Origin: Clostridia bacterium
GTDB lineage: Bacteria > Bacillota > Clostridia > Christensenellales > CAG-138
Assembly: GCA_017395105.1 (NCBI GenBank)
Contig: JAFPWD010000049.1
Span: 1 to 48,676, forward strand
Length of the DNA: 48,676 nt
Reading direction: 5' to 3'
The translations under genes were made by a program, and so were the position numbers. Shown piece by piece: positions 1 to 48,676 of this stretch (positions are counted from its first letter, which is position 1; each line of letters begins with the position of its first letter). The notes under the pieces are model-generated. The model had not been told where the DNA came from. It did no database searches and worked only from the letters and a program-made list of their open reading frames with translations.

Positions 1-177
1 CAGCCGCCTGGACAAGGTGCGCCATATGTTTCAGAAGGTAATGTAAAGATACATAATCGTCAAGACGGCAACAATCAGAAGTTATGGAGGGTAACAATGG
101 AATATAGTAAGGAAGATTTAATGCTCGGCATAGGGCTTGCTCTTCTTGGCATCACAAGCCTCGGGGAGGATAAGTAA
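1..177 (+). CDS. 3' end of an unidentified gene (or a 26-aa small protein)
   Basis: A reading frame is open from the first base to a TAA at 175-177, so this may be the last 58 codons of a gene that begins outside the window. Inside the same frame an ATG at 97 sits 5 nt after a strong GGAGGG at 86-91, which would give a 26-residue peptide with a short hydrophobic stretch (LMLGIGLALLGITSLG) and a charged end. Which start is used cannot be decided here. I do not recognise a family. A hairpin terminator follows at 197. Confidence 0.5.
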   Translation, partial: QPPGQGAPYVSEGNVKIHNRQDGNNQKLWRVTMEYSKEDLMLGIGLALLGITSLGEDK

Positions 178-196
178 AACTCAATAAGCACTGCTT

Positions 197-223
197 CGGA
201 CACCCTACGTGGTGTCCGATTTT
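197..223 (+). terminator. Hairpin terminator after the left-edge gene
   Basis: An 8-bp perfect stem (CGGACACC / GGTGTCCG, 197-204 and 211-218) with a 6-nt loop is followed by ATTTTAT. The T-run is short, so termination may be partial. Confidence 0.6.
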
Positions 224-315
224 ATACTGCATACATTCCGAAAAAAAGAAATAGGACGAAGAACGAAGCGAAACAAAAATATAATCCCCGCGCGTGCGGT
301 TTTTCGCGCTGTATG

Positions 316-324
316 TGCTATAAT
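316..324 (+). promoter_or_regulatory. Extended -10 promoter of the MATE gene
   Basis: TGC followed by a consensus TATAAT (319-324) lies 32 nt before the GTG start at 357. No good -35 hexamer is seen, as is common for extended -10 promoters. Confidence 0.55.
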
Positions 325-356
325 GAAGAAAAAGAGTTTGAATCGAGGAAATCCAA

Positions 357-1763
357 GTGACCGGCGCGCAATCAAAAAAGGGCTTTTTAGGCAAAAAAGA
401 CGTTGACATGACGGAGGGCAATATACTGCGGCATCTGATCGCATTCGCCCTTCCGCTTCTTCTCGGCAATATTTTTCAGCAGCTTTACAACACCGTGGAC
501 AGTTGGGTGGTCGGCAATTTCGTGGGCGACGGCGCATTTTCCGCAGTCGGCACGGTCGGCCCAATCATGAACACGCTCATAGGCACCTTCATGGGGCTTT
601 CCGCCGGCGCGGGCGTGGTGATTTCGCAGTATTACGGTGCAAAGCAGTATGACAGCGTGCAGGACACGGTGCATACCGCGCTCACGCTGACTCTTATACT
701 CGGCGCGGTCTTTACCGCGATCGGAGTCTTTATGACACCGCACATGCTTCGACTTATGAAAACGCCCGAAACCGTTATGCCCGAGGCAACTCGCTATCTT
801 CAGATCTACTTTTCAGGCATCCTCGGCCTTATGGTCTATAACATCGGCTCGGGAATAATGCGCGCTGTCGGCGATTCGCAGCGCCCGTTCCTGTTTCTTG
901 TGGTTTCCGCAGGAACGAACACTGTCCTCGATCTGCTGTTCGTGCTCGTTTTCAAGATGGGCGTTGAGGGCGTTGCCCTTGCCACCATAATCGCGCAGTT
1001 CGTTTCGGCGGCGCTTGTGATCTACACCCTTTTAAAGGCGGATAACTGCTGCAGGCTGGAGCTTAAAAAGCTGCGCATCCATGGCAAAATGCTCAAAAAA
1101 ATACTTGCCGTGGGGCTTCCCGCCGCGCTTCAGATGGCGGTCACCTCCTTTTCAAATATCTTCGTGCAGAGCTACATAAATCAGTTCGGAAAGGACTGCA
1201 TGGGCGGCTGGACGGCGTATTCCAAAATAGACCAGTTCCTGCTGCTGCCCATGCAGAGCATCTCCCTTGCCTGCACCACCTTCGTTGGGCAGAATCTTGG
1301 CGTGGGAAACACGAAGCGCGCCAAAAAGGGCATCAGCATAGCAATGACCATCTCCGTTGTTTCCACGGCCATATTGATGATACCCGTGCTGATCTTCGCC
1401 CCGCAGCTCGTGGAGTTTTTCAATAAAAAGCCGGAGGTTATAAAATACGGCTCCATGCTTTTGAGGCTCATCTCGCCGTTCTACGTGCTTTGCTGCGTTA
1501 ATCAGGTGCTCGCGGGTTCTCTTCGCGGCGCGGGCAACAGCCGAACGCCGATGTTCATCATGCTCGGAAGCTTCGTGCTGTTCCGCCAGATCTATCTTTA
1601 CATAATGGCAAACTACATAAGCAATACCATAAAGCCGATCGCGCTTTCCTATCCCGCGGGCTGGCTCGTTTGCTCCACGATAACGCTTATCTACTTCCTC
1701 AAGGCAAACTGGGATAAATACAGGCTCGTTAAGGACGATGAAACTGAGCCGAGCGGCAAATAA
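357..1763 (+). CDS. MATE family multidrug/Na+ efflux transporter
   Basis: A 468-residue polytopic membrane protein of the usual MATE length (about 450), predicted to have 12 membrane segments in two MatE repeats (roughly residues 30-190 and 250-410). Family signs are the early N-L-L-L-G-N-I-F-Q-Q-L-Y-N-T-V-D-type segment, and the repeat of the G-x-G-x-x-x-A-K pattern in each half. MATE pumps export cationic drugs or metabolites in exchange for Na+ or H+; the substrate cannot be told from sequence. The GTG at 357 is chosen because GAGGAA (345-350) lies 6 nt upstream; the ATG at 408 has no ribosome-binding site. The gene is monocistronic: a new promoter starts 7 nt after its stop. Confidence 0.9.
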   Translation: MTGAQSKKGFLGKKDVDMTEGNILRHLIAFALPLLLGNIFQQLYNTVDSWVVGNFVGDGAFSAVGTVGPIMNTLIGTFMGLSAGAGVVISQYYGAKQYDSVQDTVHTALTLTLILGAVFTAIGVFMTPHMLRLMKTPETVMPEATRYLQIYFSGILGLMVYNIGSGIMRAVGDSQRPFLFLVVSAGTNTVLDLLFVLVFKMGVEGVALATIIAQFVSAALVIYTLLKADNCCRLELKKLRIHGKMLKKILAVGLPAALQMAVTSFSNIFVQSYINQFGKDCMGGWTAYSKIDQFLLLPMQSISLACTTFVGQNLGVGNTKRAKKGISIAMTISVVSTAILMIPVLIFAPQLVEFFNKKPEVIKYGSMLLRLISPFYVLCCVNQVLAGSLRGAGNSRTPMFIMLGSFVLFRQIYLYIMANYISNTIKPIALSYPAGWLVCSTITLIYFLKANWDKYRLVKDDETEPSGK

Positions 1764-1770
1764 CTCGGTG

Positions 1771-1799
1771 TTGAACTATTCTCTGTTCTATGCTAAAAT
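1771..1799 (+). promoter_or_regulatory. Sigma-A promoter of the glycosyltransferase gene
   Basis: TTGAAC (1771-1776), 17-nt spacer, TAAAAT (1794-1799) with a TGC extension. It lies between the MATE stop (1763) and the ATG at 1857. Confidence 0.8.
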
Positions 1800-1856
1800 A
1801 TACGTCATAGCGGCATAAAAGACCGCAACGACAGAGAAGAGAGAGTAGAGTACGCT

Positions 1857-3302
1857 ATGGAAAACCCGATAAACGAAATCGAATTGTTCGATACGGAGCA
1901 AAAAAAGCCCCGTCTCCCACGCGGAAAGGCGCTTGCGGTGCTTATCGTTCGCATACTTGCTGCTGCGGTCGCCGCCGGCGGCTTCACGCTGTATGCGCTC
2001 GCGCATAAGGGCTTTAAACCAGCCGATTTCGTGCTGCCCGTCGTTACGCTCGGGCTGTTCGTTTTGATCTTCATTACCGCCGCGCCCAAGCTTGTGGATC
2101 TGATCGTTGGCGACAGCAGCATCGAGAATCTCGAGCTAAATGCATCAAGGCGGGCATGGCGCAATTTTTTTATAATATGCATCGCAGCGCTCGTGCTGCA
2201 TATCATCCTGGGCATCATCGGCACGCTCATATTCAAAACCTTCAATAGTTACGGCGCTTCCGTCAAGGATGCTTTCAAGCTCTGGCACAGTTCGTGGATG
2301 AAGGGCAACACCGATGCGGGGCATTACCTCAAAATAGCCGAAAATTGGTATGCTAAGGACGGCAACGACAGGCTGCTCATCGTTTTCCTGCCGATGCTGC
2401 CCGTGCTCATTCGCGCGTTCAACCTTGTTTTTCACGATAGCTTCATCTCCGCGCAGATCATAAACGCGATAGCCACTGCGCTCGCCTCGGGCATGGTCTA
2501 TATGACCCTGCTTCCGATAATCGGCAGCCGCCGCAGCAAGGTCGGTGCATTCGTTTCAATACTGCTCCCGGGCATGATCTTTATGAATTCACCGATGAGC
2601 GAGCCGCTTTTCCTGCTCTTCACCGCCTGCGCTTTCTTCTTCATGCAGCGAAAGCAGTTCGTGCTTTCGGGCATTTTCGTTGCCTGCGCGGGCTTCACCC
2701 GTTCGCTCGGCGTTATCGCCGCGGTGCCGCTGGCCTTGGTCGGCATCGGGCATATCGTGCGCCTAATGCGGGATAAAAAGCCGTGGGGCAAGACTTTTGC
2801 GCTGCTTGCAGTCGGTCTTGTTATCTCCACGTTCGGAACGCTCGGCTATCTCTATATCAACTATTCGATACATGGGGATGCGCTGAAATTTTTTGAGTTC
2901 CAGTCCGGCAATTGGCATCAGAATTTCAATCCGTTCTTCGACACCACGCGCTATATGCTGAATTATGCGGTGCGCTACTATCAGCAGGGCAGCATCGAAA
3001 AGCTCGTTTCGCTCTGGGTGCCGGGTCTTATCGCGATATTCGGCTCGCTCATACTCATCGAGGCGAAGGCGAAAAAGCTTCCCGCAAGCTATACGGTGTA
3101 CTTCCTCGCCTATTTCGCGGTCGCCATCGGCTGCACATGGCTGCTATCCGCCATGCGCTATATCTCTGCAGCGCTGCCCGTGACGGTTTCGATAGCGCAT
3201 TGTGCAAATAAAAAATGGAAAACGGCGGCGCTTTTCATAATACTTGCCGCGCTCTATCTCGGTTACACCTATATGTATATGATGCGCTGGGAAACCTATT
3301 GA
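1857..3302 (+). CDS. PIG-V-like GT-C membrane glycosyltransferase
   Basis: A 481-residue membrane protein with a cytosolic N-terminus of about 20 residues and roughly 10 hydrophobic segments. The motif D-A-G-H-Y-L-K-I-A-E-N-W-Y (about residues 152-164) followed by V-F-L-P-M-L-P-V-L-I-R matches the bacterial relatives of PIG-V (GPI mannosyltransferase 2), in which an acidic residue in the first extracytoplasmic loop is catalytic and the sugar donor is a polyprenyl-phosphate sugar. It probably adds a sugar to an extracellular glycan or lipid; the acceptor is unknown. It stands alone between its own promoter and a terminator. The family assignment rests on this motif and overall topology, not on a search. 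Confidence 0.75.
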   Translation: MENPINEIELFDTEQKKPRLPRGKALAVLIVRILAAAVAAGGFTLYALAHKGFKPADFVLPVVTLGLFVLIFITAAPKLVDLIVGDSSIENLELNASRRAWRNFFIICIAALVLHIILGIIGTLIFKTFNSYGASVKDAFKLWHSSWMKGNTDAGHYLKIAENWYAKDGNDRLLIVFLPMLPVLIRAFNLVFHDSFISAQIINAIATALASGMVYMTLLPIIGSRRSKVGAFVSILLPGMIFMNSPMSEPLFLLFTACAFFFMQRKQFVLSGIFVACAGFTRSLGVIAAVPLALVGIGHIVRLMRDKKPWGKTFALLAVGLVISTFGTLGYLYINYSIHGDALKFFEFQSGNWHQNFNPFFDTTRYMLNYAVRYYQQGSIEKLVSLWVPGLIAIFGSLILIEAKAKKLPASYTVYFLAYFAVAIGCTWLLSAMRYISAALPVTVSIAHCANKKWKTAALFIILAALYLGYTYMYMMRWETY

Positions 3303-3327
3303 CCCATTGCGTGCAAAGGAACAACTC

Positions 3328-3363
3328 AAAACGCTTCCACTCGGCAAGGGGGGAGCGTTTTTT
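3328..3363 (+). terminator. Rho-independent terminator after the glycosyltransferase
   Basis: AACGCTTCC (3329-3337) pairs with GGGAGCGTT (3351-3359) with one G-T pair; the stem is followed by a run of T to 3363. Confidence 0.8.
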
Positions 3364-3407
3364 ACTGAAACGAAGCGACTTTTGTTTAAATATACTCGTT
3401 TTTCCTA

Positions 3408-3436
3408 TTGACAAGAGAGGGGGAATGGAGTATTAT
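3408..3436 (+). promoter_or_regulatory. Sigma-A promoter of the feo operon
   Basis: Consensus TTGACA (3408-3413), 17-nt spacer, TATTAT (3431-3436). The best promoter in the window by consensus. A perfect inverted repeat begins 4 nt after the -10 hexamer, where transcription would start. Confidence 0.85.
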
Positions 3437-3440
3437 AGTA

Positions 3441-3462
3441 TTGGTTAGCGAGCACTAACCAA
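3441..3462. promoter_or_regulatory. Putative operator 1 of the feo operon (inverted repeat)
   Basis: Perfect 8-bp arms TTGGTTAG / CTAACCAA separated by 6 nt, placed over the expected transcription start. A repressor bound here would block the promoter. A second site with the same GTTAG-N6-CTAAC geometry precedes feoB (4109-4124). Half sites resemble those of DtxR/IdeR-type iron regulators, but the spacing differs from the classical 19-bp DtxR box. Confidence 0.6.
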
Positions 3463-3517
3463 GTTTGCGCCATGCAACCATTTTGCTCGCGAATCCTTAG
3501 CGAAAGGAAGTGTTATC

Positions 3518-3727
3518 ATGCCTTTAACTCTCGCTCCCATCGGCGAAGGCAATATCATCAAGCGCATCGGCGGCAGTGCCGAGGTTAAGAAGCATCTCAG
3601 CGATCTCGGCTTCGTTCCGGGAGGCGAGGTGCGCGTGATCTCCATGCTCGGCGGCAACGTTATCGTGAGCATTAAGGAATCGCGCATCGCGATAAGCCGA
3701 GAAATGGCGATGAAGATCATGGTATGA
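3518..3727 (+). CDS. feoA: FeoA family protein (first copy)
   Basis: A 69-residue SH3-like FeoA domain protein. FeoA is a small cytosolic partner of the FeoB Fe(II) transporter thought to regulate its G-domain. The family layout is visible: an N-terminal P-I-G segment, the central H-L-S-D-L-G-F-V-P-G-x-x-V turn, and a C-terminal strand with the pattern I-A-I-S-R-E-M-A. The start has AAAGGAAG upstream. It is the first gene of the operon, followed by a hairpin-plus-tail repeat and a second feoA. Paired FeoA proteins are common in Clostridia and may act as a heteromer (inference). Confidence 0.92.
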   Translation: MPLTLAPIGEGNIIKRIGGSAEVKKHLSDLGFVPGGEVRVISMLGGNVIVSIKESRIAISREMAMKIMV

Positions 3728-3738
3728 ATGATATGATC

Positions 3739-3800
3739 GGAAGAAATTCCATCGGAATTTCTCCCGCAACTATTCACCATTCATTATTCACTATTAACTA
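3739..3800 (+). repeat. Interspersed hairpin-tail repeat, copy A
   Basis: A perfect 9-bp stem (AGAAATTCC at 3742-3750, GGAATTTCT at 3754-3762) is followed by a tail CAACTATTCAC then repeated ATTCA(T/C) units. Copies with the same order occur at 42899-42950 and, inverted, at 47151-47210. This copy lies between the two feoA genes. Confidence 0.7.
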
Positions 3801-3821
3801 ACAATACCGGGAGGTGTTTGA

Positions 3822-4043
3822 ATGAAAACTTTGAAAGAAACCCCCATTGGCGCAACAGTCCGCGTTGTGAAGCTTCACGGCGAGGGCGCAGTCAAGCGCA
3901 GGATCATGGACATGGGCATCACCAAGGGCGTGGAGGTGCACGTTCGCAAGGTGGCGCCGCTCGGCGATCCGATCGAGGTCAATGTGCGCGGCTACGAGCT
4001 CTCCATCCGCAAGGCGGATGCGGATATGATTGAGGTGCAGTAA
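3822..4043 (+). CDS. feoA: FeoA family protein (second copy)
   Basis: A 73-residue FeoA/SH3-like protein: P-I-G near the N-terminus, G-x-G-A-V-K-R-R-I-M-D-M-G-I-T-K-G in the middle and a terminal strand ending Y-E-L-S-I-R-K-A-D-A. The ATG has a strong GGGAGG 7 nt upstream. It differs clearly from the first FeoA (different charge pattern, R-R-I-M-D-M-G instead of H-L-S-D-L-G), which suggests old paralogues with separate roles. The gap of 120 nt to feoB holds a weak hairpin with a T-run (4078-4097) and a second operator-like palindrome. Confidence 0.92.
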   Translation: MKTLKETPIGATVRVVKLHGEGAVKRRIMDMGITKGVEVHVRKVAPLGDPIEVNVRGYELSIRKADADMIEVQ

Positions 4044-4077
4044 CCTCGGCTTTTAGCGCCGCTTCGACCGAAAACGC

Positions 4078-4097
4078 GCGGATGATCCGCATTTTTT
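4078..4097 (+). terminator. Weak internal terminator-like hairpin before feoB
   Basis: GCGGAT / ATCCGC around one base (4078-4090) followed by ATTTTTT. The usable stem is short, so at most this would attenuate read-through from feoA to feoB. Confidence 0.3.
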
Positions 4098-4108
4098 ACG
4101 GCAAACAT

Positions 4109-4124
4109 GTTAGCTTTAGCTAAC
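4109..4124. promoter_or_regulatory. Putative operator 2 of the feo operon (inverted repeat)
   Basis: Perfect palindrome with 7-bp arms GTTAGCT / AGCTAAC around TT. It has the same GTTAG-N6-CTAAC spacing as the repeat at 3443-3458 on the main promoter, which makes a shared regulator likely. It is 40 nt upstream of the feoB start. Confidence 0.55.
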
Positions 4125-4163
4125 TTAAAGAGCCTAAACAAACGGCAAACAGGAGAAAATATT

Positions 4164-6575
4164 ATGGCAAACACGAGAATAGCCCTTGCGGGCAACCCGA
4201 ACAGCGGCAAAACCACGCTGTTCAACGCGCTGACGGGCTCGAACCAGTTCGTCGGCAACTGGCCGGGCGTAACGGTCGAAAAGAAGGAAGGCAAGCTTAA
4301 AAAGCACGATGACGTTACCATCACCGACCTTCCCGGCATCTATTCGCTTTCGCCCTACACTCTCGAGGAGGTCGTGGCAAGAAACTACCTGATCGGCGAG
4401 CGCCCCGATGCGATACTGAATATCGTGGACGGCACGAACCTTGAGAGAAACCTCTATCTCACCACCCAGCTTCTCGAGCTCGGCATCCCCGTTGTTATTG
4501 CGATAAACATGATGGATATCGTGAAAAAGAACGGCGACAAGCTGAACACACAGGAGCTTTCAAGGAGCCTCGGCTGCACGATCGTGGAGATATCCGCGCT
4601 CAAGGGCACGGGCGTTCAGGAAGCTGCCGAAGCCGCGATAGCTGCCGCAAAGGGCGGCAAAAAGCCCCCCGTCAGCACTTTTTCGGGCACGGTGGAGCAT
4701 GCGCTTGCGCATATTGAGGAGGCCACTGTGCATGGCTTCCCCGAGGAAAAGCAGCGCTGGTACGCGGTAAAGCTGTTTGAACGCGATGAAAAGGTGCTCG
4801 AGGAGCTGAATCTTCCTGCGGACACGAGGGCGCATATCGAAAAGGATATCGCCGCCGTTGAAGCGGAGTTGGACGACGATGCCGAGAGCATCATCACCAA
4901 CGAGCGCTACGTCTACATAGCGGAGCTTATCAAGGGCGCATATAAGAAGAAAAACGCCGGCAAGCTAACGGTTTCGGATAAGATCGACCGCGTGGTAACG
5001 AATCGCTGGCTTGCGCTTCCCATCTTTGCGCTCGTTATGTTCCTTGTTTACTACATCGCCGTTTCCAAGGTCGGCGGCGCAATGACCGACTGGACGAACG
5101 ACAACCTCTTCGGCGACGGCTTCCATCTTCTCGGCATCGGCCAAAAGGAATATGATGAAAAGATGGACGAATACGCCAAGGAATTCGTGTTCACCGAAGA
5201 TATTCGCTCCACCGTTGAAGCGGCCGAAAAAGCGGGCGTTATCGGTGCGGACGAGCTTATGGGCGCTATCGAGGACGAGGATTTCGGCGCATTTGACGAG
5301 GCGCTCGGAACCTACGGCGATGCGCTCGACGAGGCGGGCTTCGGCATAGGCGAAACCGTTGAAGCGGCGCTCGAGGAAGCCCCCGCGACCGAAGACTACG
5401 GCGTTTGGGTGCCCGGCATACCGGTGCTCGCAGAGAAGGTGCTCACCAAGCTGAACACCCCCGAATGGCTGAACAGCCTCGTGATCGACGGCGTTATCGG
5501 CGGCGTTGGCGCGGTGCTCGGCTTCGTGCCCCAGATGCTCGTTGTGTTCCTGTTCCTTGCGTTCCTTGAAAGCTGCGGCTATATGGCGCGCGTTGCGTTC
5601 GTTATGGACCGTATCTTCAGAAGGTTCGGTCTCTCGGGCAAATCCTTCATTCCGATGCTCATCGGCGTCGGCTGCGGCGTTCCCGGCATCATGGCATCGC
5701 GCACCATTGAAAACGAGCGCGACAGGCGCATGACGATAATGACCACCACCTTCATCCCCTGCGGCGCAAAGATACCGATTATCGCGCTGATCGCAAGCGC
5801 GCTGTTCGGCGGCGCATGGTGGGTAGCTCCCAGCGCATACTTCGTCGGCTTTGCCGCGATCGTAATTTCGGGCATCATCCTCAAGAAAACGAAGATGTTT
5901 GCGGGCGATCCCGCTCCGTTTGTAATGGAGCTTCCCGCATACCATTGGCCCACTCTTTCCAACGTGCTCCGCAGCATGTGGGAGCGCGGCTGGTCCTTCA
6001 TCAAGAAGGCCGGAACCGTCATCTTCCTTGCCACCATCTTCATCTGGGCGGCATCCCGCTTCGGCTGGGTGGACGGCAAGTTCCTCTTCGACGTGGATAT
6101 GGAGCTTGAAGCGAGCATCCTCGGCAAGATCGGCAGTGCAATCAAGTGGATCTTCGCGCCCCTCGGCTTCGGCAGCGGCGATGAAGGCACCAAGGCCACC
6201 ATCGCCACGATCATGGGTCTTGTTGCAAAGGAAGAGGTTGTTGGCGTGTTCGGCGTGCTCGACTTCGGCGGCCTTACGCAGCTTGCGGGCTACAGCTTCC
6301 TGATCTTCAACCTGCTCTGCGCGCCCTGCTTCGCGGCTATCGGCGCTATCCGCAGGGAGATGAACTCGGCGAAGTGGACTTGGTTCGCTATCCTGTACCA
6401 GAGCATATTTGCCTACGTTATCGCTCTGATCTTCTATCAGCTCGGAATGCTGTTTGTCGGCAGCGCGAATGCGGTTTGGCTTGTGATCGCGCTCATCCTC
6501 CTTGCAGGGCTTGTCTACCTCCTTTTCAGGCCTTATAAGGAAGCCACCAAGCTCGAAATGAAGCTTAAAAAGTAA
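4164..6575 (+). CDS. feoB: Ferrous iron transporter FeoB
   Basis: The Fe(II) permease of the inner membrane, 803 residues. The N-terminal G domain shows G1 G-N-P-N-S-G-K-T (10-17), G3 D-L-P-G (55-58), G4 N-M-M-D (115-118) and G5 S-A-L-K (144-147). Then comes a helical GDI-like region and the membrane domain with two Gate motifs (a G-F-V-P-Q-M segment and the C-G-A-K-I-P-I segment). The ATG at 4164 is chosen because AGGAG (4151-4155) lies 8 nt upstream; an in-frame ATG at 4107 lacks one. Unusual: between the first membrane segment and the conserved V-P-G-I-P stretch there is an insertion of about 90 residues (324-412) with 27 acidic and only 5 basic residues. Confidence 0.96.
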   Translation: MANTRIALAGNPNSGKTTLFNALTGSNQFVGNWPGVTVEKKEGKLKKHDDVTITDLPGIYSLSPYTLEEVVARNYLIGERPDAILNIVDGTNLERNLYLTTQLLELGIPVVIAINMMDIVKKNGDKLNTQELSRSLGCTIVEISALKGTGVQEAAEAAIAAAKGGKKPPVSTFSGTVEHALAHIEEATVHGFPEEKQRWYAVKLFERDEKVLEELNLPADTRAHIEKDIAAVEAELDDDAESIITNERYVYIAELIKGAYKKKNAGKLTVSDKIDRVVTNRWLALPIFALVMFLVYYIAVSKVGGAMTDWTNDNLFGDGFHLLGIGQKEYDEKMDEYAKEFVFTEDIRSTVEAAEKAGVIGADELMGAIEDEDFGAFDEALGTYGDALDEAGFGIGETVEAALEEAPATEDYGVWVPGIPVLAEKVLTKLNTPEWLNSLVIDGVIGGVGAVLGFVPQMLVVFLFLAFLESCGYMARVAFVMDRIFRRFGLSGKSFIPMLIGVGCGVPGIMASRTIENERDRRMTIMTTTFIPCGAKIPIIALIASALFGGAWWVAPSAYFVGFAAIVISGIILKKTKMFAGDPAPFVMELPAYHWPTLSNVLRSMWERGWSFIKKAGTVIFLATIFIWAASRFGWVDGKFLFDVDMELEASILGKIGSAIKWIFAPLGFGSGDEGTKATIATIMGLVAKEEVVGVFGVLDFGGLTQLAGYSFLIFNLLCAPCFAAIGAIRREMNSAKWTWFAILYQSIFAYVIALIFYQLGMLFVGSANAVWLVIALILLAGLVYLLFRPYKEATKLEMKLKK

Positions 6576-6604
6576 AATTCGGGCAAATGTGAGCGTATAA
6601 TAAA

Positions 6605-6637
6605 GCATCCGGCAGAGGAAAAGCCCCTGCCGGATGC
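6605..6637 (+). other. Stem-loop between feoB and the Cys-rich gene
   Basis: A perfect 11-bp stem (GCATCCGGCAG / CTGCCGGATGC) with an 11-nt loop and no T-run. It may stabilise or process the feo mRNA; it is not a standard terminator. A TATAAT lies at 6596-6601 without a -35 box. Confidence 0.5.
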
Positions 6638-6662
6638 GCGCATACAAAATCGAGGTGATATC

Positions 6663-6854
6663 ATGTTTCAATGGTTAGGTAAAAATATCGGAACTATCAT
6701 CGTGCTTGCGTTGATAATCGCGGGCGTAGTCAGCGTGATACGCAGCATGATAAAGGAGAAAAAGAACGGCGGCTCGTCCTGCGGCTGCGGCTGCTCAAGC
6801 TGCGCAATGAGCGGAAGCTGCCACGGCACGGGCGAAAGCGCCCAAAGCAAATGA
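6663..6854 (+). CDS. FeoB-associated Cys-rich membrane protein
   Basis: A 63-residue protein with one N-terminal membrane segment (about residues 8-28), a basic stretch R-S-M-I-K-E-K-K and a C-terminal cluster of five cysteines (C-G-C-G-C-S-S-C-A-M-S-G-S-C) plus a histidine. This is the FeoB-associated Cys-rich family, almost always found directly after feoB in Firmicutes; it may pass iron to or from the FeoB pore, but its role is not proven. A GAGGTGAT ribosome-binding site precedes the ATG. The operon ends just after it at a two-way terminator. Confidence 0.92.
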   Translation: MFQWLGKNIGTIIVLALIIAGVVSVIRSMIKEKKNGGSSCGCGCSSCAMSGSCHGTGESAQSK

Positions 6855-6870
6855 CGGTACCAAATGAATC

Positions 6871-6901
6871 AAAGCCCTGCGTCTCAAAAACGCAGGGCTT
6901 T
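6871..6901. terminator. Bidirectional terminator between feo and the LRR-dockerin genes
   Basis: A perfect 12-bp stem (AAAGCCCTGCGT / ACGCAGGGCTTT) with a 7-nt loop, placed between convergent genes. The A/T ends of the stem serve both directions; T-runs are short. Confidence 0.75.
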
Positions 6902-6937
6902 GGTATTTTCTAAACGCCGATCAGCTCGGAAAGTGGC

Positions 6938-8224
6938 TCACAGCCCCATTCCCATGCGCAGTATGCTGATGGCATCGGCGATGGTGATGCTGCCGTTGCC
7001 GTCCATATCGGCGGCAGCGGTATCGAGCGCGTTTTCATCGATAAGTCCCATGGAAAAGCGCAGCGTGAGGATCGCATCGGCAATGGTAACGCTGCCGTTT
7101 CCGTCCGCATCTCCGGGAAGCGAAGCGCCGCCCTCGAACCTTGCGATGAAAACAACGCCGTCAAGCTCGCTTGCCTCGTACTCGGGGTTCATCGAGATAA
7201 GCTCGTTCTCCGCGTTGTACCAGCCCGCGAAGGTATAGCCGTCATCGGGCTGCGCATATACCTTGGTGTACCAGCCGCTGAGCTCGCAGCCGACGGTGCC
7301 GCCGGGCTCGGACTTGAGGGTGTTTAGCATAAGGATCTCGTTTGCCTCAAGATCGTAAGTCGTAGTCGGATTGCCGACGCTGTAAAGCCCGAGCAGGTCG
7401 GGATTATGAGAAACGTCGATATACTCAAGTCCCGTGCGGTTTATGCGAAGCGACTGAAGGCGAGCGTTTTCGGAAACGTCCAGTCCGTTGTAAAGATCGT
7501 TGTCCGAAACGTTCAGAGAATCGAGCATGGAGAGCATGGACACGTCGATACCGTTCAAGAGATTGTCCGAAACGTCCAGCATCTCAAGGCTCGTATTGCT
7601 TGAAACGTCCAGATCGACGAGCATATTGCCGCTGCAGGTCAGCTGAACGAGGCCATCATTGGCGGAAACGTCGAGATCCATGAGCAGATTGCCGTCGCAG
7701 CGGAAGAAGTGGAGCATGGGGCAGACCGAAACATCGATAGCCTCAAGCCGATTGTTGTAGCAATCGAAGGTCCAAAGCGAGGTGCAGCCGCTGAGGTTGA
7801 TGCCTTCGATCTCGTTTGCGGAGATATTTGCATAGTAGAGCTCGGAAAAGCCCGAAAGATCCAGCTCGCCCACGAGCTGCTTATCGTAAACAAGGATGCG
7901 GCGAACGCGGTATTCGCCGTCAAACTGCTCCCAGGAGAAGGTGGGCATTTCGGAGTAGTAGTCGGGATCGTAGCAGATGCCCCAGGTGGCGGGATAGCTC
8001 GGATCGTAGCTCGAGCTGAGCTTTGAGCCGTTCTTTACGCCGCTAGCGTCCGCCAATTCAAGGAAAGCGGCTATTTTGTTGTAGTCGTTTTCATTGTAGC
8101 CCGCGGGAACGCTCCACGCGGGGGAGATCTCCGCTTTGAGTGCGGAAAAGGGGAGGTGAGTTGCGCTGAGGGCTAACAGCAGCGCGAGTGCCGCCGAAAG
8201 GACGGCTTTTGCGAGGTTTTTCAT
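6938..8224 (-). CDS. Secreted LRR protein with InlB-like repeat and C-terminal dockerin (paralogue 1)
   Basis: 428 residues. A signal peptide (about 1-31, K-N-L-A-K then a hydrophobic run) is followed by a domain that starts S-V-P-A-G-Y-N-E-N-D-Y. Residues about 115-315 hold roughly nine 21-residue leucine-rich repeats of the pattern L-x-x-L-x-C/V-S-x-N-x-L-x-x-L-D-V-S, like the Cys-ladder repeats of internalin J. Then come a divergent InlB B-repeat-like domain (D-D-G-Y-T-F-A-G-W-Y) and a dockerin type I pair: D-A-D-G-N-G-S-V-T-I-A-D and D-M-D-G-N-G-S-I-T-I-A-D. No LPxTG anchor, so the dockerin probably docks to a cohesin elsewhere. A GGAG site precedes the ATG. First of three tandem paralogues. 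Confidence 0.85.
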   Translation of the reverse strand: MKNLAKAVLSAALALLLALSATHLPFSALKAEISPAWSVPAGYNENDYNKIAAFLELADASGVKNGSKLSSSYDPSYPATWGICYDPDYYSEMPTFSWEQFDGEYRVRRILVYDKQLVGELDLSGFSELYYANISANEIEGINLSGCTSLWTFDCYNNRLEAIDVSVCPMLHFFRCDGNLLMDLDVSANDGLVQLTCSGNMLVDLDVSSNTSLEMLDVSDNLLNGIDVSMLSMLDSLNVSDNDLYNGLDVSENARLQSLRINRTGLEYIDVSHNPDLLGLYSVGNPTTTYDLEANEILMLNTLKSEPGGTVGCELSGWYTKVYAQPDDGYTFAGWYNAENELISMNPEYEASELDGVVFIARFEGGASLPGDADGNGSVTIADAILTLRFSMGLIDENALDTAAADMDGNGSITIADAISILRMGMGL

Positions 8225-8257
8225 AGCTTTCTCCTTTGCGTATGATAGGATATTTTC

Positions 8258-8287
8258 ATTTTACCCGCACGAACGCCGCGTTGTCAA
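8258..8287 (-). promoter_or_regulatory. Sigma-A promoter of LRR-dockerin paralogue 1
   Basis: On the minus strand TTGACA (8282-8287), 18-nt spacer, TAAAAT (8258-8263), 34 nt before the start codon. It lies after the terminator of the upstream paralogue, so this gene is its own unit. Confidence 0.75.
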
Positions 8288-8349
8288 TATTCCAAATAAA
8301 AATAAGCAATAATAAACAATAATACAGCGAGGCACACTTTTTATATACG

Positions 8350-8372
8350 AAAAACGGGCGGTCTTCCGCCCG
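8350..8372 (-). terminator. Terminator after LRR-dockerin paralogue 2
   Basis: On the minus strand CGGGCGG-AAGA-CCGCCCG followed directly by TTTTT. A textbook intrinsic terminator. Confidence 0.85.
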
Positions 8373-8389
8373 AATCGTTTAAAAGGGTT

Positions 8390-9715
8390 TTATACGTTCA
8401 TCGCCATTCTTAAAACAAGAAGCGCATCGGTCGAGTTTACTGCGCCGTTGCCGTCCGCATCGCTGTTTTCAAGATCGAGCTCGGTTCCGTCGATGATATT
8501 CATAGCGCAACGCATGATGAGCACCGCATCGGAGATCGAGATCTCGCCGTCGTCGTCCGCATCGCCGATGAGGAACGGGGATTCAAACACGGCAACGATA
8601 TCGGTATAGGCAAGGTTCTTGAGGTTGAGCTGAGTGCTTGCGGAGATCTCGTTATCCTCGGTATCAAACCAGCCCGCGAAGCGGCAGTCGCCCTCGGGCA
8701 CAGCCTCGGCATAGCCGTAATCGTAGTTCCCGTTGTAGTAGTAGCCCACGAAGCCCTCGCCAACGGCAGTCACGCTTTCGAGCTTGAGCAGGGGATTGCT
8801 TGAAAGATCGAATTCGGCTATCTCGTTGCCAACGCAGTAGAATTCGCGAAGCATCGGGCAGAATGAAATATCGATCTCGTTGATTGCGTTGCTGGAGCAG
8901 TCGAGCAGCTCGAGCTTTTCGCAGCCCGAAATATTCAGCGCTTCAATGCCGTTATTCTGGCAGGAAAGAAACTGCATTTCGGGGCAGGACGAAGTATCAA
9001 GAGAAGTCAGATTGCAGTTCGGCGCCCAAAGGTTGTAGAGCGAAGCACAATCGCTTAAATCAAGCTCGGAAAGCGGCGCGTTTTCGCAGGAAAAATCGGT
9101 CAGATTCTCGCAGCCCGAAAGGTTTACCGTTTCCAAATCGGTGTAGTTACAGGTAACGAAGGTTATGCTCGGGCAGCGGGAAAGATCGAGCGAAGTAAGC
9201 GGCATATTGTCGCACCAAAGCTGCTCAAGAAGGCTGCACTCGGAAAGCTCGATCTCGGTTATATAGTTGCCGCCGATCTGAAGCTCCTTTAGAGCGGAGC
9301 AGCCTCCGATATCAAGCCCCAAAAGCCCACATTCGCTGACGATCAGCGCTTCAAGTGCGGTGCAGGATGAAACATCGAGCGCACCGAAAAGGTTGTTCCA
9401 GCCAACGTTCATTCGCTTGATGCGGTTTTCGCCGTCAACCTCGATCCACTCAAAGCGGGTGATGTAGGGATTGCCCTCCCAGGTCGCGGGATCGTTTGCA
9501 TCGTAGCCGCTGCCGATCTTTTCGCCGTTTTTAACGCCGCTCTCGTCCTCGATCTCGAGGAAGGAAGCAACGGCGATATAGTCGTGCTCGTTATAGCCCT
9601 CGGGCACTGTGATATCCGCCTCTGCGGAGCCGAAGCGGGGCGCGAAGCCGAAGGAAGCGAGCGCGAAAACCGCCGCAACCGCCGCCGCAATGGTCTTTTT
9701 GAAGAATCTGTTCAT
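8390..9715 (-). CDS. Secreted LRR protein with C-terminal dockerin (paralogue 2)
   Basis: 441 residues with the same plan as its neighbours: signal peptide (about 1-32), the V-P-E-G-Y-N-E-H-D-Y start of the mature protein, a G-V-K-N-G segment, then about ten leucine-rich repeats (about 105-330). Here the repeats more often carry S-x-C in place of S-x-N (L-D-L-S-x-C-x-x-L), giving a denser cysteine ladder than in paralogue 1. An A-G-W-F InlB-like domain follows, then a dockerin pair with D-A-D-D-D-G-E-I-S-I-S-D and D-A-D-G-N-G-A-V-N-S-T-D. AGGAGG stands 8 nt before the ATG. It has its own promoter and terminator. Confidence 0.85.
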   Translation of the reverse strand: MNRFFKKTIAAAVAAVFALASFGFAPRFGSAEADITVPEGYNEHDYIAVASFLEIEDESGVKNGEKIGSGYDANDPATWEGNPYITRFEWIEVDGENRIKRMNVGWNNLFGALDVSSCTALEALIVSECGLLGLDIGGCSALKELQIGGNYITEIELSECSLLEQLWCDNMPLTSLDLSRCPSITFVTCNYTDLETVNLSGCENLTDFSCENAPLSELDLSDCASLYNLWAPNCNLTSLDTSSCPEMQFLSCQNNGIEALNISGCEKLELLDCSSNAINEIDISFCPMLREFYCVGNEIAEFDLSSNPLLKLESVTAVGEGFVGYYYNGNYDYGYAEAVPEGDCRFAGWFDTEDNEISASTQLNLKNLAYTDIVAVFESPFLIGDADDDGEISISDAVLIMRCAMNIIDGTELDLENSDADGNGAVNSTDALLVLRMAMNV

Positions 9716-9749
9716 GGATTTATCCTCCTGTTTGCTCTTAGCAAGGCTT

Positions 9750-9778
9750 ATTGTAAATAATCAGCTCCGAATTGTCAA
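9750..9778 (-). promoter_or_regulatory. Sigma-A promoter of LRR-dockerin paralogue 2
   Basis: On the minus strand TTGACA (9773-9778), 17-nt spacer, TACAAT (9750-9755), 34 nt before the ATG. Confidence 0.8.
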
Positions 9779-9812
9779 GCGGCAAAACGGAATTTGGCGT
9801 TTACGGGAACGC

Positions 9813-11162
9813 TCAATTCAGCCCCATTGCAAGCCTAAGTATCATCACCGCATCGGCTATGGCAACGCTGCCGTCGTTGGTTGCATCGGCGTTGATAAGG
9901 TTGATCGCATCGGAGCCAATAAGCCCCATCGCAAAGCGAAGCGCGAGGATCGCATCGGCAATGTTCACGCTGCCGTTTCCGTCTGCATCGCCCACAAGCA
10001 CGGGGGAGGCGGGTGTGAAGAGCGCGGTCAGCTCGGTGTAAGCCGTGTTCCAAATGCTGATATAGGGCGAAGCGGTGATGAACGCGCCGTTCTGATCGTA
10101 CCAGCCCACGAAAACATAGCCCTCGTCAGCTTTTGCCGAGAGGAAGCCCTCGCTGTACGGCACGGAGTAGTGATAGCCGAAGCAGCCGCTGCCCTCGGCG
10201 CGAACGGTGTCGAGCCCGAGGCGGTCGTTGAGCTTGAGATAGGTGAAGCTGTTGCCCGCGCCGTCAAGCTCCTTTAGTGCGGTGTTTGCGGAAACGTCCA
10301 GCTCGCTTATCGCATTGTTCATAACGTCCAGAAGAACAAGATTTGTGTTGTTTCCAAGCACAAGCTCGGTGATCTCGCTGTTTGCCGCAAACAGCTTATA
10401 AAGCTTCGTATTTGCCGAAAGGTCGAGCCTTTCAAGGCTGTTTTCGGGGCACCAAAGCCATGTAAGCGCCGTATTCAAGGAAAGATCGAGCTCGGTAAAA
10501 AGGTTGTTTGCGCAGTAGAGCTCCCCAAGCATGGGCTGGTTTGAAAGATCGAGCTCGGTCAGAAGATTGTTGTTGCAGTCCAGTGCATAGAGCAGGGGAT
10601 TGTTTGAAAGATCGAGCTCGGTCAAATCGTTTCCATCGCACCAAAGCTTGTAAAGAAGCGGATGCTCCGAAACGTCTATGCTGCCAAGTCCGTTATTGTC
10701 GCAGTAAAGCTCGCGCAGTGCGCCGCAGCCGTGCGTGTTGATAGCATCGAGGTTATCGCCGGTAGCTTCGATATACTCAAGATACGGGCAATCCGTAAGC
10801 TCAAGCGTGCCGACAACGCCGAGAAACGCCACATCGATGCGCCAAAGGTATTTAACGCCGTTCTGCTCCGTCCAAAGCACGTGCTCGAACACGGCGTTCA
10901 GCTCGTCTATGCTGATCCAGGTTTCGGGATCGTTCGGATCGTAGCCCGAATCCATGCGAGAGCCGTTCTTAACGCCGTTTTCATCGGTTATCTCGAAGAA
11001 CGCGGCGCATTTATCGTAGTCGTGCGCATCGTAGCCCGCGGGCACAGTCCATGTGCGCGAGGGCGTAACTTCGGCACGGACGGCAAGGAGCGCGGGGAAG
11101 ATGGAAAATGCGCAGAGAATCAGCGCAAGTGCGGCCGAAACGAGGGTTCGAGTTTTTTTCAT
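9813..11162 (-). CDS. Secreted LRR protein with C-terminal dockerin (paralogue 3)
   Basis: 449 residues: signal peptide (about 1-31), a mature start W-T-V-P-A-G-Y-D-A-H-D-Y matching the other two, about nine internalin-J-like repeats (L-x-x-L-x-C-D-N-N-x-L-T-E-L-D-L-S-N-x-P), an InlB-like domain (D-E-G-Y-V-F-V-G-W-Y) and a dockerin pair (D-A-D-G-N-G-S-V-N-I-A-D and D-A-T-N-D-G-S-V-A-I-A-D). In the second loop T replaces the third-position D, which may weaken calcium binding. AAAGGAG precedes the ATG. The three paralogues differ mainly in the repeat faces, which suggests divergent ligand binding (inference). Confidence 0.85.
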   Translation of the reverse strand: MKKTRTLVSAALALILCAFSIFPALLAVRAEVTPSRTWTVPAGYDAHDYDKCAAFFEITDENGVKNGSRMDSGYDPNDPETWISIDELNAVFEHVLWTEQNGVKYLWRIDVAFLGVVGTLELTDCPYLEYIEATGDNLDAINTHGCGALRELYCDNNGLGSIDVSEHPLLYKLWCDGNDLTELDLSNNPLLYALDCNNNLLTELDLSNQPMLGELYCANNLFTELDLSLNTALTWLWCPENSLERLDLSANTKLYKLFAANSEITELVLGNNTNLVLLDVMNNAISELDVSANTALKELDGAGNSFTYLKLNDRLGLDTVRAEGSGCFGYHYSVPYSEGFLSAKADEGYVFVGWYDQNGAFITASPYISIWNTAYTELTALFTPASPVLVGDADGNGSVNIADAILALRFAMGLIGSDAINLINADATNDGSVAIADAVMILRLAMGLN

Positions 11163-11198
11163 TTGTAAAGGCTCCTTTAGCTATAATCAAACGCTTTA

Positions 11199-11207
11199 AT
11201 TATAACA
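11199..11207 (-). promoter_or_regulatory. Possible extended -10 promoter of LRR-dockerin paralogue 3
   Basis: On the minus strand TGT followed by TATAAT. No good -35 hexamer. It lies inside an inverted repeat GGCTCCTTT (11170-11178) / AAAGGAGCC (11211-11219), whose one arm includes the ribosome-binding site of this gene; pairing could mask that site. Confidence 0.4.
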
Positions 11208-11229
11208 TAAAAAGGAGCCGTCTATATGT

Positions 11230-11760
11230 TTAAAAATTTATATTCCCGATTATATTCCGATAGATCGCTTCAAGCTGCCTGTCGTTCTTGCAGCGAATGA
11301 ATTTTTCGGGGTACTGCTTCGCGAGCCGCTCGTAATTCGCTTTTATCTCGCGCGTCCTGCCGTCATGCAGTATCCACTTGATAAACTCAAGGTCGATTTT
11401 CTCCTCACAGCCCTCGGTCATGCTCTCGCGCGTCTTGCCCTTGAACTTAAAATAGCGTTTATATGCCCGAACGAGGCAGCGAAGGGCGGGGTAATCGAGA
11501 AAGATTATCCTATCCGACTCCTCCATGCGCCGCTCATAGAAAAGCTTGGTATAGTTGCCGTCAATGATCCAGCCTTTAACCGCGTTTTTATCGAGAAATG
11601 CGGAAACCATCGCCATGCGCTCGCCGCGCTCCCGCGTTTTCCAGCCGGGCAGCCAATGCACGGTGTCAAGGTGCAGCACGGGCAGCTCGAGTGCCTCACC
11701 GAGCCTCCCCGCAAGCGTGCTCTTTCCCGAGCCGCTGTAACCGATTATCGCAATCCTCAT
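11230..11760 (-). CDS. P-loop nucleotide kinase-like protein (FlaR / DNA topology modulation family)
   Basis: 176 residues. The Walker A motif is G-Y-S-G-S-G-K-S-T (residues 7-15), followed by H-L-D-T-V-H-W-L-P-G-W and W-I-I-D-G-N-Y, all typical of the adenylate-kinase-like FlaR family (often labelled DNA topology modulation protein). Its substrate is not known. The start codon overlaps the stop of the upstream AEC transporter gene (ATGA at 11757-11760), so the two are translationally coupled. The family is small and soluble; length is normal. Confidence 0.8.
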   Translation of the reverse strand: MRIAIIGYSGSGKSTLAGRLGEALELPVLHLDTVHWLPGWKTRERGERMAMVSAFLDKNAVKGWIIDGNYTKLFYERRMEESDRIIFLDYPALRCLVRAYKRYFKFKGKTRESMTEGCEEKIDLEFIKWILHDGRTREIKANYERLAKQYPEKFIRCKNDRQLEAIYRNIIGNINF

Positions 11761-12719
11761 GCTATCAGCCCCATCGCCTTCAAAAGCAGCATCAGAAGCG
11801 GCACCAGCACGAAGCAGCCGAGCGTGGTGAGGCTCATTCCGCCCGCAACGAAGCTTTCGTCCGCATCGTGCGCGGCGGCAAGCACGACCGCCTGGGTCAT
11901 AACGGGCATCGCGGATTCGACCACCATAACGCCCGAGGGCATCCCGCCGAAGCCGAAAAGCTTGCAGAGCGCGAGCATCACGAGCGGCGCGGCGATAAAG
12001 CGCATCAGCATCACGGCGATCATGTGCTTATCGGGCTTCATGCTCTTGATTCCGTATTCATACAGCGCGTAGCCGATATAGAAAAGCGCGATTGGCGTTA
12101 CGATATTGCCCATGTACCCCGAAAGCTTGATGACGGGCTCGGGCATCTTCACGCCCAAAGCAAGCAGGGGAAGGGATATGGCAAGCGCAACGAGCGGCGG
12201 CGAAACGAGCTTTTTAAGGTTTTTGAAAAGCCCCTTTTCATGGCTCTCGCCCTCGCCGCTTCGGCTGATAAGGTAGTTTCCGACCGTCCAAAAAAGCGTT
12301 GTGTTCACTATATAAAAGCACATCACGAACGGCACGGCACTGTCTCCGAAAAGCCCCGTGTTCATAGGAAGGCCGACGAAGATGGAGTTTGAAAACGCGC
12401 ACATCGTTATAAACCCGCCGCGCCGCCGTGCATCGGGCTTCAAAACTTTAGCGAGCAGTATGCCGAGCACGAGCGTTATCAGCATTGAAAGCGCGGGCAG
12501 AAGGAATAAAAGCGCGGGGCGATCGAGCGAAGCAAGATCGAGATTGCCGAACACATTGTTCACAACGAGCGCGGGCATACCCGCCGAGATGATAAGCTTT
12601 ATCATCAGCCCCTTGTGCTCTTTTTTTATATAGCCGAGCTTTCCGAAAAGAAAGCCCACGCCGACCATGAACATCACAATCAGCACGGCGGATAGGGAAT
12701 GGAGAGTTATTTCAAGCAT
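11757..12719 (-). CDS. AEC (auxin efflux carrier) family transporter
   Basis: A 320-residue membrane protein with about ten hydrophobic segments split into two halves by a basic loop (G-E-G-E-S-H-E-K-G-L-F-K-N-L-K-K). It matches the AEC family of bacterial carriers (relatives of malate/malonate permease MleP): the first helix A-V-L-I-V-M-F-M-V-G-V-G-F-L-F-G-K-L-G and the P-A-L-V-V-N-N segment. The substrate is probably a small organic anion. The ATG at 12719 is chosen over a TTG at 12734; neither has a clear ribosome-binding site, but the frameshifted duplicate at 15.9-16.1 kb also begins at this ATG. It overlaps the downstream kinase gene by 4 nt. Confidence 0.85.
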   Translation of the reverse strand: MLEITLHSLSAVLIVMFMVGVGFLFGKLGYIKKEHKGLMIKLIISAGMPALVVNNVFGNLDLASLDRPALLFLLPALSMLITLVLGILLAKVLKPDARRRGGFITMCAFSNSIFVGLPMNTGLFGDSAVPFVMCFYIVNTTLFWTVGNYLISRSGEGESHEKGLFKNLKKLVSPPLVALAISLPLLALGVKMPEPVIKLSGYMGNIVTPIALFYIGYALYEYGIKSMKPDKHMIAVMLMRFIAAPLVMLALCKLFGFGGMPSGVMVVESAMPVMTQAVVLAAAHDADESFVAGGMSLTTLGCFVLVPLLMLLLKAMGLIA

Positions 12720-12792
12720 AGTAAAAGAATTCAATAAAAAGTCGTTTGGTCGTTTGGAGAAGCGCTGAAGCTTTTATGAACCGAAAGCCGCA

Positions 12793-13251
12793 TCACAACA
12801 GCCGTTCAAGCTCCGCAAGGAGTCGTTCCTTCATCGCCGTTAATTCGGTATCCGACGGGCGATTATCATCGCTGTACATTTTATCCATAGGATACCACCA
12901 TACGGGGCCTTTTCCGTTGCTGCCATAATCGCCGAGATCACCGGTTTTTCTTGGAAACAGATGCCAATGCAGGTGCGTTTCTCCGTTGCCCAACAGCTCA
13001 TAATTCATTTTTTCGGCGGTAAATGCATTCGATACGGCCTCCGATACGATACACATTTCCTGAAGAAACCTCGTTCTGAATGCTTCACCCAACTGAAACA
13101 ATTCACTTTTGTGCTCCTTGCAGAGAAACAGCGTGTAGCCCCAAAAGTATTGATGATCCCCAAGCACAACGTAACCGGTGTCCAACTCCTTAACGAAATA
13201 AGGGTTCGTTCCGTTATGAATCATATTTATCCTATCGCAAATCAGACACAT
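12793..13251 (-). CDS. HIT family nucleotide hydrolase/transferase
   Basis: 152 residues. The histidine triad is clear as H-L-H-W-H-L-F-P-R (near residue 94), and the N-terminal C-L-I-C-D-R resembles the zinc-binding start of many HIT proteins. The family cleaves or transfers the nucleotide part of dinucleoside polyphosphates, AMP-lysine or similar. The region between residues 105 and 135 (G-S-N-G-K-G-P-V-W-W-Y) is specific to this branch. GGAGG precedes the start. The neighbouring genes share the strand but spacing suggests separate or loosely linked transcription. Confidence 0.88.
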   Translation of the reverse strand: MCLICDRINMIHNGTNPYFVKELDTGYVVLGDHQYFWGYTLFLCKEHKSELFQLGEAFRTRFLQEMCIVSEAVSNAFTAEKMNYELLGNGETHLHWHLFPRKTGDLGDYGSNGKGPVWWYPMDKMYSDDNRPSDTELTAMKERLLAELERLL

Positions 13252-13393
13252 TCTCGCACCTCCAAACTCCTGTTAATAAGCAATGCAGCATGGTCAAACG
13301 CTCCGCCGATCTGCGCGCATCAATGCCCGCGCCGCCAAAATGCGGCGGACAATATCCTTCGCGAGCCCGAAGCATTCCGAGCGGCAAAGCTCA

Positions 13394-13807
13394 TTATTCA
13401 AAGCTGTTTTCGTAAATATCGAAGAACGAGGTAACGAACCGAGCCTGCTCCTGCGCTTCCGCAGAACCGGCAGCCACCTGCCAACCGTATGCTTTATACA
13501 GATCATATTCGCTTCTCGTGATAGGCTCCAAATCGAATTCGGATCGGATCAATTCCAAGCCATCGGAGTATTTCTCTGTCAGGGCGGTATACGCATCATA
13601 GGGGCGCTTGAAAACGGCATAGCCGTCCTTGGTGGCTCCGATCTCAAAGCGGGGATCGCGCTCATAAAAATCGGCTGTATCAACGTTGCCCTTGATGTTT
13701 CCGTGCCCGGGAGTATACTCCTGAACCGCAGGATTGCGAATAATATTGCATGCCGCAAGGCAAACAAGAAGCGTTAAGCCTAATGCTGAAGCAAAGAATT
13801 TTTTCAT
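13394..13807 (-). CDS. Small lipoprotein of unknown function
   Basis: 137 residues with a clear lipoprotein signal: basic start, hydrophobic core and lipobox L-A-A-C (Cys at residue 20). The mature part is hydrophilic and acidic with many D, E and Y and no domain that I recognise. A GAGGTC site precedes the ATG. The 142 nt between this gene and the HIT start carry only a weak hairpin (CCGCC / GGCGG at 13332-13348). Confidence 0.7.
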   Translation of the reverse strand: MKKFFASALGLTLLVCLAACNIIRNPAVQEYTPGHGNIKGNVDTADFYERDPRFEIGATKDGYAVFKRPYDAYTALTEKYSDGLELIRSEFDLEPITRSEYDLYKAYGWQVAAGSAEAQEQARFVTSFFDIYENSFE

Positions 13808-13903
13808 ACTGTTGACCTCAAAAATATTTAAGTTGCTGTTTTTTCTGTGTTAAAGCCCTGTTATGCGCCGATAAAACGCGGCGAATAACTTTGCGATACG
13901 AAT

Positions 13904-14344
13904 TCACGTATCAATTCTGATCATTTCGGTAATTGCCCTGTTTCTGTAAATAAGATCGTCCCGAGTTGTAAAGCCCAGCTTTTCCCAAAAGCCGTTTCCG
14001 GTTCCGTTCTTTGAAAACACGACAAGGGCGACTTTGTTTATGCCAAGCGACCGTAACGCCTCCATAGCGGCTTCAACGAGCGCGGAAGCTATCCCACGGC
14101 CTCTGAAATCGGGGCGGACCGCGGTGTGATAAATGTATCCTCTTCTTCCGTCGTTTCCCGCGAGTATAACGCCAACTGTTTCGGCATCCTCTTCGGCAAC
14201 AAAGCAGGTTTCGGGATTTCTGAGAAGAAACCTCTCGATCCCCTCTTTTGAATCGTCCAAATTGTTCAGTCCCATCCCGATGCAGGACATCCACAATTCA
14301 TACACGGTTTCATAATCCTCTATCGTCATTGTGCGGATTGTCAT
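13904..14344 (-). CDS. GNAT family N-acetyltransferase
   Basis: 146 residues with the GNAT fold order: an N-terminal I-R-T-M-T-I-E-D-Y strand-helix, the acceptor-side strand V-G-V-I-L-A-G, then the acetyl-CoA-binding motif R-G-R-G-I-A-S preceded by T-A-V-R-P-D-F and a terminal N-G-T-G-N-G-F-W-E-K-L-G-F. It transfers an acetyl group from acetyl-CoA to an amine; the substrate is not predictable. The ATG at 14344 is used because GGAGGAAA stands immediately upstream; the longer frame to 14380 has no such site. Confidence 0.88.
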   Translation of the reverse strand: MTIRTMTIEDYETVYELWMSCIGMGLNNLDDSKEGIERFLLRNPETCFVAEEDAETVGVILAGNDGRRGYIYHTAVRPDFRGRGIASALVEAAMEALRSLGINKVALVVFSKNGTGNGFWEKLGFTTRDDLIYRNRAITEMIRIDT

Positions 14345-14434
14345 ATTTTCCTCCGTATTTTTCGATTTAACGATATCCATACAAACGGGAATTTATCACC
14401 TTCGTTTTGCCATCTTTATGACAGCATATATATG

Positions 14435-15166
14435 TCACAGCAAAACGCTGTCACCATTTGCAGAGAGCTGTTTAATCTTACCGTTGTGTACGATGTACGC
14501 CTCACCTCTTAGTTCCTCAATGCCGTCTTTAACCAGTATGTAGCTGCCGTCTGTAATGTAACAGAAAGTTCTCCCCATACTGTCAGGCAATATTATCTCG
14601 TTGATATAGTTGAGGCCGTCCAGGGTTCTGTCTTTCCAATAGTTATAATGTGGCAAGATCGTTGTCTTTGTGAGACCGAGCCCGGTCAGGAATCTTTTAT
14701 ACTCGGGATCGACCGCCTCACCATCCTCCTCGGGGGCGGCATAAACGGTTTCAGCGCAGTTCATGCTTCCGGCGCTGATTGCCCAAATGACACCGTCATA
14801 GTCTTTCTGCAGATCACCAAGCGCGATATCCCTGAAATAACGATTCTGCGACGGCGTGTGTCCGCCGCCGAGAATGATGAAATTCGCTTCCTGAATCAGC
14901 TCTTTTGCCTGAGAAGCGTTCCTATCGTCCACGCAGATAAAGCTCTCGAACTGAAATCCCGAATACTCAAAGCCATCTTTGGTATCGTTGGCGATAAAAT
15001 CGTTGAACTCGAAGTCGTCGGGGCCGTCGCTGAAGTAAAGCGCACGGCACGGATCAGGAAACATTTTCTGCATTTCATCTATTAAATGGTTGTCAGGAAT
15101 CATCTCGGATTTATCTTCGCACCCCGTTCTGTCTCTGAACGTGTTGCCTGTCAAAAAAAGAATCAT
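14435..15166 (-). CDS. Peptidase E-like (family S51) serine peptidase
   Basis: 243 residues. The pattern I-L-G-G-G-H-T (about 98-104) and W-A-I-S-A-G-S-M-N (about 128-136) matches the S51 family (dipeptidase E, cyanophycinase), a class I glutamine-amidotransferase-like fold whose nucleophile is the Ser of S-A-G (about Ser131). The later L-P-H-Y supplies the expected histidine. Dipeptidase E removes N-terminal Asp from dipeptides; this branch is often annotated only as type 1 glutamine amidotransferase-like. GGAGG lies 7 nt before the ATG. It lies upstream of the GNAT gene on the same strand. Confidence 0.85.
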   Translation of the reverse strand: MILFLTGNTFRDRTGCEDKSEMIPDNHLIDEMQKMFPDPCRALYFSDGPDDFEFNDFIANDTKDGFEYSGFQFESFICVDDRNASQAKELIQEANFIILGGGHTPSQNRYFRDIALGDLQKDYDGVIWAISAGSMNCAETVYAAPEEDGEAVDPEYKRFLTGLGLTKTTILPHYNYWKDRTLDGLNYINEIILPDSMGRTFCYITDGSYILVKDGIEELRGEAYIVHNGKIKQLSANGDSVLL

Positions 15167-15325
15167 ACTTAACCTCCTTCGCTTTACAGCTTCAATACAG
15201 ATTTGTCAGTTTATTGTCTGATTATCAATACCACTGTCTCAACAGAATGTTCAAGAAGGAATATATCGACAAATTCCGATCTACAGCAGCCGATCAAACT
15301 CGCACACTGGCATATAACGGGATGC

Positions 15326-15781
15326 TCAGATCGGCGGTTCATCGTTCGCGCCTTCTGCTATCCATTCCCGCACATCGCCGAGCATATTGGTTGCGGCATC
15401 ATAGCCGGCGTTTGAAGAACGCTCGAGCCATGAAAGGGCTTCCTCTTGGTTGACCTTGGGATTCTTTATAAACAGAATCTTGGCAACGTTATACATCGCT
15501 TCCGCAATGCCCTGCTCCGAAGCGAGCAGGAACCATTCGAGCGCCTTGTCTTGATCGGGCTGTGTTCCTCTTCCCGACCAGTGCATAAACCCAACGAGGA
15601 ATTGACTCATCGCATCCCCCGCGCTTGCGGCGGTGGTCAGGTAGCGCAGCGCCCTGTCAAGATCCTGCGGGATGTTCATACCGAAGTAAAATTCCTTGCC
15701 GAGAAACGCGCACATCTCCGGGTCGCCTTCCTCGCATAATTCGATGACCGCCTGAAGCTTAGCTTCCATTTCGGGTTCCAT
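15326..15781 (-). CDS. Sel1-like repeat protein
   Basis: 151 residues made of about three Sel1-type TPR units: A-L-R-Y-L-T-T-A-A-S-A-G-D, L-V-G-F-M-H-W-S-G-R-G-T-Q-P-D-Q-D-K-A and A-L-E-W-F-L-L-A-S-E-Q-G. Such repeats form helical superhelices for protein binding. No signal peptide, so it is probably cytosolic. AAAGGAG stands 10 nt before the ATG. The 159 nt downstream, before the peptidase E gene, hold nothing that I recognise. Confidence 0.8.
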   Translation of the reverse strand: MEPEMEAKLQAVIELCEEGDPEMCAFLGKEFYFGMNIPQDLDRALRYLTTAASAGDAMSQFLVGFMHWSGRGTQPDQDKALEWFLLASEQGIAEAMYNVAKILFIKNPKVNQEEALSWLERSSNAGYDAATNMLGDVREWIAEGANDEPPI

Positions 15782-15887
15782 AGTGAAGCAGCTCCTTTCG
15801 TAAACTGTTTTTGCGCGGTAAAAGCATCAGCTTCACCTATCGGCTTCATTCAATAAGGGACTGCCGCTTTGCTTTCGGCATTTGCAG

Positions 15888-16093
15888 CAGCGGGCGGTCG
15901 AGCGCAGCAAGGTCGAGATTGCCGAACACGTTGTTCACAACCAGCGCGGGCATGCCTGCGGAGATGATGAGCTTTATCATCAGCCCCTTGTGTTCTTTTT
16001 TATATAGCCGAGCTTACCGAAAAGAAAGCCCACGCCGACCATGAACATAACGATCAGCACGGCGGAGAGGGAATGGAGTGTGGGTTCAAGCAT
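15888..16093 (-). pseudogene. Truncated, frameshifted duplicate of the AEC transporter 5' end
   Basis: The DNA here is nearly identical to the first ~70 codons of the AEC gene (its 12515-12719 part). It begins at the same ATG and reads M-L-E-P-T-L-H-S-L-S-A-V-L-I-V-M-F, but a run of six T replaces the seven T of the intact gene (near 12625), shifting the frame after Y-I-K-K and ending at a stop two or three codons later. Sequence beyond residue ~70 is missing. The match stops abruptly at both ends. It is therefore a dead partial duplication and not a second transporter. Confidence 0.85.
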
Positions 16094-16138
16094 AGTCTTT
16101 TATGTTAGCAACAAGAAAAGCAGGACGAATTAAGCTCG

Positions 16139-16486
16139 TCATTTTCGACCACGCGCCTCCACTAAAATGTCGAATATATATCTCAGGAAATCATACTTTG
16201 CAGTTCCAAAAAGCTGATTAAGCTGATTAATAATCTTTGAAATAATTTTAAATATACCGCCAGAAGGGATTGAATCGCTGATGGAACTTCCATACATTCC
16301 TTTCAAATATGTAATGATAAAATGAATTTCATGGTAAGAGGCGGCATCGATTATCCTATAACATTTGTCAAAACGTTCTTTGGGATCATCGGTATTGTAG
16401 TAGGCTTCATACACATTTTTGTAAACAGGACTCTTCTGTGCAAGAATGTTTTTATCAGTTTTCTTATTATTAGTTGCTTTTTCCAT
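16139..16486 (-). CDS. AT-rich orphan protein of unknown function
   Basis: 115 residues starting at an ATG with AGGAGG 5 nt upstream (16492-16497); a longer frame to 16549 ignores that site. The sequence is basic at the start (E-K-A-T-N-N-K-K-T-D-K) and then mostly helical, with F-K-I-I-S-K-I-I-N-Q-L-N-Q-L-F. No family is recognised. The gene and its upstream region are visibly more AT-rich than everything around, which points to recent transfer. A perfect 16-bp inverted repeat (16519-16534 / 16603-16618) lies in its upstream region. Confidence 0.6.
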   Translation of the reverse strand: MEKATNNKKTDKNILAQKSPVYKNVYEAYYNTDDPKERFDKCYRIIDAASYHEIHFIITYLKGMYGSSISDSIPSGGIFKIISKIINQLNQLFGTAKYDFLRYIFDILVEARGRK

Positions 16487-16518
16487 TACAACCTCCTGGA
16501 ATTTATATGTAAAACAAA

Positions 16519-16618
16519 CTGCAAACTGTTGTATAGCAAATTCAATCAATTAGGATTGCTTTTTTTGTTTGAAAAGCATATCTAAAGCAAGATGAATAGC
16601 AAATACAACAGTTTGCAG
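16519..16618. repeat. 16-bp perfect inverted repeat framing a 68-bp AT-rich core
   Basis: Arms at 16519-16534 (CTGCAAACTGTTGTAT) and 16603-16618 (its exact reverse complement). The core includes a T-run (16559-16566). It lies between the DUF1015 stop and the orphan gene start, both on the minus strand, so it could end DUF1015 transcription, act as an operator pair, or be the ends of a tiny mobile element. Confidence 0.65.
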
Positions 16619-16630
16619 AAACACTATGGC

Positions 16631-17965
16631 TTACTTGCTGATCTTCCTGCACTCGAGGTAATACCTCTTCTCATGCGCTTCGCCCATCGAGAAGGTCTTT
16701 CTCGGGAGTGCGCCGTCGAACACAACGGTCTTGAACAGGTCGCCCTTCGCCATCGGCGGGAGCAGGAAGCCCATGTTCGAGGGCTTGGTGCCAAGCTCGT
16801 TCACAACATCCTCGCCGTGGATGTAGTCGATAACCGCGCCTTCGGTCTTTTTAAGAAGCACGTCGAGCGCGTTCTGGAGCGTGCCGACCTCGAGCTGAGC
16901 CGCGGGCTTTTCAACCACGATCATGCCGAGCTTGTTCTCCATGCAGAAGGGGATAGCATGAGTGCCCTTTTTAAGCTCCTTCATAGCGGAAGCCATGCAG
17001 TTGGGGCAATCGAAATACTGAACGGAAGCGTTGCCGTTCTGCTTTTCAAGCTCCGCCTCAAGCGCCTCGATGAAGGCGGGGGCGTTGATATTGAAGATAA
17101 CGCGATGGATTGGCTCGAACACGATGCCATCGTCGTGAACGTTCTCAAGCTCAACAAGCGCATACCTTGCGGGATGATCCGCGCGCTCCTCCTCGGGAAG
17201 GGTCGCCTTGAGCTTCTCCCAGTTCGCCTTCGCGGTCGCAAAGCTGTGGTTGCCGTCGCCCATGGCAAAGAGAAGGGGAGGCATCTTCTGACCGTACTTA
17301 TTCTCATCAACAAGACCGATGATGCCGTCGATAACGCCCTTGATCATGGCTTCATCGTTGATCAGCCAGCCCTCAACATGGCCGCCCGCCTGCATCAGCT
17401 CGAAATCATAGAGCTGCTCCGCCTTGTCGAGCTTCTCTGCAAGGGGCTCGATAACGGTCTTCTGCTCGTCGTCGATAAGCACGATGATATGGGGAAGCTC
17501 GACCGTGGCGGCCTCGCGGATGCGAAGGCGCGGGGGAATGCGCTCAACGATAGTGCCCTCGGTGGCGCGAATGAGCGTGGTGGAGCCCTTACTATAGTCG
17601 TAGCACTCAAGATCGAGCGCAACTACAAGACCGTTGCGGGTTTTGCCGTCCACGGTGCGGCGGGTGAAAACGAAGCCTTCGCCCCTGTTTTCGAGGATGC
17701 CGGTCTTAACATATTCATCCATGGTCTTGCGAATCTCCGCGATGCGCTCGGCCTCGCCGGGCTTTTCAAGGTAGATCTCGGGGAGCATAAGGCGCAGGGT
17801 GGAGGGAGCATCGCCAACGATCCTCTCGCACTCGTTCCAGTAATCGGGCTGGGAGGTGTACTGATCGCATGCAACGACCGCCCACTTGGTAAGGTCAACG
17901 CCCTTCTTGGGCATCATCAGCTCCGGCACCTTGATGCCGATATTGTTTTCAAACTTCTTGCTCAT
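16631..17965 (-). CDS. DUF1015 family protein
   Basis: 444 residues, the usual length of the DUF1015 (COG4198) family. Typical stretches are I-K-V-P-E-L-M-M-P (near the start), W-A-V-V-A-C-D-Q-Y-T-S-Q-P-D-Y-W, and the central A-M-G-D-G-N-H-S-F-A-T-A-K motif, probably the catalytic or nucleotide-binding region. The family is often encoded beside serine-biosynthesis genes and a role in serine metabolism has been proposed, but the function is not settled and no such neighbour is present here. The ATG at 17965 has GGAGG 5 nt upstream. Confidence 0.9.
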   Translation of the reverse strand: MSKKFENNIGIKVPELMMPKKGVDLTKWAVVACDQYTSQPDYWNECERIVGDAPSTLRLMLPEIYLEKPGEAERIAEIRKTMDEYVKTGILENRGEGFVFTRRTVDGKTRNGLVVALDLECYDYSKGSTTLIRATEGTIVERIPPRLRIREAATVELPHIIVLIDDEQKTVIEPLAEKLDKAEQLYDFELMQAGGHVEGWLINDEAMIKGVIDGIIGLVDENKYGQKMPPLLFAMGDGNHSFATAKANWEKLKATLPEEERADHPARYALVELENVHDDGIVFEPIHRVIFNINAPAFIEALEAELEKQNGNASVQYFDCPNCMASAMKELKKGTHAIPFCMENKLGMIVVEKPAAQLEVGTLQNALDVLLKKTEGAVIDYIHGEDVVNELGTKPSNMGFLLPPMAKGDLFKTVVFDGALPRKTFSMGEAHEKRYYLECRKISK

Positions 17966-18021
17966 TTTGGCCTCCGTAAGAATAATTAAGTATGCCTTGC
18001 CTTTCGGCAGTTCCAAATGCC

Positions 18022-18050
18022 ATTTTACAACATTTCTTTGCGAATGGCAA
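18022..18050 (-). promoter_or_regulatory. Sigma-A promoter of the DUF1015 gene
   Basis: On the minus strand TTGCCA (18045-18050), 17-nt spacer, TAAAAT (18022-18027). Confidence 0.7.
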
Positions 18051-18181
18051 CTTAAAAAGGGCGCGGGGATAAATATATACGGGCGGCGAACCGCTTTATT
18101 TCATTTTATCTCCAAAACCCCGCATCTCACCGCCGCTATCCTGCCTCTTGCTCCCAAACCGATGACTTTTTCGCCCGTTCG

Positions 18182-18190
18182 TGCTATACT
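18182..18190 (+). promoter_or_regulatory. Extended -10 promoter of the LytTR gene
   Basis: TGC + TATACT (18185-18190), 26 nt before the ATG. The -35 position (18162-18167) has only a partial match. Confidence 0.5.
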
Positions 18191-18216
18191 CATTTCGCCG
18201 GCTGAAAGGAGAGAAT

Positions 18217-18660
18217 ATGAAGGTTGAAATCAGGATAGACAGCAGCATTTCAAAGAGCGAGATAAATGCGGTTATCACCTGCCCCGAGGTCACCGAAGCG
18301 GTGCTCGAAGCGCAAAGGTTTTTATTGGGGCTCGGCGAGGGCGAAGCCGTGATAACGGGCATGGAGAACGGGCGAACCGTCATAATCGAGCGGCAGGAGC
18401 TTTTTGCGATAAAGAGCGAAAACGGCAGAACGCAGCTCGTTTGCAAAGAAAAGAGCTTTGAAAGCCCGAAACCGCTCAAGGATTTTGAAGGCCTGCGCGA
18501 TTTTATGAGAATTTCAAAATCGTGCATCGTCAATCTTAAAAAGCTGAAGCTCGTTGAGCCGCATTACAGCGGGCTTATGCTTCTGACACTTAAAAACGGC
18601 TCGAAAGAGTACATCTCAAGAAAATATCTGCCCGATTTAAAGAAATATCTCGGGCTGTGA
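18217..18660 (+). CDS. LytTR-domain DNA-binding regulator
   Basis: 147 residues with no receiver domain: an N-terminal alpha/beta segment (about 1-45) is followed by a LytTR DNA-binding domain (about 50-147) with the typical F-M-R-I-S-K-S-C-I-V-N-L and K-E-Y-I-S-R-K-Y-L-P-D-L-K stretches. Stand-alone LytTR regulators of this type are usually paired with a DUF3021 membrane protein, as here (12 nt downstream). The pair often controls a neighbouring ABC transporter. AAAGGAGAG precedes the ATG at 18217; a longer frame to 18181 lacks a site. Confidence 0.9.
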   Translation: MKVEIRIDSSISKSEINAVITCPEVTEAVLEAQRFLLGLGEGEAVITGMENGRTVIIERQELFAIKSENGRTQLVCKEKSFESPKPLKDFEGLRDFMRISKSCIVNLKKLKLVEPHYSGLMLLTLKNGSKEYISRKYLPDLKKYLGL

Positions 18661-18672
18661 AAGGGGAAAACT

Positions 18673-19095
18673 ATGAAAAAGCTTCTATCTGCCGCATGGG
18701 GCGGCATAAAAATCGCCTGCACGGTGTTCATCATCTCAAGCTTCTTCGTTGCGCTGTTTGCGGAGGAAGGGGTTTTTGCCTCCACAAGCGGAATGCTCCG
18801 CTTCTGCATCTCAACCTTTGCGATAGGTCTTGGGTTCGGCATACCGTCGCTCATCTATGAAACCGAGCTTTCCATGCCCGTCAAGGTGCTTATCCACATG
18901 GGTATCGGCTGCGCCGTGATGATCGCTGCCGCGATATTCAACGGCTGGGTGCGCGTTGAAAACGGCGGAATTTGGGCAGGCCTTGCCATCATCGCGGGGC
19001 AGATCGCAATAGCCTTTATTATCTGGTTCATTCAGTACAGAAAAGCAAAGAAGCTTGCAAGCGAAATGAACAGCAGGCTGAAAAGCGAAAAATAA
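18673..19095 (+). CDS. DUF3021 membrane protein
   Basis: 140 residues with four predicted membrane segments and a short basic tail (Y-R-K-A-K-K-L-A-S-E). It belongs to DUF3021, the usual partner of LytTR-only regulators; it may sense an envelope signal and hold or release the regulator (inference from constant pairing). Its ribosome-binding site AAAGGGG starts inside the LytTR stop region, so the two are one operon. It meets the ABC operon tail to tail. Confidence 0.85.
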   Translation: MKKLLSAAWGGIKIACTVFIISSFFVALFAEEGVFASTSGMLRFCISTFAIGLGFGIPSLIYETELSMPVKVLIHMGIGCAVMIAAAIFNGWVRVENGGIWAGLAIIAGQIAIAFIIWFIQYRKAKKLASEMNSRLKSEK

Positions 19096-19121
19096 AGGGG
19101 AAAACTCCGAATAAAGCATAT

Positions 19122-19158
19122 AAAAAACGGGTCGCCCGCAAAATCTGCGGGCGGCCCG
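19122..19158 (-). terminator. Terminator of the ECF sigma/ABC operon
   Basis: A 13-bp near-perfect GC-rich stem (CGGGTCGCCCGCA / TGCGGGCGGCCCG, one mismatch-type pair) with a 5-nt loop. On the minus strand it is followed by TTTTTT, so it serves the leftward operon; on the plus strand it could also stop LytTR-DUF3021. Confidence 0.85.
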
Positions 19159-19180
19159 AGCCGTATTTTGGCGCAAATGA

Positions 19181-20269
19181 TCAAATATCCTTCTGCATAA
19201 ACCGCATTTTCCCGAAGAACAGCGCGGCAAGCGCGATCGCGCCCCATAGCCCGAGCGTCCAAAGCTCGCTGCCCGCAAACGCGGTCGCGGGGTGATCCGC
19301 TATGAACCATTTTCCGCAGCTTTTAAGAAGCGCGGCGGGAGTCATGCGAATGGCGGTTGTAAAAATACCGGCGTTGTTTACAAATTTTATCACGGTATGC
19401 ACTCCGAAGAAGATCGCGGCGGTGCAGACCGTAACAAGATAGCTGCTTTTGCAAAAATACTGCGCCGCGCCCACGATCAAGCCCATTATGAGCGTCAGCA
19501 TCAGTGCAACGGCTAAACAGAGCATAAGCTCCTGCGCGATCGTGAGCGGGAAGAAGGTTATGAACAGCTCCCGTTCCATCACCGCAAACGCGCTTACGCT
19601 TGTGTTCCAAAGCCCCTCCATCGGAACGAGGGCGAGAAAGCCCGCAAGGCTTCCTGCAAGTATGATAAGCGAAAGCAGCATTCCGAAAAGCAGCCCCACG
19701 CCGAGCTTGACTCCCATGATCCTTCGCCCGACGGCGCTTGTAAAAACCAGAGCATCGGTATGATTTATGCGCTCGTAGTCCATCAGATAAAGCACCGAAA
19801 AGCAGGTGATCATAAGCATTCCGACGATGGCGAAGTTCAAAGTGGAATACAGCGTGCTGTGGACTGCGAACATCGCGCCGGGGTAGAACGGGCCGTCCGT
19901 TTCGCCGCTTGCCTTCATTTCGTCCACGCGCCTTTGAAGCCTTTCGTAATTGCCGCGAATGAACTTCTCATAGCCGCCGGTCGGCTTGAAGCCGAGGCTT
20001 TCCTTCTTCATCTCAAGCTGCTCAAGCATATCGAGCTCATCGTATGCGCTCCCAAATCGTTCGCGGTACTGTGCGTATTGCTCGAAAGCCCCGCCTTCGC
20101 TTGAACGCTCGAGAAGCACCTCGTGCATTTCGTGCAGATTCCGCTGAAAATCGTCATAGCCGACCGAGGTATGCGTTAAAGCAAGGTTCAGCGCGATGAA
20201 AAGCGCCGAAAGCACCCAAAGCAGAGGGAAGCGCAAAAGCTTTTTGAATTCGTAAATAAATATCTTCAT
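19181..20269 (-). CDS. ABC-2 type permease subunit
   Basis: 362 residues. One membrane segment near the N-terminus, an extracytoplasmic loop of about 100 residues (about 35-140), then five more segments: the topology of ABC-2 export permeases. The stretch L-M-D-Y-E-R-I-N-H-T-D-A-L-V-F-T-S-A-V-G-R-R is typical of this group. It is the last gene of the sigma-factor operon; its ATG overlaps the stop of the other permease (20266-20269). With the ATPase and the second permease it would form a heteromeric exporter or target-protection complex. Confidence 0.85.
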   Translation of the reverse strand: MKIFIYEFKKLLRFPLLWVLSALFIALNLALTHTSVGYDDFQRNLHEMHEVLLERSSEGGAFEQYAQYRERFGSAYDELDMLEQLEMKKESLGFKPTGGYEKFIRGNYERLQRRVDEMKASGETDGPFYPGAMFAVHSTLYSTLNFAIVGMLMITCFSVLYLMDYERINHTDALVFTSAVGRRIMGVKLGVGLLFGMLLSLIILAGSLAGFLALVPMEGLWNTSVSAFAVMERELFITFFPLTIAQELMLCLAVALMLTLIMGLIVGAAQYFCKSSYLVTVCTAAIFFGVHTVIKFVNNAGIFTTAIRMTPAALLKSCGKWFIADHPATAFAGSELWTLGLWGAIALAALFFGKMRFMQKDI

Positions 20270-21474
20270 AGTATGTCCCGCACCTTATCGCGTTTCAGCA
20301 TAATAAGCACCGCCGCTGAAATTGAGGCAAATATAAGCAGCGTTATGCAGAGCTTGATAACGGCAGCGGCGAGCGAAGGCGAGGAGAACAGATACAGCGG
20401 ATTTCGCACGAGCATATAAAAGCCGAAAACAAGTGCCGCCGCCACCGGCAGGGCGATGCCGAGCCCAACGATATGGCTATTTGCAAGCCTGCCGATGAAG
20501 TACGCCGAAAGCGAAGCGCAAACGGAGAAAAGTATCACCGCCAAAGCGTGGATAAGCAGATAGCTCCCGAAGCTGATATCCGTCCAAAATCTCCAGCGTT
20601 CAAAGGTGTTTACATCGCAGGTGATAAACCCGAGAGTGCCGCTGCGCCAAAGGAGAAGGACGTAAACGAGGTCAAGAAGCAGCCCTACTCCGAGCCCGAA
20701 AAGCGCGCAGGTTTTTGCCTGAACGGCGAATATCCCGCGCCCCGCCGCGCTTGCAAGCTGAAGCTCGCGCATTCCGCGAAGCCTCTCTTTGATAAGGCAG
20801 GGGAGGATCAAAACGAAGCAAAGTATCGCCGAAAGAATCATGAGCCGCATTAAGCCATCCCGAACGTTGCCCGCAGCCCCACGCGGGATAAGCGAAATGC
20901 TGCCGGTGCAGGTTTCCCGATACCTCTCCGCGACTGCCGCGTTTCTATACGGCGCATCGCTCGGAACATATCCTTCGCCATTTGCTTCATCATAATCCCT
21001 TTCGTAGGCAAGTGCGTGAAGATCGTCCTTGCGGCCGATAAGGTAATCCATTTCGTGCAAATAGTCGAACAGCGGAGATGTGATCTCATCGTCGTGATAA
21101 ATGCGATCCTTTTCCCTCTGCATCTCAACCGCCTCTTCGCTCGTTGTTGGAGTAAAAACGACGGGCGGCGTATGGATAAAGGTTTCATGATCCACTATCC
21201 CGTTCTTGCGAAGGATCTCGCTGCTTCGTATCCGCTCGTTTATCCGCTCGAGAACGGCTTCGCGCTTAGCTAAAAACGCATCCCATTCATCACTCGAAAG
21301 CTCGCGACCGAATTCGGCGCGAAGCTCTTCATATAACCGTGTCTGACGAACGGTCCATCTCTGCGAGAAAGGGAAGCTTAGGAAAAGGAAGGTATAAGCG
21401 ATGGAAAATGCCGCAAGTATCAGCACAATAAGCGGATTAAAAAGCTTTTTCAGTTCCTTAAACAGCAGGCGCAT
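20266..21474 (-). CDS. ABC-2 type permease subunit
   Basis: 402 residues. Start M-R-L-L-F-K-E-L-K-K-L-F at 21474; the frame continues upstream inside the ATPase gene but that part is a shadow. One N-terminal membrane segment, a large loop of about 170 residues rich in charged residues, and five later segments with the same A-S-A-A-G-R-G-I-F-A-V-Q-A-K cytosolic loop as the sister permease. The ATG lies 1 nt after the ATPase stop, so translation is coupled. The pair with different loops suggests two non-identical halves of one transporter. Confidence 0.85.
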   Translation of the reverse strand: MRLLFKELKKLFNPLIVLILAAFSIAYTFLFLSFPFSQRWTVRQTRLYEELRAEFGRELSSDEWDAFLAKREAVLERINERIRSSEILRKNGIVDHETFIHTPPVVFTPTTSEEAVEMQREKDRIYHDDEITSPLFDYLHEMDYLIGRKDDLHALAYERDYDEANGEGYVPSDAPYRNAAVAERYRETCTGSISLIPRGAAGNVRDGLMRLMILSAILCFVLILPCLIKERLRGMRELQLASAAGRGIFAVQAKTCALFGLGVGLLLDLVYVLLLWRSGTLGFITCDVNTFERWRFWTDISFGSYLLIHALAVILFSVCASLSAYFIGRLANSHIVGLGIALPVAAALVFGFYMLVRNPLYLFSSPSLAAAVIKLCITLLIFASISAAVLIMLKRDKVRDIL

Positions 21475-21475
21475 A

Positions 21476-22348
21476 TCAGCTCCATTTCGCGTGATCGTCC
21501 GCATCCCTGTACGCAACGAGGAAAAAATCCTCAAGATCGGGCGTGCAGAGCGTGCCCTCCGCCTTTTCCTCGGAATAGAAGCGCACGCTCGCCCCGCCGC
21601 GCTCCTGCCTTGAGGAAAGCAGGAAGCCGCCGCCGATATCCATGCGCTCCCCGTTCGGGATAAAGGTTTCGTAAATCCTGCCCTCAAGCTCGGCGCCGAT
21701 GGCATCCACCGTGTCGTTTCTGTAGATGCGCTTATCCTTCAGCAGGATAACGCGGTTTGCGATGGACTCTATATCCGAAACGATATGCGTGGAAAGGATA
21801 ACGATGCGATCCCTTGAAAGCTCCGAGATGATGTTGCGAAAGCGCACGCGCTCCTTGGGGTCGAGCCCGGCTGTCGGCTCGTCAAGTATCAGTATCTTCG
21901 GATCGTTCAGCAGCGCCTGCGCTATTCCAACGCGCTGGAGCATACCGCCGGAGAATTTTCGCATCTTGGTGTTTGCGCTCTCGCTAAGTCCAACAAGCTC
22001 GATAAGCTTATGTATGCGCTCCTTAAGCCCGGCCTTGGGAACGCCCTTGAGCGCGGCAAGATAGTCGAGGTACTGCACGGGAGTATTATTCTTGTAAAAG
22101 CCGAATTTTTGCGGCAGATACCCGATAAGCGAGCGGTACTCCGCGCCCATCCTGCGTATCTCCGCGCCGTTATAGAGTATTTCGCCCTCGCTCGGCGCAA
22201 GCAGCGTGGTTATCATCTTTATAAGCGTGGTCTTGCCCGCGCCGTTCGGCGCAAGAAGGGCGTAGGTGCCGTTTTCAAAATCAAGCGAGATATGCTCGAT
22301 AGCCTTGAATTTGCCGTAGAATTTGGTAACGTCAGAAACCGTAAGCAT
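21476..22348 (-). CDS. ABC transporter ATP-binding protein
   Basis: 290 residues with all ABC motifs: Walker A A-P-N-G-A-G-K-T-T (near residue 36), Q-loop L-P-Q-K-F-G, signature F-S-G-G-M-L-Q-R, Walker B I-L-I-L-D-E-P-T-A-G-L-D and the H-loop S-T-H-I. A C-terminal segment of about 80 residues (G-R-I-Y-E-T-F-I-P onward) follows, as in antibiotic/lantibiotic-type exporters. The ATG at 22348 overlaps the end of the upstream membrane-protein gene by 17 nt. It powers the two downstream permeases. Confidence 0.92.
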   Translation of the reverse strand: MLTVSDVTKFYGKFKAIEHISLDFENGTYALLAPNGAGKTTLIKMITTLLAPSEGEILYNGAEIRRMGAEYRSLIGYLPQKFGFYKNNTPVQYLDYLAALKGVPKAGLKERIHKLIELVGLSESANTKMRKFSGGMLQRVGIAQALLNDPKILILDEPTAGLDPKERVRFRNIISELSRDRIVILSTHIVSDIESIANRVILLKDKRIYRNDTVDAIGAELEGRIYETFIPNGERMDIGGGFLLSSRQERGGASVRFYSEEKAEGTLCTPDLEDFFLVAYRDADDHAKWS

Positions 22349-23024
22349 TTTGTTTTTCCACCTTTCCAATGTATGCGATAAATGCCGAAAGACTGATAGC
22401 CGCCGCGAGAAAATGCACCGCAAGCGGTATCGCCCTGATGATAAGCTCATACAGCGGCGCACCGTGCCTTATAAGCACGATGCAGCCGATTGTCCAAACC
22501 GCGCTCATCACCGCCGAGGGAACGAGCGAGCCTGTTTTTTCGTAGCTCACGAGGCTGAAAAGCGCAAGAAGAAGCGAAGCCGTAATTCCCGCCGCGCCAA
22601 TGCTCCAAACCGCATCGAGCTTCCCGAAAAATGCGGCGAGCAGCAAAAGATTTGCGGGAACTGCGGCAAGGCTCGCGTAAAACATTCGCAGGCTCACGAG
22701 ATAGCCGAAGGCATATTTCATCGTTCCCTTAAGCTCGATCACTTCGCTCTGCTCCTCCGAGAGCAGCGAAAGAAAGAAGAACGAAAAATAGGTCAGCGGA
22801 AATACCGCAAGCGCAAGAAAACCGCTTTGAGTGCGCTCAAGGCCGGATACCGAGCATATCACCACCAAAAGCAGGTACACAAGCATGCTTATCGCCGCCG
22901 TCAGCCAAGAATTATGAAAGATGACACGAAGGGGCGGGCGCTTCACCTTTTTTTGAAACGCGCTGTCGATAATGCTTTTCTTCTGCCGCGCTATCTCGGC
23001 CTCGCTTGGAAATTCGATTTTCAT
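22332..23024 (-). CDS. Membrane protein, candidate anti-sigma factor
   Basis: 230 residues: a cytosolic N-terminus of about 45 residues (K-I-E-F-P-S-E-A-E-I-A-R-Q-K-K), then six membrane segments. I recognise no family. Its position directly after the ECF sigma gene, with an ATGA overlap (23021-23024), is where anti-sigma factors are normally encoded, and the cytosolic N-terminus could hold the sigma factor; no zinc H-x-x-x-C-x-x-C anti-sigma motif is present. It could instead be a third permease-type subunit. Confidence 0.6.
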   Translation of the reverse strand: MKIEFPSEAEIARQKKSIIDSAFQKKVKRPPLRVIFHNSWLTAAISMLVYLLLVVICSVSGLERTQSGFLALAVFPLTYFSFFFLSLLSEEQSEVIELKGTMKYAFGYLVSLRMFYASLAAVPANLLLLAAFFGKLDAVWSIGAAGITASLLLALFSLVSYEKTGSLVPSAVMSAVWTIGCIVLIRHGAPLYELIIRAIPLAVHFLAAAISLSAFIAYIGKVEKQNAYGF

Positions 23025-23572
23025 TCCGCAAGCTCCTTTCTGATTCTCTTTATCATCGCGTAATAGCGTGTCTTTACCGTGCCTTCCGAAAGCCCAAGCT
23101 CCGAGGCGATCTCGGCGAATGTAAGCTCCTCAAAGCATTTCTTTTGAAATATGCGCACCAATGAAAGCTCATGCTCCGAAACGAGCCGCATTATTCTTTG
23201 CACTTCCTCGCGCTTTTCAAGCCTCTCCGTTATGTCGCCGTCGCCATCGAATGCGGGCTTGACCGAAAGCGATTCAAGCGGCCGTTCGTAAAGCCCCGCG
23301 CGATAAGCCTTGCTGCGGTAATGATCCGTCACCTTGTTTCCCGCGATGCGGTAGAGCCAGGTGCGAAAGCCCGCCTTTTTCTCGTCATAGCCACGTATCC
23401 CGCGAAAGGCCGCCGTGAAGGTCTCCTGCGTAAGATCGAGCGCAAGCTCGCGCTCGCCGCATTGGCGGTAGATATAGGCGTATATCTCGCGGTAATAGCG
23501 GTCGAAAAGCTCGTCCGCCGCCCGCCTGCTGCCGAGCTTCATGCGGCGTGTCAGCCGCGCATCGCTCATCAT
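23021..23572 (-). CDS. ECF-type RNA polymerase sigma factor
   Basis: 183 residues with sigma-70 region 2 (A-D-E-L-F-D-R-Y-Y-R-E-I-Y-A-Y-I-Y-R-Q through D-L-T-Q-E-T-F and F-R-T-W-L-Y-R-I-A-G-N-K) and region 4 (L-T-F-A-E-I-A-S-E-L-G-L-S-E-G-T-V-K-T-R-Y-Y-A). No regions 1 or 3, hence the ECF class. The ATG at 23572 is preferred over a GTG at 23581 because GGGAGG (23582-23587) fits it. The operon sigma-membrane protein-ATPase-permease-permease recalls sigY-yxlCDEFG of Bacillus subtilis in layout. A promoter like those read by ECF factors lies upstream. Confidence 0.92.
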   Translation of the reverse strand: MMSDARLTRRMKLGSRRAADELFDRYYREIYAYIYRQCGERELALDLTQETFTAAFRGIRGYDEKKAGFRTWLYRIAGNKVTDHYRSKAYRAGLYERPLESLSVKPAFDGDGDITERLEKREEVQRIMRLVSEHELSLVRIFQKKCFEELTFAEIASELGLSEGTVKTRYYAMIKRIRKELAE

Positions 23573-23602
23573 GCGCTTCACCTCCCCGTGGATGCATTGG
23601 TA

Positions 23603-23629
23603 TATACGAAGCCTCGGTGGAAATAGTTT
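23603..23629 (-). promoter_or_regulatory. Putative ECF-type (self-recognised) promoter
   Basis: On the minus strand CAAAAC (AAAC at 23626-23629), 17-nt spacer, CGTATA (23603-23608). This resembles the AAC / CGTA form of sigma-W-like ECF promoters and not the sigma-A form, so the sigma factor may drive its own operon. Confidence 0.55.
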
Positions 23630-23727
23630 TGGTTTGCTCCGTATATTTTGAAAAATAATAGCATAAATAGCCCCGATATGTCCATGCTTGACGAATCGAA
23701 GGCGCTTTTACCGTTTTGTGCCGACCG

Positions 23728-23762
23728 AAAAAAAGCAAAGAGGGAGGCGCGCCGCGCCTCCC
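23728..23762 (-). terminator. Terminator of the phage fibre/lysis cassette
   Basis: GGGAGGCGCG / CGCGCCTCCC palindrome (23742-23762), followed on the minus strand by a short gap and TTTTTTT (23728-23734). It closes the phage-derived unit before the ECF operon. Confidence 0.75.
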
Positions 23763-23805
23763 GAAAAATGAAGAACGATATTTGAAATGATCTTTGATTT
23801 TCCCG

Positions 23806-24006
23806 CTATTTGCACTCCGGCAGCCCCGCAAGGCTGGTGAGCATGGAGAGTACGCCGCTCAAAACCGCCGTTGCCGCGACCGTTCGCCAATCCACCTCTC
23901 CAAGAGCCGAAGCCGTGCCGATAAATGCAAGCGCGGACTGCGCCGTGGTGCGAAGTGCGCGAACGAGCGCCGCCTTGAACCATTCCTTAGTCAGTATTCC
24001 GTTCAT
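23806..24006 (-). CDS. Phage holin (r1t type)
   Basis: 66 residues. Start M-N-G-I-L-T-K-E-W-F-K-A-A-L-V-R-A-L-R-T-T-A-Q followed by two hydrophobic segments (about 24-35 and 40-60): the pattern of r1t-type holins, which form membrane lesions that release the endolysin. The ATG at 24006 has GGAAGTGAG upstream; the longer frame to 24114 runs inside the endolysin gene. It is 5 nt after the endolysin stop and ends the cassette. Confidence 0.85.
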   Translation of the reverse strand: MNGILTKEWFKAALVRALRTTAQSALAFIGTASALGEVDWRTVAATAVLSGVLSMLTSLAGLPECK

Positions 24007-24011
24007 CCCGC

Positions 24012-24740
24012 TCACTTCCTTCCGCTTCTTATCACCGCAAGCGAATATCTGCCGCTTTCGAGGATGAAATCGCCGATAACGGCGCAGACCTCGGCGTATT
24101 CCGCCTTGGGGCATTCAGCTTTGCCGCTCTTTTTCATATCCTCGAAGCAAAGCGCATCCTCATAGCCGAACTTAGCCTTCATAAGTCCGCGATGAGTCCA
24201 GCTTCTTGAATTGAACCTTGTTACTACCACGCCGTAAGCGATGCCCCGCGCTTCCACGATCAGCGGCTCGCCGTCCGACATGAAGCCGCAGACCCAGCCA
24301 ACGTGGTGCATCCTGCCGTTGCTCTCGCTCTTCATAAACACGGCCTCGCCGAGCACGAAATCGCGGGAGATAGACTTGATCTCGCCCTTGTCAACGCACC
24401 AATATTTATAGTTCATATCGGCGTTAATGTCGGTCTTTTCACCGAGATCATAGGTCATGTAGGCATCAAGAAGCCCCTGGCAGTCGGTCGCATAGCCGTC
24501 CTTCGGCCAGTCCTTCGTATAGGAATCGTACTTCTCGCGGCTCATGCTCTTGGAATAATGGTCGTTGAAATAGCGGTCTATGGTGTCCCTGTTCGTCTGA
24601 ACGCGAACGCTGCCGTAAAGGTACTCCCATTTCTCCGTGCCGCATTCCTCTTTCTTCACGGGAAGCAGCGCACCCTCGGGTATGCTTTCGCGCTTTGCGT
24701 GGGAGAGCGCACGGCGAATAAAATCCATTGCGTTATACAT
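24012..24740 (-). CDS. NlpC/P60-type endolysin (phage amidase/endopeptidase)
   Basis: 242 residues. The D-C-Q-G-L motif puts a nucleophilic Cys at residue 87, and H-H-V-G-W (His145/146) with a following E/N on the I-V-E-A-R-G strand completes a papain-like triad as in NlpC/P60 and CHAP-like enzymes that cut peptidoglycan stem peptides. There is no signal peptide, as expected for a holin-dependent endolysin, and no obvious separate wall-binding domain. GGGAGG precedes the ATG at 24740. It overlaps the end of the upstream 41-aa gene and is followed by the holin. Confidence 0.85.
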   Translation of the reverse strand: MYNAMDFIRRALSHAKRESIPEGALLPVKKEECGTEKWEYLYGSVRVQTNRDTIDRYFNDHYSKSMSREKYDSYTKDWPKDGYATDCQGLLDAYMTYDLGEKTDINADMNYKYWCVDKGEIKSISRDFVLGEAVFMKSESNGRMHHVGWVCGFMSDGEPLIVEARGIAYGVVVTRFNSRSWTHRGLMKAKFGYEDALCFEDMKKSGKAECPKAEYAEVCAVIGDFILESGRYSLAVIRSGRK

Positions 24741-24858
24741 TTTTATCCTCCCTGTTAATCTCGTCGAGAAGCTCCGCAACGCGGCTTCGAAGCCGCGCGG
24801 GAACGTCCTCAAGCTCCTTATAGCCCTTGATTATCAGTTCCGCATAGATAATTGCCAT
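24733..24858 (-). CDS. Small phage protein, CD1375-like
   Basis: 41 residues: M-A-I-I-Y-A-E-L-I-I-K-G-Y-K-E-L-E-D-V-P then A-R-L-R-S-R-V-A-E-L-L. This matches the short XkdX/CD1375-like proteins encoded between tail-fibre and lysis genes in phages of Clostridia, which read M-I-x-x-Y-x-x-L-I-x-x-G-x-x-x-x-x-x-V-P. A strong AGGAGG precedes the ATG. Its stop (24733-24735) overlaps the endolysin start, so the two are coupled. Confidence 0.75.
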   Translation of the reverse strand: MAIIYAELIIKGYKELEDVPARLRSRVAELLDEINREDKNV

Positions 24859-24860
24859 CC

Positions 24861-25253
24861 TCATTCCTCCTGTTCGATCAAACTCTCGTACAGCTCGCAG
24901 AGCGCAAGCTGAGTGTTCGTGAGCTGGCGAAACAGCTCCGCGTTTTCACTTTCAAGAAGTGAAATGCGCTCATTTTCACTCAAGCTGCGATCCTCATCAT
25001 CGCCCTGCTCCCATTTGGCGGCCTTCTCAAAGGCGGCATCGAGATCCGCTTCAATGGCGGAAACGGGGAGCACTGTGCGCATATACGCCTCATCCGCCGC
25101 CCATTTGATAACGTTAAGTCCTTCGCCGTCCTCGCCCTCCTCGGCGGCGAATTCGCGTATGTTCCTGCGAAGCCAGATATCCGCTTTGCCGTTGGGCAGC
25201 GGGGAATAGGTCAGGCTTTCGGGCCTATCGTTGAATACTGCATGCTTTATCAT
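24861..25253 (-). CDS. Phage-tail-associated protein of unknown function
   Basis: 130 residues. The first part (H-A-V-F-N-D-R-P-E-S-L, then A-D-I-W-L-R-R-N-I-R-E) resembles proteins found after tail-fibre genes in phages of Clostridia, and the C-terminal 45 residues are a probable coiled coil (L-S-E-N-E-R-I-S-L-L-E-S-E-N-A-E-L). It is acidic and has no signal peptide. AGGAGG stands 5 nt before the ATG. A chaperone or assembly role for the fibre is possible from its place but is inference. Confidence 0.65.
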   Translation of the reverse strand: MIKHAVFNDRPESLTYSPLPNGKADIWLRRNIREFAAEEGEDGEGLNVIKWAADEAYMRTVLPVSAIEADLDAAFEKAAKWEQGDDEDRSLSENERISLLESENAELFRQLTNTQLALCELYESLIEQEE

Positions 25254-25262
25254 ATTGCCTCC

Positions 25263-27896
25263 TTATCCGAGAGTTCCGATACTCTCTGCGTAAACGCCGC
25301 GATTGCCGCCTGTTCCGCAGGCGCGGCAAACCTCCATAGGACTCTTGAGATTGGTATCATATTCCGAGAGATACGCAAGGCCTGCCGCTGCGCTTCCGAT
25401 GAGGGAGCCGAACGTCAGAAGCTGCCTTGAACCCGACTCAACGGCGGCGCGGCGCTGCGATGCGCAGTAGCCTGTGGTGCTTGAAGCGCCAACTGCCGAC
25501 GCAAACATATAGGCCTCCTGATCCGCGGGCGGATCAAGCTCGGCCACGAACTGCAGCGAGGCGATGGGGTCAAGAAGGGCGATGCTCTCGGCGTTTGCGC
25601 TCGGCGCTGCCTGCGTGATGCTTGAGCTAAGCCGCTCCGTATAAGCCGCAAAGCGACCGCTCTGCCAAGTGATGAGAGTATCGGCAATGGATTCCGATGC
25701 GCCGATCATGACCTCTATGCCCTGAAGCTTGAAGGGCTCCTTACCGCTCTGATTATCGAACGGGCTGCCGTCGTTTCCGCGCACGTTATCGGTGCTGCCC
25801 GTGAACCAAGGCTGGGTGACCAGCTTGGTATTCAAGGTCGTGTCGAAGGTGCTGTCTACGTCAAGATTGATCGCCTTGTATGGCGTGCCGTCGAGCTCAA
25901 CGTCGGTTATGGATTCTATTGCGGCATAACCAACCGTTCCGTAAGCTTTATAGTTTGCCCTATCGTTGACCGTGCCAACGGAGACTGCGGAGCCGACAAG
26001 AAGCTTACTTGCCTGCGCGGAAGTAACGAGCACTCGCTTCACACCGGTTTCCGCAGCTGCGGCGGAGAGGCTTAGGTTGTAATCGCGGCAGCCCTTCATA
26101 ACGTTCGCCGAGCCGAGATTCGCATACTTTATCTCAAGCATCGTCTGCAAAAAAGCGTAATCGCACAGCCCCGCCCCGCAGTACTGAGCGCCCACAGCCT
26201 GCCATCTGGCGATCTGGTTATCATGGGATATGGAGCAGCTCACGTCCGCCGAGCCTCGGTATGCCGCAGGTATCGCGCCCGAGAAGCTGCCGAGCTTGCT
26301 TTGAGCATTCAGACCCGCCGCGTATTTGGCGTGGATCACGAACGGGCGAACGCTGTTGTCCGAAGCTCTGACCGCCTCGGGCAGGGGCTTGAAGCCGCTT
26401 TCCTTTTTATATGCGGCATACTCCACGGTCTTGGTGGTGGAGTCGGTCGTGCGGCGCACCCAGCCCGTCATTTGAAGAACGCCCACGAAGCTGCTTGCGG
26501 GAGCGGAGCTGAAATTGCCGTAAACGCCCTTGATTGCGCTGATAACGGGCTCAAGCGTGGTGCCGTCGATCGTGTAGTTGCAGTCGAAGCATGCAAACAG
26601 CGGCAGCTCGGCGTAATCGTCCCTTCCCGCCGTGAAATTCGTGGAGGGAACGCAAACGAGGTTCGCGTTCGCATCCCTCTTCGTGCCTGCTGGGGCGGAG
26701 GAGGTTTCATAAAGATAAAAGGTTGAGGTATAGGTCTCGCTTACGCACGCACCCGCCGCCGCAAAGAAGCGAAGCACAGCCGTGTCGAGTCCAACGAGCG
26801 GTGCGTTCGCCTCGCAAAACATGCGCAGCGCGGCCTTCGTGCCGTATTCGCGAATGAGGGCAAGCACTTCGAAAACATCGTTTCTGTCCATGTAGCCGCT
26901 GAATTCGGCGATGACGGCTGCAACACGCTGCTCCCTTGCAAGCTCCGCGGCGTTTCTTACAAGCTCGTTCTGTACGCGCTGCATCTCGTTCTGCTCGCGC
27001 ACAAGCTCGGCGGAAGATCGCACGCTTTCCTGCGCAGCTCGCGCACTCTCGGCGGAGGCGCGAAGGTTCTCCGCCGCCGTACGAAGGCTCTCGCTCCAAG
27101 CCCGATCTCCCTCGGCGGATGCTCTTGCTCGCTCGCTCGAAGCCCTCGAAGCTTCGGCATCGGCTCGCGCCGTTTCCGCACTTGCGCGCGCATTCTCCGC
27201 AGTTCGGCGTACTTCCTCGGCTTCCTGCCTTGACTGCTCGGCAAGATTGCGCCTGTATTCGGCAAGCTCCCTTGCGTTCTCGCCGCGCCCGCGCTCGGTT
27301 TCTGCGGCGGCGCGCTCGCTTTCCGCGCTCGTTCGGGCTCTCTCCGCCGCAGCTCTTGCGCTTTCGGCGGCCTGCCTGTCCTGTTCGTTTTCGTTCCTTG
27401 TCCGCTCCGCGCCCGCTCGCGCAGTCTCGGCTTCGTTGCGAAGATCCTCGTTGAATTGGCGGGCAAACTCCGCGCTCTGCCTCAAAAGCTCGGCAGCGGC
27501 TCGCGCACTCTCGGCATCCACTCGATCCGCTTCCGCGGCAACGCGCGCCATCTCGGCGGCAGCCTCAAGAGGGATAACGTCTCCATGTGCGAGCACGGAA
27601 TCGCGAACAGGGATGGAAACGGCGGTGGTGGTTGCAAGATCGCCCGCGTAAACTCCAACCTTCAGCTCGCCCGTGTATGCGGGCAGAAGCGGCAGCGTTA
27701 CGGTGTCGCCCGTGAAGGCGATATCGAACTGCCAGCCGTCTAAATCGAAGCGGGCGGTCTTGTGCGCATAGGCATCCCACTCGCCGTCAAGATCGAAAAC
27801 TATCTTTAGCTGCTTGTTGTCCGAAACAAGGTAGTCGCCGTAGCGTATCTCAGGCACCTTGTTTCGAACGGTTACCGTAAGTTTGCTGTTGTCCAT
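25263..27896 (-). CDS. Phage receptor-binding / tail-fibre-like protein with long coiled coil
   Basis: 877 residues. Residues 1-110 form a beta-rich domain (N-K-V-P-E-I-R-Y-G-D-Y-L and the F-D-L-D-G-E-W-D-A-Y stretch) like the baseplate-anchoring N-termini of phage fibre proteins. Residues about 111-335 are an Ala/Glu/Arg heptad coiled coil (repeated A-A-E-x-A-R-x-x-A-E units), the stalk. Residues 336-877 are a globular tip; the last 60 residues (L-T-F-G-S-L-I-G-S-A-A-A-G-L-A-Y-L and C-G-T-G-G-N-R-G-V-Y) look like the C-type-lectin-like ends of phage tropism proteins. The ATG at 27896 has GGAGG 5 nt upstream; the longer frame to 27962 is rejected. First gene of the cassette. Confidence 0.8.
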   Translation of the reverse strand: MDNSKLTVTVRNKVPEIRYGDYLVSDNKQLKIVFDLDGEWDAYAHKTARFDLDGWQFDIAFTGDTVTLPLLPAYTGELKVGVYAGDLATTTAVSIPVRDSVLAHGDVIPLEAAAEMARVAAEADRVDAESARAAAELLRQSAEFARQFNEDLRNEAETARAGAERTRNENEQDRQAAESARAAAERARTSAESERAAAETERGRGENARELAEYRRNLAEQSRQEAEEVRRTAENARASAETARADAEASRASSERARASAEGDRAWSESLRTAAENLRASAESARAAQESVRSSAELVREQNEMQRVQNELVRNAAELAREQRVAAVIAEFSGYMDRNDVFEVLALIREYGTKAALRMFCEANAPLVGLDTAVLRFFAAAGACVSETYTSTFYLYETSSAPAGTKRDANANLVCVPSTNFTAGRDDYAELPLFACFDCNYTIDGTTLEPVISAIKGVYGNFSSAPASSFVGVLQMTGWVRRTTDSTTKTVEYAAYKKESGFKPLPEAVRASDNSVRPFVIHAKYAAGLNAQSKLGSFSGAIPAAYRGSADVSCSISHDNQIARWQAVGAQYCGAGLCDYAFLQTMLEIKYANLGSANVMKGCRDYNLSLSAAAAETGVKRVLVTSAQASKLLVGSAVSVGTVNDRANYKAYGTVGYAAIESITDVELDGTPYKAINLDVDSTFDTTLNTKLVTQPWFTGSTDNVRGNDGSPFDNQSGKEPFKLQGIEVMIGASESIADTLITWQSGRFAAYTERLSSSITQAAPSANAESIALLDPIASLQFVAELDPPADQEAYMFASAVGASSTTGYCASQRRAAVESGSRQLLTFGSLIGSAAAGLAYLSEYDTNLKSPMEVCRACGTGGNRGVYAESIGTLG

Positions 27897-27938
27897 TTTG
27901 CCTCCGTATTCATTTGCTTTTTGGAACACATTGAAATG

Positions 27939-28018
27939 AAAGCAGACTTCACGGCTCCGCACGAAGAGCGGCGGGGCGCGCCGGTTGATAATAGGCTTTG
28001 TCTGCCGTGAAATGCTTT
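27939..28018 (-). other. Large stem-loop in the leader of the fibre/lysis cassette
   Basis: Two collinear arm pairs form a 14-bp stem: AAAGCA (27939-27944) with TGCTTT (28013-28018) and TTCACGGC (27948-27955) with GCCGTGAA (28004-28011). A competing pair GCAGAC (27942-27947) with GTCTGC (28000-28005) cannot form at the same time. The 170-nt leader is long for this window. Confidence 0.6.
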
Positions 28019-28065
28019 GGAACTTGAACCTGTCTTAGTGCGGAAGGGTATGAGCCTCTACTATT

Positions 28066-28094
28066 ATTATACCATATTTAAGAGAAAAACTCAA
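28066..28094 (-). promoter_or_regulatory. Sigma-A promoter of the fibre/lysis cassette
   Basis: On the minus strand TTGAGT (28089-28094), 17-nt spacer, TGG-TATAAT (28066-28071). A host-type strong promoter about 170 nt before the fibre gene. Confidence 0.8.
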
Positions 28095-28190
28095 TAATAA
28101 TTCGCTGTTTAAGAGAAAAATACCGAGAATTTCCCTCGTTAACGCCGCTTTCGCCGTGCGCCGATTTTGCGCAAATGTGTCGTTTATTGC

Positions 28191-28219
28191 TTGAAGAAAC
28201 GCGCCGTATCTGATATAAT
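28191..28219 (+). promoter_or_regulatory. Sigma-A promoter of the desulfidase-like gene
   Basis: TTGAAG (28191-28196), 17-nt spacer, TATAAT (28214-28219). Confidence 0.75.
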
Positions 28220-28274
28220 TGCTTTGATTATTCATTGACGGACAAAACTCCGAATCGTCACACGGGAGGTAACT

Positions 28275-29561
28275 ATGCTTAAAACGGACAGCCGATATTC
28301 AAGGTATATCTCAGCCCTCAAATCCGAGCTCGTGCCCGCTGCGGGCTGCACCGAGCCGATCGCCATCGCTTTTGCGGCGGCAAAGGCGCGCGCCGTGCTT
28401 GGAAAAATGCCCGAAAGCGTTGAAATAGTCGTCAGCGGCAATATAATCAAAAATGTAAAGAGCGTTGTCGTGCCGAATACGGGCGGCATGAAGGGAATCC
28501 AAACGGCGGCTGCTGCGGGCATCGCGGCGGGCGACGTTGAGCGCATACTCGAGGTCATAGCGGACGTGGACGATGCCGGCAGAGCGCGGATAAAGGAGTA
28601 TCTTGAAACCGCAAAGATGTGCGTTCGCCCTGCGGACAACGGCAAGATCTTCTATATCGACCTCACCGCAAGCGCGGGGGAGGATCATTCACGCGTTATA
28701 ATATCCGACTACCACACCAATATCGTTCGCATAGAGAAAAACGGCGAAACCGTCTATGAAAACGAAGCCGTCACCTTCGAGGGCGAGGACGGCGTTGTGA
28801 CCGAGCGCGATGCGATGACAATAAAGGAGATAATCGACTTTGCGGATACGGTCGATCTTGACGATATCGGCGAAACGATTAAGCGCCAGATAGCCTATAA
28901 TTCCGCGATAGCCGAGGAAGGGCTTAAAAACAACTACGGCGCAAATGTCGGAAAGGCGCTTATTGCGACCTTCGGAAACGATGTTAAGATCAGAGCGATG
29001 GCGGCCCCCGCTGCGGGCTCCGATGCAAGAATGAGCGGCTGCGAGCTTCCCGTTATAATCGTTTCGGGCAGCGGCAATCAGGGCATGACCGCTTCGCTCC
29101 CCGTTATCGAATATGCTAAAGAATACAATAAAACCGAGGAGGAGCTGATTCGCGCAGTTATCCTCTCCGACCTTATCACCATCCATCAAAAATCCTGGAT
29201 CGGCAGGCTCTCTGCGTTCTGCGGCGCGGTAAGCGCGGGCTGCGGAGCGGCGGCGGGCATAGCGTATCTGCTCGGCGGCGATTACGATATCATCGCCCAT
29301 ACTCTTGTAAATTCGCTTGCCATTATCTCGGGCGTTGTGTGCGACGGTGCGAAGGCAAGCTGCGCGGGCAAGATCGCGGCGGCGGTCAATGCGGGGCTGC
29401 TCGGGTATGGCATCTATATGAACGGCTCCCAGTTCTACGCGGGCGACGGCATAGTTTCAAAGGGCGTTGAAAACACGCTGAAAAACGTCGGCCGCCTCGG
29501 CAGCGACGGTATGCGCGAGACCGACAGGGAGATACTCAGGATAATGACGGATGAGGAATAA
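28275..29561 (+). CDS. L-cysteine desulfidase / serine dehydratase alpha-like family (UPF0597)
   Basis: 428 residues, full length for COG3681. Family motifs are A-A-G-C-T-E-P-I-A (near 22-30), T-G-G-M-K-G, A-A-P-A-A-G-S-D-A-R-M-S-G-C-E-L-P, G-S-G-N-Q-G-M and C-D-G-A-K-A-S-C-A-G-K; the conserved cysteines are thought to bind an Fe-S cluster. Characterised members break down L-cysteine to pyruvate, sulfide and ammonia, and the fold is that of Fe-S serine dehydratases. GGGAGG precedes the ATG. It is monocistronic between its own promoter and a strong terminator. Which amino acid it uses here is not decided by sequence. Confidence 0.9.
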   Translation: MLKTDSRYSRYISALKSELVPAAGCTEPIAIAFAAAKARAVLGKMPESVEIVVSGNIIKNVKSVVVPNTGGMKGIQTAAAAGIAAGDVERILEVIADVDDAGRARIKEYLETAKMCVRPADNGKIFYIDLTASAGEDHSRVIISDYHTNIVRIEKNGETVYENEAVTFEGEDGVVTERDAMTIKEIIDFADTVDLDDIGETIKRQIAYNSAIAEEGLKNNYGANVGKALIATFGNDVKIRAMAAPAAGSDARMSGCELPVIIVSGSGNQGMTASLPVIEYAKEYNKTEEELIRAVILSDLITIHQKSWIGRLSAFCGAVSAGCGAAAGIAYLLGGDYDIIAHTLVNSLAIISGVVCDGAKASCAGKIAAAVNAGLLGYGIYMNGSQFYAGDGIVSKGVENTLKNVGRLGSDGMRETDREILRIMTDEE

Positions 29562-29606
29562 GAGCAAAGCTTTTGCCGAATAATAATTCAAACAGAAAAA
29601 CTATCG

Positions 29607-29638
29607 CTGCGCCCGAACTCGAACGGGCGCAGTTTTTT
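29607..29638 (+). terminator. Terminator after the desulfidase-like gene
   Basis: Perfect 9-bp stem CTGCGCCCG / CGGGCGCAG with an 8-nt loop, followed by TTTTTT. Confidence 0.92.
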
Positions 29639-29680
29639 CAGCCAACCGGCGGCTGATTATCGAAAAACAATAAATTATAC

Positions 29681-29709
29681 TTGACAAACAAAAATAGAGC
29701 TGTTATACT
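29681..29709 (+). promoter_or_regulatory. Sigma-A promoter of the 169-aa lipoprotein
   Basis: TTGACA (29681-29686), 17-nt spacer, TATACT (29704-29709). Confidence 0.85.
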
Positions 29710-29754
29710 TGTTTTGGGAAGGGCAAACCTTTGAAAACGGAGTGACCATAAGCA

Positions 29755-30264
29755 ATGAAAAATAAATTCTCGCCAGCTTTTATCGGAAGATTTGTTATAT
29801 GCGCTCTTTTATTGGCGGCTTCTTCTATCTGCACAGCCTGTATTCCTCGAGATACGATCATAACCGAGCTTACAGAGCCGCTAAAAAACGGCATTGAGGA
29901 AAAATACGGATACGTTATTCCCGATAATGCAGAGCTTATATTTGGAAAAGTCAGGCATGGGCGTGATAGTACGCTAAAACTCTATTATAGCGTAACGCTC
30001 GATGGACTGCACGGCTATGAGTCGGGCATGGCGGCTTCCGAAATCTATGAGCTAATGTGGGATGGAAAAAAGAACGAAGTCGATTATGGAAGCTGCAGCT
30101 ATGACGGCGTTGAAGAATTTGAAGAAGAACATAATGTTAAGTTCACGTTTCTTGGAGAATGTGACAGAGTTCCGTACACGGGAATGTGGCTGTCGGAGCC
30201 AAAGAACGGCAAGATATTCGTTTATATAGACGGCTACCGCCCCGCAAGCTCGTGGTATGATTAA
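29755..30264 (+). CDS. Lipoprotein of unknown function
   Basis: 169 residues. A hydrophobic signal segment ends in the lipobox I-C-T-A-C (Cys at residue 29). The mature protein is acidic with several Y and W and the pair C-S-Y-D-G / G-E-C-D; no family is recognised. It has its own strong promoter and a hairpin after it, so it is expressed alone. The composition is somewhat more AT-rich than the flanking enzymes, as for many accessory lipoproteins. Confidence 0.7.
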   Translation: MKNKFSPAFIGRFVICALLLAASSICTACIPRDTIITELTEPLKNGIEEKYGYVIPDNAELIFGKVRHGRDSTLKLYYSVTLDGLHGYESGMAASEIYELMWDGKKNEVDYGSCSYDGVEEFEEEHNVKFTFLGECDRVPYTGMWLSEPKNGKIFVYIDGYRPASSWYD

Positions 30265-30304
30265 CTTCATCTGCGCATAGCTTCAGAATAAAAATGAATA
30301 ATAA

Positions 30305-30335
30305 ATATATAGCTCCGCCGCGGCGGGGCTATATT
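30305..30335 (+). terminator. Hairpin after the lipoprotein gene
   Basis: A 13-bp stem (ATATAGC-TCCGCC pairs with GGCGGG-GCTATAT) around GC. There is no T-run, so efficiency is uncertain; the -35 box of the next gene starts at its end. Confidence 0.5.
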
Positions 30336-30362
30336 GCCATTTGCGGCTTAAAATGCTAAAAT
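30334..30362 (+). promoter_or_regulatory. Sigma-A promoter of the aminotransferase
   Basis: TTGCCA (30334-30339), 17-nt spacer, TGC-TAAAAT (30357-30362), with a leader of about 90 nt. Confidence 0.65.
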
Positions 30363-30455
30363 AAAGCGGTAATTTTTACATCCGAAGCGGGGGAGAGCGG
30401 CGCTTTCCGATCGCTTCGCCGAATACAACATATAAAGACTTTTCGGAGGCAAAAA

Positions 30456-31652
30456 ATGAAGATCTCTCAAAAAGCGCAGGCCTGCAATCTTTCGCCCATG
30501 CGCAAGTTCCATCCCTATGCCGTGGAAGCCAAGGCAAAGGGCAAGAAGATCTACCACCTGAACATCGGTCAGCCCGATATCGAGACCCCGCCCAACTACT
30601 ACTACGCTATCCAGAACTTCGATAATCCGGTTCTTGAATACGCAGCTTCCCCCGGTATGCCCGTTTTGATCGGCGCGATCCAGCATTATTACGATAAGCT
30701 CGGCATCCACTACGAGGAAAACGAGATCCTCATCACCACCGGCGGCAGCGAGGCGCTGCAGATGCTCATGCTCTCCATTTTGGACGAGGGCAGCGAGGTC
30801 ATCATCCCCGAGCCCTTCTATCCCAATTACAACACCTTCGTTAAGAGCGCGGGCGGCGTTATCCGTCCCATCACCACCACTCCCGAGGGCGGCTACCGCT
30901 ATGCCTTCCGCGAGAAGCTCGAGGAAGCTTATAACGAAAACACCCGCGCGATCATGTTCACCAACCCCGGCAACCCCACCGGCGTTGTGCTCACTCCCGA
31001 GGAGCTTCGCACCATCGCGGATTTCGCCAAGGAGCATAATCTTTACGTCATCGGCGACGAGGTCTACCGCGAGTTCGTTTACGGCGGCGAGAACCTTGCC
31101 ACCATCGGCCAGTTCCCCGAGCTGCACGACAACGCTGTCATCATCGACTCCGTTTCCAAGCGCTTCTCCGCCTGCGGTGCGCGCATCGGCGCCATCATCA
31201 CCCGCAATAAGGAGCTTCAGCAGAACCTGCTCAAGTTCTGCCAGGCGAGGCTCTCCGTTGCAACGCTCGATCAGGTCGCTTCCGCCGCGCTCTATAAGGT
31301 CGGCCCCGAGTACTTCGATAAGGTCCGCAAGGAGTATAAGCTCCGCCGCGACACCTGCTATAAGAAGCTGCTCGAGATCCCCGGCATCGTGGTAAAGGAG
31401 CCCCAGGGCGCGTTCTACATGATGGCGGCTCTGCCCGTTGACAATGCGGACAGCTTCCAGAAGTGGCTGCTCACCGATTTTGACGACAACGGCGACACCG
31501 TCATGTTCGCTCCCGGCGAAGGCTTCTATGCAACCCCCGGCAGGGGACTCAACGAGATCCGCATCGCATACGTTCTCAAGCAGCAGGATCTTGAAAGGGC
31601 GATGGATCTGCTCGCTCTCGGCATCAAGAAGTACAACGAGACCCATAAATAA
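30456..31652 (+). CDS. PLP-dependent class I aminotransferase (aspartate-type)
   Basis: 398 residues. Fold-type I motifs: N-I-G-Q-P-D near the start, T-T-G-G-S-E-A-L, N-P-G-N-P-T-G (cofactor contact), Y-V-I-G-D-E-V-Y-R-E and the Schiff-base lysine in D-S-V-S-K-R-F-S-A-C-G-A-R-I-G; the terminal arginine that binds the substrate carboxylate is in N-E-I-R-I-A-Y. It exchanges an amino group between aspartate (or a related amino acid) and 2-oxoglutarate. Codons are strongly biased to C-ending forms (ATC, CTC, AAC, CCC) compared with neighbours, a sign of high expression. GGAGG precedes the ATG. Confidence 0.92.
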   Translation: MKISQKAQACNLSPMRKFHPYAVEAKAKGKKIYHLNIGQPDIETPPNYYYAIQNFDNPVLEYAASPGMPVLIGAIQHYYDKLGIHYEENEILITTGGSEALQMLMLSILDEGSEVIIPEPFYPNYNTFVKSAGGVIRPITTTPEGGYRYAFREKLEEAYNENTRAIMFTNPGNPTGVVLTPEELRTIADFAKEHNLYVIGDEVYREFVYGGENLATIGQFPELHDNAVIIDSVSKRFSACGARIGAIITRNKELQQNLLKFCQARLSVATLDQVASAALYKVGPEYFDKVRKEYKLRRDTCYKKLLEIPGIVVKEPQGAFYMMAALPVDNADSFQKWLLTDFDDNGDTVMFAPGEGFYATPGRGLNEIRIAYVLKQQDLERAMDLLALGIKKYNETHK

Positions 31653-31680
31653 TCGCCGTATTGAGGCTAAAACGAATTCT

Positions 31681-31712
31681 GCCCGCATCGGTTCACGGTG
31701 CGGGCGGTTTTT
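31681..31712 (+). terminator. Terminator after the aminotransferase
   Basis: GCCCGCA(TCG) pairs with (CGG)TGCGGGC around a short loop, followed by GGTTTTT. Confidence 0.88.
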
Positions 31713-31769
31713 GCAAAAAGCGGAGTATGCGAATTTGATCAAAACCGCCGTTTTTGACCTTTTCCGCTC

Positions 31770-31798
31770 TTGCCTAATGTGCCTATCAGGGGTATAAT
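31770..31798 (+). promoter_or_regulatory. Sigma-A promoter of the methyltransferase-hslO operon
   Basis: TTGCCT (31770-31775), 17-nt spacer, TATAAT (31793-31798). It probably drives the five genes up to the terminator at 37.5 kb. Confidence 0.7.
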
Positions 31799-31831
31799 TT
31801 AAAGTAAGAAAAAACCGCAAAGGGTGGCGTT

Positions 31832-32614
31832 TTGGAAAGCTATTCTCATCTTGCAAGGCTGTATGACGGCTTTATGAACGAGGTTGACTATATCGCGTGG
31901 GCGCAGTACGTTTCGCGCCTTATTCGCCGTGCGCTGAATATGCCCGAGAACGCGGCGTTTTCAAGGCTGCCGCGCCTGCTTGAATGCGGCTGCGGCACGG
32001 GGAATATAACAGTTCCTCTCTCCAAGCTCGGCTTTGACATCACCGCAAGCGATATTTCGGATGATATGCTCGCCGTTGCCTCCGAAAAGGCAAGGTCTGC
32101 GGGGCTGCGGCTTTCGTTCGTTCGTATGGATATGACGGAGCTCACATTCCACAGACCGCTCGACGGCATCATCGCCTGCTGCGACTGCGTGAATTATCTG
32201 ACGGGCGAAGGCGATGCGGAAAGCTTCTTTCGCTCCGCGCATTCGCTCTTAAAACCGGGCGGTGCGCTCCTCTTCGATATTTCTTCAAAGTATAAACTTG
32301 AAAATGTGCTCCGAAACAATGCCTTCACCGAAAGCCGCGAGGATGCCGCCTACTTCTGGCAGAATAATTACGATGAAGAGTCGCGCCTAATCGAGATGAA
32401 GCTCGAATTCTTCACAAAAACGAATGAAAAACAGGACGGCGAAAGCCTGTATAAACGAAGCTCGGAAACGCATATACAGCGGGCATACAAGGAAGCGGAG
32501 CTTATGAGCCTGCTCGAGCACTGCGGCTTCAAGCGCATCGAAGCCTTCGATGCATTCTCTCTTGAGCCGCCTAAGCCCGACTCGGAGCGCATACAGTTTA
32601 TCGCAGTTAAATAA
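31832..32614 (+). CDS. Class I SAM-dependent methyltransferase
   Basis: 260 residues. The SAM-binding loop E-C-G-C-G-T-G-N (about 51-58) is followed by D-I-S-D-D-M-L (acidic residue for the ribose) and by P-L-D-G-I-I-A-C-C-D and L-K-P-G-G-A-L-L-F-D: the Methyltransf_25 type. The C-terminal part is long, as in small-molecule enzymes; substrate unknown. A TTG start is used with AGGGTGG about 6 nt upstream; no ATG fits. It is 23 nt from hslO and probably co-transcribed with it. Confidence 0.85.
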   Translation: MESYSHLARLYDGFMNEVDYIAWAQYVSRLIRRALNMPENAAFSRLPRLLECGCGTGNITVPLSKLGFDITASDISDDMLAVASEKARSAGLRLSFVRMDMTELTFHRPLDGIIACCDCVNYLTGEGDAESFFRSAHSLLKPGGALLFDISSKYKLENVLRNNAFTESREDAAYFWQNNYDEESRLIEMKLEFFTKTNEKQDGESLYKRSSETHIQRAYKEAELMSLLEHCGFKRIEAFDAFSLEPPKPDSERIQFIAVK

Positions 32615-32637
32615 CAGCCGCAAAAAGGATGGATAAT

Positions 32638-33558
32638 ATGGAAAATAAGAATAAGGACGTTATGTACGGAGGACTGCTCCTCAATAAAACCGTTAAATTC
32701 ATGGCGATCTCGGGCACCGAGATGGTCGAGACCGCGCGCGAAAAGCACGGGCTCAGCCGAGTTTGCACCGCCGCGCTCGGCAGGCTCCTGCTCGCCGTTT
32801 CGATGATGAGCGCAAGGCTCAAATCAGAGACCGACAGCATAACAGTTATCTTCGCGGGCGGCGGGCCGGCGGGCAATCTGACCGCCGTTGGGCATACGGG
32901 CGGCATCGTCAAGGGCTGCGTTACCAATCCCGAGCTCGAGCTTCCGCTGAACGAAGAGGGCAAGCTGGATGTGCGCGGCGCGGTCGGAACTGCGGGCGAA
33001 ATGCGCGTTATCCGCGATCTTTCGCTGAAGGAGCCCTATATCGGCAGATGTGCGCTCGTAAGCGGCGAGATAGCCGATGATTTTGCAAATTATTTCGTGA
33101 TGAGCGAGCAGCAGCCCTCGCTCGTGTATCTCGGCGTGCGCGTTGAGCCCGTTTCGGGCAAGGTGCGCTCGGCGGCGGGGCTCATGCTTGCGCCCCTTCC
33201 AAACTGCCCCGATGAGGATATCACCCGCCTTGAAGAGATCGCATCAGAGATATCCCTTCTTTCAAAGCATATTGATGAGGGCGAGGATCTTCGCGGCGCT
33301 CTCACCAAGCTTTTTTCCGATATGGAGCTTGAAATAACGGACGAGCTTTCGCCCGAGTATCGCTGCGACTGCTCCCGCGAGCGGCTCGAAAGCGTTATAA
33401 TCTCGCTTGGCGAAAGGGAGCTGACCGACATAATCGAAACAGACGGCAAGGCGGAGCTCGTTTGCTCGTTCTGCCAAAAGAAATACGTTTTCACAGAGGA
33501 TGAGCTTCGCGCCCTGCTTCTTGAAGCGCAAACGAGGGAGGAGCCCTTGGATGAGTGA
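32638..33558 (+). CDS. hslO: Redox-regulated chaperone Hsp33
   Basis: 306 residues. The N-terminal core (K-F-M-A-I-S-G-T-E-M-V, T-A-A-L-G-R-L-L, G-G-G-P-A-G-N-L) and the C-terminal redox switch with C-D-C (Cys243, Cys245) and C-S-F-C (Cys276, Cys279) are intact; the four cysteines hold zinc when reduced. Oxidation with heat unfolds this part and turns on holdase activity in the cytosol. The ATG at 32638 fits the AAGG at 32624-32628; an ATG at 32629 lies too near. The following TPR gene overlaps its stop. Confidence 0.95.
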   Translation: MENKNKDVMYGGLLLNKTVKFMAISGTEMVETAREKHGLSRVCTAALGRLLLAVSMMSARLKSETDSITVIFAGGGPAGNLTAVGHTGGIVKGCVTNPELELPLNEEGKLDVRGAVGTAGEMRVIRDLSLKEPYIGRCALVSGEIADDFANYFVMSEQQPSLVYLGVRVEPVSGKVRSAAGLMLAPLPNCPDEDITRLEEIASEISLLSKHIDEGEDLRGALTKLFSDMELEITDELSPEYRCDCSRERLESVIISLGERELTDIIETDGKAELVCSFCQKKYVFTEDELRALLLEAQTREEPLDE

Positions 33559-35482
33559 TAGAGACAGGAAAAACGACAACGTGAGCCGTATCGGCCGTGT
33601 TATCAGCATTTCGGGCAGCGTGAACAGCCTTATCGATCGAGGCGACGAGCTTTCGGATAAGGGCGATTTCCTCTCTGCACTGAAGCTGTATCGGCGCGCG
33701 TTGAGGCTGCGCCCGCTGAACGACGATATCCGCCTTCGCGTTGTGGACACGCTTTTGGATATGAACTGCTTTACCGAGGCTTCGGGCGTGCTCGCGCCCG
33801 TGCTCGTTCAGGGGAGCCAAATATTAAGGCTTGTGATCTTCCGTCTTGCACATTGCATGCTCGGAAGAAGCGAGTTTAAAGCGGCAAAGCAGCTCTTCAT
33901 GCTCTCCATCAGCGACGTTGGGGAGGACGATGCTTCGGACGAGCTCGGCTATGAGGATGCAGCAAACGCCTTCGACTGCATAGCGGTATGCGATCAGTAC
34001 ATCGATCAGGATGCGGACGAAAAACGCTTTTTAAGGGATTTCGACGAGGTGGAGGTTGAGCGCGTGCTCGAGGAGGCGGGGAAGCTAAGCGAGCAGGGGC
34101 GCTTCGATGAGGCGATACCCATGGCGGAGCGCGCGAGAGAGGCACACCCCGATTCTATCGAGATATTCACCGATCTGCTTCTCAATTACTATTGCGACAG
34201 GCGCATCGAAGAAGGAAAAAAGCTCTACGAAGGCGCAAACGAAAGGTTTAAAAAGGATTTCACAGTTCGCTGCTGCGCTGCGCTGATCTATAACGCGCTC
34301 GGCGAGCAGGAGCGGGTCGATAAGCTCGTTTCACTAATCACCGCGCATGATCTTGAGCAGATAAACGATATCGTGCGCGCCTATACCGTTATGATGGAGA
34401 TAGGGCGCTTTGAAAAGGCGTTTGATTACGCCGAGGATCTCTGCGATATCGAGCCCTATAACCGCAATTTCATCCATTTTATGGCGCAGGCGGCGTACTG
34501 CCTGAAGGACGTTTCTCTTGCAAAGCAGTGCTACGAACGCTGCCTTGTTATCGAGCCTTCGGATTCCGTTGCATACTACTTCAAAAAGGTTTGCCTTGAA
34601 ACGCTCGAAAGCGGCGAGCGCGCGCCTTATCAGATAGAATACTCGGTGCCGCCTGCGGAATTCCTTCGCAGGGTCGAGCGCTCCGAGGAGATAGCGAATA
34701 TGAGCGCCGATGAGGTGGAGGAGCTGTATTCCCTTGAGCGCGACGAGGTGCTCAGGCTCACCGATTGGTCGCTGACTGACAGGAGCTGCCCCTACGGCGA
34801 TATGTACCTTGCAATACTCGAAAATTTCGACAAGGGGCTTGCAGAGGGGCTCGTGCGCCGCATTCTCGTTGAGCCGGACAGCACGAAGGCGTTGCGCCGC
34901 GCCGCGCTGACGCATCTTCACAGCCTTTCGCCCGATGAAAAATTCATGCTCTATGCCGATGGAAGCGTAAACGTTTGCTCCTTCGGCCGCGGGCCGGACA
35001 ACTATTCCGAATGGCCGGAGTGTTATCGCCGCATCGCAGAGCTCTCCTGCTCGCGCATTGCGGAAAAGGCCGGCGAGCTGCTTCCTGCGGCGGCAAGGCT
35101 CTGCTATCTCTACACCTTGGATAACTATAAATCCAAGCCACGCCTTCCGTACGGGCAGGTGGAGGCGATGGCGGCGGCGATAGAATACTTCCTGCTTCGT
35201 GAAAACGAAAATCACGAAACGCCGGATATCCATGTCTTTGCCGCCGAGCGCGGCGTGACCGTGCGCAGAATAGAAAACGCGCTTTTGCGCCTGCTCTCCG
35301 TCAAGGTTCCGGAAGGCTTCCCCGAGGACAGCGGCATCCGCTTCGAGCGCGAGGAAAACTCCGATAACGATGAAGAGCCGTTCTCCGAGGGCAAAACGAA
35401 GCCGAGCGGCGCAAGATTGGCCGATCTTATAGATATCGGCGAGCGCGGCGGTGATGGGGAAGACGACCCGAAGGATCAATAA
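33551..35482 (+). CDS. Large TPR-repeat protein
   Basis: 643 residues without signal peptide or membrane segment. TPR-like units are visible throughout, e.g. G-D-F-L-S-A-L-K-L-Y-R-R-A-L-R-L-R-P (about 35-55), G-R-F-D-E-A-I-P-M-A-E-R-A-R-E-A-H-P (about 180) and A-K-Q-C-Y-E-R-C-L-V-I-E-P (about 325). The last 30 residues are charged and probably disordered. The start ATG-AGT-GA overlaps the hslO stop by 8 nt with GGGAGGAG upstream, so the two are coupled. Role unknown; a scaffold linked with protein quality control is possible from context. Confidence 0.8.
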   Translation: MSDRDRKNDNVSRIGRVISISGSVNSLIDRGDELSDKGDFLSALKLYRRALRLRPLNDDIRLRVVDTLLDMNCFTEASGVLAPVLVQGSQILRLVIFRLAHCMLGRSEFKAAKQLFMLSISDVGEDDASDELGYEDAANAFDCIAVCDQYIDQDADEKRFLRDFDEVEVERVLEEAGKLSEQGRFDEAIPMAERAREAHPDSIEIFTDLLLNYYCDRRIEEGKKLYEGANERFKKDFTVRCCAALIYNALGEQERVDKLVSLITAHDLEQINDIVRAYTVMMEIGRFEKAFDYAEDLCDIEPYNRNFIHFMAQAAYCLKDVSLAKQCYERCLVIEPSDSVAYYFKKVCLETLESGERAPYQIEYSVPPAEFLRRVERSEEIANMSADEVEELYSLERDEVLRLTDWSLTDRSCPYGDMYLAILENFDKGLAEGLVRRILVEPDSTKALRRAALTHLHSLSPDEKFMLYADGSVNVCSFGRGPDNYSEWPECYRRIAELSCSRIAEKAGELLPAAARLCYLYTLDNYKSKPRLPYGQVEAMAAAIEYFLLRENENHETPDIHVFAAERGVTVRRIENALLRLLSVKVPEGFPEDSGIRFEREENSDNDEEPFSEGKTKPSGARLADLIDIGERGGDGEDDPKDQ

Positions 35483-35484
35483 AC

Positions 35485-36642
35485 ATGAATTTCTTTGCAA
35501 CCTGTAAAATAGGGCTCGAATCGCTCGTTTCGGGCGAGCTAAAGGAGCTTGGCATAGAGGTAACGGCCGTTCATGATGCGCGCGTGGATTTTTCGGGCAG
35601 CTTCACCGATATGGCGGTGGCGCTGACCTATCTTCGCACGGCGGAGCGCGTTCTGATGCAGGTGGGCTCGTTTGAAGCCAAAAGCTTCGAGCAGCTCTAT
35701 GAGGGCGTTCGCGCTATCGAGTGGAAGAACTACATCAATAAAAATAACTTTATCCACGTAACCGGAAAATCTGCGAAAAGCAAGCTCTTTTCAGTTTCGG
35801 ACTGCCAGCGCATCTCGAAAAAAGCGATAGTCGATTCGCTCTCCGCAGCCTACGGAATAAAGATACTTCCCGAAAACGGCAAGCGCATCATAATTGAGAT
35901 AGGCATACTGCGCGATGTTGTGACGGTCGCGCTCGACTGCTGCGGCGCGGGGCTTTCGCGGCGCGGGTATCGCACCTATAACGTGCCCGCTCCCATATCC
36001 GAGACCCTCGGCGCGGCGATAGTGCTGCTCTCGGGGTACAGAGCGGAGCGCCCTTTTATCGATCCCATGTGCGGCTCGGGCACGATGCCGATCGAGGCGG
36101 CGATGATCGCCACGAATACCGCCGTTGGCTTGAACAGAAGCTTTGCCGCCGAGGATTGGCATTTCATACGCGAAAACGCCTTTGAGCTTGCCCGCGAGAG
36201 GGCGAGGGACTGCGTTAAAAACACTCCCTTCGATATAACCGGCTCGGATATAGATGCCCATTCCATCGACCTTTGCAAAAAGCACGCGAAGAAGGCGGGA
36301 GTGATGCTCGATTGGCGCGTGGCTTCCGTGCTCGATCTTGAGGAAAAACGAACCGGCGGCGTGCTGTGCTGCAACCCGCCTTACGGCGAGCGCTTGATGG
36401 AAAAGCGCGATGCGGAAAAGCTCTATCGCGGTATGCACGAAGTCTTTTCGCGCCTCGACGGCTGGAGCGTGAATATCATCGCCTCGCACCCCGAGTTTGA
36501 GCGCGTGTACGGTCAGCGTGCCGATAAACGAAGAAAACTCTCCAACGGCGGCATGGTGTGTACGCTGTATCGCTATTATCCGAAGTATTCGCAAGGCCGC
36601 GACAGAGTGCGCGTGGAAACCGAAAATGAAAGGAAAGAATAA
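35485..36642 (+). CDS. THUMP-domain RNA guanine-N2 methyltransferase (RlmL/YpsC family)
   Basis: 385 residues. N-terminal ferredoxin-like and THUMP region (about 1-155), then a Rossmann methyltransferase with the SAM motif D-P-M-C-G-S-G-T (193-200) and the catalytic N-P-P-Y-G-E-R (297-303), the hallmark of exocyclic amino-group methylation. Homologues methylate G2445 of 23S rRNA. This is the short single-methyltransferase form, as in B. subtilis YpsC, without the second RlmK half found in E. coli. It starts 2 nt after the TPR gene. Confidence 0.92.
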   Translation: MNFFATCKIGLESLVSGELKELGIEVTAVHDARVDFSGSFTDMAVALTYLRTAERVLMQVGSFEAKSFEQLYEGVRAIEWKNYINKNNFIHVTGKSAKSKLFSVSDCQRISKKAIVDSLSAAYGIKILPENGKRIIIEIGILRDVVTVALDCCGAGLSRRGYRTYNVPAPISETLGAAIVLLSGYRAERPFIDPMCGSGTMPIEAAMIATNTAVGLNRSFAAEDWHFIRENAFELARERARDCVKNTPFDITGSDIDAHSIDLCKKHAKKAGVMLDWRVASVLDLEEKRTGGVLCCNPPYGERLMEKRDAEKLYRGMHEVFSRLDGWSVNIIASHPEFERVYGQRADKRRKLSNGGMVCTLYRYYPKYSQGRDRVRVETENERKE

Positions 36643-36644
36643 AA

Positions 36645-37499
36645 ATGAAGAGGCTGCTACAAGCTGTTTTCGCTGCCGGTATGTGCTTGATAATGCTGTT
36701 GAGTTCGGCTTGCGGTTTGATCGGCGGTTCCAAAGAGGAGAAGGGCGCATGGCTTATGGTCAGGGAAGTGCGCTACGGCAGCGAAGGAAACGCGCAGTCG
36801 CGGCATGAATATGAATATGACGAGTGCGGCAACAACATAAAACAAACATATTCCTTGACGGATAGAACTATCTATCGCTATGAAAGCGAATATGACGAGA
36901 AGGGCAGGGAACTCATTCGCAGAGTAATCGACGGCAGCTCCGTTTCGACTTATGAATACAAGTATGACGATGCCGGAAACTATTGCAGCTGGACTGCTTC
37001 AAAAGAGAACGGTACCGTTTCATCCATGGGCAGCATCCGCTATGATGAAAACGGAAACGTGCTTGTTGAAACTACATACAAAGCGGACGGAAGAATGGAT
37101 ACGCGCATCGAACATGAATACGATGAAAGCGGAAGAGAAACGAGTTATAAGTACTATGAAAGCGACAACAGCATTGTCTTCAGACGCGAAAAGAAATATG
37201 ATGAAGAAGGGAAACTGATCGAGGAGCGCATCTTCAACGAAGGTATGCCCAGCTCGGTATTGGTTTACGAATACGATGCAAACGGCATCGCGGTCAAGGC
37301 GAACGGCTTCTTAGCTGTGGAGGACGGCTCCGCTAATGAGGAAGTGCTGTACGGTTGGAGTGAATTCGTGTACGATGAAAACGGAAACCGCATTGAGATA
37401 ATTTCATTTGATTTGGAGGGCGGAAAACAGTCGATCATCAAATACGAATACGAATTCTTCGAAAACGCGCCGAAGAGCAAGCAGCGCATGGACTGGTAA
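36645..37499 (+). CDS. Lipoprotein made of YD (RHS-like) repeats
   Basis: 284 residues. Lipobox L-S-S-A-C with Cys at residue 23. The mature part has about eight YD-type units: E-Y-D-E-C-G-N, E-Y-D-E-K-G-R, K-Y-D-D-A-G-N, R-Y-D-E-N-G-N, E-Y-D-E-S-G-R, K-Y-D-E-E-G-K, E-Y-D-A-N-G and V-Y-D-E-N-G-N. In Rhs and tc proteins such repeats build large beta shells; here there is no toxin domain. The ATG is 2 nt after the rRNA methyltransferase stop, an odd pairing. It ends the operon. Confidence 0.82.
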   Translation: MKRLLQAVFAAGMCLIMLLSSACGLIGGSKEEKGAWLMVREVRYGSEGNAQSRHEYEYDECGNNIKQTYSLTDRTIYRYESEYDEKGRELIRRVIDGSSVSTYEYKYDDAGNYCSWTASKENGTVSSMGSIRYDENGNVLVETTYKADGRMDTRIEHEYDESGRETSYKYYESDNSIVFRREKKYDEEGKLIEERIFNEGMPSSVLVYEYDANGIAVKANGFLAVEDGSANEEVLYGWSEFVYDENGNRIEIISFDLEGGKQSIIKYEYEFFENAPKSKQRMDW

Positions 37500-37518
37500 A
37501 TCGAGAATAAGCATAACA

Positions 37519-37548
37519 ATACCGCCCCTCAAGCCGAGAGGCGGTATT
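37519..37548. terminator. Bidirectional terminator between the YD lipoprotein and smpB
   Basis: AATACCGCC / GGCGGTATT (9-bp perfect stem, extended by CTC / GAG inside) between convergent genes. Confidence 0.75.
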
Positions 37549-37564
37549 TCGTTTGGAAGAATCT

Positions 37565-38029
37565 TTACATCATATCCGCGTTTCGCCTGTCCATGCTGCG
37601 CTTTGCATCGCGCTCTGCGATGGCATGGCGCTTATCGTAGAGCTTCTTGCCCTTTGCAACGGCAAGCTCAAGCTTCACCCTGCCATCCTTCAAATAGATG
37701 CGCAGGGGAATGAGGCTGTAGCCGTCCGCCTGGGAGAGCGAGCCGAGCTTTAGTATCTCGCGCTTATGAAGCAGCAGCTTTCTTTCGCGGAACGGATCGC
37801 GGTTGAAGATATTGCCCTTTTCGTAGGGCGAAACGTGCATACCGACGACGAACGCCTCGCCGTTTTTGATCTTGGCGTAGGAGTCCTTGATATTGACCTT
37901 GCCCATGCGGATGCTCTTGACCTCGGTTCCAACGAGCGCAAGTCCGCATTCATAGGTTTGCTCGATAAAGTATTCGTGCCTTGCCTTGCGGTTTTCGGCA
38001 AGCTGTTTTTCGCCGCGCTTGATGGGCAT
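37565..38029 (-). CDS. smpB: SsrA-binding protein SmpB
   Basis: 154 residues, normal length. SmpB binds tmRNA and brings it to stalled ribosomes for trans-translation. Typical stretches: [17 protein letters not shown], the strand [15 protein letters not shown] and the basic tail K-G-K-K-L-Y-D-K-R that enters the decoding site. GAGGTGG stands upstream of the ATG. The tmRNA gene itself is not seen in this window. It lies downstream of secG; the usual rnr gene between the two is absent. Confidence 0.96.
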
Positions 38030-38068
38030 TTGTTTCCACCTCGAAACGATTTAATGTTGATTATATAG

Positions 38069-38104
38069 AAAAAAGCGCAGTGCCCGAAAGCACGGGTACC
38101 GCGC
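38069..38104 (-). terminator. Terminator after secG
   Basis: On the minus strand a 12-bp stem with one mismatch (38093-38104 with 38075-38086) and a 6-nt loop, followed by TTTTTT. A TATAAT further left may start smpB separately. Confidence 0.85.
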
Positions 38105-38124
38105 GGAAGATCGATGCGTTTTTC

Positions 38125-38367
38125 TCAGCTGAGGATGAGAAGGACAAGCGCGAGAATGCCGACTGCTGCGCCAAGGATGATGGTCAGCTTCTGAAGCTTT
38201 GCTTCCTTGGAAGCCTTCGCGCTGCGGCTGCGGCCGAGAGCGGTAGTGTCGTTGCCGAATGCGCTGCCGAGACCTGCGGTCTTCGCATCCTGCATAAGGA
38301 TGACAGCAACAAGAACGATCGAAACAACGATCAAAAGAATATTGATAGCGATTCTAAGAGCGGGCAT
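38125..38367 (-). CDS. secG: Preprotein translocase subunit SecG
   Basis: 80 residues with two membrane segments (about 5-25 and 58-78) joined by a loop with the SecG stretch V-I-L-M-Q-D-A-K-T-A-G-L-G and a basic K-A-S-K-E-A-K-L-Q-K. It is the small auxiliary subunit of the SecYEG channel. AAGGAT precedes the ATG. Promoter and terminator flank it. Confidence 0.95.
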   Translation of the reverse strand: MPALRIAINILLIVVSIVLVAVILMQDAKTAGLGSAFGNDTTALGRSRSAKASKEAKLQKLTIILGAAVGILALVLLILS

Positions 38368-38402
38368 GGTAGTTATCCTTTCATTGATTGACTGCTCCCG
38401 TC

Positions 38403-38431
38403 ATTATATCACGCTTGAGCCCAAAATGCAA
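38403..38431 (-). promoter_or_regulatory. Sigma-A promoter of secG
   Basis: On the minus strand TTGCAT (38426-38431), 17-nt spacer, TATAAT (38403-38408). Confidence 0.8.
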
Positions 38432-38524
38432 GCATTTTTGCCCGCTGTTTGAGTTCTTGAGTTTATATAAGTTTTAAGCGGCTGAAAATACCCTGCTCAA
38501 TTCGCTTTTTTTTCGCCGAAATAC

Positions 38525-38553
38525 TTGAGTTTTTAAGGAAACTGTGCTATTAT
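38525..38553 (+). promoter_or_regulatory. Sigma-A promoter of the TIM-barrel/cob operon
   Basis: TTGAGT (38525-38530), 17-nt spacer, TGC-TATTAT (38548-38553). The leader is only about 37 nt, too short for a cobalamin riboswitch. Confidence 0.8.
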
Positions 38554-38596
38554 TCCCTTGTAAAATGCCTTATTGTGTGCTTAAGGGGGAAACGGC

Positions 38597-39388
38597 ATGG
38601 CTTCGCGCTTGCTTTTCGGTGAAAAACTGCATATTTCTTCAATAGACGAGCGGTGCGCTCTTATAGCGCGCGAGCACGGTTTCGGCGTTGAGATCGCCGA
38701 ATTTTGTTGGGCGTATTATATCGATAACGACCGCAGCGAGCATATCGAAAAATGCCGAAAAATGATGGCGGGCTCGTCCTCGTTCTGGTTTCATGCGCCG
38801 TTTGCGGAGCTTGCCGCCTGCGCGATCGATCCAAGGGCAAGAGAGCTTGCCATGACTCGGTATCTTCAATCGGCGCAGATCGCGGCGGAGCTTGGAATAA
38901 ACCGCCTTGTGATACACGGCGGCTATATACCGTATGTCTACTATCCCGAAACTTATGTAAACCAGTCGATAGCGTTTTGGAAGGAATTTCTCGAAAAAAC
39001 GCCCGAAACGCTCATAATAGCGCTTGAAAACGTTATGGAGCCCACGCCTGAAATGCTCGTTCAAATTGCGGACGGCGTGAACTCGCCCCGCCTCGGGCTT
39101 TGCCTCGATATCGGGCATGCGAACTGCATCGTTTCCAAAATGCCGCCCGAGGAGTGGATAGCGCCGATGGCGAAGCGCCTTTTCCACGTGCATATCCACG
39201 ACAACCTCGGCGAAAACGATCTGCACCTGCCGCTCGGCGAGGGCTCTATCAGAATAGAGCATATTCTCGACACCCTGCTCGAAGCCTGCCCCAAGGCAAG
39301 CTTCACCCTTGAAAACATGAACGCAGCTCCCTCGATCAGCTTCCTTACCGAAAGGGGCTATATCGGCAAAAAGAGCGCGAATAAATAA
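38597..39388 (+). CDS. Xylose isomerase-like TIM-barrel protein
   Basis: 263 residues of the AP-endonuclease-2 / sugar-phosphate isomerase fold. Metal ligands expected on strand ends are visible: I-A-L-E-N-V (Glu), L-C-L-D-I-G-H-A-N (Asp, His), H-V-H-I-H-D-N (His) and L-G-E-G-S-I (Glu). Substrate unknown. The gene lies between a promoter and cobT (33 nt away) on the same strand, so it is probably the first gene of the cobalamin unit; a link with that pathway is inference. GGGGGA-type site precedes the ATG. Confidence 0.8.
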   Translation: MASRLLFGEKLHISSIDERCALIAREHGFGVEIAEFCWAYYIDNDRSEHIEKCRKMMAGSSSFWFHAPFAELAACAIDPRARELAMTRYLQSAQIAAELGINRLVIHGGYIPYVYYPETYVNQSIAFWKEFLEKTPETLIIALENVMEPTPEMLVQIADGVNSPRLGLCLDIGHANCIVSKMPPEEWIAPMAKRLFHVHIHDNLGENDLHLPLGEGSIRIEHILDTLLEACPKASFTLENMNAAPSISFLTERGYIGKKSANK

Positions 39389-39421
39389 GAATACTTTTAA
39401 TTATAAAAGCCGGTGAATCAA

Positions 39422-40531
39422 ATGAATGAACACGAACTCAAATCCCTAATAAGATCGATCGAACCTGCCTCAAAAAGTGCGCTGGAGCTTGCCGTAAGGC
39501 GGCAGAGCGAGCTTGCGAAGCCCCCGGGAAGCCTCGGCAGGCTCGAGGAACTGTCCGTCCGTATCGCGGGAATGACGGGCAAGGTCAACAACGAGCTTGA
39601 AAAGCGCAGAATAGCGGTATTCGTTGCCGACAACGGCGTTGTGGACGAGGGCGTTGCCGTAACGCCCAAGGAGGTTACGCTCAAGCAGGCTGTCAATATG
39701 ACACGGCATAAAACCGGCATGTCCGCACTCGCAAAGTTTTTCGGCGATGAAACGCGCATAATAGACGTTGGCATCGATGCGGACGAGGAATTTGACGGAA
39801 TAATCAACCGCAAGATAAGGCGCGGAACGAACAATATCCGCACCGGCGCCGCTATGACGCGCGAGGAGGCTGTGGCTGCAATAGGCGTTGGCGTGGGTGC
39901 CGCCAAAAGAGCCAAGCAGGACGGCATCAGCGCGCTCGGCATCGGCGAGATGGGCATTGGAAACACCACCACCTCCGCCGCGGTGCTTGCCGCGATGATC
40001 GGCGCCGATCCTGCGAACGTAACCGGGCGCGGAAGCGGACTAACCGATGCCGCTTTCTATAATAAGGTTCAGGTCATCCGCGATGCGCTTAATTGGAACG
40101 CACCCGATCCGCGCGATCCCGTGGATATCATTTCAAAGGTCGGCGGTCTTGATATCGCCGCGATGACGGGCGCATTCCTCGGCTGCGCAAGCGAGCGCAT
40201 TCCCGCCGTTGCGGACGGGTTTATTTCCACCGTTGCCGCGCTCTGCGCCGTGCGCCTCTGCCCCGAGGTGCGCGATTTCGTGATCCTCTCCCATGCTTCA
40301 AGGGAGCTTGGCTACGTGCTCGCCTCAAGAGCGCTCGAGCTTTCGCCGCTTCTTGCGCTGGACATGCGCCTTGGCGAGGGCAGCGGCTGCCCGCTCGCGT
40401 TCCAGCTCATGCGCGCCGCCTGTGCGGTGATGAACGGCATGGCCACCTTCGAGGAAGCGTTGATAGACGATAAATACCTCGATGAAATACGAACTCAATC
40501 AAATCCCGCAAGCAAATCCGGCGGGATATAA
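39422..40531 (+). CDS. cobT: Nicotinate-nucleotide--dimethylbenzimidazole phosphoribosyltransferase CobT
   Basis: 369 residues. CobT activates the lower ligand of cobalamin: it moves ribose-5-phosphate from nicotinate mononucleotide to 5,6-dimethylbenzimidazole or a related base. Motifs: K-P-P-G-S-L-G-R-L-E near the start, V-F-V-A-D-N-G-V, G-I-G-E-M-G-I-G-N-T-T-T-S-A-A and L-G-E-G-S-G, whose Glu (about 319) is the catalytic base of the family. The ATG at 39422 has GGTGA 5 nt upstream; a GTG at 39413 is the alternative. It heads the vitamin genes of the operon. Confidence 0.95.
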   Translation: MNEHELKSLIRSIEPASKSALELAVRRQSELAKPPGSLGRLEELSVRIAGMTGKVNNELEKRRIAVFVADNGVVDEGVAVTPKEVTLKQAVNMTRHKTGMSALAKFFGDETRIIDVGIDADEEFDGIINRKIRRGTNNIRTGAAMTREEAVAAIGVGVGAAKRAKQDGISALGIGEMGIGNTTTSAAVLAAMIGADPANVTGRGSGLTDAAFYNKVQVIRDALNWNAPDPRDPVDIISKVGGLDIAAMTGAFLGCASERIPAVADGFISTVAALCAVRLCPEVRDFVILSHASRELGYVLASRALELSPLLALDMRLGEGSGCPLAFQLMRAACAVMNGMATFEEALIDDKYLDEIRTQSNPASKSGGI

Positions 40532-40547
40532 CAAGGCTCCTTCGGCT

Positions 40548-41126
40548 ATGAAAATACTTCTTCTCGGCGGAAGCAAGAGCGGCAAAAGCATGCTTGCGCA
40601 GCGCCTTATTAAAGCGCTTTCGGATGAGGACGGCTCAAAGCCCGTTTACTGGGCAACCATGGAGCCTACCGACGGCGAGGACAGATCGCGCATCGAAAGA
40701 CATATCCTCGAGCGTGAGGGCTGGGGCTTTGAAACGGTTGAATGCGCCGTAAACATCTGCGCCTTCCTTCCCAAGCTCGATAAAAACGCCGCCGTGCTGT
40801 TCGACAGCATAACCGCCATCGCCGCAAACGAAATGTTCGGCACGGCGAAAAGCGGCTATCTGAGCGAGCCGGATAAAACGGCCGAAGTGCGCGCCGCACG
40901 GGAGCTTGAGCTTCTGATGGGCGCGGCAAAGCATACCGTGCTCGTTTGCGATGAGATCTTTCGCGACGGCATGAAATTTGACGAAACTACCGAGAATTAT
41001 CGCCGCGCACTTGCGAATATCTGCCGCGGGCTTGCCGAAAGCTGCGATGCGGTATGCGAGGTCGTTTGCGGAAATATCAAGCTCCACAAGGGCAAGCTGC
41101 CCTTTTTTGACGGGAAAAACTTATGA
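40548..41126 (+). CDS. cobU: Adenosylcobinamide kinase/guanylyltransferase-like protein CobU
   Basis: 192 residues of the CobU/CobP family, which phosphorylates adenosylcobinamide and transfers GMP. Walker A G-G-S-K-S-G-K-S (6-13) and the R-I-E-R-H-I-L-E-R-E-G-W segment (matching R-I-x-x-H-R-x-R-R-P-x-x-W; the His carries GMP in CobU) are present. The usual N-E-V-G-x-G-I-V-P segment is replaced by D-E-I-F-R-D-G-M-K-F, so the C-terminal half is divergent. The ATG at 40548 begins the family's first strand; a longer frame to 40482 overlaps cobT. It overlaps cobS by 4 nt. Confidence 0.85.
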   Translation: MKILLLGGSKSGKSMLAQRLIKALSDEDGSKPVYWATMEPTDGEDRSRIERHILEREGWGFETVECAVNICAFLPKLDKNAAVLFDSITAIAANEMFGTAKSGYLSEPDKTAEVRAARELELLMGAAKHTVLVCDEIFRDGMKFDETTENYRRALANICRGLAESCDAVCEVVCGNIKLHKGKLPFFDGKNL

Positions 41127-41884
41127 AGCTTTGGTTCTACGCCTTCTTTATGGCATGGGGAATGTTTCTCTCCGTGCCATGTCCGTTTCCGAAATGGGAT
41201 GAAAAAGCGCGGGGCAGGATGCTTGCCTGCCTGCCGCTCATAGGCATACTTATAGGCGCACTTTGGGCGCTTGCGGCGTTCCTTCTCGGGCGCTTTTACT
41301 GCCCAAAGCCTATAGCCGCATTCGTGCTTGCGATGCTGCCGTTTCTTCTGACGGGCTTTCTGCACCTCGACGGCTATTCGGACGTTTGCGATGCGATCCT
41401 CTCGCGCCGAGACCTCGAAACCCGCCAAAGGATACTCAAGGACCCGCATATCGGCGCATTCGGCGTTATCGCAATAGTGCTGCTGCTGATCGCGCAGTTC
41501 GCGCTGTTTCTTTCCGCAAATGAGCCTGTGCTCTCATTCCGTGCGCTTCTGCCGCTCGCGCTGATACCCGTTGCCACCCGCGCCTGCGCTTCGATGGCGG
41601 TCACGCTTCTAAAGCCGATGAAAACCAGCCAGTATGCGCACATGGATAAAAACAGCGCGAAAAAGCATATTCTGCTTCCGGCGTTCATGATAGCGGCTTC
41701 GATCGCGCTTCCGCTCGTTTTCTGCGGCTTGCACGGCCTTGCACCGCTCGCCTCGGCACTGTTCTACTGCCTGTTCGCGGTTCGCGGATATAAAAATCTC
41801 GACGGCATGAACGGCGATATCTCGGGCTATGCGCTCACGCTCGGCGAGCTTTTCGGCATAGCGGTATTCGTTCTTGTAAAATAA
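41123..41884 (+). CDS. cobS: Adenosylcobinamide-GDP ribazoletransferase CobS
   Basis: 253 residues, membrane protein with about seven segments. CobS joins adenosylcobinamide-GDP with alpha-ribazole (phosphate) to close the nucleotide loop. Family motifs: F-L-S-V-P-C-P-F-P near the start, G-F-L-H-L-D-G-Y-S-D-V-C-D-A with acidic residues for Mg2+, R-I-L-K-D-P-H-I-G-A-F-G and the end G-M-N-G-D-I-S-G-Y-A. The ATG overlaps the cobU stop (41123-41126). Confidence 0.95.
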   Translation: MKLWFYAFFMAWGMFLSVPCPFPKWDEKARGRMLACLPLIGILIGALWALAAFLLGRFYCPKPIAAFVLAMLPFLLTGFLHLDGYSDVCDAILSRRDLETRQRILKDPHIGAFGVIAIVLLLIAQFALFLSANEPVLSFRALLPLALIPVATRACASMAVTLLKPMKTSQYAHMDKNSAKKHILLPAFMIAASIALPLVFCGLHGLAPLASALFYCLFAVRGYKNLDGMNGDISGYALTLGELFGIAVFVLVK

Positions 41885-41907
41885 TTTTAATAAATTTGGA
41901 GTACGGT

Positions 41908-42282
41908 ATGGAGCTTATCATAGGCGGCGCGTATCAGGGCAAGCTGACTTGGGCTGTTAAGGAAAAGGGCTTGGATGCTTCAGAGCTTTGCGATCTGTCG
42001 CAGAGCTTTCCTTCATGCGCCTTTTGCTGCTTCTATCACCTCGAGGCGCTGAGCCGCCGCGCCGTGGAGGCGGGCATGAGCGCCGATGAAATGCTGGATA
42101 GGCTCGATCCGTTCATCGAAAACTCGGTCGTGATATCGCGCGAGATAGGCTCGGGAATAGTGCCGATGGATGCCTTCGAGCGGCTTTGGCGCGAGGAGCA
42201 CGGCAGGCTCCTTTCCATGCTCGCTTCGCGTGCAAACAGGGTAACGCGCATATTCTGCGGCCTTGCGGAGGTGCTCAAATGA
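41908..42282 (+). CDS. Second, short CobU-like protein
   Basis: 124 residues, against about 180 for CobU. It starts with the CobU-type first strand and loop L-I-I-G-G-A-Y-Q-G-K-L, but the residue after the Walker lysine is Leu instead of Ser/Thr, and the R-H-x-x-R-R guanylylation segment is missing. The C-terminal part S-R-E-I-G-S-G-I-V-P followed by R-x-x-R-I-F-C-G-L matches CobU well: exactly the part that is degenerate in the other CobU of this operon. GGAG lies 6 nt before the ATG at 41908. It overlaps the cobC gene by 4 nt. Confidence 0.75.
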   Translation: MELIIGGAYQGKLTWAVKEKGLDASELCDLSQSFPSCAFCCFYHLEALSRRAVEAGMSADEMLDRLDPFIENSVVISREIGSGIVPMDAFERLWREEHGRLLSMLASRANRVTRIFCGLAEVLK

Positions 42283-42854
42283 AGCTGACCATGATACGCC
42301 ACGGCAAAACCGAGGGCAATATAAAGGGGCTCTACTACGGAAAAACCGATCTGCCGCTTCTTCCGGAGGGCATGAAGGCGCTCGAGGTGCTCAAGCAGAA
42401 CTGCGCCTATCCTCAGGCAAAAAAATATTACACAAGCGGAATGCTTCGCACGGAGCAGACCTTTTGCATACTCTATGGCGATATTCCGCACGAAGTCCTT
42501 CACGATCTTCGCGAGATAGACTGCGGCGATTTTGAGATGCGCTCATACGAGCAGCTCAAGGACGATCCAGCTTTTCAAGAGTGGATAACCGGCGATAATG
42601 AAGCTAATATCTGCCCGAACGGCGAAAGCGGAAACGCCGTGACCGAGCGTGCGCTTGCTGCGCTTGAGCCGATCATAGCGGCGGGGGAGGATGCAGTGAT
42701 AATCACCCACAGCGGCGTTATCGGCGGCGTATTATGCAGGCTTTTCGGCAAAGGCACGCGCTACGACTATAAGGCGGAGCCGGGCTTCGGCTTCACAGTT
42801 GAATTTGTTGACGGCAAGCCGGTTTCAATAGAAAAAACGCCGCTCCCGCTTTAA
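42279..42854 (+). CDS. cobC: Histidine phosphatase, alpha-ribazole phosphatase-like (CobC)
   Basis: 191 residues of the phosphoglycerate-mutase-like superfamily: phospho-acceptor R-H-G (7-9) in M-I-R-H-G-K-T-E-G-N, a second arginine in S-G-M-L-R-T-E-Q-T, acid E-I-D-C-G-D-F-E and the second His in I-I-T-H-S-G-V-I-G-G. Context in a cobT-cobU-cobS operon makes it the likely alpha-ribazole-5'-phosphate phosphatase. The start overlaps the previous stop (ATGA at 42279-42282). It is the last gene of the operon. Confidence 0.88.
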   Translation: MKLTMIRHGKTEGNIKGLYYGKTDLPLLPEGMKALEVLKQNCAYPQAKKYYTSGMLRTEQTFCILYGDIPHEVLHDLREIDCGDFEMRSYEQLKDDPAFQEWITGDNEANICPNGESGNAVTERALAALEPIIAAGEDAVIITHSGVIGGVLCRLFGKGTRYDYKAEPGFGFTVEFVDGKPVSIEKTPLPL

Positions 42855-42898
42855 AAGTGAGAACGGCGCAAGCCTGTGATAGAATAATTAATTTATTT

Positions 42899-42950
42899 TA
42901 GGAAAACTCCGCAGGAGCTTCCACATTCAATTATTCACTATTCATTATTT
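42899..42950 (+). repeat. Interspersed hairpin-tail repeat, copy B
   Basis: An imperfect stem (GGAAAACTCC / GGAGCTTCC around GCA) is followed by CAATTATTCAC and ATTCATTATT. It lies between the convergent cobC and SIMPL genes; the tail contains the stop codon and last codons of the SIMPL gene. Confidence 0.65.
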
Positions 42951-43606
42951 GAGCATATCTCCCAGGTAAAAGTCACCGAATCGCTCGAGCGGATATCGTC
43001 CGGCGAAAGCTGCGCATCGAAGCTTGCGCCGAATGCGGCGGACTCGTTCTTTGCGCGCGTGAAGTTGGTGGGGGAAAACAGGTTCACGTCGCCCCAGTTG
43101 TAATCTATATTGATAAGCTCCCCGAGCGAAACGCCCGAGGCGGCGCAGAGTATCTCCGCCCTCTGCCGCGCGTTTTTCGCCGCGCTTTCGAGCAGCTTTT
43201 CCTTGATCGCAGCGGTGTCCTTAACGGTGAAGGAAAGGTTGAACTGCGGCTTTGCATCGCATGAAGCAATGGCGGAGAGCGTTTTGGAAAGATTCTCGTT
43301 TGTGAAATCGAATTCGAGCTTCAGCGAATGGAAGCACCTATAGCCCGCGAAAACGCTGCGATACATGCCGTTTTCATCACGCGTATCCTCGTAGTTCGTA
43401 TGAATATTGAAGTCCATCGTTTTGAGCGAGCCTTTTTCATAGCCGACAGCTTCAAGTGCTGCGTTAAGATCGGCGATCTGCCCGTTCGCGGTGCGGATAG
43501 CGTTTTCGTATTCCCTGTCCTTGGTTTCGATGGTCATATTCAGCACAACGCGATCCGGCTTGGTTTTCGCGGTGCCGATGCCTTTAACGGTGATGGTTCG
43601 TTTCAT
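42938..43606 (-). CDS. SIMPL-domain (DUF541) protein
   Basis: 222 residues of the SIMPL/DUF541 family: start I-T-V-K-G-I-G-T-A-K-T-K-P-D-R-V-V-L-N-M, the middle Y-R-C-F-H-S-L-K-L-E and R-A-E-I-L-C-A-A-S-G-V-S-L-G-E-L. Homologues form oligomeric shells and are implicated in stress tolerance. No signal peptide is seen although many relatives are secreted. GGAGG precedes the ATG. The last residues (N-N-E) are encoded by the interspersed repeat. Confidence 0.88.
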   Translation of the reverse strand: MKRTITVKGIGTAKTKPDRVVLNMTIETKDREYENAIRTANGQIADLNAALEAVGYEKGSLKTMDFNIHTNYEDTRDENGMYRSVFAGYRCFHSLKLEFDFTNENLSKTLSAIASCDAKPQFNLSFTVKDTAAIKEKLLESAAKNARQRAEILCAASGVSLGELINIDYNWGDVNLFSPTNFTRAKNESAAFGASFDAQLSPDDIRSSDSVTFTWEICSNNE

Positions 43607-43639
43607 TGCTTTCCTCCTTATTAAAACGGTTATAAACAG

Positions 43640-43668
43640 ATTATAACGCCTATTCGCGGATTTTTCAA
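43640..43668 (-). promoter_or_regulatory. Sigma-A promoter of the SIMPL gene
   Basis: On the minus strand TTGAAA (43663-43668), 17-nt spacer, TATAAT (43640-43645). Confidence 0.8.
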
Positions 43669-43692
43669 ATAAAAAACACCGAATTTTTTACA

Positions 43693-44070
43693 TCAAAATT
43701 CATAATTATCCGTAATAAGCGCGATAAGCTCATCCTCTGTGATCTCAAGCCTCTTCAGCGAAGCAAAGCTCGCTTTTAGCTCCGAAAGCGCAAGCTCGAG
43801 CCGCCGTTCGCACCGCTCATCCTCGTTAAGCTCGGAAACGAAGCATCCGCGCCCGACCATCGTAACTATGAAGCCGTCGCGCTCAAGCTCTTCCCAGGCG
43901 CGCTTTATTGAGATAACGCTTATCCCGAGGCTGCTTGCAAGCGCACGAATGGGCGGCAGGGGAGTGCCGCCTGTAAGCTTTCCCGTCACGATCTGAAACG
44001 CAAGCTGCTCGTAGAGCTGGCGATAGATCGGTTTATCGGAGGTATTCAGTATCGAAAGGGATATTTCCAT
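43693..44070 (-). CDS. GntR family transcriptional regulator (YtrA-like)
   Basis: 125 residues. Winged helix-turn-helix with the GntR pattern P-I-Y-R-Q-L-Y-E-Q-L, L-P-P-I-R-A-L-A-S-S-L-G-I-S, A-W-E-E-L-E-R-D-G-F-I and G-R-G-C-F-V; the C-terminal domain is only about 45 helical residues, as in the YtrA subfamily that controls ABC-2 transporters. An upstream ATG at 44079 overlaps the permease stop (44076-44079) and is the alternative start. It is the last gene of the operon, unlike the usual order with the regulator first. Confidence 0.88.
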   Translation of the reverse strand: MEISLSILNTSDKPIYRQLYEQLAFQIVTGKLTGGTPLPPIRALASSLGISVISIKRAWEELERDGFIVTMVGRGCFVSELNEDERCERRLELALSELKASFASLKRLEITEDELIALITDNYEF

Positions 44071-44075
44071 GGGAA

Positions 44076-44750
44076 TCATATCTCCGCATTTTCGTAGCGG
44101 CGCGAGGCAATGAAGTATGCGATAGCGTTTACGATCACGAACACCGCGAGCGCACCCAGAAGGATGGGAAGCTGGCGAAGAAGCTCGGCGCGGGACGTGC
44201 CGTTCAAAAACAGCTTTCCGCCATGAGGTCTGCAAACAAGGTTTTCGATCCCGAATGAAACAACTGAAAACGCCAGCATGCCCAAAAAGCTTCGGAACTG
44301 GACTTTGAACTGCTTGTGGTACGCGCCCGGGATTACGATTATGTTGTAAACGGCATAGCCGAGCAGCACGAGCGCGTAGAGGGTAATATTGATCCTCATG
44401 CCCGCTGCGTTCTCCAACCCGGTGTTTGAGATGAATCGGCTTGCCAAGAATGCGCAGGGTACTGTTAGCACGAGAAGCGTAAGCTCGTAGAGCGAAACGG
44501 TCAATACCCTTGCAAGCACGCTCTCGCGCTTTTGAACGGGCAGAAGCCCGCTGAATTCATGATCTCTTCCCTGCACGTCGAGCGTGAAAATATTCATTAT
44601 TGCGATAAGCACGTAGAAGAAACCGACTATACGCGGATAAACGGGAATGAACATCATTCCGCAGGCAAGGACGAAAAACATGATCGCAGTCGGGTGCAGC
44701 AGAAGCGAGAGATCCTTTCGGATAAGGTTTTTAACGTTGGAAAAAGACAT
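44076..44750 (-). CDS. ABC-2 type permease
   Basis: 224 residues with six membrane segments and little soluble part, of the small ABC2_membrane_5-like kind that pairs with GntR regulators (L-D-V-Q-G-R-D-H-E-F-S-G-L-L-P-V in the first cytosolic loop is typical). The ATG at 44750 is used because GGGAGG lies 6 nt upstream; the frame also runs to 44768, where it would overlap the ATPase stop. With the ATPase upstream it forms an exporter, substrate unknown. Confidence 0.85.
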   Translation of the reverse strand: MSFSNVKNLIRKDLSLLLHPTAIMFFVLACGMMFIPVYPRIVGFFYVLIAIMNIFTLDVQGRDHEFSGLLPVQKRESVLARVLTVSLYELTLLVLTVPCAFLASRFISNTGLENAAGMRINITLYALVLLGYAVYNIIVIPGAYHKQFKVQFRSFLGMLAFSVVSFGIENLVCRPHGGKLFLNGTSRAELLRQLPILLGALAVFVIVNAIAYFIASRRYENAEI

Positions 44751-44764
44751 TTCGGTTCCTCCCT

Positions 44765-45634
44765 TCATCCCTCATGGCGCTCGTATTTTTCAGTGTAGAG
44801 CATTATGGATTCGATATCGGCCTTGGCGGTTTTGAGACCGTCCGCAAGATAAAGCTCGCTTGCGCGGATAAGCCCCGTGAAGCCGAACGGCGTTTCCTTG
44901 ATGCCTATGAGCGCGGCGCGAAGACCTTCGCTCATATCGTCCCTTCCGCCCTGAACGAGCCGATATCCGCCGATTATCTGCTCGCGGTCGCCCGTCATCG
45001 CGATCTCGCCGTCCTTTATGTAAACGATATGGTCGGCGCATTTATCAAGGTCGGAGGTGATATGCGTTGAAAACAGGATGCTTCTCTCACCGCTCTCCAC
45101 AAACTCGCGGAAGATATCGATTATCTCATCGCGCGAAACGGGATCGAGCCCGCTGGTGGGCTCGTCGAGAATGAGCAGCCTCGCATCGTGCGAAAGCGCG
45201 AGAGCGAGAGCGTATTTGACCTTCATTCCCGCAGAAAGCTCCTTGATGCGCTTATTCTCGTCAAGCTCGAATTTCCTTAGCAGTTCGCAGTATTTTTCAT
45301 CGCTCCAATTCTTATAGAACCGCTTGAACGCCCTCGTTACCGCCCGCAGCCTTTTCGTTTCATGGTATGAAAAGCCGCCGAAAACAACGCCGATATCCTG
45401 CTTGCATTCCGCTTCGTGCTCCGGCATCGATTTGGAAAAGAGTGAAACCTCGCCCGAATCCCTCGGGGAAAGCCCGAGCATCACCTTGAGCGTGGTGGTT
45501 TTGCCCGCACCGTTTCGGCCAATAAAGCCGGTGATATAGCCGCTCGGCACGGAAAAGCCGACATTCTTCAGCTCGAAGCCGCCGGGGCCGGGGTACGTCT
45601 TGCAGAGGTTCTTGGTTTCAAGAGCAATGGACAT
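44765..45634 (-). CDS. ABC transporter ATP-binding protein
   Basis: 289 residues: Walker A G-R-N-G-A-G-K-T-T (near 39), Q-loop V-F-G-G-F-S, signature L-S-A-G-M-K-V-K, Walker B L-L-I-L-D-E-P-T-S-G-L-D, H-loop F-S-T-H-I. The signature begins L-S-A-G instead of L-S-G-G, as is common in this GntR-linked subfamily. First gene of the operon; AGGAGG stands 7 nt before the ATG at 45634. It lies under a promoter whose -10 region carries an inverted repeat. Confidence 0.92.
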   Translation of the reverse strand: MSIALETKNLCKTYPGPGGFELKNVGFSVPSGYITGFIGRNGAGKTTTLKVMLGLSPRDSGEVSLFSKSMPEHEAECKQDIGVVFGGFSYHETKRLRAVTRAFKRFYKNWSDEKYCELLRKFELDENKRIKELSAGMKVKYALALALSHDARLLILDEPTSGLDPVSRDEIIDIFREFVESGERSILFSTHITSDLDKCADHIVYIKDGEIAMTGDREQIIGGYRLVQGGRDDMSEGLRAALIGIKETPFGFTGLIRASELYLADGLKTAKADIESIMLYTEKYERHEG

Positions 45635-45661
45635 GGTTTGCGCCTCCTTTTCGAACCAACA

Positions 45662-45690
45662 ATATTGTGCATATTGGTTATACACAATAT
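45662..45690. promoter_or_regulatory. Putative GntR operator
   Basis: Perfect 8-bp arms ATATTGTG (45662-45669) and CACAATAT (45683-45690) with 13 nt between them. One arm overlaps the -10 hexamer, so binding by the operon's own GntR regulator would block transcription. Confidence 0.65.
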
Positions 45691-45714
45691 AACACCGGTC
45701 GACAGCTTTGTCAA
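45686..45714 (-). promoter_or_regulatory. Sigma-A promoter of the ABC-GntR operon
   Basis: On the minus strand TTGACA (45709-45714), 17-nt spacer, TATATT (45686-45691). Between 45715 and 45905 I see no gene. Confidence 0.8.
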
Positions 45715-45905
45715 CGGGTGCGAAAAATATATTGCTTAACAGCCGCTTGCGGAGCAGAGCTATAGCATGAAGGTCATAGCTTCGTCGTGATCCATATCGC
45801 CGTTTATAATACCGGACGCGAATATAGATATGAATAAACGGGTGAACGAAAAAATCCGTACAAACCGATGTTTCCGAAATGCCACGATTGAGGGGTTGAA
45901 ATATC

Positions 45906-45934
45906 TTGACGGGAGCGGAATTTTATATTATACT
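45906..45934 (+). promoter_or_regulatory. Sigma-A promoter of the VWA operon
   Basis: TTGACG (45906-45911), 17-nt spacer, TATACT (45929-45934). Confidence 0.75.
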
Positions 45935-45955
45935 ACAGTCATTGGAGATGACAAT

Positions 45956-46363
45956 ATGCTTGAGCGAAGCTTGCGAACAACACAAAGAAAAATAAAGGCG
46001 GTGGGGGAGGATATCCTCACCGTGCAGAAGGCGATCGGCGAGGTGCTCGCAAGCCGCATCGAGCCCGGCGATGCCGGGGTCATTTTCAGATGCAGGCTGC
46101 TTTTGAACCGCTGCCGCGCCATGGACGAGGAGCTTACAGAGCTCTACACCAAGCTTCCCGAAACAGGGAACGCTGCTGTAACAAGGAGCCTGTGCCTTCA
46201 GAATAAACAGCTCATCGAGCTTCAAAGAAGCACGCTTGCTTCGCTTCTTGAAAGCTTTATGCGCAGCGAAAGCGCGCTTGATGAAGCAAAGCAAATGGAG
46301 CTTCTTGCCGAGTCCTTGAAGCTCGGAGAAAGGATAAAGAAAAATGCTCGGAAAGATCGTTAA
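45956..46363 (+). CDS. Helical protein of unknown function
   Basis: 135 residues, predicted nearly all helix, basic at the end (L-G-E-R-I-K-K-N-A-R-K-D-R), no signal peptide. The ATG at 45956 is used because GGAGATG is just upstream and the promoter ends at 45934; the longer frame starting at 45830 would begin before the promoter. I recognise no family. It overlaps the next gene by 20 nt, so the two are coupled. Confidence 0.7.
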   Translation: MLERSLRTTQRKIKAVGEDILTVQKAIGEVLASRIEPGDAGVIFRCRLLLNRCRAMDEELTELYTKLPETGNAAVTRSLCLQNKQLIELQRSTLASLLESFMRSESALDEAKQMELLAESLKLGERIKKNARKDR

Positions 46364-47135
46364 GAAGAATATCGGCTGGATCCTGCTTGCCGCAGCTGCT
46401 GCGGCGGCGCTGCTGATAGTGAACGCATCGAAGGAATGGATCCTTCAAAACTACGGCACGAACACCTTCAAGGTGTACGACAGGGCGCTGTCCTATATCG
46501 CGGGAGCGGCGGCAGGCTGGCTTATAATAAGCCTTATAATCAGCTCGGTTCGCATCGCGGGCGAGCAAAAGGACCGAGACCGCACCGCAAAGGAGCTCGA
46601 GGAACTCAAAAGAAGGAAGGAGATAGAGGAGCGCAGCGCCAAGGCGAAGCTGAACGTCAAAGGCCCCCTCAAGGATGAAGTTATCTTCGAACGCATGAAG
46701 AGTTGGCTGAACGAGGCCTGGGGAAGGATGACCACCACCGAGATCCCCGCGCTTATGAGCGATATCCTGCGCCAGATGGACGAAATGAACGGCTATCAGG
46801 CAAAGCTCGGCCGCCTTCTTACAAACAACGGTGCGGATTATCTGGACGACACGAACGGCGTTCTTGAAAGCGTGGAGCAGAGCATCCTGCGCAAGGTGCG
46901 CAAGGTTCTAAACTGCTTCGTGGTGTACGAGACCGACAGCGCGGAGGACGTTCAAAAGATGCAGGAGCTTCTTAAAGAAACACGCGATTCAAACGAGGCT
47001 CAGCTGAACAACGTTAAGGAATTCCTCTTTGCGATAACCGATTTCCTTAATAAGCAGGGCGACGACAACAGCGGCGCCGAGAAGCTGGATATCTATAAGA
47101 GGACGATACTCGAGTCGATAAGCGATGCGGAGTGA
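46344..47135 (+). CDS. Membrane-anchored coiled-coil protein (XpaC-like layout)
   Basis: 263 residues: two membrane segments (about 10-28 and 48-67), a charged coiled coil (E-Q-K-D-R-D-R-T-A-K-E-L-E-E-L-K-R-R-K-E, 75-100) and a helical cytosolic domain with L-R-K-V-R-K-V-L-N-C-F-V-V-Y. This layout resembles the XpaC family (5-bromo-4-chloroindolyl phosphate hydrolysis), which is often encoded with TelA and VWA proteins; the match is weak and not confirmed. GGAGAAAGGA precedes the ATG. Confidence 0.6.
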   Translation: MLGKIVKKNIGWILLAAAAAAALLIVNASKEWILQNYGTNTFKVYDRALSYIAGAAAGWLIISLIISSVRIAGEQKDRDRTAKELEELKRRKEIEERSAKAKLNVKGPLKDEVIFERMKSWLNEAWGRMTTTEIPALMSDILRQMDEMNGYQAKLGRLLTNNGADYLDDTNGVLESVEQSILRKVRKVLNCFVVYETDSAEDVQKMQELLKETRDSNEAQLNNVKEFLFAITDFLNKQGDDNSGAEKLDIYKRTILESISDAE

Positions 47136-47150
47136 GGGAACGCCCGAATT

Positions 47151-47210
47151 GAGTAATGAACGATGAACAGTGAATAGTTGAGGTGGAAATTTCCACTGGG
47201 AATTTCTCGG
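47151..47210 (-). repeat. Interspersed hairpin-tail repeat, copy C (inverted)
   Basis: Read on the minus strand: GAAATTCCC / GGAAATTTC stem (47198-47206 and 47186-47194, one G-T pair), then CAACTATTCAC and two further ATTCA/GTTCA-type units. Same order as copy A, opposite orientation; it lies 15 nt after a stop codon. Confidence 0.65.
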
Positions 47211-47264
47211 GATAAAAACCAGATAGTCAAAACATCGAACAACAAAAAGAAAAGGAGAAAAACA

Positions 47265-48676
47265 ATGCGTAAATTCACAGTATTTATTCTGATTGCTGCA
47301 ATGCTGCTTGCATCCGTTGCGGGCTGCACCAAGTATAAGAACGGCCAAAACAAGCTTACCTACGATGAGGCGATCACCGAGCTGAACGCGCTCATGAAGA
47401 AGGTGGAGCTCTCCACGGTATCCTCCCCGGTGCTGGACGTGTACTCGGATGATCTCACCGAGGCGGATGCGCTCTCCGATATAAGCGTTTTCCCGCTCAC
47501 CACCAAGGGTACGGGGCAGATCGATATCGAGATCGCGGCGGATACCGAGCTTTCCGATGAAAACGCGCCCGATGACTGGGGCAACGTGGTTGCCGCAAAA
47601 TTCAATCGCGAGGGCTTCACCGTAAACGGCAAGAGCGTTTCCGTTTCCATCCGCAAGATCACCGGCGGCGAGGTCGTAACCTATATGCGCGCCGGGGCCT
47701 ATCAGCCCGATCTTTACATACCGAGCCATGCCGCATGGGGCAAGATGCTCGATGCCTCGGGCATTCGCACCATAACGATGACCGAGCGCCTTCTCGGCAA
47801 CACCGCGGGCATACTCATAAACAACAAGGTTTATGATGATTTCATTGCCAAATACGGCGAAGCGAATATGAAAACCGTTATCGAGGCCACGCTCGCGGGC
47901 GATCTGAACTTTGCATACACCAATCCCTACACCTCGAGCACGGGTCTCAACATGCTCACTATGATCCTCAAGGCGTTTGATGAAACCAATCCGCTTTCGC
48001 AGACCGCCTCGGATAAGCTGCTTGAGTATCAGCGCAAGTCGCCCCCCGTGGCGTATACCACCGCTGTGCTTCGCAACAAGGCGGCAAAGGGCATTATCGA
48101 TGCAATGGTTATGGAGGAGCAGGCATACATCCTCACCAAGGCGCTCTCGAACTATATCTACATTCCCGAGGGCATCCGCCATGACCATCCCGTGTTCACC
48201 TTCGAGTACGTAAGCGAGGAGAAGCGCGAGGCGGCGCAGCTTTTCATCGACTACTGCATGAGGAATGAGAACCAGCAGCTCGGCACCGAAAAGGGCTTCA
48301 ACCGCCACAACGAATACGCAGGTCAGGAGCCCGGCTTGGACGGCAACGGCTATCTTGAGGCGCAGGCGCTCTGGAAGAAGAATAAGAACGGCGGCATTCC
48401 CACCGTGGCCGTGTTCGTTGCCGACACCTCGGGTTCCATGAGCGGCACTCCGATATCCGAGCTCAAAAGCTCGCTTATCGCAAGCTCCGCCTATATAAGC
48501 TCCGACAGCTACATCGGCCTTGTGAGCTATTCGGACGACGTTGTGAAGCATCTGGACATCAAGCCCTTCGACGATAAGCAGAGGGCGTATTTCTCCGGCG
48601 AGGTCAAGGCGCTGCGCGCTTCAGGCAGCACCGCAACCTATGATGCGGTGCTCTCGGGGCTTCAGATGATCGCCGA
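47265..48676 (+). CDS. Lipoprotein with substrate-binding-like and VWA domains (3' end outside window)
   Basis: 470 residues are visible; the gene runs off the window. Lipobox V-A-G-C with Cys at residue 21. Residues about 60-300 look like a periplasmic-binding-protein type 2 fold (Y-I-P-S-H-A-A-W-G-K-M, L-N-F-A-Y-T-N-P-Y, A-V-L-R-N-K-A-A-K-G). From about residue 380 comes a von Willebrand A domain with the MIDAS motif D-T-S-G-S-M-S-G (Asp387), which binds a divalent metal and protein ligands, and a later G-S-T-A-T-Y-D. AAGGAG precedes the ATG. Such fused lipoproteins occur beside TelA/XpaC genes in Clostridia; substrate unknown. Confidence 0.85.
   Translation, partial: MRKFTVFILIAAMLLASVAGCTKYKNGQNKLTYDEAITELNALMKKVELSTVSSPVLDVYSDDLTEADALSDISVFPLTTKGTGQIDIEIAADTELSDENAPDDWGNVVAAKFNREGFTVNGKSVSVSIRKITGGEVVTYMRAGAYQPDLYIPSHAAWGKMLDASGIRTITMTERLLGNTAGILINNKVYDDFIAKYGEANMKTVIEATLAGDLNFAYTNPYTSSTGLNMLTMILKAFDETNPLSQTASDKLLEYQRKSPPVAYTTAVLRNKAAKGIIDAMVMEEQAYILTKALSNYIYIPEGIRHDHPVFTFEYVSEEKREAAQLFIDYCMRNENQQLGTEKGFNRHNEYAGQEPGLDGNGYLEAQALWKKNKNGGIPTVAVFVADTSGSMSGTPISELKSSLIASSAYISSDSYIGLVSYSDDVVKHLDIKPFDDKQRAYFSGEVKALRASGSTATYDAVLSGLQMIA

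Follow-up and report, generated by a model that had tools for sequence, protein, structure and literature searches.

An operon of phage fibre and lysis genes at a Clostridia host locus is probably the second locus of a podovirus-type GTA-like particle

In RcGTA, the gene-transfer agent (GTA) of Rhodobacter capsulatus, the genes for fibre and lysis are placed away from the main head-tail cluster and are regulated together with it, and they likewise lie apart in the system described here. RcGTA is unlike this system in being siphovirus-like, alphaproteobacterial and under GafA/CtrA control. In Faecalibacterium prausnitzii, the two loci FpGTA I and II were both traced through the proteomics of particles (PMC12946183). 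They occupy positions 2536737-2546346 and 2672270-2677176 of CP030777. FpGTA is described as a podovirus-like head operon with terminase, portal, scaffold and capsid, together with a separate operon of ~5 kb, FpGTA II, that encodes a tail fibre, a receptor-binding protein, a holin and an endolysin; in some strains, FpGTA II was not detected (PMC12946183). The same study assigns 3 of 25 events of GTA-like packaging to Christensenellaceae, with no locus named there (PMC12946183).

We analysed a window of 48,676 nucleotides, positions 1 to 48,676 of contig JAFPWD010000049.1 from a Clostridia bacterium (genome G000), which contains a five-gene cassette (Table 1). As far as the accessible text describes FpGTA I/II, the two-locus layout is alike and the second locus is patchy in both systems, although ours is known from genes alone and is likened by layout. 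Faecalibacterium belongs to another bacterial lineage. FpGTA II is described there with a baseplate gene, whereas our cassette has a coiled-coil gene (CC) and a CD1375 gene. A shared operator, an in-cluster lysin lacking its Cys and a fibre tip of the type targeted by diversity-generating retroelements (DGRs) are features of our system that the accessible text does not mention for FpGTA (PMC12946183).

Table 1. Positions of the cassette genes and their control elements in the window
Feature	Position	Strand	Remarks
Operator site 1	28100..28117	-	imperfect palindrome TTCTCTTAAACAGCGAAT; first of two direct repeats with a spacing of 31 bp
Operator site 2	28069..28086	-	TTCTCTTAAATATGGTAT; overlaps the -10 region; second of the pair; rank 25 of 296,682
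Promoter	28066..28094	-	TTGAGT-17-TATAAT; seven genomes keep it in their cassette or fibre promoter
Fibre	25263..27896	-	877 aa from ATG; N-terminal domain, coiled coil, C-terminal tip of the type that DGRs diversify in phages
Coiled-coil protein (CC)	24861..25253	-	130 aa; open ORF
CD1375-family protein	24733..24858	-	41 aa; NCBIfam NF040910, E 3e-10
NlpC/P60-like endolysin	24012..24740	-	242 aa; C87/H146/E163 intact
r1t-family holin	23806..24006	-	66 aa; Pfam r1t holin, E 8e-12
Terminator-like hairpin	23742..23762	-	9 pairs (8 G-C), then a T-rich run; sequence pattern

A sequence-only reading had described five intact minus-strand genes with a promoter, a structured leader and a terminator. 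All five ORFs, for the fibre, CC, the CD1375 protein, an NlpC/P60-like lysin and an r1t holin, were present and open, and no internal stops were found in fibres or lysins. The fibre matched phrog_17147, of unknown function (PHROGs, E 1e-96), and its tip may resemble the C-type-lectin fold. No convincing PDB relatives were found for the fibre tip, the fibre N-terminus or the lysin. The lysin is called only NlpC/P60-like because its best Pfam match, Amidase_6 (E 0.022), fell below the cut-off and the reading draws on the conserved C87/H146/E163, which we take to be the NlpC/P60 motif. The promoter and terminator were both present as described. Pattern counts between positions 23000 and 29500 showed only mild enrichment for the promoter class (8 against an expected 3.3) and none for the terminator class (7 against an expected 8.0). 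The cassette promoter stands above chance because it is conserved in seven genomes; in 11 genomes of the genus, its pattern with 0-1 mismatch occurred only upstream of cassettes, with one extra match at 3 mismatches in G017. The leader did not hold up, folding no better than shuffled sequence (z -0.28; 78 of 200 shuffles folded equally well).

The full cassette was found in five species (G000, G024, G020, G025 and G022), all at one host locus, which amounts to 5 of the 10 capsid-bearing members of the genus. G017 and G019 have the fibre alone, the rest of the cassette being absent; in G018, neither cassette nor fibre was found, and G016, which is without the capsid described below, is also without the cassette. 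In the six other members of the genus, queries for cassette, tail and head genes gave no match next to the same host block, except that G017 had a partial lysin match of 39 residues. Thirteen neighbours of the cassette, including the ECF factor and SDH-alpha, were scanned in Pfam and ten of these also in PHROGs. Several matched no family at all, and none matched a family named as phage structural, packaging or integrase. By NG86, the fibre, CC, lysin and holin genes had dN/dS values of 0.15-0.29 across the cassette species and the CD1375 gene (41 codons) had 0.12-0.64. The YN00 value for CC in the comparison with G020 was 0.54, and dS was saturated in many of the comparisons. These values suggest that the cassette is mostly under purifying selection. 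The earlier argument that intact genes speak against plain decay is borne out by five species, one locus and low dN/dS in four genes. If the cassette were what slow decay has left of an old prophage, this would account for its G+C (58.2%, where the window as a whole has 53.2%; the top value among 90 windows of cassette size), a foreign signature, and for the two species that retain the fibre only. The open frames, dN/dS mostly of 0.12-0.29 across species at one locus, the conserved promoter and the failure of tail and head queries to match at this site in six other genomes make this explanation hardly credible, and neither broken genes nor phage structural, packaging or integrase genes were seen among the cassette and its scanned neighbours.

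The phage origin of the cassette is clear from sequence comparison, because a prophage of a sister genome ends in CC-CD1375-lysin-holin and because related phage fibres are DGR targets. The prophage end (L032, in G025) is homologous to the cassette, as is the lysin-holin pair of phage contig L047. Both modules have the order of a siphophage late-operon end and are joined to tape measure, Dit and Tal (L032 by PHROGs, L047 by eye), whereas the cassette stands alone at a host locus. A lysin on a phage contig was 84% identical to the cassette lysin, and CC homologues lie 3' of fibre and reverse transcriptase (RT) in phages and before CD1375 in a prophage. The C-terminal fibre tip is homologous to, and 50-54% identical with, that of DGR-target fibres (genome contigs L148 and L149; viral contigs L154 and L156-L161), all of which have an RT directly 3' of the fibre. 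A template repeat was present in all seven DGR loci examined, with 104 of 112 TR/VR mismatches at a template A. In contrast, neither RT nor template repeat lies beside the cassette fibre: CC begins 10 bp past the fibre end, no repeat of the fibre 3' end was found in positions 23000-29000, and no match to a phage RT was found in the window or in six loci of the genus (L142-L147).

Compared with the G020 fibre, the cassette fibre is 92% identical over aa 1-60 and 37-58% identical from aa 541 on; because dS is high along the whole gene, fast change and exchange would look the same. Together with the G025 prophage end and the lysin at 84% identity, this pattern would suit a tail-end module that serves a tailocin or prophages of the genus elsewhere as a reservoir of fibre and lysis genes, in trans or by recombination. 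No match to the PF03354 terminase or the PF04860 portal was found in G000, G019, G022 (96% complete) or G024; neither family was hit by the terminase and portal of the head cluster itself. The operator pair with its -10 hexamer, described below, was in none of the prophage loci examined, which are mostly incomplete. We consider this role very improbable.

Elsewhere in G000, contig C25 carries a podovirus-type head cluster with scaffold-like, capsid, adaptor and nozzle-like proteins. Its capsid was found in 92 of 103 genomes of the family, covering 23 of 26 genera. The whole C25 contig of G000, a 68%-complete MAG, contained no terminase and no portal. Where stretches around the capsid were read, 14 of 27 capsid-bearing genomes had a terminase and a P22/SU10-like portal close by, identified by profile in two of the 14. 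As in a GTA, phage head and packaging genes are kept by the host; in G000 itself, the head part was seen. Around the head clusters, the scan for replication and integration genes took in selected proteins only. The lysin of the head cluster has Ser in place of the motif Cys in 9 of 9 genomes of the genus whose cluster lacks a fibre, and the Cys is kept in 4 of 4 clusters with both fibre and lysin. This count leaves out G008, where the lysin has no capsid nearby, and G049, where one cluster has no lysin and a second copy is a 30% match without the motif.

The promoters of the two loci were then compared. An 18-base matrix of the distal site was trained on head promoters of genomes without a full cassette, with sites picked by eye. 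On the coding strand, operator site 1 ranked 6th of 296,682 positions scanned in G000, and on the other strand (28101-28118) 2nd. Over either strand, the cassette site ranked 2, 2, 1, 1 and 2 in G000, G024, G020, G025 and G022, respectively, and 6, 4, 7, 6 and 3 on the coding strand. The head promoter itself ranked 1st in G022; it ranked 5th in G025, 7th in G024, 10th in G020 and 21st in G000, in these four mostly via its proximal site. This matrix was built after a 12-base matrix of the proximal site had missed the cassettes; the latter does not single them out, ranking cassette or fibre promoters 43rd (G024), 97th (G000), 164th (G020), 326th (G017), 399th (G025), 404th (G022) and 641st (G019). 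A direct-repeat operator pair precedes the -10 in four cassette and four head-operon promoters, under a pattern widened from TTCTC to [ATC]TCTC after the head promoters had been seen; no genome had the strict two-site form in both. Across 11 genomes, the pattern gave 25 matches against 1 for its reverse. In the loci examined, the right spacing had 6 matches and 22 other spacings combined had 5, and 30 letter-shuffled patterns gave a mean of 0.47, two of them reaching 5. Together, these comparisons suggest one type of operator for both the cassette and the head operon.

The same operator lies directly before a holin_4_1 gene in G018, and before four Y-family polymerase genes, of which one was scanned (G020) and the others read almost alike. 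Since operator sites precede Y-family polymerase genes, DNA-damage control is suggested. Five more matches were grouped as mobile-element promoters by promoter likeness, with one downstream protein scanned (G020:C16) and G020:C26 included by likeness only. Five of the 25 matches had no common target (G021:C19, G022:C28, G023:C1, G024:C1 and G025:C32) and look like chance. Because the operator also stands before polymerase and mobile-element genes, sharing it is not proof of shared assembly. The cassette could instead be a stand-alone, stress-induced device for lysis and lectin release that has its regulator in common with the head cluster and makes no particle; holin and lysin are intact, and the N-terminal domain of the fibre is not homologous to in-cluster fibres. 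We think this unlikely, as it gives no reason for the released cargo to be a tail fibre and leaves unexplained why the lysin of the head cluster has Ser for Cys where the fibre has been lost from that cluster.

We favour the reading that the cassette is the second locus, for fibre and lysis, of a domesticated podovirus-type GTA-like particle, and consider it probable. It is drawn from a layout that equals FpGTA I/II, the family-wide capsid, the operator likeness, the Cys/Ser relay and the low dN/dS, and it is favoured further by the G018 holin under the same operator and by G016, which lacks capsid and cassette alike. Locus I (C25 in G000) would make the head, with terminase and portal nearby in sister species, and locus II would supply a receptor-binding fibre and a working lysis pair. 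Carrying the same type of operator, both operons would be induced at the same time, with DNA damage as a possible trigger; the holin would breach the membrane, the lysin would cut the wall and assembled particles would exit by lysis. We infer that both operons answer one regulator, perhaps with DNA damage as the inducing signal, and that fibre and head may form one particle that packages host DNA. The reading is weakened by the patchiness of the cassette, the lack of terminase and portal on C25, the 12-base matrix that missed the cassettes, the saturated dS, the absence of a genome with both strict two-site promoters and a fibre N-terminus unlike that of in-cluster fibres. Homology of this N-terminus to in-cluster fibres was rejected (profile comparison probability 0.7%). 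Its one phage relative (40% over 88 residues) lies in a gene order that is siphophage-like by eye, and no N-terminal relatives were confirmed in viral contigs. Docking onto a podovirus-type head is unproven for these two reasons, the unlike domain and the siphophage-like order of its relative.

Of the three guesses in the sequence-only reading, the movable end of something encoded elsewhere came nearest, with a podovirus-type head cluster rather than a tailocin as the indicated partner. That reading was also right in seeing a phage tail-end and lysis module, here kept by the host at one locus in five species. A satellite-like trait found no support, since the neighbours that were scanned included neither an integrase nor a replication gene.

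It is an evenly balanced proposition that the family has a core podovirus-type GTA and that in this genus fibre and lysis were handed to a siphophage-derived plug-in operon, with a non-catalytic in-cluster lysin, one operator of the DNA-damage type and lytic transfer as a damage response. The two-locus reading is directly testable, by a joint rise of both loci and by the cassette fibre on the particle. If it is true, podovirus-type GTAs would extend from Faecalibacterium to a gut and rumen Clostridia family with the capsid in 92 of 103 genomes searched, and the shared two-site operator would be a sequence signature for locating scattered GTA parts. It would also be a case of a GTA whose lysis enzyme was put out of action in the main cluster, with a substitute taken from phages.

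The cassette carries genes for a fibre, a coiled-coil protein (CC), a CD1375-family protein, an NlpC/P60-like lysin and an r1t holin. These five genes, the promoter and the terminator are all present as claimed by the sequence-only reading, while the leader it called structured showed nothing unusual in its folding. PHROGs named no phage structural, packaging or integrase gene among 10 neighbours, as that reading had held, and a Pfam scan of 13 neighbours gave host-type families only, where a neighbour has one (ABC transporter parts, ECF sigma factor, LytTR, Sel1 repeats, SDH-alpha, aminotransferase, methyltransferase and Hsp33). In G+C content the cassette exceeds every other window segment of equal length. 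The source genome, G000, is 1.9 Mb in 58 contigs and 68% complete. The closest relatives that share this fibre are Clostridia MAGs; by their titles, several come from rumen or gut, and one is named Christensenella sp. UBA1214.

The search for the same genes between the same neighbours located the full cassette at one host locus in five genomes (G000, G020, G022, G024 and G025); G017 and G019 have the fibre without the rest. The side of the w16592/w18181 block that the cassette occupies does not vary; SDH-alpha adjoins it in G000, G024 and G025, and G000, G024 and G020 have the ECF/ABC operon next to it. The remaining six genus members have w16592 next to w11757; in the 10-20 kb examined in each, no cassette, tail or head query matched at that site, except that G017 gave a partial match to the lysin over 39 residues. 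Relative to G000, NG86 dN/dS lay at 0.16-0.28 in the fibre, CC and lysin genes, at 0.15-0.29 in the holin gene, the holin of G024 being identical, and at 0.12-0.64 in the 41-codon CD1375 gene, with dS above 1 in many of these comparisons; YN00 broadly agreed where it ran, except for CC against G020 (0.54). Internal stops occur in none of seven genomes' fibres, of which that of G024 is split by a contig end, and in none of five genomes' lysins. Fibre identity between G000 and G020 was 92% over residues 1-60, 77-83% over 361-540 and 37-58% beyond. Since dS was high along the whole gene, fast tip change and tip exchange are not distinguishable.

The cassette is of phage origin. In a G025 prophage, tape measure, Dit and Tal are followed by a distant lysin-like protein and then by CC (43% identity), CD1375 (58%), lysin (64%) and holin (56%) in cassette order. 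A 35-kb phage contig, L047, encodes a lysin 84% identical to the cassette lysin over 193 residues, followed by an r1t-like holin (62%). Twelve loci on genome contigs and 20 on viral contigs have a confirmed relative of the fibre tip. One phage reverse transcriptase (RT) was matched at 22 of these 32 and at none of the six from the window's genus (L142-L147). Seven of the loci have a template repeat after the fibre, and template adenines account for 104 of the 112 mismatches. Because its relatives carry these features, the tip is, by sequence, a member of a class diversified by diversity-generating retroelements (DGRs). Neither RT nor template repeat is found beside the window fibre, and CC starts 10 bp after it. 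L157, a phage with a related tip, has a contractile tail with sheath and baseplate J; L157 and kin (IMG/VR contigs) have a CC homologue directly after the RT, and their DGR acts on the fibre.

The sole phage relative of the fibre N-terminal domain lies in a siphophage-like gene order, as judged by eye. A related N-terminal domain (43%) occurs in a G021 fibre encoded outside the head cluster. After this fibre come a protein with weak likeness to lectins and one of 89 aa; the promoter of the G021 fibre and the window promoter both contain TATAATAATAGTAGAGGC.

Elsewhere in G000, one lysin paralogue pointed to a podovirus-type head cluster on contig C25. This cluster encodes, in order, a scaffold-like protein, the major capsid (phrog_1357, E 8e-67), a coiled-coil protein, a lysin, an adaptor and a nozzle-like protein, and a host EamA gene lies between these genes. 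Of 103 family genomes, 92 have the capsid, nearly always as a single match; among high-quality genomes the count is 44 of 50, and by genus it is 23 of 26; G016 lacks both capsid and cassette. Terminase and P22/SU10-like portal were identified by profile in G010 and G101, and by similarity in 14 of 27 capsid-bearing genomes, including the cassette-bearing G020, G022 and G025, within examined stretches of unequal length, some ending with the contig. Both are absent from the whole of C25. PF03354 terminase and PF04860 portal occur in 7 of 11 genus genomes and were not found in G000, G019, G022 and G024. In G049, whose other cluster is on contig C19, a second copy seems broken or rearranged, with the capsid in two pieces and terminase and portal nearby.

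Coordinates of the cassette and related loci
Feature	Locus	Position	Remark
Cassette	window	23726-28094	minus strand
Head cluster, G000	L028 (G000:C25:38000-54000)	3911-11267	podovirus-type
Lysin paralogue and 1371-aa protein	L027 (G000:C32)	939-6117	peptidoglycan-binding domain
G021 fibre	L086 (G021:C11:24001-40000)	8030-10070
Second head-cluster copy, G049	L261 (G049:C28:176001-192000)

In the head clusters of G023, G003, G083 and G087, the lysin is preceded by a fibre whose start is BppU_N-like; the cassette fibre N-terminal domain did not match these in-cluster domains. The clusters of G000, G017-G022, G024 and G025 yielded no such fibre. Leaving out G008 and G049, the Cys of the lysin DCQG motif, which we take from the NlpC/P60 motif to be catalytic, is kept in all four fibre-bearing clusters and replaced by Ser in all nine without. 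The lysins of all five cassettes have Cys, His and Glu intact. This pattern would fit a hand-over of function from the head cluster to the cassette. In the tree, in-cluster lysins form a separate group, with support (92/96) below the starred level, the cassette lysins of G000, G024, G020 and G025 group with those of L047 and a G025 prophage, and that of G022 stands apart. The L027 lysin paralogue adjoins a protein of 1371 aa that has domains resembling papain and lectins.

TCTC-type sites lie upstream of the head operon in ten genus genomes. Four cassette and four head promoters have a direct-repeat pair (spacing 30-32 bp) and a nearby -10, whose start lies 14 bases beyond the second TCTC in the former and 34 in the latter, a difference of about two helical turns. 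Bare pairs numbered 36 in 1.51 million strand-bases, and others with a nearby -10 were only overlapping matches at one G016 place. Across 11 whole genomes the pattern gave 25 matches, against one for the reversed control: four cassettes, four head operons, four Y-family polymerases, one holin (in G018), two replication-initiator-like proteins, five mobile-element promoters (by likeness) and five without a shared target. G003, from another genus, also has the pair at its head operon. An 18-base matrix, trained on head promoters of G003 and of five genus genomes without a full cassette, was tested on the examined DNA of the five cassette genomes. Counted on either strand, as a palindrome, the cassette site ranked 2nd of 296,682 in G000, 2nd of 72,254 in G024, 1st of 301,728 in G020, 1st of 207,796 in G025 and 2nd of 177,830 in G022 (coding strand: 6th, 4th, 7th, 6th and 3rd). 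Head promoters ranked 21st, 7th, 10th, 5th and 1st in the same order, due mostly to the proximal site. Against a shared operator, an earlier 12-base matrix performed poorly; no genome has both promoters in strict pair form. Its position before polymerase genes suggests that the operator may be under DNA-damage control.

Alike promoters with the same two-site operator occur at L231 (G000:C10), L233 (G020:C16), L237 (G024:C84) and L238 (G024:C92), before genes that look mobile-element-like (NikA/MobC by Pfam in L233, the others by eye). At L227 (G017:C24) and L230 (G021:C34), the first gene under a cassette-type operator and promoter encodes a protein likened by eye to replication initiators, with HTH_36 in G017 and no Pfam match in G021.

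In Faecalibacterium, a podovirus-like operon, FpGTA I, encodes proteins found in particles; other proteins of the particles come from a second, 5.5-kb operon, FpGTA II, which comprises baseplate, fibre, receptor-binding protein, holin and endolysin and was undetected in some strains (PMC12946183). Docking of the window fibre on the podovirus-type head is putative, given the mismatch of its N-terminal domain with the in-cluster ones and the siphophage-like gene order, judged by eye, around its one phage relative. In content, separation and patchiness the window cassette resembles FpGTA II, and here the putative operator ties it to the head cluster.
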